In this document: positions 1 through 41,917 of the stretch, one piece after another
Numbering within the stretch: position 1 is the first letter of the stretch
How the letters are laid out: each line of letters starts with the position of its first letter
Virus record (IMG/VR): IMGVR_UViG_3300036792_000384
Location: 1 to 41,917 of that record
Source: a virus
Direction: 5' to 3' (one strand)
Length of the DNA: 41,917 bases
Notes under the pieces: generated by a model
What the model was told of the DNA's origin: nothing
What the model saw: only the letters and a program-made list of their open reading frames with translations
Databases searched by the model: none
Translations under genes and position numbers: made by a program

Positions 1-13
1 CGTTCTTCCATCA

Positions 14-79
14 CTAGGCGTCCCCAAAGACCCCGTCATCGTCGGGTATCGTCAGGTCCCTGTCCGCCTCGCCGCTCAC
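14..79 (-). CDS. Tiny acidic ORF (21 aa), possible coupled small gene
   Basis: A GTG start shares four bases (GTGA) with the stop of the gene upstream on the same strand, the same coupling used throughout this left-hand cluster. The predicted peptide is short and acidic (MSGEADRDLTIP, then DDDGVFGDA). Another ATG follows at position 11 and runs off the window, so the operon continues to the left. No function can be assigned; the length makes it uncertain. Confidence 0.3.
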   Translation of the reverse strand: MSGEADRDLTIPDDDGVFGDA

Positions 80-438
80 CTGCGATCGTCCTCCGGGATC
101 TCGTCTCCGCGCTCCTTCGAGCGCAGCCCGGCCAGCTGCTCGAGCTTCGCGCGCTGCACCCGAAACTCGGTCAGCAGGACCGCGAGCTGCTTATTGGTCA
201 GGCCGAGCCCGCACTTGAAGTGGGAGTACAGGAAGGCGTCCGTTTCCGCGTTGTCGGCCTCCCGCAGCAGAGTATGGGCAAAGCGCCGGGCGTCCTCCGG
301 GTCGAACTGGCCGACCATTTGACCCCACCCGATCACGACCACGCCCCGCCCCGTCCGGTGCGAAACGATGGAGCTGGTGCTGATCACGAGCGGGTCCTTG
401 CTGCGCGACCGCGGCTCAAATTTCGGGTCGTCACTCAC
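76..438 (-). CDS. Hypothetical phage protein (120 aa)
   Basis: I do not recognise this 120-residue protein. It has a basic, polar N-terminus (SRSKDP), a short beta-rich stretch (VVVIGWGQMVGQF, about residues 33-45), then helices (DARRFAHTLLREADNAE; LLTEFRVQRAKLEQLAGL) and a charged tail. It looks soluble and cytosolic. Its ATG overlaps the stop of the preceding gene by four bases (ATGA), so it is translationally coupled inside the minus-strand cluster headed by the helix-turn-helix gene at 5055-5669. Third-position GC is high, supporting real coding. Confidence 0.75.
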   Translation of the reverse strand: MSDDPKFEPRSRSKDPLVISTSSIVSHRTGRGVVVIGWGQMVGQFDPEDARRFAHTLLREADNAETDAFLYSHFKCGLGLTNKQLAVLLTEFRVQRAKLEQLAGLRSKERGDEIPEDDRR

Positions 439-1202
439 TGGTTGCCTCCAGGTGCGGGCGTGAACTCGCTCGAGCCGTCCGCAAATGTCACGCGCATACC
501 GACCTTGCGGCCGAGCTGCCTGGCGAACGGCGGGATTGTCAGCACGAAGGGCGGCTTGTCGACCGTTGCGCTCCAGACCGCATTCCCCGTCAGCGGATCG
601 ATGGCCTCGAGCTTAAGCGGGAAAAGCTCGGGGGCGACGTTCGGCCTCAGGACATCGCTGCCCTCGAGGATCGGCCCCAGGCTCTGGCCCCGCGGCACCA
701 TCTCTTTTTTTCCCATGGACTGCATCTCGAGAAAGGCCGCGCGCGCCCCCTCGGCCGCAATCTGCTGGTTGTGGTCCGTCGCCGGCACACCCAGCGCCTC
801 GCACATCTCCACCGTGTCGAGATGCAGCTCCGTGCCGTCGACGTATGCGCCCGGCCCGAGCCTCCGCATGCCCTTCTTCCACGCGTCCGCCGCCTCGATC
901 TCCTGGCGGATATCTTCCCCGCCCGCGTGCGCCGCGCAAACCGGCATCTCGATCGTGTGGCCGTGGCGCTCGCGCAGCCAGCGCAGAAATTCGTACCGCT
1001 CGGCCAGCCTCATGCCTTCCGTGAGCGCCTTGATGTCATCGGGGTGCTTCGGGGCCTCGCGGATATTCACGCAGTCCATCTGCGCGGCCTCGGACCCGCA
1101 GCGGTAGCAGCGCAGGAACTTGGCGGGAATTTCCATCGGCGCCGCCGCGCGCAGCTCCTCGAGCGTGGGCTGGGCGACCCGTTCGAACAAGGCGACTCTC
1201 AT
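435..1202 (-). CDS. Hypothetical protein with N-terminal Cys cluster (255 aa)
   Basis: The function is unknown. Near residues 30-45 there is a CYRCGSEAAQMDC cluster and later CAAH (about residues 88-91), which together could bind a zinc ion. The middle is helical. The C-terminal third (PFVLTIPPFARQLGRKVGMR, then VTFADGSSEF) looks like a small beta domain. The ATG overlaps the stop of nothing upstream but its own stop overlaps the next gene by ATGA, and the preceding gene (1199-1471) overlaps its start by ATGA. It is therefore a middle gene of a tightly packed minus-strand operon. It may be a zinc-binding accessory protein, but no family was recognised. Confidence 0.75.
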   Translation of the reverse strand: MRVALFERVAQPTLEELRAAAPMEIPAKFLRCYRCGSEAAQMDCVNIREAPKHPDDIKALTEGMRLAERYEFLRWLRERHGHTIEMPVCAAHAGGEDIRQEIEAADAWKKGMRRLGPGAYVDGTELHLDTVEMCEALGVPATDHNQQIAAEGARAAFLEMQSMGKKEMVPRGQSLGPILEGSDVLRPNVAPELFPLKLEAIDPLTGNAVWSATVDKPPFVLTIPPFARQLGRKVGMRVTFADGSSEFTPAPGGNQ

Positions 1203-1471
1203 AACGACATCTCCACTATTCCCTCCTCGGAAAACTCGTCGCGCGCGGGGATCTGAAGCCAGGCAGGCGAAAGCCGCGCGATCTCTTCATCCGCGAGTGA
1301 GCGGCGCGCGTGCAGGGCCTTTCCCTTTTCCTGCACTACCGTCACCCCGGTACCGACCCCCTCGAGCGCGATCGACAAACGCCGGCGCGCGTCCCGCAGC
1401 GTCCCCTCGCCCCAGCGGGCGATCGGGACTGGCCCGGAGGCCTTCAGAAATGCAATCGAGGCGTGCCACAC
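1199..1471 (-). CDS. Hypothetical protein (90 aa), possibly the 3' half of a gene split by a UGA
   Basis: This is a 90-residue reading frame with a GTG start (WHASIAFLKASGPVPIARWG) and an ATGA overlap with the gene below. No good ribosome-binding site precedes the GTG. It lies in the same frame as the 38-residue ORF immediately upstream (1496-1612), and only one TGA at 1496-1498 separates them. Read through, the peptide continues LTVNK-stop-LTVNSGRPVWHAS, repeating LTVN on both sides of the stop. It may be a separate gene or the second half of an interrupted gene. Function is unknown. Confidence 0.6.
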   Translation of the reverse strand: MWHASIAFLKASGPVPIARWGEGTLRDARRRLSIALEGVGTGVTVVQEKGKALHARRSLADEEIARLSPAWLQIPARDEFSEEGIVEMSL

Positions 1472-1485
1472 GGGCCGCCCGGAGT

Positions 1486-1512
1486 TGACGGTCAGTCACT
1501 TATTGACCGTCA
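1486..1512. repeat. 9-bp perfect inverted repeat spanning the in-frame TGA
   Basis: TGACGGTCA (1486-1494) and TGACCGTCA (1504-1512) are perfect inverted copies separated by nine bases that contain the TGA stop (minus strand, 1496-1498). The arms encode the LTVN peptide twice. The structure could be a hairpin affecting termination or reinitiation, or the scar of a short duplication. Confidence 0.6.
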
Positions 1513-1612
1513 GCATCACAGACCAGGGCATGCGCAGCTCGCGGAACACCTGCGCGTCCCCCTCGGCCCGCGCGAGCGGGTGCGTTATTGCATATTCCTG
1601 CATAGCCGTCAT
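1496..1612 (-). CDS. Small ORF (38 aa), possible 5' half of a UGA-split gene
   Basis: The ATG overlaps the stop of the 1609-2124 gene as ATGA, so translation probably restarts here. The product is 38 residues (MTAMQEYAITHPLARAEG, then a basic and hydrophobic segment ending PWSVMLTVNK). It ends in TGA and the frame reopens at once into the 1199-1471 protein. Codon use is like the neighbours on both sides of the TGA. No known family recognised. Confidence 0.55.
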   Translation of the reverse strand: MTAMQEYAITHPLARAEGDAQVFRELRMPWSVMLTVNK

Positions 1613-2124
1613 AGGGCAAGACTCTCCTGAATCTGAAATTCGCCGCGCGCCATCTCGTCCCAGTGGTCGCGGCAGTAATCGACGTTGGTGGAAACGTGCC
1701 GCCGGCAGCGGTAGCAGCACGGCTTGTCACAGGTGCGCTTTCGCTCGACGCGGTAAAACGCGGTCGACGTGAGCGTCAGGTCGAAGCGCGAATTGAAGGG
1801 CGGCTTGTAGCGGCGGCTGGTCGTGGTCAGGACGCGCAGCGCGACCTCGAAGAAAGGCGCGCGGCTGCCAAGGTAATGAGCGAGGCCGCTGATCGCGCGT
1901 ATCTCGCCGCGCCAGCCCTCTTTGTTGACGAGGACCTCGCCGGCCCCGAGAATGCCCTCCCGGAAATCCGCCTCGAGGAGCTTCTTCAGAATCGGGACCG
2001 GCTTCATCAGTGGCCAGTCACAGAGCGCCGCCGCGTCACCTCCGCAGTGCGCGCAGCGCCGCCGCCGAAACCCGCGGCCGCAGGCGATGATTGTTCCGCC
2101 CGGATCAGCTATGGCGAGGCACAT
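1609..2124 (-). CDS. Hypothetical protein with Cys pairs (171 aa)
   Basis: This protein is unrecognised. Two cysteine-rich segments are visible: CAHCGGDAAALC near residues 24-35 and CDKPCCYRCRRHVSTNVDYC near residues 132-151, followed by an H in DHWDE. Both look like zinc-binding knuckles. The middle part (VLVNKEGWRGEIRAISGLAH) may be a beta/alpha domain. The start lies four bases after the stop of 2129-2377 and the stop overlaps the next small ORF by ATGA, so it belongs to the coupled left cluster. It may bind nucleic acid, but this is inference. Confidence 0.7.
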   Translation of the reverse strand: MCLAIADPGGTIIACGRGFRRRRCAHCGGDAAALCDWPLMKPVPILKKLLEADFREGILGAGEVLVNKEGWRGEIRAISGLAHYLGSRAPFFEVALRVLTTTSRRYKPPFNSRFDLTLTSTAFYRVERKRTCDKPCCYRCRRHVSTNVDYCRDHWDEMARGEFQIQESLAL

Positions 2125-2128
2125 AGCG

Positions 2129-2377
2129 TCAGTACCACGTGAAACGCACGTTCGCCCAGTTGTTCAGATTGGGCATCGACACCTGGATGTAGTAATCCAG
2201 GGCCTCGGCGCGGACCCTTGCAAATTTCGAGTGAAACGACAGCTCGCCGCTGTGCGGGGCGGTGTCCGCCTCGTAATCGGCGGAGGTGTATTCGTACCTT
2301 TTTGTGAGCTTGGTATCGGCCACGCCAGGTAACACTCCGGCGGTGACCTCCCATGAAGCCTTTAAGGCAAGCGGCAT
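2129..2377 (-). CDS. Hypothetical protein (82 aa)
   Basis: An 82-residue protein with beta-type alternation (SWEVTAGVLPGVADTKLTKR; SGELSFHSKFARVRAEALDY; VRFTWY at the end) and no membrane segment or cysteines. It sits four bases upstream of the 1609-2124 gene. A 64-base gap separates it from 2442-2852, the largest gap in this cluster apart from single bases, with nothing obvious in it. Function unknown. Confidence 0.65.
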   Translation of the reverse strand: MPLALKASWEVTAGVLPGVADTKLTKRYEYTSADYEADTAPHSGELSFHSKFARVRAEALDYYIQVSMPNLNNWANVRFTWY

Positions 2378-2441
2378 CTTCGTTTGTCTCCCTCTCTCGC
2401 CAACCGGCCGCCGGTCCCCACCGTGCGCCGATTGAATAAAT

Positions 2442-2852
2442 TCAATCCGGTCTTTCGCGCGCCTCCTGCGCCTCGTCCTCGAATACGGCCTGCAGATAAT
2501 CGACGACGTCGTACCAGGTATTGCGTGCCTCCTGGTAAAGGTGCTCCCACGCCACCTGGCAATTCAGGCCGCGCGCCCAGACCTCATACGCTGCTTTGGC
2601 GCGCGCCTCAATCTTGTTTCTGACTACTCCGATCCGCTGCGACTGTTCGGCCGAGACCTTCTGCAGCTCCGCGAGGCAGCGCTGGCAGGTCGCCTGCCTC
2701 ACCCTTTCGGCGAGCACCACAGCGCGATCGCTCCGGCCGCACAGCGTACGGTTCTCGCGCGGATCCTTCGAGAACGGCGCCCGCTGAATGTGCACGGGCC
2801 GCGCCCGCGGCTTCATTTCTACGATCGGTGACTTCTTAGCCGCGCGCGCCAT
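2442..2852 (-). CDS. Hypothetical protein with C-x2-C knuckle (136 aa)
   Basis: The N-terminus is very basic (MARAAKKSPIVEMKPRARP). Residues 35-62 contain H, TLCGR and ATCQRC, spaced like the short zinc-ribbon proteins common in phage early regions. The rest is a long helix ending in an acidic tail (AVFEDEAQEARERPD). The start ATG shares one base with the stop of 2852-3178 (TGATG). Likely a small zinc-binding accessory protein; no closer assignment is possible. Confidence 0.65.
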   Translation of the reverse strand: MARAAKKSPIVEMKPRARPVHIQRAPFSKDPRENRTLCGRSDRAVVLAERVRQATCQRCLAELQKVSAEQSQRIGVVRNKIEARAKAAYEVWARGLNCQVAWEHLYQEARNTWYDVVDYLQAVFEDEAQEARERPD

Positions 2853-3178
2853 CAGCCCCTCGGCGGCCTCAGCATCGGGTTTTTCACGTCTCCCCGGTAC
2901 GCACTCCGGACCAGCTGATCGAACCGCGCCCCGTATCCCAGCGTGTCAGGGTAATGGTGACTGCGCGCGATCGTTGCGAAGACGGCAACCATGTCGGCAG
3001 CGATGTCCTGGTCGACCGCCCATATCTCCGTCAGGTCGAACCCGCCGCACTCGTCGGCGTTCCACCACGCGAGAAGGAAATTCGTCACGATCGAACTCTG
3101 CCCGGTGGGATTCATCGCGACGTTAAGCAGGCGCTCGATCGCCCGGCGCGTTTCGAGCGGAATCTGCGGCTCGCTCAA
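2852..3178 (-). CDS. Hypothetical helical protein (108 aa, TTG start)
   Basis: I place the start at a TTG that overlaps the stop of the upstream gene (TTGA) because the frame further upstream is antisense-like and low in acidic residues. The product begins LSEPQIPLETRRAIERLLNV and is mostly helical and acidic (NADECGGFDLTEIWAVDQDI, then ADMVAVFATIARSHH). It resembles no family I know. It lies within the coupled minus-strand cluster, and the stop shares one base with the next ATG. Confidence 0.6.
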   Translation of the reverse strand: MSEPQIPLETRRAIERLLNVAMNPTGQSSIVTNFLLAWWNADECGGFDLTEIWAVDQDIAADMVAVFATIARSHHYPDTLGYGARFDQLVRSAYRGDVKNPMLRPPRG

Positions 3179-3489
3179 TTCGCCCGCCTCCGTTCCCAGC
3201 GGTCGAGCTTGCGGTGAATGTGGCGCTGCAGCGTCCACGCGAAACGCACCGATGGGCAGAGCACCAGCAGGCAGCCGATCGCGAACCATAGATTGGCGCG
3301 GTCCTCCGATGCCGCCCGCAGATGCACCACGAGCCCCCGGATCATCGAGAGCGTGTTGACGCCGCAAATCGTAAACCACATCAGGCCGACACCGATAAGC
3401 GGAAGGCGCCGCCGCCGCGGGATCGCCCGCCAGAGTGCCCGGTACGTATCCCGGTACGTACTCCTATACGTATTCCTATACGTATTCAC
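3175..3489 (-). CDS. Small membrane protein with TYR-repeat N-terminus (104 aa)
   Basis: A GTG start overlaps the upstream stop (GTGA). The first 17 residues are four tandem copies of a four-residue unit (NTYR NTYR STYR DTYR) encoded by 12-bp DNA repeats. A basic patch (RAIPRRRR) is followed by two hydrophobic segments, LPLIGVGLMWFTICGV and LWFAIGCLLVLCPSV, and a basic C-terminus. This suggests a two-pass inner-membrane protein with cytoplasmic basic ends. Function unknown; the repeat may vary in copy number between relatives. Confidence 0.6.
   Translation of the reverse strand: MNTYRNTYRSTYRDTYRALWRAIPRRRRLPLIGVGLMWFTICGVNTLSMIRGLVVHLRAASEDRANLWFAIGCLLVLCPSVRFAWTLQRHIHRKLDRWERRRAN
3438..3488 (-). 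repeat. 12-bp tandem repeat, four copies
   Basis: On the coding strand the unit is TACGTATAGGAA, TACGTATAGGAG, TACGTACCGGGA, TACGTACCGGGC. Each unit keeps the palindrome TACGTA. It encodes the TYR peptide repeats at the start of the membrane protein gene. Being a multiple of three, the copy number can change without a frameshift. Confidence 0.75.
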
Positions 3490-3746
3490 GCCACCTCCAG
3501 AAACTTCAGAAACTTTTGCGTCAGCTGGTCGGTGGGCGCCGGAAAATAGCCGCGGGCCTTTCCCCGCTCCAGAATTCTGACCGCGCGATCGCAGTTCACT
3601 TTTGGGCCGCCCGTGAGCACCCCGTACTGCCGCCCGCTATCGAGACGCAGAAAGAACTCGGCGGCGTCGACGGCCTCCTGCCACTCGGCCGGGGTTTCAG
3701 GATCGCGCGGCTGCTTCTTTTTGCGCCGCCGGAGGAGCCGTTTCAT
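3486..3746 (-). CDS. Hypothetical basic protein (86 aa)
   Basis: An 86-residue protein with a strongly basic N-terminus (MKRLLRRRKKKQPRD) followed by a predicted helical domain (PAEWQEAVDAAEFFLRLDSG; DRAVRILERGKARG). It is coupled on both sides: ATGA with the upstream gene and GTGA with the downstream one. The basic tail could contact nucleic acid. No family recognised. Confidence 0.65.
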   Translation of the reverse strand: MKRLLRRRKKKQPRDPETPAEWQEAVDAAEFFLRLDSGRQYGVLTGGPKVNCDRAVRILERGKARGYFPAPTDQLTQKFLKFLEVA

Positions 3747-4198
3747 CCGGCGGCCTGCCCCTTCTCCGGCGCCGGGAGCGCCTTAATCTGTTCCTTCCAC
3801 ACCTCGTACAGCGTGCGGACGCCGCCCAGTCCCTCAATCGAATAGGGCATGAAGATTTCCGGTGGCGCGACCATGCCCGAATCGATGAGCGCCACCTGCG
3901 CCTCTACCCAGCGGAGGATTTGCCGCCACGCGACACGGTCGGCCTGCTCCTTGCTGAATTTGCCGAAGAGCCGCTCGGCCCGGCAGGGCAACCGAAACCA
4001 CACTGGCACGCCGTTCACGTCGAGCGAAAAAGAGAGAGCCTTCGCGCGGCCCATTTGCGCCCCGCCGCCGGCGTGCTCGTACTCGGTCGAGATGTGAGTT
4101 GCGCGGACGCGTACCAGCGCCGCTGAAATATCGCTGATGGTTCTGACGGTGGGCACCTCGGTCGAGCCCATGAAAACGCCGTTGGAGCGCTTGCTCAC
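3743..4198 (-). CDS. Hypothetical protein (151 aa)
   Basis: This 151-residue soluble protein starts at GTG, three bases after the preceding stop. Its centre (GRAKALSFSLDVNGVPVWFR LPCRAERLFG) reads as beta strands and turns, and the second half is helical (QADRVAWRQILRWVEAQVAL). The layout is similar to small phage proteins of unknown function that contain an RLPCRAE-like strand. No catalytic motif was identified. Position in the coupled operon implies co-expression with the HNH and helix-turn-helix genes. Confidence 0.65.
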   Translation of the reverse strand: MSKRSNGVFMGSTEVPTVRTISDISAALVRVRATHISTEYEHAGGGAQMGRAKALSFSLDVNGVPVWFRLPCRAERLFGKFSKEQADRVAWRQILRWVEAQVALIDSGMVAPPEIFMPYSIEGLGGVRTLYEVWKEQIKALPAPEKGQAAG

Positions 4199-4201
4199 GA
4201 T

Positions 4202-4417
4202 TCAGCGCGCCTCCTTTCCGAAGATCTGCTCGGGTGTGTGTGGCAGGAGATCGTCCGTGAACGGCTGCTTCTCAAACTTGCCGTGCCATTTTCCGATGCG
4301 CGGGTCGCACTCCGAGCAAAGCGCCGGCTTTCGTTCCCTGCTCATGGTGTCGATCCAGTAATTGCTCAAAGCCGTGTTTTCGCAGCAGCCGCAGTTCGAG
4401 CACTTAAACAGGGGCAT
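4202..4417 (-). CDS. Small zinc-ribbon protein (71 aa)
   Basis: The sequence begins MPLFKCSNCGCCENTALSNY and later has LCSECDP, so two CxxC pairs about 27 residues apart form a classical zinc ribbon. The C-terminus (FTDDLLPHTPEQIFGKEA) is polar. Its start overlaps the end of 4404-4634 by 14 bases. Such small ribbons often bind DNA, RNA or protein partners; the partner here is unknown. Confidence 0.7.
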   Translation of the reverse strand: MPLFKCSNCGCCENTALSNYWIDTMSRERKPALCSECDPRIGKWHGKFEKQPFTDDLLPHTPEQIFGKEAR

Positions 4418-4634
4418 TCTGCCTGGCCTCCTGCACGGCGGGATTCCGCGGGCACGTGTACCACTCAGGTGAGTGGCCCTCGATCTCCATCCGGCAAGGC
4501 GAGTGGGCGTTCGTCATAAGCGCGCACTGGTTGCCTCGCGTCGACATGAACATCGGACGCAGTTGAATGTTGAGCCGGACCTGCGTCTCGACGGAGGGAG
4601 CGATCATCGTGTAACCGTAGAACGGGCAGTTCAT
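4404..4634 (-). CDS. Hypothetical protein (76 aa)
   Basis: The ATG at 4634 overlaps the stop of the HNH gene (ATGA), which decides the start. The protein (MNCPFYGYTMIAPSVETQVR and on) contains scattered cysteines (NQCALMTNAHSPC; WYTCP) that could hold one metal ion. It is short and has no membrane segment. Function unknown; coupling to the HNH gene suggests co-expression. Confidence 0.6.
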   Translation of the reverse strand: MNCPFYGYTMIAPSVETQVRLNIQLRPMFMSTRGNQCALMTNAHSPCRMEIEGHSPEWYTCPRNPAVQEARQNAPV

Positions 4635-5068
4635 GACGCCACCCGGATCGCGCCGGCGGCAACCGCGAGCAGCGGGCGCCCGAGGTCCTTGCGCGTGGCG
4701 CGCGTTTCCTTGTGGTGCACGCGATCGAAATTTAAATGGCACCAGCAGCAGAGCGCCTTGAGGTTGTCGTCGCGGTCGTCTCCCGAGACGTGATTCAGGT
4801 GGGCGACAGTGAGAATATTGCGGATCAGGCGCGGCTCGGATCCACCGACCGGCGGCCTCACCTGAATCTCGCCGTGGCAGTTGCGCCATACCCTGCCGCC
4901 CACCTTGACCCAGTACTGCATGCCATCCCGCGAGCGCACGATCACGTCGGTGTTGTGCGGCTTGAGGCACATCTCGCAGGCGAATTTTGCGCGCGCGAGG
5001 ATCCTCGGACGCGTTTCCTTGCGCCACGTCGCGCCGTAGAACTTCCTCAGTGTCTTAGGTATTGGCAT
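4631..5068 (-). CDS. HNH endonuclease
   Basis: A 145-residue HNH nuclease. The start is the ATG at 5068, preceded by GGAGAGGCGACG, and it overlaps the end of the helix-turn-helix gene by 14 bases. An early CEMC pair (about residues 29-32) pairs with CCWCH (about residues 119-123) to hold the structural zinc. The HNH core is LTVAHLNHVSGDDRDDNLKA, giving the catalytic His and the conserved Asn. Free-standing HNH proteins in tailed phages often assist terminase at cos sites or act as homing endonucleases. Here the terminase is far away in the window, although the two ends could be neighbours in a circular genome. Which role applies cannot be decided. Confidence 0.9.
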   Translation of the reverse strand: MPIPKTLRKFYGATWRKETRPRILARAKFACEMCLKPHNTDVIVRSRDGMQYWVKVGGRVWRNCHGEIQVRPPVGGSEPRLIRNILTVAHLNHVSGDDRDDNLKALCCWCHLNFDRVHHKETRATRKDLGRPLLAVAAGAIRVAS

Positions 5069-5669
5069 CGTCGCCTCTCCACAACGATTCAAGCTGTGCG
5101 CGCGCCACACGCGGCCGCGCCTCGGTTCCAAAATTATGCAGCTTCCCTGCCCTGACCAGCTCGCGCAGGTAGCGGCGGACGAAGCCGAGCGCCTCCGCCT
5201 CTCTCAGTGTGAGCACCATCTTGGCCTCCGTGGGCACGGTGGGGTGCTTTCTCATTTCCGCCTGCAGGCGCACCGCCGTCGTCAGTTCCTCGACAACGTT
5301 GCCGAGCGCCTCGGCGGTGGTGACCATGTTTTCGCCCATCGTGGCGAGCTGCTGGAAGGCCTCGGAGGGAAGCATGCGGCCGCCTCGGTCGACCGCGAGA
5401 GCGAGCCCTGCGGAACGCGTCTCGGAGCCGGTCGCGGGCAGCAGTTCCGCATCGCGGATCCGCGCGGCTTCCTCCTGCTCCTTCTCGAGCGCCTCGACGT
5501 CTTCCGGATTGAAAACCGGAATGGGCTTGCGGCCCGCTATGTTGCGGTTCTGCTTTCTGAGGCGGCCTCGGTCTGCGTACCGCTCGACGGTCTTTGTCGA
5601 GCAGCCGAGCCGCTCCGCAACGGCCTCTTTGGAGGGCCAGCTGGCGAGGTGTTCCTGGCTGATTTTCAC
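5055..5669 (-). CDS. Helix-turn-helix DNA-binding protein (204 aa), candidate regulator of the left operon
   Basis: The N-terminus (residues 10-37, WPSKEAVAERLGCSTKTVER) is a clear winged-helix/MerR-like or excisionase-like helix-turn-helix, followed by a basic linker and FNPEDVEALEKEQEE. A second, C-terminal helix-turn-helix-like segment (LTLREAEALGFVRRYLRELV) is also present. It is the first gene of the minus-strand cluster and faces the divergent control region 5670-5890. It could be the transcriptional regulator of that switch. A Nu1-like small terminase with an N-terminal winged helix is an alternative, given the HNH neighbour. DNA binding is well supported; the exact role is inference. 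Confidence 0.8.
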   Translation of the reverse strand: MKISQEHLASWPSKEAVAERLGCSTKTVERYADRGRLRKQNRNIAGRKPIPVFNPEDVEALEKEQEEAARIRDAELLPATGSETRSAGLALAVDRGGRMLPSEAFQQLATMGENMVTTAEALGNVVEELTTAVRLQAEMRKHPTVPTEAKMVLTLREAEALGFVRRYLRELVRAGKLHNFGTEARPRVARAQLESLWRGDDANT

Positions 5670-5890
5670 TGTCGGCGCGTCCCCCGAAAAAATACCGGGG
5701 GCCTCTCGGGAAATTCCAGATTGGCATAATTTTGCGGGAGAAGCGACACAAAAACGACATGCCGGGAAAAATTCGGGATTGTGTCGCCCACCCGCCGAAA
5801 CCGCTTATTTTCGCTTGCATGCGCAGGCGAATTAAGCGAACCTGAATCGACAGCAGCGCGCCCCGGCTCACGGGGGCAGAGGAGAAAACG
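5670..5890. promoter_or_regulatory. Divergent control region with GCGACACAA dyad
   Basis: This 221-base gap separates the leftward operon from the rightward one. GCGACACAA (5743-5751) and TTGTGTCGC (5779-5787) form a perfect 9-bp inverted repeat. A second GACA at 5756-5759 lies exactly 11 bases after the first, and 22 bases (two helical turns) separate it from TGTC at 5782. To the right, TTATTTTC near 5805-5812 could be a -10 element for the plus-strand genes. To the left, AAAATTATGC read on the minus strand could serve the other direction. The gene at 5891 has a GGAG site. The local base composition is richer in A and T than the coding sequence. Confidence 0.65.
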
Positions 5891-6868
5891 ATGGCACACA
5901 CCTACGAAGTAATCGGCACCCCGGAAGTACAGAAGGAATATTGCGACGAGTGGCAGACGACGATGGTCTTCCGCCTCCGCCGCGACGACGGCAAAGAAGA
6001 CACGATCTGGGTAACCGCCGGCGTACCTGACTGGCAGCGCGGGTCCTCACAGGCTGCGGGCCACCGGATGGGATTTGAATCGGTAAACGTGTTCGGCGGC
6101 TCGATCGACGAATGGTGCGGGCGCGAGCTTTACGCGGATATCACCGACGACGAAGGTGATTTTCACTCCCTTCGGATGCGCGACGAGATCATGGCAATGC
6201 TCGAGGCGGTAAGCGAGACGGCGCTGGCCAACCAAGTGTCGCCGGCGCGGTACGAAGACGACAGCGAGGTGATCGACATCATCGAAGCCGCGAAGGCCGA
6301 ATGGTTCGAAGCCCATCCTGAGTGTTCAATCGAGACCAGCGAAGACACCGACGCGGCGATCAATAAAGCGCTCGGCCTGCCCAACTCCGGATCGCTGCGC
6401 GGTCTGGCGGTCGACCTCGCCGACTCCACGCCAGCCGAAATTTCCGAGCGCGTGAAGAGCGGGCTCGACAACTGGTTCCGCGAGGCGTCCAAAACCACAC
6501 TGAGAGAGACGGCGCGACAGAATGTAATCGACAGCATGCGGGAGGCGGCCGCTTTCAGCCACCGCCGGAATTTCCACCGCCTCCACGTCCGCCGCGACGG
6601 CACGGTGACCTGGTTTGATTCGATCAGCAAATCCGACGACATTATCGACGATCGCGCGGATGGCTTTGCACCCATCCCGAGCGTCGGCGTGTGGGGCACT
6701 GACGGGTACGCCTGCAACTGCGATTTCTGCTCGGATGCCGGTTACGAGGGCGACATCGACGCCGCCATCGCGGACGCTGTAGGTGCAGGTTTGGACGACT
6801 CGATCGAGGAAGAAGCGCTGCGCGCCTTCGATGAAATCCCGGCTGGCTACTTTGACGACGAGGCTTAA
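5891..6868 (+). CDS. Hypothetical acidic protein, first gene of rightward operon (325 aa)
   Basis: A 325-residue, strongly acidic protein with no family I recognise. The N-terminal part (AHTYEVIGTPEVQKEYCDEW) is beta-like. The middle is helical with many Asp and Glu. Near residues 274-281 there is CNCDFC, a possible metal-binding knuckle. The start has a good GGAG site and is the first ATG after the divergent control region. As the leading gene of the rightward unit it may be an early, host-directed protein, but nothing in the sequence shows the target. Confidence 0.75.
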   Translation: MAHTYEVIGTPEVQKEYCDEWQTTMVFRLRRDDGKEDTIWVTAGVPDWQRGSSQAAGHRMGFESVNVFGGSIDEWCGRELYADITDDEGDFHSLRMRDEIMAMLEAVSETALANQVSPARYEDDSEVIDIIEAAKAEWFEAHPECSIETSEDTDAAINKALGLPNSGSLRGLAVDLADSTPAEISERVKSGLDNWFREASKTTLRETARQNVIDSMREAAAFSHRRNFHRLHVRRDGTVTWFDSISKSDDIIDDRADGFAPIPSVGVWGTDGYACNCDFCSDAGYEGDIDAAIADAVGAGLDDSIEEEALRAFDEIPAGYFDDEA

Positions 6869-6869
6869 A

Positions 6870-7310
6870 TTGGCACCCACTTCGGAACGCTACATCTGGC
6901 ACGAGACCATCCAGACGCAGCACACCCGGCGCAGCTTCCTCTCGGAGGTTACGCCGGACGTACTGGAAACGGTTCGGCAGTGGCTCGCTGCGGGTGACGC
7001 CTTTGATCTGCCAGGCGGGTACCGCTGCGTCCTGACGTACCGCGCGGCGCATTGCATCGAGGCCGAGGTGTACACGCCGGCGGGCGTTCGATTGGTCCGC
7101 CTGGGCGTGGCGGATAAACCGCGCTGCGCGCAGCCGCTCTGGCAGCGCCTCGGGGGTGCTGAGGGCGCCCGACCGCAGGAGCCGTGGTGCGCAGCGTGGC
7201 TCGATCCGCAGGGCGTTGTCGCGGATCCCGAGGCGTACCACTGGATGGGCGATTTCGAGCGCTGCCTCGCGTGGGCCTGGCTTAGCCAGCAGAATGGAGA
7301 ACCAGCGTGA
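6870..7310 (+). CDS. Conserved phage hypothetical protein (146 aa)
   Basis: A TTG start one base after the preceding stop is chosen because GACGAGG lies at a suitable distance and the upstream frame is antisense in character. An ATG at 6831 is the alternative. The protein begins APTSERYIWHETIQTQHTRR and ends with a tryptophan-rich motif (WMGDFERCLAWAWL). I recall similar short proteins with a GDFERC.AWAW ending in many proteobacterial phages and prophages, always of unknown function. The GTG of the next gene overlaps its stop. Confidence 0.75.
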   Translation: MAPTSERYIWHETIQTQHTRRSFLSEVTPDVLETVRQWLAAGDAFDLPGGYRCVLTYRAAHCIEAEVYTPAGVRLVRLGVADKPRCAQPLWQRLGGAEGARPQEPWCAAWLDPQGVVADPEAYHWMGDFERCLAWAWLSQQNGEPA

Positions 7311-7504
7311 CCCCGGATAAATGGGCCGAGATTGTCCGCATCGCGCGCACGGTCCTGTCGATGCGGGTTGAGGACACCTGGCAGCACGAGGCGGTAATTC
7401 AGAACAATAGCGTTACCCGCAATCGCGGGACGATTCGCGCCGCGCTGGACGCGGCTTACGAAGCCGGATATCGGGCCGGAGCGCAGGCCAGAAAAAAGCC
7501 CTGA
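7307..7504 (+). CDS. Hypothetical helical protein (65 aa)
   Basis: The GTG start overlaps the previous stop (GTGA). The 65-residue protein (MTPDKWAEIVRIARTVLSMR and on) is all helical and ends with a repeated alanine-rich helix and basic tail (YEAGYRAGAQARKKP). No cysteines or membrane segments. Function unknown. Confidence 0.65.
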   Translation: MTPDKWAEIVRIARTVLSMRVEDTWQHEAVIQNNSVTRNRGTIRAALDAAYEAGYRAGAQARKKP

Positions 7505-7521
7505 TTATATTCAAGGGTCGC

Positions 7522-7546
7522 TTGCATAACAGCAGGTGTTATGCAA
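7522..7546. promoter_or_regulatory. TTGCATAAC palindrome upstream of 7618
   Basis: TTGCATAAC (7522-7530) and GTTATGCAA (7538-7546) are perfect 9-bp inverted copies with a 7-base spacer, inside the 113-base gap after 7504. This AT-rich dyad stands out from the GC-rich surroundings. It could be an operator or, as RNA, a hairpin; no T tract follows, so a simple terminator is less likely. Confidence 0.6.
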
Positions 7547-7617
7547 AGATGTGATTACCCGGACGGAATAAAACGCCTGGCCGGGGGCGAAAATTCTAGA
7601 GGAGCCAAAAAACACCG

Positions 7618-7842
7618 ATGGCCTTAACCGAAGACGACAAGACCTGGATCAGCACCGAGATCAGCGCCCAGCTCGAACGTGTCGAAACGAACCTGCTGAC
7701 CGAATTCCACAAGTGGGCACCGAACGTCGAGCGGACAATACGTATCAGCCGCGACCGGATCGCGGCAATCGAGAGCGATGTGGACTCTTTACGGGACCGG
7801 GTGACAAAGCTCGAAGGCGGCCAGCCGCCGGTGGCGGCGTAA
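7618..7842 (+). CDS. Small coiled-coil protein (74 aa)
   Basis: The 74-residue product (MALTEDDKTWISTEISAQLE and on) has heptad-like spacing in residues 35-65 (NVERTIRISRDRIAAIESDV, then DSLRDRVTKLEGG). It probably forms a parallel coiled coil. AGAGGAG lies upstream of the ATG. Similar short coiled coils occur in many phage genomes without assigned function. Confidence 0.7.
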   Translation: MALTEDDKTWISTEISAQLERVETNLLTEFHKWAPNVERTIRISRDRIAAIESDVDSLRDRVTKLEGGQPPVAA

Positions 7843-7863
7843 CACAGGGAAAATAGTCGGAAG

Positions 7864-7918
7864 CGCGCGGCGTTGGGGAACGCCGCGCGTGAGTTCCCCG
7901 CGGACGGGCTGAGTCCGC
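7864..7918 (+). promoter_or_regulatory. Structured 5' leader with two hairpins before the DUF3489 gene
   Basis: CGCGCGGCGTT (7864-7874) pairs perfectly with AACGCCGCGCG (7879-7889) around a GGGG loop. GCGGAC (7900-7905) pairs with GTCCGC (7913-7918). These lie between the stop of the 7618-7842 gene and the GGGAG site of the 7951 gene. The first stem is strong enough to be a terminator or attenuator, but no T run follows. Confidence 0.6.
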
Positions 7919-7950
7919 AGGCAGCACTAGCGAAAAAGGGAGACAAACCG

Positions 7951-8640
7951 ATGGCTAAAAAAGCCGCACGCACCGCACGCACCACCACGAAGAAACAGGC
8001 CGCCGAGACCTCGGCCGCCGCCACCGCCACAAAGCCGCTCAGCGAACGCCTCGCTGAAATGCGCTCGGGAAAGAAGTACCGCAACGCGGTCTTTGGCCTC
8101 GACGAAGACAATGGCGTCGCGATCTACGAGACCCTTACCGCCGCGCGCGCCAGCGGCGCCCAGCCCTTCACCTCCGAGGCTGAGCTCGGCAATATCGCCG
8201 GCGAGGGCAACGCGCGGCTGGTCGAAATTCATAACTCGATCACGGGCGTTACCCCGGTGAAGCGATTTATGGATCGGAAGGCCGCCCTCCGCCGCACTTT
8301 CGCGGCGCTCGCCGACAGCCTGCTGCGCCAGATCGATACCAGCAAACCGGATCCGGAGCCCGAGCTGGGAAACCGGAAGGGCATCACGATCAACGATTCG
8401 ACCGAGGTCATCAGGGCCGGTGGCGCGAGCAAAAAGGACGCGGTGCTCGCCATGTTCGCCGGCGGTGCCGAGGTTACGCTCGACGAGCTCGTCGCTGCCA
8501 CGGGCTGGCAGAAGCACAGCATCCGCGGCTTCCTCAGCGGCACGATGCACAAAAAAATGGGGATGCAAATCGCGTCCTCCCGCAACGCCAGCGGCCAGCG
8601 CGTGTACCGGGTCCAATCCTCCGCCTCGGTGGCTGCCTGA
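7951..8640 (+). CDS. DUF3489 domain protein
   Basis: A 229-residue protein starting at the ATG with GGGAGACAAACCG in front. The first 30 residues are Ala/Thr/Lys-rich and basic (AKKAARTARTTTKKQA), like a nucleic-acid-binding tail. Residues 140-225 (SKKDAVLAMFAGGAEVTLDE; ATGWQKHSIRGFLSGT) match the DUF3489 winged-helix-like domain, including the W-x-HSIRGFLSG motif. DUF3489 proteins are common in Proteobacteria and their phages and are thought to bind DNA through this fold. The central part (NSITGVTPVKRFMDRKAALR) is also typical of the family. Probably a DNA-binding regulator. Confidence 0.85.
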   Translation: MAKKAARTARTTTKKQAAETSAAATATKPLSERLAEMRSGKKYRNAVFGLDEDNGVAIYETLTAARASGAQPFTSEAELGNIAGEGNARLVEIHNSITGVTPVKRFMDRKAALRRTFAALADSLLRQIDTSKPDPEPELGNRKGITINDSTEVIRAGGASKKDAVLAMFAGGAEVTLDELVAATGWQKHSIRGFLSGTMHKKMGMQIASSRNASGQRVYRVQSSASVAA

Positions 8641-9071
8641 TGCCCCGCGGCCGCGCGGCGAGGCAAAAACAGCGCGTTGATCACATCCACCTCCCGAGCG
8701 TCCACATTCGCTCGGGGGGTGATGGATTTGATTACGACGAGGATTTATACGTGCGCGGCCGCGAGGTCACGCGCGAGGTCAAACTCGTGATCTGGAGCGC
8801 GGGCGTCGCCGCGCTCGAGCGCCTGACGGTCGACCATCTCTGCGACGAGGAAATCGCCGGCCTCGACGAGTCCCTCGGCTCGCTCCTGGTGGAGGGCGAC
8901 CCCGAAGCCGAGGCCTGCATGGAGGAGCGCGCGCGGAACGAATACGCGCGGCAGCTGCGGATTCTCGCGGGGCAGGAGCAGGTCTGCTTTGTGTGCGGGT
9001 GTTCGGAATCGCGCGCGTGTTCGGGCGGCTGTATTTGGGCCACCGCGCGGCTCTGCTCGAGGTGCCTGTGA
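8640..9071 (+). CDS. Hypothetical protein with C-terminal Cys cluster (143 aa)
   Basis: The ATG shares a base with the previous stop (TGATG). The N-terminus is basic, and an extended acidic middle follows (DESLGSLLVEGDPEAEACME). The last 30 residues hold a dense cluster (CFVCGCSESRACSGGC, then LCSRC) suitable for one or two zinc ions. This resembles the small C-terminal knuckles seen in phage proteins next to DUF3489 genes. Function unknown. Confidence 0.7.
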   Translation: MPRGRAARQKQRVDHIHLPSVHIRSGGDGFDYDEDLYVRGREVTREVKLVIWSAGVAALERLTVDHLCDEEIAGLDESLGSLLVEGDPEAEACMEERARNEYARQLRILAGQEQVCFVCGCSESRACSGGCIWATARLCSRCL

Positions 9072-9733
9072 TGGAGGAAGAGGAGCGGCTGATGCGCGAG
9101 CTGCGCGACGCGAGCGAGTCGCTCGCCAGAGAGCTGCGGCCGCGCAAAGGCCAAAGGCGGAACGCGTATATCCGCAGCGTGGCCGTCGAGACCGGCGAGA
9201 TGGCGGCGGACGTCGAGTACTGGATTACGCCGAACTCGGCTGCGGATGCCGCCGAGGAGCTGCGCGAGTATTCGCGCAAACTCGGCGGCATGCCCGACGA
9301 AATGCGGGAGCTGCTCGAGACGTACGAGCAGGAGGCCGGGCTGCAGGGGTACGTCGCTTTTCCCAAGCGGCGCGCACCGCTGCTGACTCGCCGCATCGGC
9401 GGAGAAGACTCCCTTCTCAAGTACGTCCCGGTGCACGGCGGAATAACCTACGCGCTGAAGGACGAAACCGCCATGGTGTACGGCTTCGACACGAGCCACT
9501 TCAACTCGGCCGCCTTCCCCATCAGGGAAAAAAAATTCATCCGCTGGCAGTGCCAGCTTCTCTACGAGGGAATTATGCGGGCGCGCAAAATCGAGCGCGA
9601 GTATCTGCGGCTGTGCGATCGCCGCGCTCGCCTCGCGCTGGCGCGGCCGCTCCGCGATCTCGCGCCGGAGGCCCCGCCCAATACCTGGCAAATGATCGAC
9701 GAGCTGATCGATGTGATCACAGGGAGGATTTGA
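9071..9733 (+). CDS. Conserved phage hypothetical protein (220 aa)
   Basis: I start the gene at the ATG overlapping the previous stop (TGATG); upstream codons in this frame lie over the zinc-cluster gene. The N-terminal half is a long charged helix (EEEERLMRELRDASESLARE). Residues 120-185 contain HGGITYA and VYGFDTSHFNSAAFPIRE, which read like the HGG-x-TY ... GFD-x-H-x pattern of a widespread small phage protein of unknown function. The gene overlaps the next ATG. No catalytic residues can be assigned. Confidence 0.7.
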   Translation: MEEEERLMRELRDASESLARELRPRKGQRRNAYIRSVAVETGEMAADVEYWITPNSAADAAEELREYSRKLGGMPDEMRELLETYEQEAGLQGYVAFPKRRAPLLTRRIGGEDSLLKYVPVHGGITYALKDETAMVYGFDTSHFNSAAFPIREKKFIRWQCQLLYEGIMRARKIEREYLRLCDRRARLALARPLRDLAPEAPPNTWQMIDELIDVITGRI

Positions 9734-10062
9734 TGCCGCTCAATGTGCAGGACCTGAAGTCCGGCGACCGCGTGATGTTGAACTGCCCGACCGGGCGGAT
9801 ACCGAAGCGCGAGGCGATTTTCGAGGGGATCTTCAAATCTCTTGAGGAGGCCGCGCAACCGGACAAGTACCACCAGGTGATCACGATGTGTGTGCCTTCG
9901 GAGGAGCTTCTCCGGACCGGCGCGTTCGCGCGATTCCTGCTTGGGCGCGGGGTGGATTGGGAGCTTGTCGCGGCATTCCGCGTAGAACCGGACGGCGGCC
10001 TTCGTGAGGACGAGGGCCGCCGTGTCTTCATCGAGCGCCGGTTGCCAATGGGGGTGGGATGA
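9733..10062 (+). CDS. Hypothetical protein (109 aa)
   Basis: A 109-residue protein (MPLNVQDLKSGDRVMLNCPT and on) whose start overlaps the upstream stop as TGATG. The first 35 residues (SGDRVMLNCPTGRIPKREAI) look like a small SH3-like beta barrel of the KOW type, but the match is weak. The last part is helical and acidic, then basic. Its stop overlaps the next ATG (ATGA). Function unknown. Confidence 0.65.
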   Translation: MPLNVQDLKSGDRVMLNCPTGRIPKREAIFEGIFKSLEEAAQPDKYHQVITMCVPSEELLRTGAFARFLLGRGVDWELVAAFRVEPDGGLREDEGRRVFIERRLPMGVG

Positions 10063-10205
10063 CGCAGGATGACAAGCGCAACGTGATTACCGCGGTAACG
10101 GTCGTCTTCTTCGCGCTGGTGATCTTCAACTGGCCGCCGATCGCTGATTGGCTGGCGGCCATCCTGCACAGGGTCTGGAGCCCGGACAGCAGCAGTGTCC
10201 CCTAA
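10059..10205 (+). CDS. Small single-pass membrane protein (48 aa)
   Basis: An ATGA overlap with the previous gene sets the start. The 48-residue peptide has a polar N-terminus (MTQDDKRNVITA) and one hydrophobic segment (VTVVFFALVIFNWPPIADWL), then a short polar tail. It is the last gene of the rightward operon and its stop meets the stop of the leftward lysis cassette at 10202, so it may have a role in the membrane at lysis or in superinfection. Both are guesses. Confidence 0.6.
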   Translation: MTQDDKRNVITAVTVVFFALVIFNWPPIADWLAAILHRVWSPDSSSVP

Positions 10206-10666
10206 CGCGCGGTGACCAGCGCAAACAGCTGTGCGGGTGACGTGCGCCACGGCTTCGGGCCGGGGTAAAACCCGAGGTCCTGCAGGACGCGCAGGCACGC
10301 CTCCGAGCAGAACTTATCGTCGTCGTCGTGGAGGCCCCACGGTGTCGCGAAGCCGATGATTCCCGCCCAGTCGTAGCTCTGCCCGAGAAACGTGCTCGCG
10401 GCCGCTTTCGCGGGCGCCGCGTCGACGCCAGGCAGCTCAACCACGCGCCAGCAGGGATCCGTCAGATCGATGCGCGTAAAACGCACGCCCTGTTTGGGGA
10501 CCGAGGAAAAGCAGAGCGCGCTTTTGGGCGAGGCCTCGTAGTCGAAGGCCATCTCCACGTGCACGAAATCGCTGCCGCAACGCAGCCGAATCGCGAGGTC
10601 AAAAAGGCGGCCGTTCGCGGAAGGGTTCTTGTCCTTCGAGCCGTCATGGAAGGCGAGCGCAACCAT
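10202..10666 (-). CDS. Putative permuted NlpC/P60-like (YiiX-type) cysteine hydrolase
   Basis: The ATG overlaps the lysozyme stop (TGATG), giving 154 residues. A conserved His lies early (DFVHVEMAFDY, H36) and the likely catalytic Cys late (DDKFCSEACLRVL, C120, after SYDWAGIIGFA). This His-before-Cys order is that of circularly permuted NlpC/P60 proteins (YiiX/YebB/LRAT-like). Such enzymes cleave peptidoglycan peptides or acyl groups. Coupling to a lysozyme suggests a second cell-wall hydrolase in the lysis cassette. It has no signal peptide, so it would need a holin. A role on the virion is an alternative. Confidence 0.65.
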   Translation of the reverse strand: MVALAFHDGSKDKNPSANGRLFDLAIRLRCGSDFVHVEMAFDYEASPKSALCFSSVPKQGVRFTRIDLTDPCWRVVELPGVDAAPAKAAASTFLGQSYDWAGIIGFATPWGLHDDDDKFCSEACLRVLQDLGFYPGPKPWRTSPAQLFALVTAR

Positions 10667-11100
10667 CAGGCCGCCTCCAGGAAAAGGGCGATTTCGGCTT
10701 CGCGCCGGCGGGCGAGCCCGTCGGAGTGCTTGCCCGAGACCACCTCCCAGTCGCGGAAGTGACTGGCGGCGAGCTGGTAGCAGCCCGCGTTCAGAAGCTT
10801 GAGGACCGTCGAGGTTGCGAGTCTTCCCCGCCCCTCGTTGTAGGCGAAGCTGACGAGCGCGTCCCACTGGCCCTGCGTGAGCGGAACGCGGACCAGCTGC
10901 CGTACAGCCGCCTCCGCTTCGCCCACATCGGCGCACAGGTCGGCCTCGGCTTTCTCCTTCGTTTCGAAGGTGCCGAAGCGGACCTCGGGTCCGGTGTGTC
11001 CGTACCCAATCGTCCAGACGCCGTTGCCGTCCTGGTAGGCGCGCAGGCGCAACGCCTCGAAGGCCTCGATCAGTGCGAGGCCTTTTGCTGACGTTTTCAC
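10666..11100 (-). CDS. T4-type lysozyme endolysin (GH24)
   Basis: A 144-residue glycoside hydrolase family 24 endolysin that cleaves the MurNAc-GlcNAc bond. The catalytic triad is visible: E15 in FEALR, D24 in AYQDGNG, T30 in VWTIGYGHT. Further family motifs are LTQGQWDALVSFAYNEG and SDGLARRREAE. Length is normal for the family. There is no N-terminal signal-anchor segment, so export probably depends on a holin (candidates: 11106-11456 or 12669-13031). The downstream hydrolase gene overlaps its stop. Confidence 0.93.
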   Translation of the reverse strand: MKTSAKGLALIEAFEALRLRAYQDGNGVWTIGYGHTGPEVRFGTFETKEKAEADLCADVGEAEAAVRQLVRVPLTQGQWDALVSFAYNEGRGRLATSTVLKLLNAGCYQLAASHFRDWEVVSGKHSDGLARRREAEIALFLEAA

Positions 11101-11105
11101 GGGCT

Positions 11106-11456
11106 CTACGCCGCCGCCGGGATCTGCGCGGGCTGTGCGGGCTGCGCCGGCTGTGCGGGCGCTGGTTTCGCCTTGTGCGAGAACGCGCCGAGGGCGTTGG
11201 CGATTGTGACGGTGAGGTTAACCAGCATGGCGATGCCGGCGACGTTGGGGTTGGGGGAACTGGCGAGGGCGCCGCTGGCGGCCGCGATAACGGCCTCGGC
11301 TTTCTGCAGCCCGGTAGAGCCGGTGCCGAGGGCCTCGGCGGCCTGCACGCCGGAGATGACGGCGGGGGCGTACTGGATGGTCTGCGCGTCGATGGCGGCG
11401 ATCGCTGGAATGATCGAAGGCGCAGCCGCGGGCGCCGAAACGGGAGTCGTACTCAT
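11106..11456 (-). CDS. Putative holin-like or lysis-associated protein (116 aa)
   Basis: A 116-residue, alanine-rich protein encoded five bases upstream of the lysozyme. It has moderately hydrophobic segments (PSIIPAIAAIDAQTIQYAPA and VAGIAMLVNLTVTIANALGA) and a low-complexity tail with three PAQ repeats. I recall similar short proteins (xNPNVxxIAxLVNLxVTIxNAxG) next to lysozymes in many phages, never characterised. A holin function fits the position, but the hydrophobicity is not strong. It faces the regulator gene at 11565 across a 108-base gap. Confidence 0.5.
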   Translation of the reverse strand: MSTTPVSAPAAAPSIIPAIAAIDAQTIQYAPAVISGVQAAEALGTGSTGLQKAEAVIAAASGALASSPNPNVAGIAMLVNLTVTIANALGAFSHKAKPAPAQPAQPAQPAQIPAAA

Positions 11457-11503
11457 ACCGCTTGGTCGGCGACCCGGCGCGGGGCTTGAAGACAGGTTAT
11501 TTA

Positions 11504-11548
11504 GACACAGTCGCCAAAGTGTCGCGACTGTCGGGATTGGCTATCCTG
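11504..11548. promoter_or_regulatory. Dyad and promoter candidate before the response regulator
   Basis: In the divergent gap 11457-11564, ACAGTCGC (11507-11514) and GCGACTGT (11524-11531) are perfect inverted copies with a 9-base spacer. The overlapping GACA (11504) to TGTC (11520) spacing is 12 bases. TGTCGC (11520-11525) is followed 16 bases later by TATCCT (11542-11547), which could be a -10 element. A GGAGG site precedes the ATG at 11565. Confidence 0.6.
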
Positions 11549-11564
11549 AGAACCGGAGGATGGT

Positions 11565-12242
11565 ATGAACCCGCACACTTCACCACTGAGTCTTGTAATC
11601 GCAGACGACCACGCGCTGCTGCGATTTTGCGCACGTTCGGTCGCGGAGGAAGACGACCTGTGCATCGTAATCGGAGAGGCATCGAACGGCGAGGAGGCCG
11701 TCGAGATCGGCACCCGGCTTGCCCCGCGCGTCGTTCTGATGGACATGTCAATGCCCGGCAGGGTGACCGGAACAGAGGCCGCCGCAGCGCTGGCGGCCCT
11801 GCCAGGCGTCGCTGTGGTCGCGCTCACGATGCACAATGATCCGCGCTCGATCGCCGCCATGCTCGAGGCCGGCGTCCGGAGCTTCGTGCCGAAGAGCGAG
11901 CCGCCCGAGGAGCTGCGCCGCGCGATCGCCGCCGCGGCAGCCGGGCGGACCTACTTTCCGCCGTCGATCGCGGAAACCGTGGCGCACCAGCTGCTGCACC
12001 CGCGCAACTTCGGAGGCCTCGACTTTGCGCCGCGCGAGCTGGACGTTCTTCGCCTCACAGCGGCGGGCAAGAGCGTGAAGGAGACCGCCACGCGCATGGG
12101 AATCGAGGAGACAACCGTGCGCGGGTATCGGAAGACGCTGGGGCGGAAGATCGGCGCGACGGGCGCGGTCGCGCTCAGCAACTTCTACGCGGGGGCTTCC
12201 CTGCCCTCTCAGTTAGCCGTGGGCCGCCAGGCGCGAATATAG
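11565..12242 (+). CDS. NarL/FixJ-family response regulator (LuxR-type HTH)
   Basis: A complete 225-residue two-component response regulator. The receiver domain has the acidic pair DDH (D14, D15), the phospho-acceptor D60 in VLMDMSMPG, T88 in ALTMHND and K110 in FVPKSEP. The output domain (about 148-205) is a LuxR helix-turn-helix: FAPRELDVLRLTAAGKSVKE, MGIEETTVRGYRKTLGRKIG. All key residues are intact, so it should be phosphorylated by a host histidine kinase, since none is encoded here. It has its own promoter-like region, points against the lysis and tail genes around it, and its 3' end overlaps the end of 12209-12613 by 34 bases. That marks it as an inserted moron. A likely role is coupling phage or host transcription to a host signal. 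Confidence 0.93.
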   Translation: MNPHTSPLSLVIADDHALLRFCARSVAEEDDLCIVIGEASNGEEAVEIGTRLAPRVVLMDMSMPGRVTGTEAAAALAALPGVAVVALTMHNDPRSIAAMLEAGVRSFVPKSEPPEELRRAIAAAAAGRTYFPPSIAETVAHQLLHPRNFGGLDFAPRELDVLRLTAAGKSVKETATRMGIEETTVRGYRKTLGRKIGATGAVALSNFYAGASLPSQLAVGRQARI

Positions 12243-12613
12243 CGCCAGTTCTGGCCCGCCACGATTCCCGTTACGACGGCGCTCGCCGCTGCCGGCCCGA
12301 CCAGAAACAGCTCTCCGTTGCTCCCCGGCTTCGACCGGTGAATCAGCCAGTGCGTGACGATCGGGGCCGCGCAAATCGCGCCCTTCACCGAGAAAAACAG
12401 CCCGCGGTTCAGGTGGCCGTTCGAGACGTAAAATTTTGTCTTTTCGACGGTGCCGGGAATGTTGTCGATGCCGTAAACCGTGGTGCCCGCGTCGAGGCCC
12501 TGCGCGATGCAATTGGCGGCCTCAGCGCCTCTGAGAAACCAGTGGGGAAGGTCAGCTGCGGGCGCGAGTGCCGGCAGTATAAAAAGCGCCGCGAGGGCGA
12601 GAATTCGCTTCAT
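12209..12613 (-). CDS. Secreted or membrane-anchored hypothetical protein (134 aa)
   Basis: An N-terminal signal peptide is clear (MKRILALAALFILPALAPAA, cleavage near residue 20). The mature part has a hydrophobic segment (LVGPAAASAVVTGIVAGQNW) and two cysteines. It lies among lysis genes, so it may act in the periplasm or inner membrane at lysis. I know similar uncharacterised proteins with a WLIHR motif followed by a hydrophobic helix but no function for them. The ribosome-binding site is weak and lies in the palindrome-rich spacer upstream. Confidence 0.65.
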   Translation of the reverse strand: MKRILALAALFILPALAPAADLPHWFLRGAEAANCIAQGLDAGTTVYGIDNIPGTVEKTKFYVSNGHLNRGLFFSVKGAICAAPIVTHWLIHRSKPGSNGELFLVGPAAASAVVTGIVAGQNWRYIRAWRPTAN

Positions 12614-12675
12614 GCCCTGAGGTCGGCTGAGAATGTAGCTGGCTATATAGCTATATAGCTGGCTATATTCAGGGC
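12614..12675. promoter_or_regulatory. AT-rich nested palindromes between lysis genes
   Basis: GCCCTGA (12614-12620) and TCAGGGC (12669-12675) are inverted copies enclosing AGCTATATAGCT (12649-12660) and GCTATATAGC (12642-12651), both perfect palindromes, plus two copies of TAGCTGGCTATAT. The low GC content stands out sharply. It may be a promoter, an operator array, or a cruciform/terminator between two minus-strand genes. Confidence 0.55.
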
Positions 12676-13031
12676 TTGCGGTACTTGTCGCCGCGCGAGC
12701 CCATCACCTGAAGGATCATTTCGCGCAAAAGGCGGAGATCCTCCTTGGTGGCCATCTGCTCGATCATGGCGTCGGTGTGGGCCTTGTCGCGGAGGTAATC
12801 GTTCTTATCGACCGCGTTGTCGAGATGCCGCGTGAGCGTGGTTTGCGTGGCCTGCTGGGCCGCCTGCAGCTGCGCGACCGACTGCGTCAGGCTGCGCTCG
12901 TTGCCGTAGAGGCTGACGGTGGCAATGATGCCCGTAGTTATGAGCGTGGCGACCATGCCGAGCAGGCACGTCGCCAGAGGGCCTGCAATGTGGATACCGG
13001 GAACTGCTGGGGGCTGCTGAAGACGAGCCAT
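12669..13031 (-). CDS. Membrane-anchored coiled-coil protein, possible holin or spanin-like (120 aa)
   Basis: One strong transmembrane helix near residues 17-42 (GPLATCLLGMVATLITTGII) follows a short N-terminus. The rest is a coiled coil (SLTQSVAQLQAAQQATQTTL) and a charged helix (MATKEDLRLLREMILQVMGS). This N-in/C-out layout matches inner-membrane spanin subunits or phage hemolysin-like (XhlA-type) proteins. GGGAG lies before the ATG. Its position between the tail fibre and lysis genes supports a lysis role; the subtype is undecided. Confidence 0.6.
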   Translation of the reverse strand: MARLQQPPAVPGIHIAGPLATCLLGMVATLITTGIIATVSLYGNERSLTQSVAQLQAAQQATQTTLTRHLDNAVDKNDYLRDKAHTDAMIEQMATKEDLRLLREMILQVMGSRGDKYRKP

Positions 13032-13085
13032 AGATTTTCTCCCTTGTATTTCCCCCTCGCCTGAGAGGTCGCCGTTCGGGCGGAA

Positions 13086-14921
13086 CTACCCCAGGCTGAA
13101 TTCGTTCCAGAACATCCCCGAGAAGCCGGTGCTGCCGTCGCCGTACACCGTGTAGTAATCGCCCGGCAGGGCAAGAAGCATGCAGGTCGTCCAGCCGATC
13201 GACGACTGTGAGTAGCCCGTGTGGCCCTGAAACGGGGCAATTCCGGTGGCGTCTGCGAGCGCGGTCACCGTGCCGGTGGCGGCGCGGAAATTGGCGGCCA
13301 CGGCAAAAATCGCCTTGGTTGATGTGCCCGGATTCTGGTAGCAGCGAACCAGTCCGTTGGTGACGTAGCCCGCGCGCGAGGGGGTGGATTGCACGGCCGG
13401 CACATTGATCTGGTACTCGACCCACGAGGAGAGCGTGCCGGTTGAAACCACCTTGTAGTACGAGCCGTTCGGAACCGGAATAATGACCGTGTTCGGCCCC
13501 GTTCCGCCGTTGATATTCTGCATCTGCCAGACAACCGTGGAGGGTGTCGTGGTGGTGTCGCAGTAGCCGTTTAAATTGCCGCTCGTGCCCGTCATCTGCG
13601 CCACGACGAAAATCGTGTTGCCGGTGGTGTTCTGGTACACCGTCGAAAGCGCGCGCGTCGACCCGGCAAGGTTTGAGGAGGGGGTCAGCGTGAGATTCAT
13701 TTGAACCTCGACGCATGTGGACACATTGACGCCGCTCGTGCCGTTGACCTTGTAGTAATAATTGACCGGCACGAAGAAAAATACGCTGACGGCCCATTGG
13801 CCGCTCCCCGCATACCAGTGCTGCGCGACGGCGGTTGTCGGGGTGGTGCTCGAATCACACCACGCGGTCAGCGTCTGCGCAGTCGAGTTGGTCATGTTGC
13901 ACTCGACGAAGACCATCAGCGGCTTGCCCGTCGTGTTCTGGTAAACGGTGCCGGCGACGCGCGAGGGCGTTGTGCGGGTGAAGTAGGAGGATCCGCCGCT
14001 CGAGCTGCCGCCTGTGCTCGCGATCGTCACGCCGCCCACGCCGTCATCTGTGAGCGTGACGTTCGATCCCGCTTTTAAATTCAGGATCGATTGCGAGCCG
14101 TTCGCAACGCTGTTGGTCTTAAGCGTGATCCCGCTGCCTGTGCTTGTGATGGTTATGCCGCCGAGGCCGTCATCGGCAAGCGTGATCCCGGTACCGGCCT
14201 TCAAATTCAGAATGCTCTGCGAGCCGTTCGCGGTGCCGTTCGTCTTGAGCGCCAGCGCGGTCGCGGTGTTCGTGATCGTCACGCCTCCGGCGCCGTCGTC
14301 GACAACGGAAATTCCGGTCCCGGCTTTCAGGTTGAGCAGCGTCTGGCTGCCGTTGGTGGTGCCGTTCGTTTTGAGCGTGAGCGCGGACGCGCCTGTAATG
14401 GTGATGCCACCGAGGCCGTCATCGGCGAGCGTAATATTCGATCCCGCTTTTAAATTCAGGACCGCCTGGCTGCCGTTGGCAGTCCCGTTCGTTTCGAGCG
14501 CCACTCCGGAGGCCGCGGCGATCGTGACTCCGCCGAGGCCATCGTCCGCAAGCGTGACATTCGAGCCCGCCTTGAGGTTCAAAATCGACTGGCTGCCGTT
14601 CGCGGTGCCATTGGTCTTCAGCGTGACTCCACCCGTGGCGGTGATGGTGATGCCGCCGAGGCCGTCGTCGCTGACGGTGATATTGGTGCCGTTCTTGAGA
14701 TTCAGGATCGTCTGGCTGCCGTTCGCGGTGCCGTTCGTCTTCAGCGCGATATTGGTTACCGCGGCGCCGCCGTCGATGATGCTGCCGTCCGAGGCATACA
14801 CCGCCGCGTGGCCCACCGTGGTCGAGCCGCCGCCGAACATCTGAACGACGTTGTTGTCGCCCTGGCGGAGCGCTCCCTGAATCAGCTCGGGGCTGAGGTT
14901 CCCTCTTACTCGTTTGGCCAT
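13086..14921 (-). CDS. Repeat-rich tail fibre / receptor-binding protein (611 aa)
   Basis: Residues 1-58 form a short N-terminal attachment segment (AKRVRGNLSPELIQGALRQG). Residues 59-305 are six tandem repeats of 41-42 residues with the core LKTNGTANGSQ-ILNLKAG and DDGLGGITIT, a pattern of trimeric beta-helical shafts. Residues 310-611 contain three diverged repeats of about 90 residues (VYQNTTGxxxxVFV ... YYKVxxTG), likely the C-terminal receptor-binding tip. The gene follows the tail hub and a second tail protein on the same strand. Change in repeat number or tip would alter host range. The stop at 13086 is followed by the lysis genes. Confidence 0.85.
   Translation of the reverse strand: MAKRVRGNLSPELIQGALRQGDNNVVQMFGGGSTTVGHAAVYASDGSIIDGGAAVTNIALKTNGTANGSQTILNLKNGTNITVSDDGLGGITITATGGVTLKTNGTANGSQSILNLKAGSNVTLADDGLGGVTIAAASGVALETNGTANGSQAVLNLKAGSNITLADDGLGGITITGASALTLKTNGTTNGSQTLLNLKAGTGISVVDDGAGGVTITNTATALALKTNGTANGSQSILNLKAGTGITLADDGLGGITITSTGSGITLKTNSVANGSQSILNLKAGSNVTLTDDGVGGVTIASTGGSSSGGSSYFTRTTPSRVAGTVYQNTTGKPLMVFVECNMTNSTAQTLTAWCDSSTTPTTAVAQHWYAGSGQWAVSVFFFVPVNYYYKVNGTSGVNVSTCVEVQMNLTLTPSSNLAGSTRALSTVYQNTTGNTIFVVAQMTGTSGNLNGYCDTTTTPSTVVWQMQNINGGTGPNTVIIPVPNGSYYKVVSTGTLSSWVEYQINVPAVQSTPSRAGYVTNGLVRCYQNPGTSTKAIFAVAANFRAATGTVTALADATGIAPFQGHTGYSQSSIGWTTCMLLALPGDYYTVYGDGSTGFSGMFWNEFSLG
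14007..14747 (-). repeat. Six tandem ~123-126 bp coding repeats of the fibre shaft
   Basis: Each unit encodes about 41 residues (LKTNGTxNGSQxxLNLK then AGxxxxxxDDGxGGxTI). Copies differ at the third codon position and at a few residues, so they are old duplications maintained by selection rather than recent slippage. They are the shaft of the tail fibre. Confidence 0.85.
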
Positions 14922-14922
14922 G

Positions 14923-15684
14923 TCAATTTACGGTGAGAACGAAGCAGAAAACGATGTACGTGGGCAGTGTGTCCGTGATCTCGGCAGCGATCAGGTTGTC
15001 GCCTGGAACCAGCAGTGTGGGGTCGATCGAGCCGCCCGAGCCGCTGGCCACGAGCGTTCCGTTCAGCCAGACCTGCGCGGTATCGTCTTCCTGCATCGCA
15101 ATGCTGCAGGAGGCGTAATCGGCGACCGGCAGAGTAAAGTGCTGGCGCAGGAGGTTGTAGAGCGGCCGCGTGTATCCTGAGCCGCGCGGAGAGGCGGTGT
15201 CGGCGATCCACTGGCTGCCAGCCGTTGCCGCGCCGGCGCTGAATGCTGTCTGCAGGACGGGCGCGGGCCACGCCGAATCATCAAAGCCCACATTTTGCCA
15301 GCCCGAGGGAAGTGAGCTCCCGCCCGGGACGTACAGCAGCTTCCCTGCTCCGGCCGCCGAAGCGACGGTGACGGGCGAGCTGAGAGGGCCGACCGGAGAG
15401 TCGCCCGCGCCGCGGAAGTACCAGGCCTCGTGGATGTCTCCGGACTGCGGCGCCTGCGCGTAAGTGATCACGTTGCCCACCAGCGAGAAGTCGGAAACGG
15501 GGCTTTCGAGCGCGTTGTCGAGCATGAGCACCAGCCAGCTGTCGGCGGGCGCGTACGTGAGCTTGAAGCGCGTATTGCCGCCGCCGATCGTGCCGGTGGG
15601 CACCTCGTAAACGGGCGTCAGTTTTGTCCCGTCGGCCGCGATGGTGGACCTGACGGAGGGTGTGAGGATCGTGTGCGGCCGCAT
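14923..15684 (-). CDS. Tail-associated protein with jelly-roll-like C-terminal domain (253 aa)
   Basis: The N-terminal 95 residues (TPVYEVPTGTIGGGNTRFKL; WLVLMLDNALESPVSDFSLV; IHEAWYFRG) resemble the small beta domains that occur at the base of phage fibres. Residues 110-253 (SLPSGWQNVGFDDSAWPAPV; QVWLNGTLVAS; NLIAAEITDT) look like a galactose-binding beta-sandwich, with the W-x-D-x-x-W and lN-G signature. It sits between the hub and the fibre genes, so it is probably a baseplate or adhesin component binding sugar. The gene ends one base before the fibre ATG. Confidence 0.7.
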   Translation of the reverse strand: MRPHTILTPSVRSTIAADGTKLTPVYEVPTGTIGGGNTRFKLTYAPADSWLVLMLDNALESPVSDFSLVGNVITYAQAPQSGDIHEAWYFRGAGDSPVGPLSSPVTVASAAGAGKLLYVPGGSSLPSGWQNVGFDDSAWPAPVLQTAFSAGAATAGSQWIADTASPRGSGYTRPLYNLLRQHFTLPVADYASCSIAMQEDDTAQVWLNGTLVASGSGGSIDPTLLVPGDNLIAAEITDTLPTYIVFCFVLTVN

Positions 15685-15688
15685 AGTT

Positions 15689-18600
15689 CTAATCCGCGAT
15701 CACCAGCAGCGGCGCGTTCGTGCCGGTTTCGTTATCGAGATCCGCGCTCAGGAGCGAGCCTCCCGGAAGCGCGAAGAGCGCCGCGCCCGGGATGACGTTC
15801 GATTTCGAGCCTCCCGGAGGCACTCTCATCTGCACCCAGTCGCCGCCGTTGCGGGTCAGGGTGATCCTGATATCGCCCGAGCCCGAGGGCAGCGAGGGAC
15901 CCGGGTAAGCGCCGGCAGCCGATAGCGTCGTCTCGGTCATGGTGTCGGTGTAATCGGCTGTTCCCGCGCTCAGGCTGGTAATGAGCCTCCACACCGCGTT
16001 CGCGACCGGATGGCCGTCCGCGCAGGCGTATATCTCGAGCCCGGTTACCCGAGGGTCGGCGGAGGTGGGCAGCGCCTGCAGGAGCGCGCCGGCGTAAGGG
16101 CCGCTGGGCCCGGTCGAGCCGGTCCACTGCGAAAGGTCCGTCCGGAAGGGCGTCCCCGAGATCGTGCCCGTGAATGCAAAGGCATAGCGGCGGCCCATCG
16201 TCACGCCGAGCGGAGGCGCGAGCAGCACCGTGCTGAAGTTCAGTACCCCGACGCTGGTCCCGTCGTACGGGTTGGTGCTGTGGTTGATCACCGTCATCGA
16301 GCCGCCCTTGCCCGATGAATCCGTGATGCTGATGACCGCGCCCGAGGCCGAGAAGCTGTAGAACTGGCCGATCGTATCGGCTGCCCACCAGGCCGCCATT
16401 GATGAGGCGATCTGCGCCAGCGTGCTCGAGCTGGTGATCAGGTTGGTGTCACAGCGCCATGTGGACTGGTAGCCGCCGATGCGAAGCGCGACCTGCTCCC
16501 ATCCGGAGGCCGCGTGGGTAATAGTGATCGAGCCCGCGCTCGCCGGGCCCGTCAGGACCGGGTCGGCTGAAGGCTGCGGCGCCGCGACCGGTCCGCTGTA
16601 GTCGCCCGTGGTGGTGTCGACGACGGGCTGGGTCTGCGCCCAGCCGGCCTCGAAACTCTGCGGCGCGGCCGAGGCGGACTGGTTCCAGGCGGCGAGAAAT
16701 TCGCCCGCCGGCATGGCGGACATTGGGTAGCTGTACCGCGAGCCGCCGAGCGATCGCATCGCGAAGGGCCATACATCCGAGGCTGTCGACGTCATCAGGG
16801 TTTCGCTCGCCGGCAGGAGCGTGACGACGGAGCTGGTGAGCCCGCGCGAATTGACGAGGGTCGCCTGGATGGCGGCCACGCCGGCGAAGGGCAGCGGTAC
16901 CTGGTAGCCGAAGGTCGCGTTGGCGTTCGAGGCGAAGAACCGCGGCGGGAAATTGATTGTGCGCTGGTCGCACACTATCCGCCGCATGACCGGACAGACG
17001 AGAAAAGGCCCGCCCGCCGCTGGGGTAGTCAGGGGCAGGGTGGTACGCAGCAGGCCCGTGGCGGGGTTATATTCCGCGACAACGCCCTCTTCTCCCGCGC
17101 CCGTAGCGCCGCTCACGAACCCGCCGCCGGGATAGATCGCGAGGCCCGAAGGAACGGTGAACTCGGCCTTCCAGTCGGCGCTGACGGCGATGAAGTTGTT
17201 AGCGATGCGCGGGTGCGCCGCGGCGGTGGTGCCGCACTGCCCGCGCACGACCGTCACAGTCCCGTGGAACTCGTCGACGACGGTGACCGCGGTTACCAGC
17301 ATGATCTCCGCGTCCATCTGGATCCACTCGTTTACGACCGGGTGCGTGCCATAGGTGCCGTAATCGATCGAGGTCACTACCGCGTCCGCCACGCCGTCCG
17401 GAGAGAACATCTCCGTCTGCGTTTCCTCGGGGCAGTAGTAGATATCGGCGCTCGCCGCGACGACCGCCGAAGCGTAATCAACGCACGTGAAATTCTCGAG
17501 CCAGAAAGTACCGTCCTGATCGCTGCGCGCGCTCAGGCCCCAGTCCGCCGGCGGATTCGAAGCTGCCGTCAGGGCGGGCGTGACGGGAACGTCAGCGGGC
17601 TTCGGCCCAACGGTGACGTCGTACGTATCCCAGTTCGTCGTTTTGCCGGTGATGGTGATCGAGAAGTCTTTGTTGAGCTTCCAGCTGGTGACGCGGAATT
17701 CGATGTATGTGGGCGTGGCCGCGGTGGCACCCGTGACCGTCGTGTGCTGCGCGGGATAGTCCGGGCAGTCATCGACCGTCAGCGAGCAGACCATTCCGGG
17801 TCGCACGTTGAGCGCGAGCGCGGTGGTCTTGAAGCTCACCTGCCGCGCGGCCGCAAACTGCGCGGTGTCGATTCCGCCGATCTCCTCGCACAGGCGAACG
17901 CTGGCCAGCCGCCCCGCCTGGTCCTTCGTGGTGACGCCGGCGAGATTCAGCTCGCCGCGAACATACTCAGGGCGGCCGCTCGCGCCGGCGGAAATGATGG
18001 CGTGGTCTTCGTTGTAAATCGAAACGGAGTTGCCCGCGTACCCGAACTCCTCGTCCGCGAAGTAAATCGTGAGGTGGTTGAAGGTGGAAGAGATCGGGTC
18101 GAACTGGACGCTCTGAAAAACAACGTTGCCGTCCTCGAAGGCCTCGACGGCGGAGCTGTTGATTCGCAGATCGATGACGAGCTTGCCGAAGCTGAACGAA
18201 AATACGCCGAGGCAGTTGTTCAGGATTTCCTGCAGCCACTGGCGCAGGGCCTTGGCCTCCTGGAGAACGCCCGTGAATTTGAACTGCGGCGCCGTGCCGG
18301 TCCCGATGATTTTCGAGACGGTGGTATCGCACAGCGTGGCCGCTGCCATCGCCGCGGCGACGTCGAAGTAGCCCTCCTGCACGGCCTTGGGGGCGAAGTA
18401 GATTCCCCTGCCCTTCAGATACGCGTTGACCGCGATCCAAACGGGGTTGTCGCAGTGCGTGATCTGCACGCGGTTGGTAGCTCCGCCGCCGGCGTCCTGC
18501 CAGCTCCAGCACGGCAGCCCGTAGCGCACGGGTACCTGCATGGAGTGCGATTCGACGGTCGATGGCTGCACGCCGGGCGTGTCGCTGCGCCGGATTTCAC

Positions 18601-20383
18601 AGAACGCGGTGCCGCCAGCCTTGCCGGTGCCGAAGCTCTGCGGACCCGAGCCGCCCTGCGAGAGGCTGAACTGGTCGCTGCCGCCGTCCGGATCGTTGTT
18701 CTGCGCCGGGTCGTGCCCGTCGCCGCGGCGCAGGCCGTAAACCCCCCAGGGTGTCGACCCCGAGTAGCGGATGATGTTCGAGCTCTTGGGCCAGCCATGC
18801 GGCGTCTGATTGTCGAGGAAGTACTGGCAGCTGTCCTGGCTGACGGAGGGATAAGAGATGGGCCCCTCGCTGACGATGCCGAGCGCGACGTAGAAGTCGG
18901 ACTCTTCGCGGCCCTCGATAATTTTCGCGTTGACCGGAATCCCCTTGGTCGCGTCGAGCGGGTCGGAAGCGTTCACGACCCAGTCGATAAAAACCTCCGG
19001 TACCACCTGGTCGTAAACCGAGTCCGCAATTTGCGAGGTCGAGTTGATCCTGTCTCGGCCGAAGCCCGCGACGCCGGTGGAATTGTCGAGGATCTGGACG
19101 CTCTGCGGGTTTCCTACGATGCCGCCGAAGTAGGGCGCCATGCCGTGCGAAAGGCAGCCGTTCGCGGTGTCGAAGCCCTTGTCGCAGGAGGTGGGGTCTC
19201 CCCCGCTCCCGGCGCTCGCGTATGGGCAGCCCAGCTCCGCGCGGTTGAAAGCCTTGAGGCACGTGCGCGAGATCTTCCGGATCGGATACGGCAGGTTGAG
19301 CTCGTAGATCCCGTCCGCGCACTGAATGGGAAATTCCGGCCCCGGCTTGACGCTGTACTTGAGCACGTGGCCGCGCCACAGCTGGATCAGCGTCGAGGTG
19401 TTGACGTGGTAGAGCGAGAACTGAACGTCCGCCTTCTTGAGGTCGACGCCGTTGGCGATTTTCGAGATGACGCGGTCCGCGTTGCCGAGGACGAAGCTCG
19501 CCTGATCGGCGGCGCCGCCGATCGACTGCTGGATGCCGTCCCAGTCGAGCAGCCGGGGCTGGTAGGTGACGCCGCCCACGGTGCACAGGCGATCCGAAAT
19601 CGTGATAGCCGGGTACTGCGGAATGATGGGCAGGTTGGCGATCGAGACCGCCGAGACTGTGCTGGTGAGCGGCAGGGTCACTGCCCCGCCCGAGGGCGCG
19701 GCGTCTGCCGACGTCGTGTAGACGACATCATTGAGACTGAATTGCGACCCCGCCGGAATTGTCGCGGTGCCCACGCCCGCGATGGTCACGCTGCTGTCTC
19801 CGATCGCCGCGGCCACGCTGAGGTACGGCGTGCGCGTCCCCCATATGGAGGTTTGCCAGGCGACCGGCTGGATGGTGAGCAGCGGGATTAAGGTTTGCAC
19901 CTGGTCGAGCAGTCCGGTGGCGAGGCCTCCGCTGATGGGCCCGCGCGTGACGGTGCTGGTGATCGAGTACGATGGGCCGCCGCCGGTGGGCACCTCGAGG
20001 AGCGTAATTCCGGTCGAGGTAATACCCGCCGCCACTGCCTCGAGCGAGAAGCTCTGGTCAGCAAATCGACACGTGACTGCTGTCGTCGTGCCGTCGTTAT
20101 TCGGGCGGTTGAACGTGAATTGCGAGAGCGCGCCCGCGCCGGCAGCCCACCAGTTCACAAGCGTCTGCCGCTCGGCCCTGCTCATCGCGGCTTTGCGGAA
20201 CACGTATTTCTTCGTGCCGTCGCCCTGGGTAAAGCGCTGCTCGATCTTCGCGTCGAGGGCGCCGAAGCGGTGCACGGTGACGTTCGGCTCGACGGTGAAC
20301 GAGTACTGGTAGTCGGGCTTCAGCGGGAACGCCGTCGCGTTCACTGAAGGGGCGGGAATCGTAATTGCGCCGAGCTTGCTCAT
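15689..20383 (-). CDS. Giant tail hub / tip protein, DUF2460-DUF2163-hub fusion (1564 aa)
   Basis: The largest gene here. Residues 1-135 resemble distal-tail proteins (PNVTVHRFGALDAKIEQRFT ... NWWAAGAGALSQFTFNRP). Residues about 200-430 match the DUF2163-type hub module (GVTYQPRLLDWDGIQQSIGG; LIQLWRGHVLKYSV; RTCLKAFNRAELGC), including its Cys-rich end. Residues about 690-1000 resemble the central tail-hub region (VIDLRINSSAVEAFEDGNVV). The rest is a chain of beta domains, ending in a carbohydrate-binding-like module (WWAADTIGQFYSFSASGAV). In gene transfer agents and many siphophages the first two modules are separate genes, so this looks like a fusion. No NlpC/P60 peptidase is encoded beside it. 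It caps the tail tube and anchors the fibres. Its ATG overlaps the previous gene. Confidence 0.8.
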   Translation of the reverse strand: MSKLGAITIPAPSVNATAFPLKPDYQYSFTVEPNVTVHRFGALDAKIEQRFTQGDGTKKYVFRKAAMSRAERQTLVNWWAAGAGALSQFTFNRPNNDGTTTAVTCRFADQSFSLEAVAAGITSTGITLLEVPTGGGPSYSITSTVTRGPISGGLATGLLDQVQTLIPLLTIQPVAWQTSIWGTRTPYLSVAAAIGDSSVTIAGVGTATIPAGSQFSLNDVVYTTSADAAPSGGAVTLPLTSTVSAVSIANLPIIPQYPAITISDRLCTVGGVTYQPRLLDWDGIQQSIGGAADQASFVLGNADRVISKIANGVDLKKADVQFSLYHVNTSTLIQLWRGHVLKYSVKPGPEFPIQCADGIYELNLPYPIRKISRTCLKAFNRAELGCPYASAGSGGDPTSCDKGFDTANGCLSHGMAPYFGGIVGNPQSVQILDNSTGVAGFGRDRINSTSQIADSVYDQVVPEVFIDWVVNASDPLDATKGIPVNAKIIEGREESDFYVALGIVSEGPISYPSVSQDSCQYFLDNQTPHGWPKSSNIIRYSGSTPWGVYGLRRGDGHDPAQNNDPDGGSDQFSLSQGGSGPQSFGTGKAGGTAFCEIRRSDTPGVQPSTVESHSMQVPVRYGLPCWSWQDAGGGATNRVQITHCDNPVWIAVNAYLKGRGIYFAPKAVQEGYFDVAAAMAAATLCDTTVSKIIGTGTAPQFKFTGVLQEAKALRQWLQEILNNCLGVFSFSFGKLVIDLRINSSAVEAFEDGNVVFQSVQFDPISSTFNHLTIYFADEEFGYAGNSVSIYNEDHAIISAGASGRPEYVRGELNLAGVTTKDQAGRLASVRLCEEIGGIDTAQFAAARQVSFKTTALALNVRPGMVCSLTVDDCPDYPAQHTTVTGATAATPTYIEFRVTSWKLNKDFSITITGKTTNWDTYDVTVGPKPADVPVTPALTAASNPPADWGLSARSDQDGTFWLENFTCVDYASAVVAASADIYYCPEETQTEMFSPDGVADAVVTSIDYGTYGTHPVVNEWIQMDAEIMLVTAVTVVDEFHGTVTVVRGQCGTTAAAHPRIANNFIAVSADWKAEFTVPSGLAIYPGGGFVSGATGAGEEGVVAEYNPATGLLRTTLPLTTPAAGGPFLVCPVMRRIVCDQRTINFPPRFFASNANATFGYQVPLPFAGVAAIQATLVNSRGLTSSVVTLLPASETLMTSTASDVWPFAMRSLGGSRYSYPMSAMPAGEFLAAWNQSASAAPQSFEAGWAQTQPVVDTTTGDYSGPVAAPQPSADPVLTGPASAGSITITHAASGWEQVALRIGGYQSTWRCDTNLITSSSTLAQIASSMAAWWAADTIGQFYSFSASGAVISITDSSGKGGSMTVINHSTNPYDGTSVGVLNFSTVLLAPPLGVTMGRRYAFAFTGTISGTPFRTDLSQWTGSTGPSGPYAGALLQALPTSADPRVTGLEIYACADGHPVANAVWRLITSLSAGTADYTDTMTETTLSAAGAYPGPSLPSGSGDIRITLTRNGGDWVQMRVPPGGSKSNVIPGAALFALPGGSLLSADLDNETGTNAPLLVIAD

Positions 20384-20757
20384 GCGATCTCAATGAGGGT
20401 GAATTCGGAATTCGAGCGGCTGCCGGGGCCGTTCATCGTTTGCGTGAAGCCGCCCTCGAAGCGCACAGTCTTCGGGGTGCCGCCCGAGACGCCGTTGATT
20501 ATTTCGACAAAGTGAAAGGGCTGGGCCGCGCCGCCGCGCGCGAGATAAAAAGCCGTGAGCGCGTCCGCGTCGGAGGCTGAGAGCCGCTGCGTAAGCTTCC
20601 ACGTCGTGCGCGAGTTTTCGACGAGAAGCGCCGTCTGATACTCGCCCGATTTATAGACCGAGCTGTTGAGCGCGAACGTGTGCGTGCGGGTATACGCGCG
20701 GGCGAGGTGCGCGGGCAGGGTGGTTGTCGGGCTCGCGATCGCTACATTGCCGGGCAA
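20380..20757 (-). CDS. Minor tail protein, distal-tail-like (125 aa)
   Basis: A 125-residue beta-rich protein (HTFALNSSVYKSGEYQTALL; SDADALTAFYLARGGAAQPF; RFEGGFTQTM) with the length and pattern of lambda gpM- or DUF2460-type distal tail components. Start TTG at 20757 is supported by GAAGGAGGGCTGCTCGA. It follows the tape measure gene in transcription order but is separated from it by the divergent moron at 20848-21414. Its stop overlaps the hub ATG (ATGA). Confidence 0.7.
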   Translation of the reverse strand: MPGNVAIASPTTTLPAHLARAYTRTHTFALNSSVYKSGEYQTALLVENSRTTWKLTQRLSASDADALTAFYLARGGAAQPFHFVEIINGVSGGTPKTVRFEGGFTQTMNGPGSRSNSEFTLIEIA

Positions 20758-20777
20758 TCGAGCAGCCCTCCTTCAGC

Positions 20778-20846
20778 GACATGAAACGGACACAATTTCG
20801 CCTGTCGCGATTCGGCTCCGTTGTGGCACTCTGAACGGGGGGACCG
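20778..20846 (+). promoter_or_regulatory. Promoter/operator candidate of the tail-module moron
   Basis: In the 90-base divergent gap there are GACA boxes at 20778 and 20789 (11 bases apart) and TGTC at 20803. TGTCGCGA lies exactly 48 bases before the ATG's last base, the same distance as in front of the response regulator gene. CACTCTGA follows at the -10 position and GGGGGG before the ATG. This repeats the arrangement at 11504-11564. Confidence 0.5.
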
Positions 20847-20847
20847 A

Positions 20848-21414
20848 ATGACCATTACCCTCTCGGTGCCGGCCGCGATCGACCTGAAAATCACGTTGAG
20901 CGCGCCGGTGATCGAAAGCCAGCTGGCCACTCTGGTCAGCCTCATGGAAAGGACGGGAGACAAGTTGACACAGTTAGAAACCGATCTCAGTAACGCGGTA
21001 GCGGCGAGCAAGAACGCGCTGGCCGCAATGGAACAGCGGGTTACCGGCGCGCTCGACCAGCTCAACGCGACGAACACGCAGCTACAGCAGACGATCAGCA
21101 CTCTGCAGCAGGAGTTGAACAGCGGAACCATCGGGGGGGCCGGCGCGACCGTCGTGCAGCAGGCCATCAACGACCTGAACAGCGAGACGGCGGATATCAC
21201 CGCTTTCCAGGCCGCCGCGGCGCAGCCCGTCACGCCTGCTCCTGCTCCCTCGAGTACCGATGGAAGCGGCGCCTCTGCGGCTGCCGCGGGAAGCGGCGTG
21301 GGAGCGACGTCCGGATCCGGTCCGGCCTCGCCGGATGCGGGCACGGCCTCAACCGGAGGAGCTTCGCCGGGCAGCACGACGACGCAGCCGCCACCGGGCC
21401 CGACGTCGTCATAG
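20848..21414 (+). CDS. Coiled-coil protein with Ser/Thr/Gly/Pro-rich tail, plus-strand moron (188 aa)
   Basis: The first 20 residues are beta-like (TITLSVPAAIDLKITLSAPV). Residues 25-115 form a long coiled coil (LEDTD-type heptads in KLTQLETDLSNAVAASKNAL, QLNATNTQLQQTISTLQQEL). The last 70 residues are low complexity (SSTDGSGASAAAAGSG and TTTQPPPGPTSS). It is the only plus-strand gene inside the tail operon and has a dyad on each side, which marks it as a moron. It might be surface-exposed or virion-associated, but no function can be named. Confidence 0.7.
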   Translation: MTITLSVPAAIDLKITLSAPVIESQLATLVSLMERTGDKLTQLETDLSNAVAASKNALAAMEQRVTGALDQLNATNTQLQQTISTLQQELNSGTIGGAGATVVQQAINDLNSETADITAFQAAAAQPVTPAPAPSSTDGSGASAAAAGSGVGATSGSGPASPDAGTASTGGASPGSTTTQPPPGPTSS

Positions 21415-21421
21415 GGCGAAT

Positions 21422-21446
21422 AGCGACACGTTAGAGGCGTGTCGCT
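21422..21446. terminator. AGCGACACG hairpin between convergent genes
   Basis: AGCGACACG (21422-21430) and CGTGTCGCT (21438-21446) form a perfect 9-bp stem with a 7-base loop in the 55-base gap between the moron's stop and the tape measure's stop. As RNA it would stop transcription from either side. No T run follows. The same half-sites occur as dyads upstream of genes, so it may instead be a protein-binding site. Confidence 0.55.
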
Positions 21447-21469
21447 GAGCTGTCTGTGGGCCAGCCCGA

Positions 21470-24400
21470 TCACGAAAGCACCGTGGTCGGGCTCGTCATT
21501 GCCGCGTACTGTTCGAGGCGTCCGTAGCTGCCGCTCGAGGCGTCGAGCGTGGCATCGGCTACAGTGCGCGGGTTGCTCTGAATCGCGTCGACGGTCTGGC
21601 CCTTCAGGAATGCCGCGGAGCTGGCCCCGTCGAGGGCGAGTGAAATGGTGCTCGGGTTCTCCCCGTACTTGCCGTATGTCGGCGAATTGATCGTGCCGGC
21701 GAAATTGCTGAGCGAGGAAAGGGAAGACTGGAAGCCGAGCAGCGAGCCGTTGTGATACGTCCCCGCCTGAGTAAGCTGCCCGCCTGAGTAAGCGAAGTTG
21801 GCCGCCTGCGGTCCTACCAGCCCGAATTTCTGCCCCGTCGTTTCCGCGTACAGCCCAAGCATCTGAAGGACGCTCGGATCGTGGAGCGCGCGCGCGATCG
21901 AGCCGCCGTACTGCTGCTTCGCGATATTCGCGATCTGCGTCGCGGTGTCGGTGTTGATGTCGACGTGGTACTGCTCCTTGACGCGCTTCTTCACCTGCTC
22001 CGGCAGCGTCTGCCAGACGGTCATGCGCAGCGCGCCGAGCAGCGCACCCGCGCCCGCGCCGATCGCGGCGCCGATCGGGCCGCCGTATTTGAAGCCGACC
22101 AGCGCGCCGCCAGCGGTATCTTCGCCGAGTCCAACCGCGCCGCCGCGGTGCAGGCCGTCCATCAGGAGCGTGGAGCCGCCGAGCAGCGCCGCCTGGGAGT
22201 GACCGAGCTGCGAGAGGTTCGCGCCGAACGAAGCCGTGTTGCCGGGGTGAAAGGCGCCGTTGAGAAATGTCTGGTCGAATTTCCCGAGCGAGGCTTTGAA
22301 GCCGCCGCCTTTGCCGAACATCCCGAGCAGCCCGCCCAGCGGGCCGCCGCCCTGGCCACCGATACCCGGAATGCCGCGGGGCGCCGCCGCAGCAGCTTCA
22401 GGCGCGGCCGCCTCCGAACTGCTGGGGGCACCGTAGCTGCTCGAGGGCGAGGAATCGCCGCCGCCCCAGGAGCGCCAGTCATTCCAGCCGCCGCCGGTGG
22501 AGACACCGCCTCCGCCGCCTGTCGCGGAACTGTCGCTGCTGTCGCTATAGTCGCGGCTGCTTGGGACGAAGGGCGGGGTAGCGATCGAGGCGGCGCTGCC
22601 GCCGCTGCCGATCGAGATAACCGGCTGCTGGCTGCCGCCGAAGAGGGTCCCGAAAATTCCGCCGCGGCTGCCCCCGGGCTGCACCTGCACCGAACGTCCG
22701 GTAATGCTGCCGGTGATCGCTGCCGCGAGCTGCGAGGTCACGACGTCGCGGAAAGCGCCGAGCAGGGAATTGCGGATCGAATCCCCGAGGGCCTGCCACA
22801 CGCTCTTGCCCTTGCTGAGCGTGTCGTCGAAAAGCTGGTCGAGGTCTTTTTTGACGCCCTCGTAAATAGAGCGCTGCTGATCGACGATGATCGACGTGGT
22901 GGCGCGGCCGCTCTTGAGCTGGATCTCGGCGACGGCGTCGGCGGTCTGCTGCGCCTGCTGCGTGTCCTGATCCTTCTGCCGGGCGCGGAGTGCCGCCTCG
23001 CGGACGTCAGCGTCTGCGCGTGAGGCCTGCCCCTTCTGTACCTGATCCTCGATGGCTTCGATTTCGTGCTTGTACTCGGCGTCCCGGATGGTCTTCGACG
23101 CCTCCGCCGCGCGCTGCAGGTAATCAACTTCGATCGCGAGCTTCTGCTGCTCGACCGCGATTTTCTGCTGGACGGTCTGCGCCTTTACCTCTTCCAGCTG
23201 GCCCAGCTGCTTGTCGCGCGAGGCGCGCAGCTGCTCGGCCTGAAATTCGCTCACCTGCTGCGCGGTCTGAAACTGGTAGTCCTTTGTCTGGTCCTGGAAC
23301 TGGCGGTCTGTGGCGGCGCGCTGCGCGGCGAGCTGGTCGCCGGCGGATTTCTTGGCCGCGGCGGTCTGCTGATCGAGATTCCGGTCCTTCTCGTCATAAC
23401 TGGCATTGATGGCCTGCGCCTGCTGGCGGAATTCCTCAAGCTGGCGCGCCCGCTCCTTCGGATCTGAGGAGAGGCCGTTAGGGCCGACCTTACGCGCGGC
23501 TTCGGTCAGAAGCTGGGTGCGGCTGATATCGTTCTTTTCCTTTTCGAGCGCCGTCTCCTTGTCGAGGGTGTCCCTGTAGATTTTGAGTTTCTGGTCTTCG
23601 AGGTCGCGGACGTTTTCGAGGCCAAGCGCCTCGCGCAATTTCAGCGAATCGTTTTCCGCCTGCTCGGCGCGCTTCAGCCCGTTGACGCGCAGCGTGAGCG
23701 ATTCCTCGTTTGCCTTCACCTCGAGCGCGAGTGTCTGCTCGTGCTCTTTGCGCTGCTCGGTCTGAATTTCCGCCGCCAGCTGCCGCCGGTACTCGGCTTC
23801 CGCCTGCTTATTTGTTACCCGGGAGACGTTGCCGCGGGAGTTGATATGGGTTTCCGAGTTCTGGATTTCCCGCGCGTTCTGCAGCTCCAGCGCGCGGATC
23901 CCGGTAGCGTCCCGCCCCTCGGCCTCATCCGCCGCGTTACGGGCCGTCCTGAGGGCAGCGGCGGCCTCTTTGGGGGCCGCTATAGCCTGCTCCGCGCTGG
24001 CGATCTGATCCTTGAGCCGTTCCACCGCCTGGTTGGCCGCCCTCACAGCGGACGCGGGCGCGGTGGCGTCGCCGATCTTCAGCTTCGCGGTGTCCTCGGC
24101 AACCTGTAAATCCTTCTTCAGCCGATCAAGCCGGAGCTGCGGGAGCTGGTCTTCGAGCGCGGCGTTGCGGTCGGCGGTGATGGTGCCGAAGCCGTTGGCC
24201 CCCAGCCGCCCAGCCTCCTGGTGCAGCCGGTCCTGCAGGCTGTTGCCGACGATGTCGGTGGGCGCGCTGGGACGCCCGAGCAGGCCGCCTGTCGCGCCGC
24301 TCAGAACTGCCTGGAGGATGTTCCCGCTCTGGCCGCCCGTGTGGGCATCGAGCATGTTCTTCAGCCAGAGGGGGCCGCTCACCACGAGGTCGAGCGCCCA

Positions 24401-25678
24401 TACGGCCTTTTCCTTCAGCTTGCTGGTGAGCCGTTCAAATTCGTTTTCGAGGTCGAGGACCTTCTTGCGGTACGCATCGATCGCCTGCAGCTCCTCACCC
24501 GACAGGATGCGGGCGTGCTCCTTCGCGCGCTGGCTGAGCTTGTCGTAACTGTCGATAAGCGGCAGGAACTCTTTCGCGCCGCGGCCGAAGATCTCCTGCG
24601 CGAGTGTGGCGCGCTGGTAATAATCCGGGATTTTCTGGAGAGCGCGGAACGCCTGGTCGACGGCAGCGCCGGCGTCAACCGCGCCGTCCGCCGTGTGGGT
24701 AATCTGAACGCCGAGCACTGACAGGGCTGCGCTCGCTTTGGCGCTTTCGCCGTTGCCCTCCGCCATCGATTCGTTCAGCTGCTTTACCGCCATGCCGAGC
24801 ACGTTGGCGTTGACGCCGGCGTACTCCGCGGCCTTGCCGAATAACTGGGTCTGCTCTGTTGTGAGCCCGGTGCGCGCGGAAAGCTGCTCTATCTGAAGCG
24901 CCTCCTGCGCGAAGCCGTCAGCCTCACTCTTGAGGAATTTGAACGCGGCCCCCAGCGCGAGGACTCCGCCGACTGCCGCGACGCCGAGGCCTCCGAGTTT
25001 GAGGACAGACTGTTCCGCGAGGTCACCGACGGTCTGAAGCGGATTCTGAATGAACTGCTTGATTTTCGACGCCAGCTCCTGGTTGCCGGCCTTGTCCCGC
25101 ATCTGGTCGAAGTGACCGTTGATTTTCTTCTGCAGGTCCTCGGTGAGGCCGAGGTCGGCGAGCGCCTTTTTGCGCTGCGCCTCGATGCGCTGCAGCCCGG
25201 ACATTTCTTTCGCCTGGCTGCCGGCGATGAGGGAATCGACTTTGCGCCGCGCCTGCTCCTCGGCCTGCAGCTGGGCCTGCCGGTATTGTTCGGCGAGTTT
25301 GTCGGCGTCCGGACGTTTCGGGCCGTCGCCTGAGTGCTTATTCTGCTGCTGCTCGCGCGCGTACTGCGCGGCCGAGGTCCGGAGCCTGTCGATCTGGTCT
25401 GCGCCGCGCTGGGCCTCCTGCGCAATTTGATTGAGGCCGCCGGCGGATACGCGCGCCGCGGTGGCAGCGCCCACGAGGTCCTCGCCGAGGGCAGCGACTA
25501 CCTTCTGCGATCGCAGCGCTGCTTCGGAGATTTTGTCGAGGCCGGCCTGTGTCTGATCCCCGGCCGCTTTCGCCGTGGCTCCGATTTTGCCGAGTTCCTG
25601 ATTCGTCCGCTTTGCGCTCGCCTCCGCTTTTGAGGAGTCGAACTCCGCGACGATTCGCATTTTGCCGTTGTCTGCCAT
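21470..25678 (-). CDS. Tape measure protein (1402 aa)
   Basis: Very long, helix-rich protein starting MADNGKMRIVAEFDSSKAEA, with extended coiled coils through the middle (for example AEQYRQAQLQAEEQARRK, KAQTVQQKIAVEQQKLAIEV). A hydrophobic stretch near residues 225-250 (LGGLGVAAVGGVLALGAAFK) and the glycine/alanine-rich C-terminal part (YGGPIGAAIGAGAGALLGAL) are typical of tape measures that cross the host membrane. It sets tail length; at about 1.5 angstrom per residue of helix, a tail near 200 nm would follow. Its gene follows the frameshifted tail chaperones directly, as in other siphophages. The start has GGGCGGGTAACC in front. Confidence 0.93.
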   Translation of the reverse strand: MADNGKMRIVAEFDSSKAEASAKRTNQELGKIGATAKAAGDQTQAGLDKISEAALRSQKVVAALGEDLVGAATAARVSAGGLNQIAQEAQRGADQIDRLRTSAAQYAREQQQNKHSGDGPKRPDADKLAEQYRQAQLQAEEQARRKVDSLIAGSQAKEMSGLQRIEAQRKKALADLGLTEDLQKKINGHFDQMRDKAGNQELASKIKQFIQNPLQTVGDLAEQSVLKLGGLGVAAVGGVLALGAAFKFLKSEADGFAQEALQIEQLSARTGLTTEQTQLFGKAAEYAGVNANVLGMAVKQLNESMAEGNGESAKASAALSVLGVQITHTADGAVDAGAAVDQAFRALQKIPDYYQRATLAQEIFGRGAKEFLPLIDSYDKLSQRAKEHARILSGEELQAIDAYRKKVLDLENEFERLTSKLKEKAVWALDLVVSGPLWLKNMLDAHTGGQSGNILQAVLSGATGGLLGRPSAPTDIVGNSLQDRLHQEAGRLGANGFGTITADRNAALEDQLPQLRLDRLKKDLQVAEDTAKLKIGDATAPASAVRAANQAVERLKDQIASAEQAIAAPKEAAAALRTARNAADEAEGRDATGIRALELQNAREIQNSETHINSRGNVSRVTNKQAEAEYRRQLAAEIQTEQRKEHEQTLALEVKANEESLTLRVNGLKRAEQAENDSLKLREALGLENVRDLEDQKLKIYRDTLDKETALEKEKNDISRTQLLTEAARKVGPNGLSSDPKERARQLEEFRQQAQAINASYDEKDRNLDQQTAAAKKSAGDQLAAQRAATDRQFQDQTKDYQFQTAQQVSEFQAEQLRASRDKQLGQLEEVKAQTVQQKIAVEQQKLAIEVDYLQRAAEASKTIRDAEYKHEIEAIEDQVQKGQASRADADVREAALRARQKDQDTQQAQQTADAVAEIQLKSGRATTSIIVDQQRSIYEGVKKDLDQLFDDTLSKGKSVWQALGDSIRNSLLGAFRDVVTSQLAAAITGSITGRSVQVQPGGSRGGIFGTLFGGSQQPVISIGSGGSAASIATPPFVPSSRDYSDSSDSSATGGGGGVSTGGGWNDWRSWGGGDSSPSSSYGAPSSSEAAAPEAAAAAPRGIPGIGGQGGGPLGGLLGMFGKGGGFKASLGKFDQTFLNGAFHPGNTASFGANLSQLGHSQAALLGGSTLLMDGLHRGGAVGLGEDTAGGALVGFKYGGPIGAAIGAGAGALLGALRMTVWQTLPEQVKKRVKEQYHVDINTDTATQIANIAKQQYGGSIARALHDPSVLQMLGLYAETTGQKFGLVGPQAANFAYSGGQLTQAGTYHNGSLLGFQSSLSSLSNFAGTINSPTYGKYGENPSTISLALDGASSAAFLKGQTVDAIQSNPRTVADATLDASSGSYGRLEQYAAMTSPTTVLS

Positions 25679-25681
25679 TGG

Positions 25682-26043
25682 TTACCCGCCCTGTAGCCGG
25701 CGCTTTCTCGCCTCCGCGCGCGCCCGTTCCTCGCGCTGCTGCCGGGCGAAGCGCTCGCGTTCGGCCGAGATCATCTTCAGAACGCGGAATTCCTCGCAGG
25801 AGACTTCGTCGGCGCCGATGGTGATTCCGGCCTGCCGGCTGAAGTCGAGGTCGAGCGCGGCGCGCAGCAGCTCGCCCGCGCGGGACTGGTGTAAAGCCGA
25901 TTCGAGAAGATCGAGCCCGCAGGCTTCGCAGCGGGTCTCGTCATCCTCGGCGTTGGGGCAGTTCGCTGGGCCTTCGCAAAGCTTGTCCTTGCGCAGCAGC
26001 CGGTAGAAGGTGAAACGGGGGCCTGGGGATTCAGGCCACTCTA
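25682..26043 (-). CDS. Tail assembly chaperone T-part, expressed by -1 frameshift
   Basis: No start codon is needed: the frame joins the upstream chaperone by a -1 shift at 26044-26050 and then reads LEWPESPGPRFTFYRLLRKD and on for 120 residues. It has a four-cysteine cluster (CEGPANCP, then CEACG) and a basic, helical C-terminus (RFARQQREERARAEARKR). The stop lies three bases before the tape measure ATG. This is the lambda gpG-T arrangement: the longer G-T fusion (about 322 residues) binds the tape measure and recruits tail tube subunits. The cysteine knuckle is an extra compared with lambda gpT. Confidence 0.85.
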
Positions 26044-26649
26044 AAAATTTTCGGGATCTTCCTCGGCGTCGAGCGCGTCAACCGTGGCTGTCAGTTCGAT
26101 GACGACGGCGGACTTGTGCGCCAGCGGCACGTCGCCCAGATAGCCCTCCACTTTCGTCACGAGAAGGTCGTAGAACTCGCCGATCGCGCTCAGGCTGCTC
26201 TTAAGCTCCTGTTTTCCGTGGCGCAGGTCGATGAAGGCGAAGGCGCCCTTGCGGTAGCTCCGCATCTCGCGCTCGGAGGGCACGCGCAGCGTGTGCACGG
26301 TTTCGATGCCGCCCACGACGGTGAGCTTGATCTCGTAGGTATTGCCAGCCGCGGCGGTCGCATCGTCGGCATCGGTGCGCATCAGCTTCTGCATCAGCGA
26401 GCCAGCGTGGTCGGCGTAGCTGTCATTGCCGAGCAGCCTGGCCAGCAGCGCTTCCTCGGCCTCTTCCACGCCCGTGGTGACGGTGCGGGAGCCCTTCCCG
26501 TACTTGACGATCATGGTCTTGATCGAGCGGTTTCGCTCGCTCCATTCGTCGTCTGTCGGGAAGCGGGGTACGAGTACGGTTTGGCCGGAGCGGGTCTTCA
26601 GCTCGAACTCGGCGTCAATGGAGAAAACGGGTTTTTGCTTGTCTGCCAT
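26041..26649 (-). CDS. Tail assembly chaperone (gpG-like)
   Basis: A 202-residue protein (ADKQKPVFSIDAEFELKTRS and on) lying between the tail tube gene and the tape measure, the invariable position of the siphophage tail chaperone. It has an N-terminal beta domain and a helical rest, ending NF-stop at the slippery sequence. It is the abundant short product; a fraction of ribosomes shift to give the extended form. Confidence 0.85.
   Translation of the reverse strand: MADKQKPVFSIDAEFELKTRSGQTVLVPRFPTDDEWSERNRSIKTMIVKYGKGSRTVTTGVEEAEEALLARLLGNDSYADHAGSLMQKLMRTDADDATAAAGNTYEIKLTVVGGIETVHTLRVPSEREMRSYRKGAFAFIDLRHGKQELKSSLSAIGEFYDLLVTKVEGYLGDVPLAHKSAVVIELTATVDALDAEEDPENF
26044..26050 (-). other. 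-1 programmed ribosomal frameshift site AAATTTT
   Basis: On the coding strand the last codons are GAA AAT TTT TAG, giving the canonical X XXY YYZ heptamer A AAT TTT. After a -1 slip, the next codons are TTA GAG TGG CCT and the frame stays open for 120 codons to the tape measure. The stop codon of the short product directly follows the heptamer. Confidence 0.88.
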
Positions 26650-26704
26650 AAGGGGGGTTCCACATGGCTGGTCGGCGACGGCGGGAAGTTTCCCCAGGGG
26701 GGCT

Positions 26705-26744
26705 CATGCTACCTGCTCATGCGAGTTAGCAGGCAGGTAGCATG
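26705..26744 (-). terminator. 12-bp hairpin after the major tail protein gene
   Basis: CATGCTACCTGC (26705-26716) and GCAGGTAGCATG (26733-26744) are perfect inverted copies with a 16-base loop, in the gap downstream of the tail tube gene. A nested alternative (CCTGCT ... AGCAGG) exists. It would reduce read-through from the highly expressed tube gene into the chaperone, or protect the transcript end. Confidence 0.7.
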
Positions 26745-26764
26745 TGGCCGCCGGCGGCGCGGAG

Positions 26765-27835
26765 TTACTCGGCGCCGAACTTGTTGATGGCGTTGGTGGT
26801 CGCCGCGCTAATCATGCTCGAGAGCGCGCCGCTCGAGGGCAGCAGGACCTGCGCCTCGACTTCCGCGGTGATGATTCCCGCGTTGTTGGCGTTGCGGACG
26901 CGCGAGAAGTAAATCCGGCCGATCTCGATGTCGAGCGCGTGGTAGATGGTGCCTTCGATCAGCGCGCCCTGCATGGTCCAGCTGAGCGATCCCTCGCTCT
27001 GGTTCTGCAGGGTCGTCATTTCGGTGGACCCGTGATTGAACCGCGCCACGAAGTTCACGTTGACCACGCGGTCGCCGAACTCCATGCGGCCGCGGATCTG
27101 GCCGGAGGTCGGGTCGCCGGCGACCTGGAATCCGGATCCGGGATAGTAGCCGGTGTCGAGGCGGCAGTTGTTCTTGAAGCTGAAATGGGCCTCGATGATC
27201 GACTTAGCCGACACGTAATCGACGCCGTTGATGGTCAGCCCCAGGGATCCGGACGGGAGCAGGTGCTCGGTCGTCGGGCTCGGCATGGTGATGCCAGAGG
27301 GCACGGTCAGCGCGCCGGTACCGACGATGTTGGCCGAGAACTTCGAGGCCGCGCGGCCGGGGCCGCTCTGCACGTCGATCGTGAAGTCTTCGAGCACGCA
27401 ACCGGGATACATCCGGTCGAAGATCGCGCTGCCGCCCGGGCGGACCTGCTCCACGAGGGAGAAGGGAACCATATCGATTCCGTCGGTCGAAGGATCCTGC
27501 ACGGTCGCGGTGTGCAGGTGGCTCAAGGTCCCGCCAGTCGGTACCGAAGCCACGCTCTTACCGAAGCCGAACGCGAACAGCCAGGCGGCCATCTCGGAGC
27601 TGAGGTACTTGTCCCAGCTGCTCGACACGTTCCAGCTGGTGAGGTAGTGGTTCTGCGCGAACTCGCTGCCCTTGCCGATTTCCTGCGCGTCGTCTTCGGT
27701 GACCGGGCCGAGGTCGGTCACGGTCGCGTTCAGCTTGTTCACGCGGATCATGTCGGCGACCACGTTGGCCGTCGCCAGATCGGTTTGCTTGACCTTGCCG
27801 AACGCGATTAAAGTCTCTCTGATGTTGCCTGCCAT
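26765..27835 (-). CDS. Major tail tube protein
   Basis: A 356-residue, beta-rich protein (AGNIRETLIAFGKVKQTDLA and on) placed between the tail-completion gene and the chaperones, where siphophages encode the tail tube subunit. It has few cysteines and many aromatic and glycine turns (YYPGSGFQVAGDPTSGQIRG), and no sheath gene is nearby, so contractile morphology is unlikely. It is longer than lambda gpV (246), perhaps with an added surface domain. A strong hairpin follows the stop. Confidence 0.8.
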   Translation of the reverse strand: MAGNIRETLIAFGKVKQTDLATANVVADMIRVNKLNATVTDLGPVTEDDAQEIGKGSEFAQNHYLTSWNVSSSWDKYLSSEMAAWLFAFGFGKSVASVPTGGTLSHLHTATVQDPSTDGIDMVPFSLVEQVRPGGSAIFDRMYPGCVLEDFTIDVQSGPGRAASKFSANIVGTGALTVPSGITMPSPTTEHLLPSGSLGLTINGVDYVSAKSIIEAHFSFKNNCRLDTGYYPGSGFQVAGDPTSGQIRGRMEFGDRVVNVNFVARFNHGSTEMTTLQNQSEGSLSWTMQGALIEGTIYHALDIEIGRIYFSRVRNANNAGIITAEVEAQVLLPSSGALSSMISAATTNAINKFGAE

Positions 27836-27859
27836 GTTGTGTCCCTTTTGAACGCGGCC

Positions 27860-28333
27860 TCAGCCGCCGATTTCGAGTAATGAAAACTGGAGCTGCCAGA
27901 CTTCGGCGCCGTCGACCCCAGCGCGCGTAAAGCGCGGTTCACTGGGCGGGTCGAACGCCTCGTGGATGGGCGAGTCGAACCACCGCAGGCCGCTGCCGTT
28001 GTCGCCGTCGATGATGTTCTTGAGCAGCCCGAAATAACCGGGGTGCGTGCCGGGTCCGGCGCCGTCAAAATCGCCGGGGCAGAACATCGCGATCGTGAAG
28101 TGATAAGCGAAGCGCGGGATCTCGCCGCGCATCGTCTCTTCGAGGCCCTCGAATATCACGAGCAGCCCGCCCTCGCTCATCGCCGCGACGGCCTCTTTGG
28201 CGGTGCGGAATTCGCCCGCCTCGGGGTCGTAGCCGCCGATTACGGAATCATCCCCGCCCAGCTCAGTTACGAGCTGAGGAAGCCCTCTCAGCGACGCCAC
28301 GACGGCGGACTGTACTTCGCTGATCGGCGTCAC
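27860..28333 (-). CDS. Tail terminator / completion-type protein (157 aa)
   Basis: A GTG start overlaps the stop of the gene above. The 157-residue protein (MTPISEVQSAVVASLRGLPQ and on) has an early helix, a strand (GGLLVIFEGLEE) and a central beta hairpin (IPRFAYHFTIAMFCPG), similar to gpU-like tail terminators. Position directly before the tail tube gene agrees. Sequence identity to known members cannot be judged. Confidence 0.65.
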   Translation of the reverse strand: MTPISEVQSAVVASLRGLPQLVTELGGDDSVIGGYDPEAGEFRTAKEAVAAMSEGGLLVIFEGLEETMRGEIPRFAYHFTIAMFCPGDFDGAGPGTHPGYFGLLKNIIDGDNGSGLRWFDSPIHEAFDPPSEPRFTRAGVDGAEVWQLQFSLLEIGG

Positions 28334-28518
28334 TTCGCGCTGGTAGCGGCCGGAGCCGCGGGCTTCTTTCTGCGGAACGGCCGCGAGATGGCGTGCCCGG
28401 TACCGCGGGCTGTCGATTTTGCGGCCGCCACGATGGCGTGCCCGGCATGAATCGAGTGCGCGCCCGAGAGATACCCGGCGCTGAAAATGGCTGCGACTGC
28501 GTAAACGATAGGCGGCAT
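28330..28518 (-). CDS. Small hydrophobic protein (62 aa)
   Basis: A 62-residue protein with a hydrophobic N-terminus (MPPIVYAVAAIFSAGYLSGA) and a basic, alanine-rich tail (RPFRRKKPAAPAATSAK). The ATG is adjacent to the stop of the upstream gene, with GGAGGTCATAA as ribosome-binding site. It could be a membrane peptide or a small head-tail component. Function unknown. Confidence 0.6.
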   Translation of the reverse strand: MPPIVYAVAAIFSAGYLSGAHSIHAGHAIVAAAKSTARGTGHAISRPFRRKKPAAPAATSAK

Positions 28519-29178
28519 TTATGACCTCCAGAAAACTGCGGTGGATTGCACACGGGCGTTCGTCGCCGGCGTAACGGGTGTCTGGTAATCGAAGCGGAGG
28601 CCCTCGATTTCGGCCTCGTGCATCGTGCGGTACATCGCGGCTTTTTCGTTCGCGATGCCCTCATTGCGGCGGCTCAGGTCCTGGTAAATGTAGGCGAGCT
28701 CGAGCAGCGTGGCGGCCCGGTTGAACTGCCACGGATCGACAATTCCGTCGGTCTGAAAGCCGCGGCGCCAGAGCCACGCCGCGATATCCCGCTTGGCCAG
28801 CGCGCGCTTGCCGTCGTACGCGCTTTTCTGCGACGTCGAATCGACAATCTTTTTTGCGAGCCCGATGGCGGCCGAGTCCTGCTGGGTAAGGTCGGCGTCG
28901 GTCGCGAGCGTGTTGGTATCGGTGATGGCCACCGCGGCGAGCGCGGCAGCGTCCATCGGCGGATCGATCGTGAGCAGCGCGGCGCCGCCGCTGATCGTGG
29001 CGGGCTGGGTGAGCTGGTAGCGCACGCCCGCGATGAAGAAGCTGACGTACGCGGGCAGCGTGCCCGTGCCGAGGCCGCTTACCGATATCTCGGTGTCACC
29101 CGCGGCGGCTGGCGACGCCAACACGGGGCTTTTGCCCCACGCCCTGGCGGTGTCCCACGCGGTTACTGTGAGGTTCAC
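28519..29178 (-). CDS. Head-tail connector / adaptor-like protein (219 aa)
   Basis: The GTG at 29178 is chosen because AAAGGAGCAGCGAAC stands before it; longer versions run into a basic antisense-like stretch. The first 90 residues form a beta domain (TAWDTARAWGKSPVLASPAA; YVSFFIAGVRYQLTQPATIS). The last 110 are helical (KRDIAAWLWRRGFQTDGIVD, LLELAYIYQDLSRRNEGIAN). This order and position, between the capsid and the tail terminator, fit a head-tail adaptor such as a gp6/gp15-type protein, but I cannot assign it firmly. Confidence 0.6.
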   Translation of the reverse strand: MNLTVTAWDTARAWGKSPVLASPAAAGDTEISVSGLGTGTLPAYVSFFIAGVRYQLTQPATISGGAALLTIDPPMDAAALAAVAITDTNTLATDADLTQQDSAAIGLAKKIVDSTSQKSAYDGKRALAKRDIAAWLWRRGFQTDGIVDPWQFNRAATLLELAYIYQDLSRRNEGIANEKAAMYRTMHEAEIEGLRFDYQTPVTPATNARVQSTAVFWRS

Positions 29179-29470
29179 GTTCGCTGCTCCTTTCCGCCGG
29201 TGCCGGCGATATCGATTGCGGGCAATCGACTTGAACGTCATGCATCCAGAGCGGGGATTTCGGCGGCTCCGTGGCGGGCTCGGATACTGTCTTTCCGGGC
29301 AGTATCGAGACACTCACCGCGACGGTCGCTTTGGTGTCGCTCCGAGGCGCGGGAGGGTCTGCGTGCAGCCAGCCGGTTGACTGGCGCATCAGCGCCTCGA
29401 TCGCGGGCACCTGCTGTGGCGTGAGGTCCGCCGGCGGGTGCATCCAGACCATCTCTTGCGTAGGGGTCAT
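29096..29470 (-). CDS. Hypothetical protein (124 aa)
   Basis: A frame with an ATG at 29470 and high third-position GC (MTPTQEMVWMHPPADLTPQQ, then VPAIEALMRQSTGWLHADPP) lies between the capsid and connector genes. Its end overlaps the next gene by 83 bases, which is more than usual, and its start lacks a clear Shine-Dalgarno site, so the boundaries are unsure. It may be a short head-completion protein. Upstream, 29471-29701 holds a terminator-like hairpin and repeats but no convincing gene. Confidence 0.45.
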   Translation of the reverse strand: MTPTQEMVWMHPPADLTPQQVPAIEALMRQSTGWLHADPPAPRSDTKATVAVSVSILPGKTVSEPATEPPKSPLWMHDVQVDCPQSISPAPAERSSEREPHSNRVGHRQGVGQKPRVGVASRRG

Positions 29471-29648
29471 ATAAATTCGCGGCGCGGTTTTGTTTTGTTG
29501 GCCCGGAAAAGCCACGCGAATAAACCGGGTTGGGCCACGGGGGCCCACGCCACAGGCAGGAGGCAGGGGGGTCGCTTCGGTAGCTGGAGGAGGTGGGTCA
29601 GCCCGCGAAGTGCGCCCGCCAGAATTGCCTGGGCGAATTGGGCCAGAC

Positions 29649-29689
29649 CGAGCCCCCGTAACCACATGCGGGTTCAGGGCGGGGGCTCG
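29649..29689 (-). terminator. Terminator-like hairpin after the major capsid gene
   Basis: CGAGCCCCCG (29649-29658) and CGGGGGCTCG (29680-29689) form a perfect 10-bp stem with a 21-base loop just after the capsid stop. The direct repeat GCCTGGGCGAATT occurs at both sides (about 29627 and 29691). It probably tunes downstream expression after the most abundant transcript. Confidence 0.7.
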
Positions 29690-29701
29690 AGCCTGGGCGA
29701 A

Positions 29702-30868
29702 TTACCCCAGGACGCGTATCGCCTTGCGGGCGTCGAGCGTCTTCACGCCGAACAGAAGGTCGAGGCGGACATACGTCCGGACGTCCTTCGGCGCGTACCA
29801 CACGGTGGAGCGAAGGCCGATGCCGTTGAAATTCACGACAGCGACGTTTGCTCCCGGCGCGTTCGGCACGGCGAGCGGGCGGGTGGCCAGCGCGAAAGCC
29901 TGCTGCGCGAAGGCCAGGTTGACGGCGTGGTTGGCGGTGACCGTCACGGCATCTCCGTCCGACACGTTCGCCTGGAGAACCGGGCTGATCGCGACGGTGG
30001 CCGTGGTGCCGGTGATCGTCTGGGCGGTCGTGACGGTGTAATTCTGGCCGCCGACGGCGAACACGTCACCCTGGTTGATGGTCCCGCCCGAGGTCAGAGC
30101 CTTCAGGTTGATGGTGCCGGAACCGGGCAGCTGGCCGAGGCGCTGCGTGGGCGCTGCCTGCGAGCCATTCACGAGGACGGAGCCGTTCCAGGCCGTGCCG
30201 TTCGTGTGGTTGGGCAGCTTGTTGCTGTCGGTGTACAGCATCCCGAATTTCGGGCGCAGCATGCCGGTGGTCTGCTGCTCGGGGCTACCGGAAACGTAGT
30301 CCTGATAGAAGACCTGGTTGAACTTGTTCACCGCGGCCGGTCCGAGCAGAACGCTCCGGCCGACTTCGGGAATCAAAGCCTGATCCATTGCCTGCTTGAT
30401 GTCGGTGCCGAGGGCAGCGACAGTGGCGGGTGTGGTGCCGGCGACGCCCGTGGTCTGGTACACGTCGGTGTACAGATTGATGCAGGCGTCTTCGATCGCG
30501 GAGCCGAGAGCCTGAGCGGCCGGATACGCGAACTCTTCCTGCAGGCCCTTGAGCGAGAGCGACTGCTCACGATCGCCGATTTCGAACACGACCTGCTTCC
30601 AGTTCGTGAGCTGAATCGCGACGTTGTCGGCGTTCGGCTTCACGCTGGAGAAGCTGTCGGGGTTCACGTCGGTCGCCGTGAAGCGGCCCGGCATGCGGGT
30701 GTTGACCGTATCGCCCTGCTGCGAGATCTGAGCCTCGAAGTCGCGATACATCATGCCCGTCATCTTGAGCATCGGGAACAGCTGCGCGAGCGATTCCTGA
30801 GCCCAGAATGTCGGGTCGTATACGTTAATTAAGTCGTAAGACTGTGTGCCTGCGTATGATCCAGCCAC
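29702..30868 (-). CDS. Major capsid protein, P22-like coat
   Basis: A 388-residue major capsid protein. The N-terminus (AGSYAGTQSYDLINVYDPTF and MYRDFEAQISQQGDTVNTRM) matches P22-type coat proteins, including the RDF motif and the KGDTV-x-xR pattern. Residues 255-310 (SGGTINQGDVFAVGGQNYTV; ATVAISPVLQANVSDGDAV) form the extra beta I-domain of this family. A scaffold gene lies immediately upstream and there is no protease fused. The start is GTG at 30868 with AAGGA, which lies within the 3' arm of a hairpin (30872-30903). High expression is implied by the terminator that follows. Confidence 0.85.
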   Translation of the reverse strand: MAGSYAGTQSYDLINVYDPTFWAQESLAQLFPMLKMTGMMYRDFEAQISQQGDTVNTRMPGRFTATDVNPDSFSSVKPNADNVAIQLTNWKQVVFEIGDREQSLSLKGLQEEFAYPAAQALGSAIEDACINLYTDVYQTTGVAGTTPATVAALGTDIKQAMDQALIPEVGRSVLLGPAAVNKFNQVFYQDYVSGSPEQQTTGMLRPKFGMLYTDSNKLPNHTNGTAWNGSVLVNGSQAAPTQRLGQLPGSGTINLKALTSGGTINQGDVFAVGGQNYTVTTAQTITGTTATVAISPVLQANVSDGDAVTVTANHAVNLAFAQQAFALATRPLAVPNAPGANVAVVNFNGIGLRSTVWYAPKDVRTYVRLDLLFGVKTLDARKAIRVLG

Positions 30869-30871
30869 TGT

Positions 30872-30903
30872 GGTTTCCTTTTAAAAAAATTTGGAAGGAA
30901 ACC
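30872..30903 (-). promoter_or_regulatory. Hairpin sequestering the ribosome-binding site of the capsid gene
   Basis: GGTTTCCTT and AAGGAAACC pair perfectly over 9 bp (30895-30903 with 30872-30880) around a 14-base AT-rich loop containing seven T in a row on the coding strand. The AAGGA Shine-Dalgarno site for the GTG at 30868 is the 3' arm, seven bases from the start, so folding would block initiation. Confidence 0.7.
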
Positions 30904-30920
30904 CACGGAGGAGCTTTTGG

Positions 30921-31700
30921 CTACTGCTGACCGCGCACGTACTCGCCGGTGTCGAATTTCCGCTTGTTCGCCATGAAGAAATCCATGTTGGTCCACTGGG
31001 ATTTCGGTATGACGGTCTGACCAGGCCGCACCTGCTGCTGCCCGCCGCCCTGTCCACCGTTGGGTGAACCGGCGCCGCCCCCGGTGGTTGCTTTACGCAA
31101 CTCGGGATTGGTCTTCAGAAATTCTTTGGCCAGATCGTCGAGTTTCACCTCGACGTCATAACCGGCTTCGTCCTTGCCTGTCGCAAAGTACCCGCTGTCG
31201 CCCTTCTGAACCTTCTCTCGAAGGTGCATAAAGTCGCGCTGCGGATTGACCGCGCCGGCATTCCGGAGTGACTCGATGATGGCCGTATCGCGCGCCTGAG
31301 CGGCGACGGCTTTGTCGGAGTCTTCCTTTTCCCGACGGGCTTTTTCCAGTTGCGATTCGAGCGTCTTCACACGCTGGAATAGAGGGTCTTCCTCGGCGCG
31401 CTGCGGTCCGGGTTTCGGCGCAGGCGTTCCGGGTGCGGCGGCTGCCTTGGGCTTGTACTGCTTTTTGCCGTCCGCTTCCTCTACATCAAGCAGGCCAACA
31501 TTGGCCAGCGAGTCCATTGTGAGCATTCCGCTACGGAGGGCTTCGAGCGTCGTACTGAGTCCGCGAATCATCGCGGCGGTACGGCCGAATTCCTCTTTGG
31601 TCAGATACTCCGGGGTCTCAGGGCTCCCGCCCGTTCCTGGAGTTGGTGTCGGGGCTCCTGGTGCCCCCGTGCCCGGTTGTCCGGGTGTAGGTTCTGGCAT
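30921..31700 (-). CDS. Scaffold protein (259 aa)
   Basis: Placed directly before the capsid gene, 259 residues from the ATG at 31700. The N-terminal 50 residues are Pro/Gly/Thr-rich (TPGQPGTGAPGAPTPTPGTG). The middle is a charged coiled coil (FQRVKTLESQLEKARREKED). The C-terminus is acidic then Gly/Gln-rich with a basic patch (MANKRKFDTGEYVRGQQ), as in capsid-binding ends of scaffolds. No protease triad is seen. Such proteins direct procapsid assembly and leave before packaging. No strong ribosome-binding site precedes the ATG. Confidence 0.8.
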   Translation of the reverse strand: MPEPTPGQPGTGAPGAPTPTPGTGGSPETPEYLTKEEFGRTAAMIRGLSTTLEALRSGMLTMDSLANVGLLDVEEADGKKQYKPKAAAAPGTPAPKPGPQRAEEDPLFQRVKTLESQLEKARREKEDSDKAVAAQARDTAIIESLRNAGAVNPQRDFMHLREKVQKGDSGYFATGKDEAGYDVEVKLDDLAKEFLKTNPELRKATTGGGAGSPNGGQGGGQQQVRPGQTVIPKSQWTNMDFFMANKRKFDTGEYVRGQQ

Positions 31701-31712
31701 TGGGGTGTTGCC

Positions 31713-31745
31713 GGGGCTCCGCTGCCCGAAGACAGACGGAGCCCC
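31713..31745. terminator. GGGGCTCCG hairpin between scaffold and plus-strand cassette
   Basis: GGGGCTCCG (31713-31721) and CGGAGCCCC (31737-31745) form a perfect 9-bp stem in the 89-base divergent gap. It could end leftward transcription entering from the plus-cassette side, or control the scaffold message. No T run is visible. Confidence 0.55.
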
Positions 31746-31789
31746 TACGCACCACGAGGGTCGGCGACCATCGTGCAATCCTTTACTCG

Positions 31790-31972
31790 ATGAGAGAAAA
31801 CCTGCTCATGTGGCTTGCCTGGCGGATGCCCCGCGGGCTGGTGTACTGGTGCGTGATTCGCGTATGGGCGGCCGCGACGACCGGGGAGTACGGCAGCGAG
31901 GAAGGGCCAGCGATCCGGGTCGAGACTGCGCTAAAAAGGTGGGACGATGGCCGACGAGCCGTTATTGCCTAA
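31790..31972 (+). CDS. Small membrane-like protein, cassette gene 1 (60 aa)
   Basis: First gene of a plus-strand cassette inside the minus-strand head module. The 60-residue product has a hydrophobic N-terminal half (MRENLLMWLAWRMPRGLVYW, then CVIRVWAAA) and a polar C-terminus. GCAATCCTTTACTC just before the ATG resembles the promoter-like string seen at 33673. It overlaps the next gene by 26 bases. Similar short phage proteins with MWLAWRxPR and VYW..IRV motifs exist, without function. Confidence 0.65.
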   Translation: MRENLLMWLAWRMPRGLVYWCVIRVWAAATTGEYGSEEGPAIRVETALKRWDDGRRAVIA

Positions 31973-32219
31973 CCCCGACGCGCCGGCTGTCTTCCGCAAC
32001 GGCCGCGCGATCGACGACGCCTATACCCGCTACTCCAGGCGGTACATACCGATGCGCGCCCCCAGGGAGCAGCGCGAGGAAACCCGGCGGGCGTTCTTCA
32101 TGGGCGCGTACGAGGTCCTCAATCTTGTTGTCAGCAACGCGAACCGCGACTACTTCGGGAAGCTGATCAAGGAGGCCCGGGAGAACGTCGAGCGCGAGCT
32201 GCAGGGCCTGCGAACGTGA
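31947..32219 (+). CDS. Hypothetical protein, cassette gene 2 (90 aa)
   Basis: A 90-residue soluble protein (DEPLLPNPDAPAVFRNGRAI; YIPMRAPREQREETRRAFFM) with AGGTGG before the ATG. The second half is a charged helix (GKLIKEARENVERELQGL). Its stop overlaps the GTG of the next gene. No family recognised. Confidence 0.65.
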   Translation: MADEPLLPNPDAPAVFRNGRAIDDAYTRYSRRYIPMRAPREQREETRRAFFMGAYEVLNLVVSNANRDYFGKLIKEARENVERELQGLRT

Positions 32220-32371
32220 GCCCTGCGCACGAACGCGGGCTGCTGTTCGGGATGCGCCTCGCGCTCGCGGGCTTTTATCTGATGTTCCCGAGCATGATCT
32301 TCATTCGCGGCTCCGCCGTGGTCGCCGTTCTGCCAGTGCTCGGACAGTTTATCGACGTGTCGCTATCCTGA
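32216..32371 (+). CDS. Small membrane protein, cassette gene 3 (51 aa)
   Basis: A GTG start overlaps the previous stop (GTGA). The peptide (MSPAHERGLLFGMRLALAGF, YLMFPSMIFIRGSAVVAVLP) contains two short hydrophobic stretches and is probably membrane-inserted. Its last codons overlap the TTTATCGACGTGTCGC-type motif at 32350. A terminator follows at 32420. Confidence 0.6.
   Translation: MSPAHERGLLFGMRLALAGFYLMFPSMIFIRGSAVVAVLPVLGQFIDVSLS
32343..32361. promoter_or_regulatory. GACA-N11-TGTC dyad at the end of the first cassette
   Basis: GACA (32343-32346) and TGTC (32358-32361) are 11 bases apart. The stretch TCGACGTGTCGC-N-ATCCTG around it is shared almost exactly with the motif at 33664-33681. 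It lies in the last codons of 32216-32371, so the conservation is not explained by the peptide, which differs at 33664. Confidence 0.5.
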
Positions 32372-32419
32372 CTCTAATGGCGCGGACCGGTTTTTGGCGT
32401 TCTTGATTGGGCCGCGCGG

Positions 32420-32475
32420 AAGCCGGGCGGTGATGATGTGTGTACGCTCTTTGCCGGATGGGCCGCCCGGCTTTT
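32420..32475 (+). terminator. Rho-independent terminator of the plus-strand cassette
   Basis: AAGCCGGGCGG (32420-32430) and CCGCCCGGCTT (32463-32473) form an 11-bp perfect stem followed by TTTT on the plus strand. The 32-base loop contains a smaller hairpin. It ends the 31790-32371 transcript and may also end leftward transcription. Confidence 0.75.
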
Positions 32476-32687
32476 CACATGTGCGGATCCCGCAGCAGCT
32501 CTTCCGCGACGCAGGTAATCGTGTCGTTGCTGGTGCTTCCGTCGTGCGGTGACCGGCAGTGCGTGAACACGCTGTCGACCGGGCGAAAGAACGTCCACCC
32601 GCGGCTCTCCAGAAAAGCCCGCCTTACGACCCAATTCATTTGTGACGCCCGCTCGAGGAGCGATTCCGGATAGTGCTGCTGCTCCAT
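32475..32687 (-). CDS. Hypothetical protein (70 aa)
   Basis: A 70-residue minus-strand protein (MEQQHYPESLLERASQMNWV; FLESRGWTFFRPVDSVFTHC) four bases after the stop of the virion-morphogenesis gene. An overlapping plus-strand frame (32440-32673) is its antisense shadow; this strand is chosen because it continues the head operon. Function unknown; no strong ribosome-binding site. Confidence 0.5.
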   Translation of the reverse strand: MEQQHYPESLLERASQMNWVVRRAFLESRGWTFFRPVDSVFTHCRSPHDGSTSNDTITCVAEELLRDPHM

Positions 32688-32691
32688 ACGT

Positions 32692-33372
32692 TCAGCTTTT
32701 TAGCATGCCGTTGATCACGCTCAGGATGTACGAGCGATCGGCGGGGCTCAGGCCGAACCACGGGTCGCGCGCCTGATTGCCCTGCGCCTTCAGCTCCTCC
32801 TCCGCGCGCGTGAAACCCACGGTGACACTGGTGGGCGTCAGGTCCACTATCGAGAGCGCGCCGAGCATCCGTCCGGACAGCTCGAGGTCGCGGTTGCCCG
32901 ACTTGCCGAGGGCCTTTTTATACGCCGCATAGTTCGCGAACTTCACGCTCTTTCCGGAGGGAGTGACCTGCCCGAGCGGCGTTCCCCTTTTTCCCTTGCC
33001 GCCGGCGAGGATCCCGATCGAGCGCATCTTCGCGAGGTCCTTCTTCGTCAGGACTTCCCGGCCGCCGAACGTGGTCTTGTTGCGCGGCAAGAGAAACGGC
33101 GAGAGGTCCGCGCCGGCGGCCTCCAGTTTCTTCTTCAGGCCCGCGGTTGTGCCGGAGTACCGCCGCGGCGCGCGGAAGACCGAGCCCACACCCGAGACAG
33201 GAACGTAAATCGGCCCCCGGGTGGAGTACGGCTTCGCGGGCTGATCGAGCGCGTTGCGGAACGATGACACGCGGCGATGCAGCGCCTCAACCATGACGCC
33301 GCCCACGCGCCGGAGCTGCTCGGGCGTGAGCTTCGGGATCTCGAAAAGGTCGGTCTGGAAAGTGAAGGGCAC
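32692..33372 (-). CDS. Phage virion morphogenesis / tail-completion family protein (226 aa)
   Basis: The C-terminal half carries the signature of Mu gpG / P2 gpS-type morphogenesis proteins: RDLELSGRMLGALSIVDLTP, SVTVGFTRAEEELKAQGNQ, then DPWFGLSPADRSYILSVING. The N-terminal half is basic (TAGLKKKLEAAGADLSPFL; GGKGKRGTPLGQV). Such proteins act at head-tail joining. Its place between MuF and scaffold agrees. Length is usual for the family. Confidence 0.8.
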   Translation of the reverse strand: MPFTFQTDLFEIPKLTPEQLRRVGGVMVEALHRRVSSFRNALDQPAKPYSTRGPIYVPVSGVGSVFRAPRRYSGTTAGLKKKLEAAGADLSPFLLPRNKTTFGGREVLTKKDLAKMRSIGILAGGKGKRGTPLGQVTPSGKSVKFANYAAYKKALGKSGNRDLELSGRMLGALSIVDLTPTSVTVGFTRAEEELKAQGNQARDPWFGLSPADRSYILSVINGMLKS

Positions 33373-33379
33373 GGCCCCT

Positions 33380-33586
33380 TTACAGCCGCGCCGCGGCGTC
33401 CGCCAGCAGCAGCCGGAAATCGTCCTCGCTCATTTCCGCCGTGGCATCACGACCGCACGCGCCGTCCGGAGACGCGGCCGCGCGCACCGTCAGACTCACT
33501 TTGCCCGTCGGGGTCTTGTTGATCGAAACGAATGGCGGGTAAACAGTTGCGGTGGAAGTCCATGCCGCGAGGTTCTTCATCGCCAT
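33380..33586 (-). CDS. Hypothetical protein (68 aa)
   Basis: From the ATG at 33586 the peptide reads AMKNLAAWTSTATVYPPFVS, INKTPTGKVSLTVRAAASPD and ends with an acidic helix (MSEDDFRLLLADAAARL). Upstream the frame loses coding character, so I keep the short version. It precedes the morphogenesis gene by seven bases and is the last minus-strand gene before the plus-strand island. Function unknown. Confidence 0.55.
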   Translation of the reverse strand: MAMKNLAAWTSTATVYPPFVSINKTPTGKVSLTVRAAASPDGACGRDATAEMSEDDFRLLLADAAARL

Positions 33587-33652
33587 GCTGGTCGGCGGGT
33601 TTTGGCGCCGAGCCCACGGCGGGCGGTTATAACAAAATTGATATACCCACCC

Positions 33653-33696
33653 CGACACCATTTCGACGTGTCGCAATCCTGTCTCCGGGCGATACT
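33653..33696 (+). promoter_or_regulatory. CGACAC-N9-GTGTCG dyad and promoter of the accessory island
   Basis: CGACAC (33653-33658) and GTGTCG (33668-33673) are perfect inverted copies with a 9-base spacer. TGTCGC is followed 16 bases later by GATACT (33691-33696), a plausible -10 box. Transcription would begin close to the GTG at 33703, so the message may be leaderless. The same string TCGACGTGTCGC occurs at 32352. Confidence 0.55.
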
Positions 33697-33702
33697 CAGA
33701 TC

Positions 33703-34011
33703 GTGGCTGATGCGCTGCCAACTCGACGGCCCGCTGGACGTTCCCGGACTGTGAGGCCTGAGACCCAGGCGGAATTGCGATCGCGCACACGCCGGGAACT
33801 GGCTGCTGAAGCGCGGGCGCTCAAGAGTGCCTCTCGAGAGGATGTCGGCAGTCTGCTGGCCGCGGCTCTCTGGCTGGCAGAGGGATCGCAGCAGGCGGCG
33901 CTGAAATTCGCCCGGCAGGCGGTTCGAAAGTTCCAGCGCGAGGGGCTGGGGACGCACGCGGGCGCTTACCGCGCGGCCATCGGCTGGATGTTGCGACACT
34001 GGCGCCTATGA
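33703..34011 (+). CDS. Basic helical protein, island gene 1 (102 aa)
   Basis: From the GTG at 33703 the protein is 102 residues, very basic at the start (ADALPTRRPAGRSRTVRPET) then helical (RRELAAEARALKSASREDVG; SLLAAALWLAEGSQQAALKF) and basic again. This suggests a small nucleic-acid-binding or RNA-associated protein, but there is no recognised domain. No Shine-Dalgarno site is present; the start sits where transcription is predicted to begin. Confidence 0.55.
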   Translation: MADALPTRRPAGRSRTVRPETQAELRSRTRRELAAEARALKSASREDVGSLLAAALWLAEGSQQAALKFARQAVRKFQREGLGTHAGAYRAAIGWMLRHWRL

Positions 34012-34091
34012 TGATCTCGCTGCGCCCGACGCCCCTGGTCCTGTTCGTCACGCTTGTCCTGATGGCCCTGCACCAGTGCGGAGGCCGGTGA
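34008..34091 (+). CDS. Single-pass membrane micropeptide (27 aa)
   Basis: An ATGA overlap with the previous gene and a GTGA overlap with the next one enclose a 27-residue peptide (MMISLRPTPLVLFVTLVLMA, then LHQCGGR) with one membrane segment. Coupling on both sides argues for translation. Function unknown. Confidence 0.45.
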   Translation: MMISLRPTPLVLFVTLVLMALHQCGGR

Positions 34092-34360
34092 TACTGAGCT
34101 ACCCTTCGGGCATGGATTTCACGCGCGCGTCCGATGTGACGCCGGAGGTCGAGGCGGCCGTCAATGACGCCTTCGAGGACAACGAATGGGACGAAGAAAT
34201 GCTCAGCCGGGTGAGGGTAGTCCGGGAGACGCTCAGCCGCTCTGTGCTGACGATCATTCGCAACGTGCCCCCAGGGCCGGATCGGTCCGCTGCAATTCGT
34301 AAAATCCGTGAGGCGCATCTGGACTGCAACTCCGCGATCACTCACAACGGCCGCTATTGA
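34088..34360 (+). CDS. Helical-hairpin protein, possible Acb2/Tad1-like sponge (90 aa)
   Basis: The GTG at 34088 overlaps the previous stop and has GGAGG close upstream; an internal ATG at 34112 is the alternative. The N-terminal third is acidic. The second half (VRETLSRSVLTIIRNVPPGP, then DRSAAIRKIREAHLDCNSAI, THNGRY) is two helices joined by a VPPGPDRS turn, followed by R/K-x-x-EA-x-x-x-x-x-AI. I recall this helix-turn-helix layout in the Acb2/Tad1 hairpin domain, where it binds cyclic nucleotide signals of CBASS and Thoeris defence. The tryptophan usual in the second helix is absent here. The assignment is tentative, helped by the position in an accessory island. Confidence 0.45.
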   Translation: MILSYPSGMDFTRASDVTPEVEAAVNDAFEDNEWDEEMLSRVRVVRETLSRSVLTIIRNVPPGPDRSAAIRKIREAHLDCNSAITHNGRY

Positions 34361-34590
34361 TGCCGGCAGCGGTGTGCCCAATTTGCGATGGCGACGGCTG
34401 GTACGCCGATGGCGAATTTGCGGACGAGGGGAAAACGAAGATCCGGATGCTGGCCATCGCCTGCCCGTTGAAATGCCCGCTGGATCCGGAATCTCTGCCT
34501 CAGGACGTGACCGTTTTACCGGCCCGCTTTTCTCGCAGCGGCCTCAGACCCAGGAACAACCAACAGAGCCCGCCGGGGCTATGCAGCTGA
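34360..34590 (+). CDS. Small DnaJ-type zinc-knuckle protein (76 aa)
   Basis: The ATG shares a base with the previous stop (TGATG). CPICDGDGWY near the start followed by ACPLKCP (about residues 35-41) resembles the CxxCxGxG knuckles of DnaJ-like zinc-binding proteins. The last 25 residues are basic with low conservation expectation. Small knuckle proteins of this kind are common in phage accessory regions. Between its stop and 34690 I see no clear gene. Confidence 0.6.
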   Translation: MPAAVCPICDGDGWYADGEFADEGKTKIRMLAIACPLKCPLDPESLPQDVTVLPARFSRSGLRPRNNQQSPPGLCS

Positions 34591-34690
34591 GGCTGCGAAG
34601 TACGGCGCAACCGGGCCCGCGTCAGAGGTCCGGAAATCAAACGCGCAACATCTGCGACCTCGTCGGCATTTAAGGTACGGTGGGTGAATT

Positions 34691-35869
34691 ATGAAGTTCA
34701 CCTGCGCCACGTGCACCTCCGCTCGCGAAATGAAAACCGATCGCGCGCCGGCGGGCTGGAAGCGGCTCGGCGAGAAAACGTACTGCAGCGACTGCTGGAG
34801 GCAGATGTTCGTGCTGCGCGCCGTCACAATTCCGGTGGCGTCGCCGCTCGACCTGTCGTGGGATGAATTTGGCAAAGCCCTGCGCGCGCAGTGGGCGCTT
34901 GTCACCGAGGCCTGTAACTGGATGGTGACGGAGCTGTTCGTGCGCGACGATAAATCGCGCGACTCCGGCAAGCTGAAACCGATGCCGCGCGTATATCTGT
35001 ATCCCGAGACGCGGCGCATGTTTCCCCTGCTACCCTCGACTTCGTGCGCCGGCCTCGAGCAGGCGGTGCAGAAAAAGTACCGCGCGCGGCGCTACGAGGT
35101 CGTGTGGACGCACAAGGCCAGCCTGCCGACGTATCGGTACCCGACGCCCTTTCCGGTTCCAAACCAGGCGTGGAGCGTCGAGCTCGAGGACAAGGCCGCG
35201 ATTGTGAGCGCGCGCATTGGTGAGGAGCGGATCCGCTTTCGCCTGCGCGGTGGCCACCAGTTCCGCCGGCAGATGGCTGCCGTCCACCAGATCGTTTCGG
35301 GCGAAGCCCAGCAGGGGCAGCTGGATATTTACCGGCAGGGCACAAGCGTGATGTGCAAGATGGTTGCGTGGCTGCCACGCGGGGCAGGGAAGGCCGCTGA
35401 CGCCGAGGGAACGCTATTCGTGCGCACCGACGCCGACGCCCTTATCGTGGCGCTCAACGCGAAGGATGACCGCCTGTGGGTGTACCACGGCGATCAGGTA
35501 AAACGCTGGAGCGCCGAGCACAGAAAAATGCTGGACCGGCTCTCGGATGATTCGAAGGCCGAGCACCGCCCGGTACCGCCGTTCTCGAAACGCCGGCAGG
35601 CCGCGGCCACGAAATATTCGGACCGCATGAAGTCCGCCACGCACCAGATCTCGGCGATGATAGCGGGCTACGCGCGCCGGAGAAAATTCGCGCGGGTCCA
35701 GTACGACGACTCGCTGCAGAGCTTCTGTCCGGGTTTTCCGTGGTTTTCGCTGCGGGAGAAAATCGCGACGAAGTGCGACGAGGCGGGCATCGAGTTTCAC
35801 CACGTTGCAGCTGCGAGCGGTGAGGTGAAAGAAAATTCCAACGCGCCGCTCGGGAGCGAGGTAAATTAG
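34691..35869 (+). CDS. TnpB/Cas12-superfamily protein with degenerate RuvC motif (392 aa)
   Basis: Residues 1-40 carry a zinc ribbon (CATC at 5-8, CSDC at 32-35). Residues 45-110 hold the helix AQWALVTEACNWMVTELFV, like the W-x-N helices of TnpB/Cas12. Residues 145-235 are beta-rich (LPTYRYPTPFPVPNQAWSVE), as in the wedge domain. The RuvC-like part follows: FVRTDADALIVALNAKDDRL (RuvC-I-like, D247 or D249), bridge helix region, KFARVQYDDSLQSF (RuvC-II-like, D339/D340 where Glu is usual), and FPWFSLREKIATKCDEAGIE, the segment after RuvC-II in TnpB. The zinc finger normally next is missing. The C-terminus ENSNAPLGSEVN resembles the RuvC-III D-x-N-A-A motif with Asp replaced by Asn. A nuclease-impaired RNA-guided DNA binder is the likely function. 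A repeat array follows 113 bases downstream. Ribosome-binding site GGTGGG. Confidence 0.75.
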   Translation: MKFTCATCTSAREMKTDRAPAGWKRLGEKTYCSDCWRQMFVLRAVTIPVASPLDLSWDEFGKALRAQWALVTEACNWMVTELFVRDDKSRDSGKLKPMPRVYLYPETRRMFPLLPSTSCAGLEQAVQKKYRARRYEVVWTHKASLPTYRYPTPFPVPNQAWSVELEDKAAIVSARIGEERIRFRLRGGHQFRRQMAAVHQIVSGEAQQGQLDIYRQGTSVMCKMVAWLPRGAGKAADAEGTLFVRTDADALIVALNAKDDRLWVYHGDQVKRWSAEHRKMLDRLSDDSKAEHRPVPPFSKRRQAAATKYSDRMKSATHQISAMIAGYARRRKFARVQYDDSLQSFCPGFPWFSLREKIATKCDEAGIEFHHVAAASGEVKENSNAPLGSEVN

Positions 35870-35942
35870 GCATTTAGCGCCACCGACAGGCGCAGGGTGC
35901 ACAAGGCGCGGGAACGCTTGCCGATCCGCCGCTCGCACCGAA

Positions 35943-35982
35943 GCTGCTAAGGGTTCGGGATATCTGCCGCAAGGCAGCAGCC
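35943..35982 (+). ncRNA. Structured leader before the repeat array (possible guide scaffold)
   Basis: CTGCC (35964-35968) pairs with GGCAG (35973-35977) around a GCAA tetraloop of the stable GNRA class. GCTGCT (35943-35948) can pair with AGCAGC (35976-35981) as a longer alternative. It lies between the effector stop and the first repeat, so it may be part of a guide-RNA scaffold, a tracrRNA-like piece, or only a leader. The 113 bases from 35870 to 35982 otherwise hold no gene. Confidence 0.4.
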
Positions 35983-36842
35983 CTGAAGGCGCTCATTGAC
36001 ATGCGATGCCGCTTCCGGGAGAGCCGAAGCGACGTATTGGTACAGAGTCCGCTGGCTGAAGGCGCTCATTGACATGCGATGCCGCTCCGGGAGTATAGAA
36101 CCGGTGACGACACGCCGCTCCGGGGGGTCTACCAACCCGATGACATGCGATGCCGCTCCGGATCCTCCAACATTGACATGCGATGCCGCTCCGGGGACCT
36201 GATGGCTGGCCGGTATTCAAAGGCTGGCGCCTGAAGGCGCTCATTGACATGCGATGCCGCTCCGGGTGGAGGATCGATCACCGATGCCGCTCCGGGAATC
36301 TATCTGCCTCGGGCGTAGTAATAGTGGCCGGCAGTTGCGCTCGGGCTAAGCTGAGACGCTCGGCAATTGCATCCGTGCCTCTGGCGCGCTCGGGCAAAGC
36401 GTCACGGCTGTACGGCGCTCCGGAAGGGGTCTATCGCGCTCCGGGCACTACGAGCGCGAGATGGCGCTTCGGTAGGCAGCGTTGCCCAGTTTGGGAGCGC
36501 TCGGGAGAAGCAAGTCCGCGCTCTTGCGGCGAGCGCTTCGGGTCCGGCCCTCCATACAACGCTCCGGCAGGTCTAGCGTTGGGGCCTCGGTCGATGTCAC
36601 GGCGCTCCGGCAGTATCCGCCTCTGGCGTTTCGGGGAAGCGCGTCCGGGAAGAGGCTTCGGGTCTATAGTGGTGTCCCTGTGCCGCTTCGGACTGAACTG
36701 CGGAAGTCTTGGAGCGCTTCGGCTAAGGCGTATGTTGCCAGCGCTTCGGATTGGCCCGCCGTGCCGCCTCGGGTAAATGAAAGGCGCCTCGGCTTCCGGT
36801 CGATTGTACCCGCCTCGGCATGAACTTGGAAAGCGCCTCGGG
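35983..36842 (+). CRISPR. CRISPR-like array of about 28 short decaying repeats
   Basis: Three copies of a 36-37 base repeat, which starts CTGAAGGCGCTCATTGAC and ends ATGCGATGCCGCTCCGGG, lie at 35983-36019, 36056-36091 and about 36231-36266. Four shorter copies keep only its 3' part (cores ending at 36124, 36161, 36195 and 36296). From 36306 on, about 21 units keep just GCGCTTCGG, GCGCTCCGG or GCGCCTCGG, with ends at for example 36423, 36445, 36472, 36542, 36610, 36662, 36691, 36722, 36749, 36773, 36792, 36818, 36842. Unit spacing is 17-38 bases, mean near 27, and the sequences between are unlike each other, 10-28 bases long. Repeats are best conserved beside the effector gene and decay away from it, as in CRISPR arrays with a leader end. 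The 28 units cover the whole gap up to the MuF gene. No reading frame here looks real. Confidence 0.7.
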
Positions 36843-36858
36843 TAATGCGAGTGGTGAG

Positions 36859-37647
36859 CTAGATCGCCGGCGTCCACACGTGCCGGCAATTCCACCCGCC
36901 ACCGTAAATCAGACACGGCAACAGCGGAGTCTTCGAGTACTGCTCGAGCTCCTTATCGAGCCCGCTGATCTGGTCCAGTGTGTAAACCTTCCCGACATGG
37001 TGCTCGCAGAAGGGACGGTTTTTCAGGTCCTTTGGGCCGCGGTACAGATAATTCAGAACGCCGGCGCGAAGCCAGATCGTCGACGAGGTCCTGCGGTCGT
37101 AGCTCACGAGGCCTGTGTCTGCGTACGCGGCCGCCTGGTTGCGCAGCCTGGTATTGAGCGTGGCGCCGATCGCGTCGATGACCTTCGCCCGCGAGGTTCC
37201 CATCAGCGTGTTGCGCACGACGCCGGTGGCCACCGCCTGCACGGTGGTCGGTCCCATCCCGGTCAGGAATTTGTAATCGTGACGTTTCAGCGCCTCGAGA
37301 GCGTTGCTGTCGATGGGCGAAAGGGTGGACGGCTTGAGGCCCAGCGCCTCGAGCGTGCGGATGGCGAATATCTGGCTGTTGTCATATTTGCCAACAAAGC
37401 TCCGGACCTTCTCGGCGAAGCTGGAGCGGTTCAACTGCGCCTGCAACTCGCGCTGCAGGTCGACCAGCGTCTTTGCCTTCGCCGCGGTCTCGGTGGTCAC
37501 ATCGGAGAGCGCATCGATCGCGGCGCCGCGCAGTTCGTCGGCAACGGTGTTGAGCGCCACGATGAAGCGGTCGGACTCGCCGGCAACGAACGCGAGACGA
37601 TCATCTGAGATTTTGCGGAGCTGCAGCGGATCCGGTTTTGCGGCCAT
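36859..37647 (-). CDS. Head morphogenesis protein, MuF/SPP1 gp7 family
   Basis: 262 residues. The C-terminal domain has the family signature: RTSSTIWLRAGVLNYLYRGP, then NRPFCEHHVGKVYTLDQISG and YGGGWNCRHVWTPAI, with the C-x-x-H and CRH motif. The N-terminal part is helical. In SPP1 and Mu these proteins sit inside the capsid near the portal and may be ejected with DNA. It follows the portal genes as usual. Start ATG with AAGGAG somewhat far upstream. A fused toxin domain, sometimes seen on this family, is absent. Confidence 0.88.
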   Translation of the reverse strand: MAAKPDPLQLRKISDDRLAFVAGESDRFIVALNTVADELRGAAIDALSDVTTETAAKAKTLVDLQRELQAQLNRSSFAEKVRSFVGKYDNSQIFAIRTLEALGLKPSTLSPIDSNALEALKRHDYKFLTGMGPTTVQAVATGVVRNTLMGTSRAKVIDAIGATLNTRLRNQAAAYADTGLVSYDRRTSSTIWLRAGVLNYLYRGPKDLKNRPFCEHHVGKVYTLDQISGLDKELEQYSKTPLLPCLIYGGGWNCRHVWTPAI

Positions 37648-37665
37648 TTTTCGCGGAGTACTCCT

Positions 37666-38004
37666 TTACCGTCGACCGGCGGCCGCCACGATGGCTATCG
37701 CGTATTTGTCGATGGCGGCTTCCTGCGCCGCGGCCTGACGCTTGCCGCGGGGCGGGCAATCGAGCAGCGGAATGTGCGCGAGCTCGTGCACAAGCGTGAC
37801 GACGTGATCATGCGTCGACGAGGGCAGGAGCAGAACGGTGGCGGTACCGCCGCCGCGTGTATTCTTCGCCCAGTCGAGCTGCCCCACGCTGCCGGGTCTG
37901 ATTTCGCCAGGTCCGGCATAACGCGCGCAGAGTTTCCATTCAGTGAGGCCGAGCAGCCCCGCGTAAAGCGAGCACAGCTCATCGAGTGCGTCAGGGCAGA
38001 GCAT
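37666..38004 (-). CDS. HExxH metallopeptidase-like protein (112 aa)
   Basis: A 112-residue protein with the zinc-peptidase motif VTLVHELAHIPLL (H73, E74, H77), a helix with E/D residues behind it, and nothing resembling a signal peptide. It looks like the small SprT/ImmA-type minigluzincin fold. GGGAGC lies before the ATG. Between portal and MuF it might process a virion or head protein, or be an accessory antagonist of host proteins. The third ligand is probably a Glu or Asp in the C-terminal helix (EAAIDKYAIAIVAAA). Confidence 0.75.
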   Translation of the reverse strand: MLCPDALDELCSLYAGLLGLTEWKLCARYAGPGEIRPGSVGQLDWAKNTRGGGTATVLLLPSSTHDHVVTLVHELAHIPLLDCPPRGKRQAAAQEAAIDKYAIAIVAAAGRR

Positions 38005-38019
38005 TCGAGCAGCTCCCGG

Positions 38020-38205
38020 TCACAGCAGCTGGTCCATCCAGTAATCAGCGAGCACGCCAAACAGGATCGTCACCGAGAAGAATTCCGCCGGCGTCTTCGC
38101 GGACTCAAACAGAACCATCGCTGCCCACAGCAATACGAGGGTTTTCGCCGACTCGACGATCACGACGCGGACGGCCTGAGCGAAGTCTTTGACCTTCTCG
38201 CTCAC
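38020..38205 (-). CDS. Small membrane protein (61 aa)
   Basis: A GTG start overlaps the portal stop (GTGA). The 61-residue peptide has two hydrophobic stretches (AVRVVIVESAKTLVLLWAAM and FFSVTILFGVLADYWMDQLL) separated by polar residues. This may be a two-pass membrane protein; in this position, holins or superinfection factors are occasionally found, but nothing decides this. Confidence 0.6.
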   Translation of the reverse strand: MSEKVKDFAQAVRVVIVESAKTLVLLWAAMVLFESAKTPAEFFSVTILFGVLADYWMDQLL

Positions 38206-39902
38206 GCGCCGGGCTCCTTCGCGGCTCCAGGGGCCACCAGCGGGCGGCCGGGTACGGCTCGGTCGACCGGCCGCGCAGCGGGCACGGGAAGCCCTGCAGC
38301 GCCGCCACCAGGCGCGACCAGATCCGCCGGGTCCGGCAGGTCCTGCATCTCGTCGACTTCTTTGTTGATGGCGTCGCGCTTGTCGTCAGGCAGGTTCGGC
38401 AACTTTTTGAAAACTACCTGCCGCATCATTTCCTTGCGCGCGGTCGGGGGCACGCCGGCGGACTGCAGCGAGATCAAATCGTTGATATCGTCTTCGGCGG
38501 TCGACAGATCGAACTGCGTTTTGTACGACGGGCCGCCATCGTAGTCGCCGCCAGCCCACTCCGCAGCCAGCTTAAACAGCACGTCGGACACGTCCTGTTC
38601 GTTGCCAGCCATGCGCGACAGAATCTTTTCGGATTCGAAGAAATCCCAGGCCTTTGACACACCCGACTTCGCGTCGACCTTGCCGCTGCCGACCGCGGTG
38701 GGCGCTATGCCCATGTGCTTGTTGGCCAGCTCCACCATCCGGTAGAACGCGTCCCAGCTCGCGGCGAACGGACCCGTATCCGGAGCGACGTACTCGAACT
38801 TTTCTTTTTCGTCCGGATTCAGGTGCAGCACGGTGCTGCTGCCGACGCCGGCGTCGGTCGGGCTCTTCCTGCTCGTGAGCACGGGCATCGCGAACATATG
38901 GGCTTCGAAGCTCTCATCGAGCGCGCTGGCCCAGTTGCTCAGGATGTGCCCGATTTTGGCGGAGTCCTTCAGCAGCGAAACGCCGAGGAACGGCTGCACG
39001 CGCTTGTGATAGAGAACCGTGATCGGGATCCGGCCGAGAGTGTGCGTGCCCTCGTCTTCGAGCACCAGCACGGTTTCATCCGGCTTCGCGCTGGGCTGCT
39101 CGGTGTATACCTGCCAGAATTCCCGCGTCCAGTAGTAATAGCGGCGGCCGATGGCCTGCGGTGCCACATCCGCGATCGAGCCCGGCACCTCGTCATCCGA
39201 GCAATACAGAATTTCGAGCGGTTCGCCGTTCCGATCGAGCCGCCAGTTCAGCATGTTCTCCGGCCAGATTTCGACCAGATAGGGGCGAATGCCCTGCTCG
39301 ATGACGTCGCGCTGCGTGACGATATCGCCCTGCGCTTTGGTGTTGTCGCACAGGATGAACGTGTGCCCGATGGCGGCCGCGTGCGAGCGCGCCGCGGTCA
39401 TGAACTGCAGGTAGCTCTGGCCCTGCAGATCGCAATTGTTCCAGAACGTCTCGAATTCCGGGGCCTCGCCGGTCCAGCTGACGTTGTCGGTCTTCGAGAT
39501 CACCGCCGCGTAAAAATCGACCACGGGCGCGACGATATTCACGTAGAACGCGCGCGCGAGGCGGTGTCGGTATTTCTCGTCCTTCTCGAGCGGGTACTGC
39601 CAGAGGTAGCGGACCATGCCGAACGCGCCGCCCATCGGCGCTTTCTCGGGCACAAAGTCGCCGCCGCCCGACATCTCGCCCGCGATCGACGGCTGGCTGA
39701 GCGCCTGCGCCTGGAGCGGGTTGATTTTTCCGGGCCACTGCACGCCGCCCTCGTACATATCGCGGTAGTACCGCCAGATGTTCTTCCACTGCGCCCACAG
39801 CGGATGCCGCTGCGCGATCGCCTGCTTGGTAAGCAGTGGTGTGCCGGTCTGAGCGGCTGGCTGTTCCTGGGATTGGGGGGCGGGTGTGGGTGTTGTGGAC
39901 AT
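38202..39902 (-). CDS. Portal protein
   Basis: 566 residues, directly below the terminase in gene order with one small gene between. The sequence pattern (RAFYVNIVAPVVDFYAAVIS, then SYLQFMTAARSHAAAIGHTF; YLVEIWPENMLNWRLDRNGE; IPITVLYHKRVQPFLGVSLL) is that of the siphophage portal family (DUF4055-like). It has a helical stem region (AKIGHILSNWASALDESFEA) and a Pro-rich C-terminal tail. Twelve copies form the DNA channel and bind terminase. Start ATG at 39902 with a Pro/Thr/Gln-rich N-terminus. Confidence 0.9.
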   Translation of the reverse strand: MSTTPTPAPQSQEQPAAQTGTPLLTKQAIAQRHPLWAQWKNIWRYYRDMYEGGVQWPGKINPLQAQALSQPSIAGEMSGGGDFVPEKAPMGGAFGMVRYLWQYPLEKDEKYRHRLARAFYVNIVAPVVDFYAAVISKTDNVSWTGEAPEFETFWNNCDLQGQSYLQFMTAARSHAAAIGHTFILCDNTKAQGDIVTQRDVIEQGIRPYLVEIWPENMLNWRLDRNGEPLEILYCSDDEVPGSIADVAPQAIGRRYYYWTREFWQVYTEQPSAKPDETVLVLEDEGTHTLGRIPITVLYHKRVQPFLGVSLLKDSAKIGHILSNWASALDESFEAHMFAMPVLTSRKSPTDAGVGSSTVLHLNPDEKEKFEYVAPDTGPFAASWDAFYRMVELANKHMGIAPTAVGSGKVDAKSGVSKAWDFFESEKILSRMAGNEQDVSDVLFKLAAEWAGGDYDGGPSYKTQFDLSTAEDDINDLISLQSAGVPPTARKEMMRQVVFKKLPNLPDDKRDAINKEVDEMQDLPDPADLVAPGGGAAGLPVPAARPVDRAVPGRPLVAPGAAKEPGA

Positions 39903-39906
39903 TGGT

Positions 39907-40500
39907 CTAACGCTTCAAGAGCGGGCGCGAGTAGCTGTGGAACGGATAGAGCGGGTACGGCTGCATCGTCGTCAGCTCTTTGCCGACGAGCTCCATCACA
40001 CGGCGCCGCACGGCATCGAACCGCTCCGCGCCCATGCGCAGCTTCCTGAGCAGCGACTCTTTGGGAAGGCCCTCGCGGAAATGAAAATGAAAAACCCGGA
40101 GGGCCTCTTCGTCGGATCGCAGCGCGCGCTTGCCTGCTATCTCGAAGTCGGCTACGAAGTCGAGAGCCTTCACTCGAACCGGCTTCGACCAGTACATGTG
40201 CCACTGGCTGTAGCGGACACGCTTATAAACACGTTCGAAAGCGCCGGCGTACGAGCACTCGCAGGGAACGGTGGCGCGCACGGCGCCGCCGCCGTGGCAC
40301 TTCTCGCAGGCAGGGTCGGCAGTTGAGGCCGTCGAGTAGGGGTTCTCGCGCGACCAGTTGGAGCGGGCTCGCGAGCGGTATTCCGCGAGCTCTTCGTTGC
40401 CCGCAAGGCAGCGGAGACGGACGAGTTCAGTGCATCGCCACTGCGCGCAGTGCTCCGGGTGGGTACACGCCTCGCAGGGCGTGAATGTTTCGTTTGGCAT
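39907..40500 (-). CDS. Zinc-ribbon protein with HTH-like C-terminus, putative late regulator (197 aa)
   Basis: I start at the ATG at 40500 with AAGG upstream. The N-terminal half has cysteine groups (CEACTHPEHC; DPACEKCHGGG; CECSYAG). The C-terminal part (HFREGLPKESLLRKLRMGAE; RFDAVRRRVMELVGKELTTM) reads as a helix-turn-helix, ending QPYPLYPFHSY. I recall the same ending, with YPLYP after a predicted helix-turn-helix, in small phage proteins sometimes annotated as antiterminators or sigma-like regulators. Position between terminase and portal, at the head of the late block, would suit a late activator. Role is inference. Confidence 0.65.
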   Translation of the reverse strand: MPNETFTPCEACTHPEHCAQWRCTELVRLRCLAGNEELAEYRSRARSNWSRENPYSTASTADPACEKCHGGGAVRATVPCECSYAGAFERVYKRVRYSQWHMYWSKPVRVKALDFVADFEIAGKRALRSDEEALRVFHFHFREGLPKESLLRKLRMGAERFDAVRRRVMELVGKELTTMQPYPLYPFHSYSRPLLKR

Positions 40501-40585
40501 AGGGGGCTGCCTTTGGTGAGGAGGTCGGCGAACCACCGGTTTACTTGACAAACGAATTTCGGAATGCCGCGCTGCTAAACAGCTG

Positions 40586-41917
40586 TCAGCGGGGTGTGAT
40601 CACGCGCTGGAAGCCTTCGATGCGGTGGTCTTTGTAGATCAGGTATCCGATCGCGTCGGACATGTGCGTGCGCTTGGCATCGGTCTTCTTGTCGAGCTCG
40701 ATGCCCTCGGCGCCCTTTTTCCACGAGACTTTCAGGAGGTCCGAGCGCAGCTCCTTGCAGCGCGGGTCGATGAACATGCGGACGTTTTTCTGCGCGTCGC
40801 AGAGCATCCGGTTTACCGAGGCCACGCGGTCTTTTACCGGCGGGTTCGAGCGGTTCTCATTCCAGACCAGCTTGAAATTAGGCTGCGAGCGGAAGTACTC
40901 CCGGATCGCGTCGTAGTCTGATTTCTTCGTCTGGATGTTGCCGGCGTTCGCCGCGGCGTCGCCGTAGATGCCAATTTCGAAGGGGCGGTTCGGACCGTAC
41001 GCGTCGATGAATTTCTGGCGCAGCGGCTCGGCGCGGGAGACCACGGCTTCGCAGAGATCCCATACGCTCGCGCCGCGCAGCGAGATCTCGTCGAGCACAT
41101 GCAGGCGGCCGCCCATGTCCTGCGAGAGGACGGAGCTCATCGGGTCGATGTTGAAGTCGGCCGCCCAGTCCAGCCGCTTGTGCGGGGTGTACTCGAGGGG
41201 CCGATCGTTGGCCTCCATCTCGTAGGCGTAATATACGCGGCCGGCAAAGATGTTGAGGTATTCGCCGAGGGCTTCCTGCCGGTAGAACTTGTCGTCGTAG
41301 GACTCCTTCAGCTCGTCGTAGTAGCGCGGGTTCAGCGAGAGGACCGCGACGTTCTCGCGCGGCCCCGCGAGGATCGCGTCGTGCCCTCGCAGCTTCGTCG
41401 AGGGGTTGATGAAGCGGTCGTAAACCCAGTCAAAACCCTTGGGTGTCCACACGGCGAAGCCGGCGAGGCGCTTTGCCCGCGGGTCGCGAATACGCTGCTG
41501 GAGGACCTGCCACGCGCCCTCCTTGCAGTAGGTCAGCTCATCGATGCCGAACCAGGCGAGGTTATAGCCGCGCAGGCGATCGAAGTACTCGAGGGGGCGG
41601 AAAACGATGCGGCTGCCGCATCGGAGCAGCTTCAGCGAAGCCGACTGGCTGCGGAAGGTGAACGGCATGCGGTGCTTTTCGAGCGTCTCCAGCATCGTCG
41701 TCATCGTGACGGTGCGGAGCATCGGTATTGTGGGGGCTCCCAGCAGGCCGAGGCAGCCGGGATTGGCCGCCGCCATCATCAGCGCCTTGTACACCAGCGC
41801 ATGGGTTTTTCCTGAGCCGACAGGCCCGGAAAACCCTGAGTACTTCGCTGGGGTCTGGTAGAAGCGGCGCTGTGAGGGAAAGACCTGGACCCGGTAATGG
41901 GTTTCGGGGCGGGCAAC
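40586..41917 (-). CDS. Terminase large subunit (5' end cut by window edge)
   Basis: At least 443 residues are visible; the N-terminus lies beyond 41917. Walker A GPVGSGKT is at 41804-41827, Walker B with catalytic Glu in LAWFGIDELTY about 80 residues later. The nuclease half shows the RNase H acidic residues: WAADFNIDP, IYGDAAANAG, and THMSDAIGYLIY near the C-terminus. This is the ATPase-nuclease motor that packages DNA through the portal. The next gene starts 85 bases downstream. The small terminase subunit is not in view unless it is the helix-turn-helix protein at 5055-5669. Confidence 0.93.
   Translation of the reverse strand, partial: VARPETHYRVQVFPSQRRFYQTPAKYSGFSGPVGSGKTHALVYKALMMAAANPGCLGLLGAPTIPMLRTVTMTTMLETLEKHRMPFTFRSQSASLKLLRCGSRIVFRPLEYFDRLRGYNLAWFGIDELTYCKEGAWQVLQQRIRDPRAKRLAGFAVWTPKGFDWVYDRFINPSTKLRGHDAILAGPRENVAVLSLNPRYYDELKESYDDKFYRQEALGEYLNIFAGRVYYAYEMEANDRPLEYTPHKRLDWAADFNIDPMSSVLSQDMGGRLHVLDEISLRGASVWDLCEAVVSRAEPLRQKFIDAYGPNRPFEIGIYGDAAANAGNIQTKKSDYDAIREYFRSQPNFKLVWNENRSNPPVKDRVASVNRMLCDAQKNVRMFIDPRCKELRSDLLKVSWKKGAEGIELDKKTDAKRTHMSDAIGYLIYKDHRIEGFQRVITPR

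Follow-up and report, generated by a model that had tools for sequence, protein, structure and literature searches.

A NarL/FixJ-type response regulator, probably functional, encoded back to back with an endolysin gene pair in a phage

We conclude that the orphan response regulator of this phage is genuine and probably functional, apparently acquired long ago and retained as an accessory gene in the lysis region, opposite the late operon. Judged from the sequence, we put this reading at a probability of about 70%. The window, meaning the whole stretch of DNA that was analysed, is an entire virus record of 41,917 bases, and the genome has 64% GC. The regulator gene and its domains are located as follows.

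11565..12242, + strand: NarL/FixJ-type response regulator, 225 aa (ORF, Pfam, model fold)
11595..11927, + strand: receiver domain, aa 11-121, with D14, D15, D60, T88 and K110 (PF00072, alignment)
12027..12176, + strand: GerE/LuxR helix-turn-helix, aa 155-204 (PF00196)

The reading frame runs from an ATG to a TAG, and no disruption of it was found. Both domains exceeded the curated Pfam cut-offs (receiver, E 3.3e-19, 69.5 bits vs 30.2; helix-turn-helix, E 4.4e-11, 42.7 bits vs 23.5) and Pfam matches were confined to receiver and helix-turn-helix families, with none to an autoinducer-binding domain. In a 15-row alignment with bacterial regulators, which are 31–35% identical to the phage protein, every row has the same residue at D14, D15, H16, D60, K110, R157, E158, T184, and V185; the segment between D60 and the conserved glycine (G69) is one residue longer in the phage protein than in the rest of the alignment. 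The AlphaFold model (pLDDT 81.9) comprises a receiver with five strands and, after it, the output-domain helices, with low confidence in the C-terminal 14 residues and an uncertain domain arrangement (pTM 0.63; whole-chain rmsd 7–17). Its top matches among solved structures were RcsB (E 3.2e-16), VraR (5.2e-15), and DesR (8.9e-15), and LiaR was also matched. These results bear out an earlier note on this DNA, which had described a complete NarL/FixJ regulator with D14/D15, D60, T88, K110, and the LuxR helix-turn-helix intact: each was found at its named position. The protein shares with RcsB, NarL, DesR, VraR, and UvrY/GacA the receiver plus GerE helix-turn-helix, the active-site residues, and the model fold. 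It differs from bacterial NarL/FixJ regulators in being about 40% identical to them at most, in being phage-borne, and in that no kinase gene was found adjacent to it. Its scores fell far short of each equivalog cut-off among the NCBIfam matches listed, the highest being that for MctR (106.1 of 300 bits), ahead of UvrY (98.4 of 280), NarL (89.2 of 250), and RcsB (77.4 of 235).

The setting of the gene is that of a phage, as the note had claimed. Matches to phage structural, packaging, and lysis proteins occur in the same record, and phage genes flank the regulator on both sides.

40586-41794, - strand: terminase (PHROG match)
38202-39902, - strand: portal (PHROG match)
29702-30868, - strand: major head protein (PHROG match)
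21470-25678, - strand: tail tape measure (PHROG match)
10666..11100, - strand: endolysin (phage lysozyme), the farther of two genes divergent from the regulator (PF00959, E 4.7e-40; phrog_7, E 2e-53)
11106..11456, - strand: weakly hydrophobic Ala-rich protein of 116 aa, from the nearer of these two divergent genes, without family match
12209..12613, - strand: 134-aa protein with a hydrophobic N-terminus, convergent with the regulator, without family match
12669..13031, - strand: 120-aa protein with a single hydrophobic stretch; phrog_2277 was matched weakly (E 1e-4)

The regulator lies on the plus strand, against a late operon on the minus strand, and its 3' end overlaps the convergent ORF at 12209-12613 by 34 nt. 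Its placement beside a lysozyme gene was confirmed by the PF00959 match. The description of its other neighbors as holin-like held in part: the small flanking proteins contain hydrophobic stretches (19-residue Kyte-Doolittle maxima of 1.73, 2.13, and 2.06), but none matched a holin family in Pfam, PHROG, or NCBIfam, so that the label is weak. The lysozyme is 54–56% identical to Pseudomonas phage endolysins and 62% identical to that of contig L095, far above the identities of the head, portal, and terminase proteins to deposited phages (22–36% among the matches listed); the lysis gene therefore seems to have been swapped into this phage. L095 itself was rejected as an example of the same arrangement, having a different gene order and no regulator. 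Elsewhere in the record, a 392-aa protein encoded inside the structural region (34691-35869, + strand) carries an N-terminal CxxC...CxxC stretch and had no PHROG or NCBIfam match, only a weak one to DUF3253; by eye, its C-terminal part may resemble TnpB/Cas12-like nucleases. A 262-aa protein (36859-37647) matches just the N-terminal part of a 1110-aa frame in a closest relative (L006, 312-3644).

We found no match to the histidine-kinase ATPase domain (HATPase_c, PF02518) in the record, whereas all 14 control genomes matched. The absence of a kinase asserted in the note thus holds for the record, which may be only a fragment of the virus. A complete two-component system, with the cognate kinase in the same genome, was not found in the record. 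The same kind of domain test detected no integrase in this possibly fragmentary record, and lysogeny is therefore not supported.

To describe the distribution of the gene, we defined related phages by using the tail protein of the window (15689-20383), aligned with its L175 relative, as a query, and kept the best 80 of 116 IMG/VR stretches. The regulator profile combined 50 bacterial regulators with the window protein, whose own score is thus not independent. No full regulator was obtained with this profile in the ORFs of the best 80 of 116 relatives or of L005 and L006. The window regulator lies 3.4–4.1 kb past the tail gene, and 36 of the 80 relatives extend at least 4.6 kb past theirs. These relatives are distant (best segments 40–49% identical), and their lysis genes differ from those of the window; the closest phages, L005 and L006 (65% identity in the head protein), end short of the regulator's place. 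A close relative carrying the regulator was not found. Since none of the 80 tail-protein relatives has a full regulator, the gene looks like a lineage-specific accessory (“moron”) gene, absent from relatives that are themselves distant. LuxR-type helix-turn-helix proteins lacking a receiver were observed among structural genes in L273 (3928-4398, with two such domains in tandem) and L006 (4744-5289).

The regulator has no near copy in the bacterial DNA searched. The closest full-length regulator in a scan of genome contigs, which was seeded by six short peptides and not exhaustive, is about 35% identical, and the closest on plasmids 39.9% identical (809 of 72,556 records matched at E<=1e-5). 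Across genome groups, the closest regulator was 40% identical in the phylum of the Acidobacteria record G001, the genome of L045 (51 of 247 genomes at E<=1e-25), and 37% identical in the class of G004 (L070, Novosphingobium; 1 of 240 at E<=1e-28), and no match was found in the phylum of G005 (L063, Tsukamurella; 0 of 198 at E<=1e-30), the three counts not being fairly comparable at such different cut-offs. In a tree of 38 rows, limited to aligned pieces of at least 170 residues and with rows more than 85% alike to a kept row dropped, the regulator's terminal branch measures 2.06 changes per column, compared with a median of 0.72, and it emerges from an open fork of 29 rows. Phylogeny, proposed earlier as the route to the cognate kinase, could not single one out from this fork. 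With no match above about 40% identity in the DNA searched and so long a branch, we conclude that the regulator is, by its divergence, old or fast-evolving, and probably not a fresh host copy. Phage profiles gave little on the host side. The head-protein profile matched 3 of 247 genomes in the phylum of G001 and the tail profile one of them (G210, also head-positive; C-terminal stretch only). G210 was rejected as host proof since, of the window proteins, only the head protein had a match in its DNA (L279-L281), at 28%. The tail profile matched 0 of 240 genomes in the class of G004, and the window tail protein 0 of 299 in the phylum of G007.

These data bear on the view that the gene has no function and is drifting, having been captured from a host by recombination. 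The single occurrence fits this view, as does the codon fit to late-gene usage, which at -1.041 is on the low side (-0.74 to -1.19 for ten late genes, the same ten that served as the reference; -0.88 to -1.01 for nine left-end genes; -1.138 for the regulator's own antisense). However, the frame and catalytic residues are intact on a long branch, and no near host copy exists among the genomes searched; we consider drift improbable. Retention of the active-site residues despite a branch of 2.06 argues for selection, and this combination appears to be the best evidence here for function. The more specific case of a pseudogenised recent host import, which the note had named as fatal to its proposal, was rejected as unlikely in view of the whole frame, the best identity of about 40% among the regulators found, and the branch length.

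Misassembly or mislabelling of bacterial DNA had to be weighed as well, because six of the seven other virus-labelled regulator hits that we inspected were bacterial DNA judging by their neighbors; the seventh, L282, is a phage. The records with bacterial regulator neighborhoods are L002, L003, L004, L283, L284, and L285. In the present record, the regulator shares its contig with lysozyme, tail, head, portal, and terminase genes and is closely flanked by phage genes, and its GC content (0.678) is near that of the other genes measured (0.62–0.67); an artefact is very improbable. In a phage collection, 28 of 50,697 records matched the regulator at E<=1e-5, and all three of those inspected had bacterial-looking neighbors: OmpA and cobalamin genes (CbiG) in H20, a CtpB-type protease and a Ppx/GppA gene in H1, and an adjoining histidine kinase and Na/H exchanger in H3. 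The three regulator loci found in IMG/VR all adjoin uvrC, presumably the bacterial uvrY-uvrC arrangement. Response regulators are therefore rare in phages, in agreement with the note, and most of the virus-labelled NarL-type regulators inspected belong to bacterial DNA that has been misfiled, a point of importance to anyone surveying auxiliary genes.

Phage-borne proteins of this kind are nonetheless already on record. PHROG 731 comprises phage-borne proteins with a receiver and a DNA-binding domain, and the window protein matches phrog_731 at E 1.4e-16. In a viral structure library, the model matched A0A8S5T1F5 and A0A6J5TBU0 (E 2.7e-9 and 2.5e-7; 13–16% identity), and several of the matched models carry the name response regulator. 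L282 (IMGVR_UViG_3300025504_000008), found by profile query, likewise has a receiver (75.8 bits) and a GerE domain (61.3 bits) in a phage contig, where the gene (15-737) lies upstream of the small terminase, large terminase, and portal genes. The L282 regulator is 37% identical to the window protein over residues 24-139, differs in genome position, and is truncated by the end of the contig. Among published phages, Alteromonas phage R8W carries a PhoB-like regulator (PMC8228385), phage V22 a CheY-like protein (PMC7289586), and soil phages phoB genes (PMC10987575); R8W and V22 are marine phages whose proteins are of the PhoB and CheY-like types as these papers name them, and the window protein differs in being NarL/FixJ. 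The point of interest here is the setting, antisense in a late operon and back to back with an endolysin pair. The literature searched yielded no study in which a NarL-type response regulator of a phage controls lysis.

The region shared by the regulator and the lysis genes spans 108 nt (11457-11564), between the regulator ATG and the divergent gene 11106-11456, which is followed by the lysozyme gene. It contains the first two of the elements below.

11507..11531, no strand assigned: perfect inverted repeat, 8-nt arms and 9-nt spacer, a candidate operator or leader hairpin
11555..11559, + strand: GGAGG ribosome-binding site, 5 nt before the regulator ATG (sequence read directly)
12631..12670, no strand assigned: AT-rich near-palindrome of 40 nt that contains two GCTATATAGC units and separates two late genes

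Arms of at least 8 nt arose in 6 of 500 mononucleotide shuffles of the intergenic region. The dyad pattern is present as a single copy in the window when up to three mismatches are allowed (chance mean 0.32), which speaks against a multi-site phage regulon acting through that operator. Control of a phage regulon through repeated dyads was rejected for want of a second copy. With its single copy, the dyad could still serve to control the divergent lysozyme pair and the regulator itself. As RNA, the leader of the regulator is predicted to form the dyad hairpin and a second hairpin over the ribosome site (z -2.09, equalled by 7 of 200 shuffles). The latter, which falls in the interval 11533-11567, could allow control of translation. 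A consensus scan revealed no sigma-70-type promoter or terminator in 10600-13100, although this consensus may not be that of the host. The RNA of the near-palindrome at 12631-12670 folds better than most shuffles (z -2.64).

We infer that the regulator is expressed, phosphorylated, and bound to DNA. It would be made from its own leader, with a good ribosome site, would receive phosphate at D60 from a host sensor kinase or from a small phosphodonor, as expected from its family, and in this form would dimerise and bind DNA through the GerE domain. It could also act unphosphorylated, so that the uptake of phosphate from a host kinase or small donors, which the note held to be obligatory, may not be needed. 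As targets, we rate host genes about as likely as the shared intergenic region, that is, as the regulator itself and the 11106-11456/lysozyme pair.

Action on the host is a plausible role, somewhat short of even odds: the regulator would use a host kinase and rewire host genes, or compete with a host regulator for phosphate or dimer partners, to the benefit of the infected or lysogenic cell. An orphan regulator with a full DNA-binding domain, no second dyad copy in the phage, and an accessory distribution speak for this role, but no integrase was found in the record to support the lysogenic part of it. Control of lysis, as raised in the note, is possible, and the dyad in the shared intergenic region is the one structural point in its favor. 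More tentatively, the regulator may bind the dyad at 11507-11531 and raise or lower expression of the 11106-11456/lysozyme pair and of itself, a host kinase signal then setting the timing of lysis. The regulator does stand back to back with the lysozyme pair over 108 nt, across a perfect dyad that is unique in the window. However, no promoter was found in 10600-13100, late transcription from upstream could reach the lysozyme gene without the regulator, and the dyad is also able to fold as an RNA hairpin. That a host two-component signal directly gates the divergent endolysin pair through the phage regulator and the dyad, so that lysis is timed by a host sensor kinase, seems to us distinctly unlikely.

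A functional parallel is with the LuxR-type quorum-sensing receptors described in phages (PMC6456758), likewise LuxR-type regulators by which a phage may read the state of its host. Those receptors bind autoinducers, according to that source, whereas the window protein has a phospho-receiver instead. If the regulator does read a host kinase, it would add to the quorum-sensing receptors a further means by which the programme of a phage could be tied to the physiology of the host.

What the first reader, a model, noticed from the sequence alone, without database searches (positions are those of the whole stretch)
34691..35869. The effector looks nuclease-impaired: Asn in place of RuvC-III Asp and no target-nucleic-acid zinc finger
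In TnpB/Cas12 the segment after RuvC-II leads into a CxxC...CxxC finger and then D-x-N-A-A. Here FPWFSLREKIATKCDEAGIE runs straight to HHVAAASGEVK and ENSNAPLG, so the finger is missing and Asp is Asn (N382). RuvC-II has Asp-Asp instead of Glu. This resembles nuclease-dead members (TldR, Cas12k, Cas12m) that silence rather than cut. A phage using guides to repress host or rival genes would be notable.
Basis: partly seen in the sequence, partly recalled or inferred. Interest (0 to 1): 0.8.

Follow-up and report, generated by a model that had tools for sequence, protein, structure and literature searches.

The report
Phage nuclease-dead Cas12f with guide arrays
A phage carries a shrunken Cas12f CRISPR protein that has lost its DNA-cutting site, together with its own helper RNA and a long array of unusually short guides, so it most likely finds and silences chosen genes instead of cutting them.

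Summary
The gene is real (34691-35869, 392 aa) and is a Cas12f relative: PADLOC Cas12f E=2e-13, and its AlphaFold model matches AsCas12f1 at Z 24. The residue argument does not. N382 is not a mutated RuvC-III Asp; it lies in a disordered tail, and the whole RuvC-III/TNB segment is missing in the 13 members whose C-terminus is held. RuvC-I Asp is Arg245 here and never Asp in the family; RuvC-II Glu is Asp.

Fourteen members form one clade: phages, many with an integrase gene, plus two Acidobacteriota chromosomal copies. Those with enough downstream sequence have a covarying tracr-like RNA followed by CRISPR-type repeats. Seven carry 36-nt repeats. Three, the window included, carry arrays of 23-52 units of about 25 nt, keeping only the 3' half of the repeat. 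In all three that half pairs best with its own tracr-linked 5' half.

Two phage spacers match their own genome perfectly. One chromosomal guide matches a paralogue of the adjacent TonB receptor for 15 nt but mismatches the adjacent receptor. Best reading: RNA-guided silencing. No target of the window's own guides was found; nothing was tested experimentally.

The parts
34691..35869 (+). Nuclease-dead Cas12f-like effector, 392 aa
34703..34795 (+). Added N-terminal zinc-finger-like segment (Cys 5, 8, 32, 35), invariant in all 14 members
   Evidence: the Cas12f1 alignment starts only at model residue about 40
35423..35425 (+). Codon of R245, which occupies the RuvC-I catalytic Asp position
   Evidence: hhalign against active TnpB/Cas12f-like proteins, end of strand 241-245, family column R/H/T/K/E
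35705..35707 (+). Codon of D339, at the RuvC-II Glu position
   Evidence: HMMER alignments to AsCas12f1
35813..35866 (+). Disordered C-terminal tail (residues 375-392, includes N382) in place of TNB finger and RuvC-III
   Evidence: pLDDT < 50; profiles end before it
35877..35982 (+). tracr-like RNA: stem 1 at 35877-35893, anti-repeat TTCGGG at 35954-35959
   Evidence: covariation over 13 RNA sequences from 12 loci
35983..36018 (+). First full 36-nt repeat; its 5' end pairs with the tracr anti-repeat, and 35985-35992 (GAAGGCGC) is the proposed trans-pairing strand for the short handles
36056..36091 (+). Second full 36-nt repeat
36139..36195 (+). Two 5'-truncated repeats (36139-36161 and 36172-36195)
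36231..36266 (+). Third full 36-nt repeat
36267..36850 (+). Short-unit array: about 23 handles of GCGCYTCGG type, median unit 25 nt
   Evidence: 23 handles against 5.1 +/- 1.9 in shuffles

Best explanation
The protein is a nuclease-dead, phage-borne Cas12f. It binds a tracr-like RNA encoded directly downstream and guides from the adjacent array, and it silences target genes by occupying DNA (a transcription roadblock) rather than cutting. In this phage, as in two relatives, most repeats are reduced to an 8-12-nt 3' handle, which pairs in trans with the 5' half-repeat joined to the tracr RNA and carries a guide of about 12-16 nt. Shown by sequence and computation: homology to Cas12f, loss of catalytic residues and of the TNB/RuvC-III segment across the clade, covarying RNA helices, array architecture, handle complementarity. 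Inferred: expression, processing, DNA binding, silencing, and the identity of targets.
For: Cas12f homology: PADLOC 2.3e-13, PDB AsCas12f1 9.7e-10, Foldseek 1.7e-18, VIA Z 24.4. Dead site. One clade against active TnpB/Cas12f-like proteins, support 100/100. Purifying selection. RNA: 15 of 18 pairs with double changes, 93% of cells paired against 61% in shuffles and 30-44% when slid. Arrays of 36-nt repeats with 35-40-nt spacers in L001, L002, L003, L015, L025, L031 and L032. Short-unit arrays in the window, L024 and L026 with different handles but the same unit of 24-26.5 nt. Handles pair best with their own tracr-linked half-repeat, 0 of 200 shuffles as low, all three phages diagonal-dominant. 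Self-matching spacers of 38/38 and 35/35 nt. Chromosomal copy L017: the guide's first 15 nt match a paralogue of the adjacent TonB-dependent receptor exactly, with 2 seed mismatches to the adjacent receptor. Precedent: TldR guides as short as 6 nt repress (PMC13418256).
Against: No target of the window's own guides was found. The lone fold of the window's tracr region is no more stable than shuffles, so structure rests on comparison only. The arms counted were picked by hand. The full repeats of the window have a weaker internal stem than those of relatives. L024 handle variants fit the pairing model less well than those of L026 and the window. Self-matching spacers were found in only two phages. 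L008's single guide has no full-length match in its genome.
Confidence: 0.76

Rival explanations
1. The cassette is decaying: an eroded Cas12f pseudogene with a degenerating CRISPR array.
For: The catalytic site and C-terminus are gone; window repeats are shortened and variable.
Against: dN/dS about 0.23-0.24; the same truncation across a 14-member clade; short units with the same spacing in three phages with different handles, each matched to its own half-repeat; strong RNA covariation.
Confidence: 0.07
2. It is an RNA-guided activator or recruiter (like dCas12f with a sigma factor, or Cas12k with transposition proteins) that works through a partner protein.
For: The closest dead structures include dCas12f-gRNA 9n9c/9n9m (Z 22.1) and Cas12k.
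Against: No protein-coding neighbour is shared across the loci apart from pairs of phages.
Confidence: 0.12
3. The array RNAs act by antisense pairing to mRNA or as protection or decoy against host CRISPR, with the effector as an RNA chaperone.
For: Two self-matching spacers are antisense to the mRNA of phage genes.
Against: The effector keeps the Cas12f fold over 329 aligned residues; one partial self match is in the sense direction.
Confidence: 0.08
4. It is an active nuclease using a different or trans-supplied active site.
For: Acidic residues remain at RuvC-II (YDD).
Against: RuvC-I Asp is Arg, and RuvC-III with TNB is absent across the clade; spacers match the phage's own genome in two relatives.
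Confidence: 0.02

Closest known systems
CRISPR-Cas12f (type V-F / V-U3), e.g. AsCas12f1
   Same: WED/REC plus RuvC fold, tracr-like RNA, 36-nt repeats, about 36-nt spacers
   Different: No D-E-D triad, no TNB finger or RuvC-III; extra N-terminal finger; phage-borne; in three phages most repeats are reduced to a short 3' handle
TldR, TnpB-like nuclease-dead repressors (PMC13418256, citing Wiegand 2024)
   Same: Nuclease-dead, phage-borne, short guides suffice; the chromosomal copy L017 has one guide matching a paralogue of its neighbour
   Different: Belongs with Cas12f, with tracr-like RNA and multi-guide arrays; no fliC partner seen; the L017 match is in coding sequence, not at a promoter
'dCas14' of a huge phage (PMC7162821)
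   Same: Phage-encoded Cas12f-type effector lacking catalysis, proposed to repress
   Different: That one lacks one catalytic residue and its spacer targets a host tRNA synthetase gene; here the C-terminal part of the active site is deleted clade-wide, and short-unit arrays are present
dCas12f-sigma factor RNA-guided transcription (structures 9n9c, 9n9m; the functional account is from memory)
   Same: Dead Cas12f (Z 22.1)
   Different: No conserved partner gene seen beside this family
Cas12m (V-M)
   Same: Binds DNA and silences without cutting (PMC10442227, PMC11013384)
   Different: Larger (516-604 residues in the listed chains) and a lower match, Z 11.6-12.8 against 24

Membership tests
Cas12f (type V-F) | Cas12f WED/REC and RuvC fold homology | tested here: met
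Cas12f (type V-F) | RuvC D-E-D catalytic triad | tested here: not met
   R245, D339 and no RuvC-III
Cas12f (type V-F) | TNB zinc finger between RuvC-II and RuvC-III | tested here: not met
   profile matches stop before it; absent in relatives
Cas12f (type V-F) | tracrRNA pairing with the repeat | tested here: met
   anti-repeat:repeat helix 97% paired, 5 of 6 pairs with double changes (hand-picked arms)
Cas12f (type V-F) | CRISPR array with full-length repeats | tested here: met
   seven relatives; the window keeps 3 full repeats, the rest being short units
Cas12f (type V-F) | Works as an asymmetric dimer on one guide RNA | not testable with these tools
   no complex prediction made
TldR | Derived from IS605-type TnpB with a single fused omega RNA, no tracr and no CRISPR repeats | tested here: not met
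   tracr-like RNA and repeat arrays present; best match is Cas12f rather than TnpB
TldR | Inactivated RuvC | tested here: met
TldR | Guide directed at a host relative of the associated gene | tested here: inconclusive
   seen in chromosomal relative L017 only; nothing found for the window
dCas12f-sigma factor systems | Conserved sigma-factor gene next to dCas12f | tested here: inconclusive
   no neighbour shared across the phage loci, but sigma models were not searched one by one
Cas12m (V-M) | About 500-600-aa effector with a non-canonical but complete RuvC | tested here: not met
   392 aa with RuvC-III absent
TIGR-Tas | Nop-domain (box C/D-like) effector | tested here: not met
   the effector has no Pfam Nop match and is Cas12f-like

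The most novel reading that the evidence does not exclude
Phages have turned Cas12f into a multiplex gene silencer. With cutting no longer needed, the CRISPR repeat was split: the 5' half stays once on the tracr RNA, and dozens of 3' half-repeat handles each carry a guide of about 12-16 nt and anneal to it in trans, giving an exceptionally compact guide array. Similar single-guide copies were taken into bacterial chromosomes to switch between paralogous surface receptors.
Probability: 0.45. Interest if true: 0.92.

Novelty: new variant of a known kind. Interest (0 to 1): 0.78.

Why it matters
Naturally dead Cas12 regulators are a young field, and most known cases carry a single guide or ordinary arrays. 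A phage family whose dead Cas12f is paired with tens of very short guides would show how losing cleavage frees the guide from its usual length, give a very small natural multiplex silencer, and make it directly testable what temperate phages silence in their hosts or rivals.

Tried and rejected
(1) N382 as the RuvC-III residue: rejected, since it is disordered and not conserved. (2) Window guides against own genome, IMG/VR (one exact spacer), INPHARED and 396 Acidobacteriota genomes: nothing reliable. The best genome hit (G042, 4.9e-6) spans handles plus an indel inside a gene that reads like glycine dehydrogenase, and was set aside. (3) Relatives' 36-nt spacers against INPHARED: none (the query held the spacers of L001, L002, L003, L025 and L031 and the first five of L032, not those of L015 or the window). 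(4) G406 spacer-1 pattern in other viral contigs: two hits, but identity outside the forced pattern is low and I read it as chance. (5) L002 spacer back-translated: found only itself. (6) L015 array against its own MAG: no convincing protospacer. (7) L008 guide: 13-nt matches are probably common membrane-helix codons; no full-length target. (8) Rfam: no match. (9) Single-sequence fold of the tracr region: z 0.85, uninformative. (10) Promoter scan: nothing on the coding strand. (11) Conserved partner gene: none. (12) One origin of the short-unit arrays: weakly supported only (22/85).

Full report
WHAT IS THERE. The ORF at 34691-35869 (+) encodes 392 aa. Pfam has only a weak sub-threshold match (DUF3253, E 0.002, below its cut-off), PHROGs nothing significant, INPHARED nothing. 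PADLOC matches Cas12f (2.3e-13) and Cas12u3 (6.8e-12); the Cas12f match covers residues 41-375 and profile positions 3-346 of 399. A profile of the family finds AsCas12f1 in the PDB (9.7e-10). The AlphaFold2 model from a 12-sequence alignment has mean pLDDT 85 and pTM 0.63. Its best solved matches are Cas12f (Foldseek 1.7e-18; VIA Z 24.4, 329 aligned residues, rmsd 6.4), well above TnpB (16.3), Cas12k (16.1) and Cas12m (12.8). The high rmsd over the full length reflects domain shifts or model error.

THE ACTIVE SITE. RuvC-I: profile alignment with active TnpB/Cas12f-like proteins puts the catalytic Asp of VGVDMG on Arg245, at the end of strand 241-245 of the model. Across 14 members that column reads R, R, H, R, R, R, T, K, R, K, R, R, E, R. 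RuvC-II: the Glu of IQMED aligns with D339 of YDD; L003 has lost even that. RuvC-III and the TNB finger: both PADLOC and PDB profile matches stop where the finger begins, and all relatives with complete C-termini end there too. Residues 375-392, with N382, are unstructured. A Cys 5/8/32/35 finger has been added in front. dN/dS of about 0.23-0.24 argues against a pseudogene, though dS is near saturation.

THE FAMILY. Relatives came from IMG/VR, one species-level genome set and a draw of 396 Acidobacteriota genomes. Fourteen form one clade apart from active TnpB/Cas12f-like proteins (100/100). The two chromosomal copies do not group together in the tree. Six of 11 phage records carry a tyrosine integrase; the window's record is not one of them. 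The window shows terminase, portal and major head protein genes on the minus strand; the effector and array sit between them on the plus strand, like an added cassette. No protein-coding neighbour is shared across the loci, apart from pairs of phages.

THE RNA. The loci with enough downstream sequence have the same plan after the stop codon or, in L031, further downstream: a GCC-ACCGnnA-GGC hairpin, a variable region, GGGATA plus a hairpin, then a repeat. I picked three helices by eye (stem 1; anti-repeat with the 5' end of the repeat; the repeat's own hairpin) and counted them over 13 sequences: 15 of 18 pairs show changes on both sides, 93% of cells pair against 61% in shuffles and 30-44% in slid controls, and the covariation score is 0.89 against 0.22. 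Hand-picking inflates the percentage paired, but less easily the number of double changes. The window's region alone folds no better than shuffles, so the evidence is comparative.

THE ARRAYS. Seven relatives have ordinary CRISPR-type arrays: 36-37-nt repeats, 35-40-nt spacers, 2-8 repeats. The window, L024 and L026 differ: after few or no full repeats comes a run of handles only (window GCGCYTCGG; L024 GATCGKTCGG; L026 GGTCACYTCGGG) with median unit length 25, 24 and 26.5 nt and 23, 52 and 41 handles, against 5-7 expected in shuffles. The handle is the 3' strand of the repeat hairpin. The missing 5' strand persists once, joined to the tracr region (in L026 a few more full repeats survive in and after the array). 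In all three phages handles pair with their own 5' strand better than shuffled handles (0 of 200) and better than with the other phages' strands: -10.6, -12.3 and -7.4 kcal/mol. In L026 most handle variants are wobble-compatible (C/T facing G, A/G facing U; read by eye). I infer that short guides work through a trans duplex. A tree gives only weak support for a single origin of these arrays.

TARGETS. In the L025 phage a 38-nt spacer matches its own genome perfectly at the start of an ORF that reads like a DNA methyltransferase; in the L032 phage a 35-nt spacer matches its own genome just upstream of the effector, and a second matches 25 of 26 nt. Such self matches would be suicidal for a nuclease. 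In chromosomal copy L017 the single guide, from its first base, matches 15 nt of a TonB-dependent receptor paralogue 8.6 kb away at the NIWLPNH motif, while the adjacent receptor (IWLPHH) differs at two seed positions. Of 5,921 control 15-mers none matched the paralogue. This is like the logic reported for TldR, whose guides work at 6 nt (PMC13418256). For the window's guides I found no reliable target.

JUDGEMENT. The protein is a nuclease-dead Cas12f derivative (about 0.95). That it binds the adjacent RNA is likely (about 0.85), that it silences rather than recruits is the best guess (about 0.75), and that the short handles act in trans is a fair inference (about 0.5). It is not a member of TldR by descent, though it may work like one, and it fails two defining features of active Cas12f. 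A phage 'dCas14' has been proposed before (PMC7162821) and dead type V subtypes are known (PMC12669027), so the kind is known. The clade-wide deletion, the short-unit arrays and the single-guide chromosomal copies are, as far as the papers searched here show, new; the library holds only open-licence papers.

Noticed in passing
L008:5998-7380: Chromosomal dCas12f homologue in a Bryobacteraceae MAG, 6 nt after the stop of an RND efflux pump gene, followed by the tracr-like RNA, one repeat and one guide, then what reads like a tRNA gene; looks like an independent domestication.
   Followed up: partly
L017:8423-9760: Chromosomal dCas12f homologue directly upstream of a TonB-dependent receptor, with one repeat and one guide that matches a receptor paralogue for 15 nt.
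   Followed up: yes
L026:6186-8440: The tracr-like region is duplicated (80% over 110 nt), flanking a ~2 kb stretch that holds the short-unit array.
   Followed up: no
L002:9455-9714: Spacers 2 and 4 of this array share 36 identical nt, and the sequence reads as KKPPFKSAALV; no target found.
   Followed up: partly
L015 and L016 (genome G351): One Acidobacteriota MAG bin holds two different contigs with members of this family; L016 is also an IMG/VR record.
   Followed up: no
window 15689-20383 and 21470-25678 (-): Two very long ORFs (1564 and 1402 aa) without any Pfam match at E 0.01, near the tail tube gene.
   Followed up: no
BFVD A0A1P8DIN8: Best viral structural neighbour (467 aa, E 8.7e-16, TM 0.61), an unnamed viral protein that may be another phage Cas12f.
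   Followed up: no
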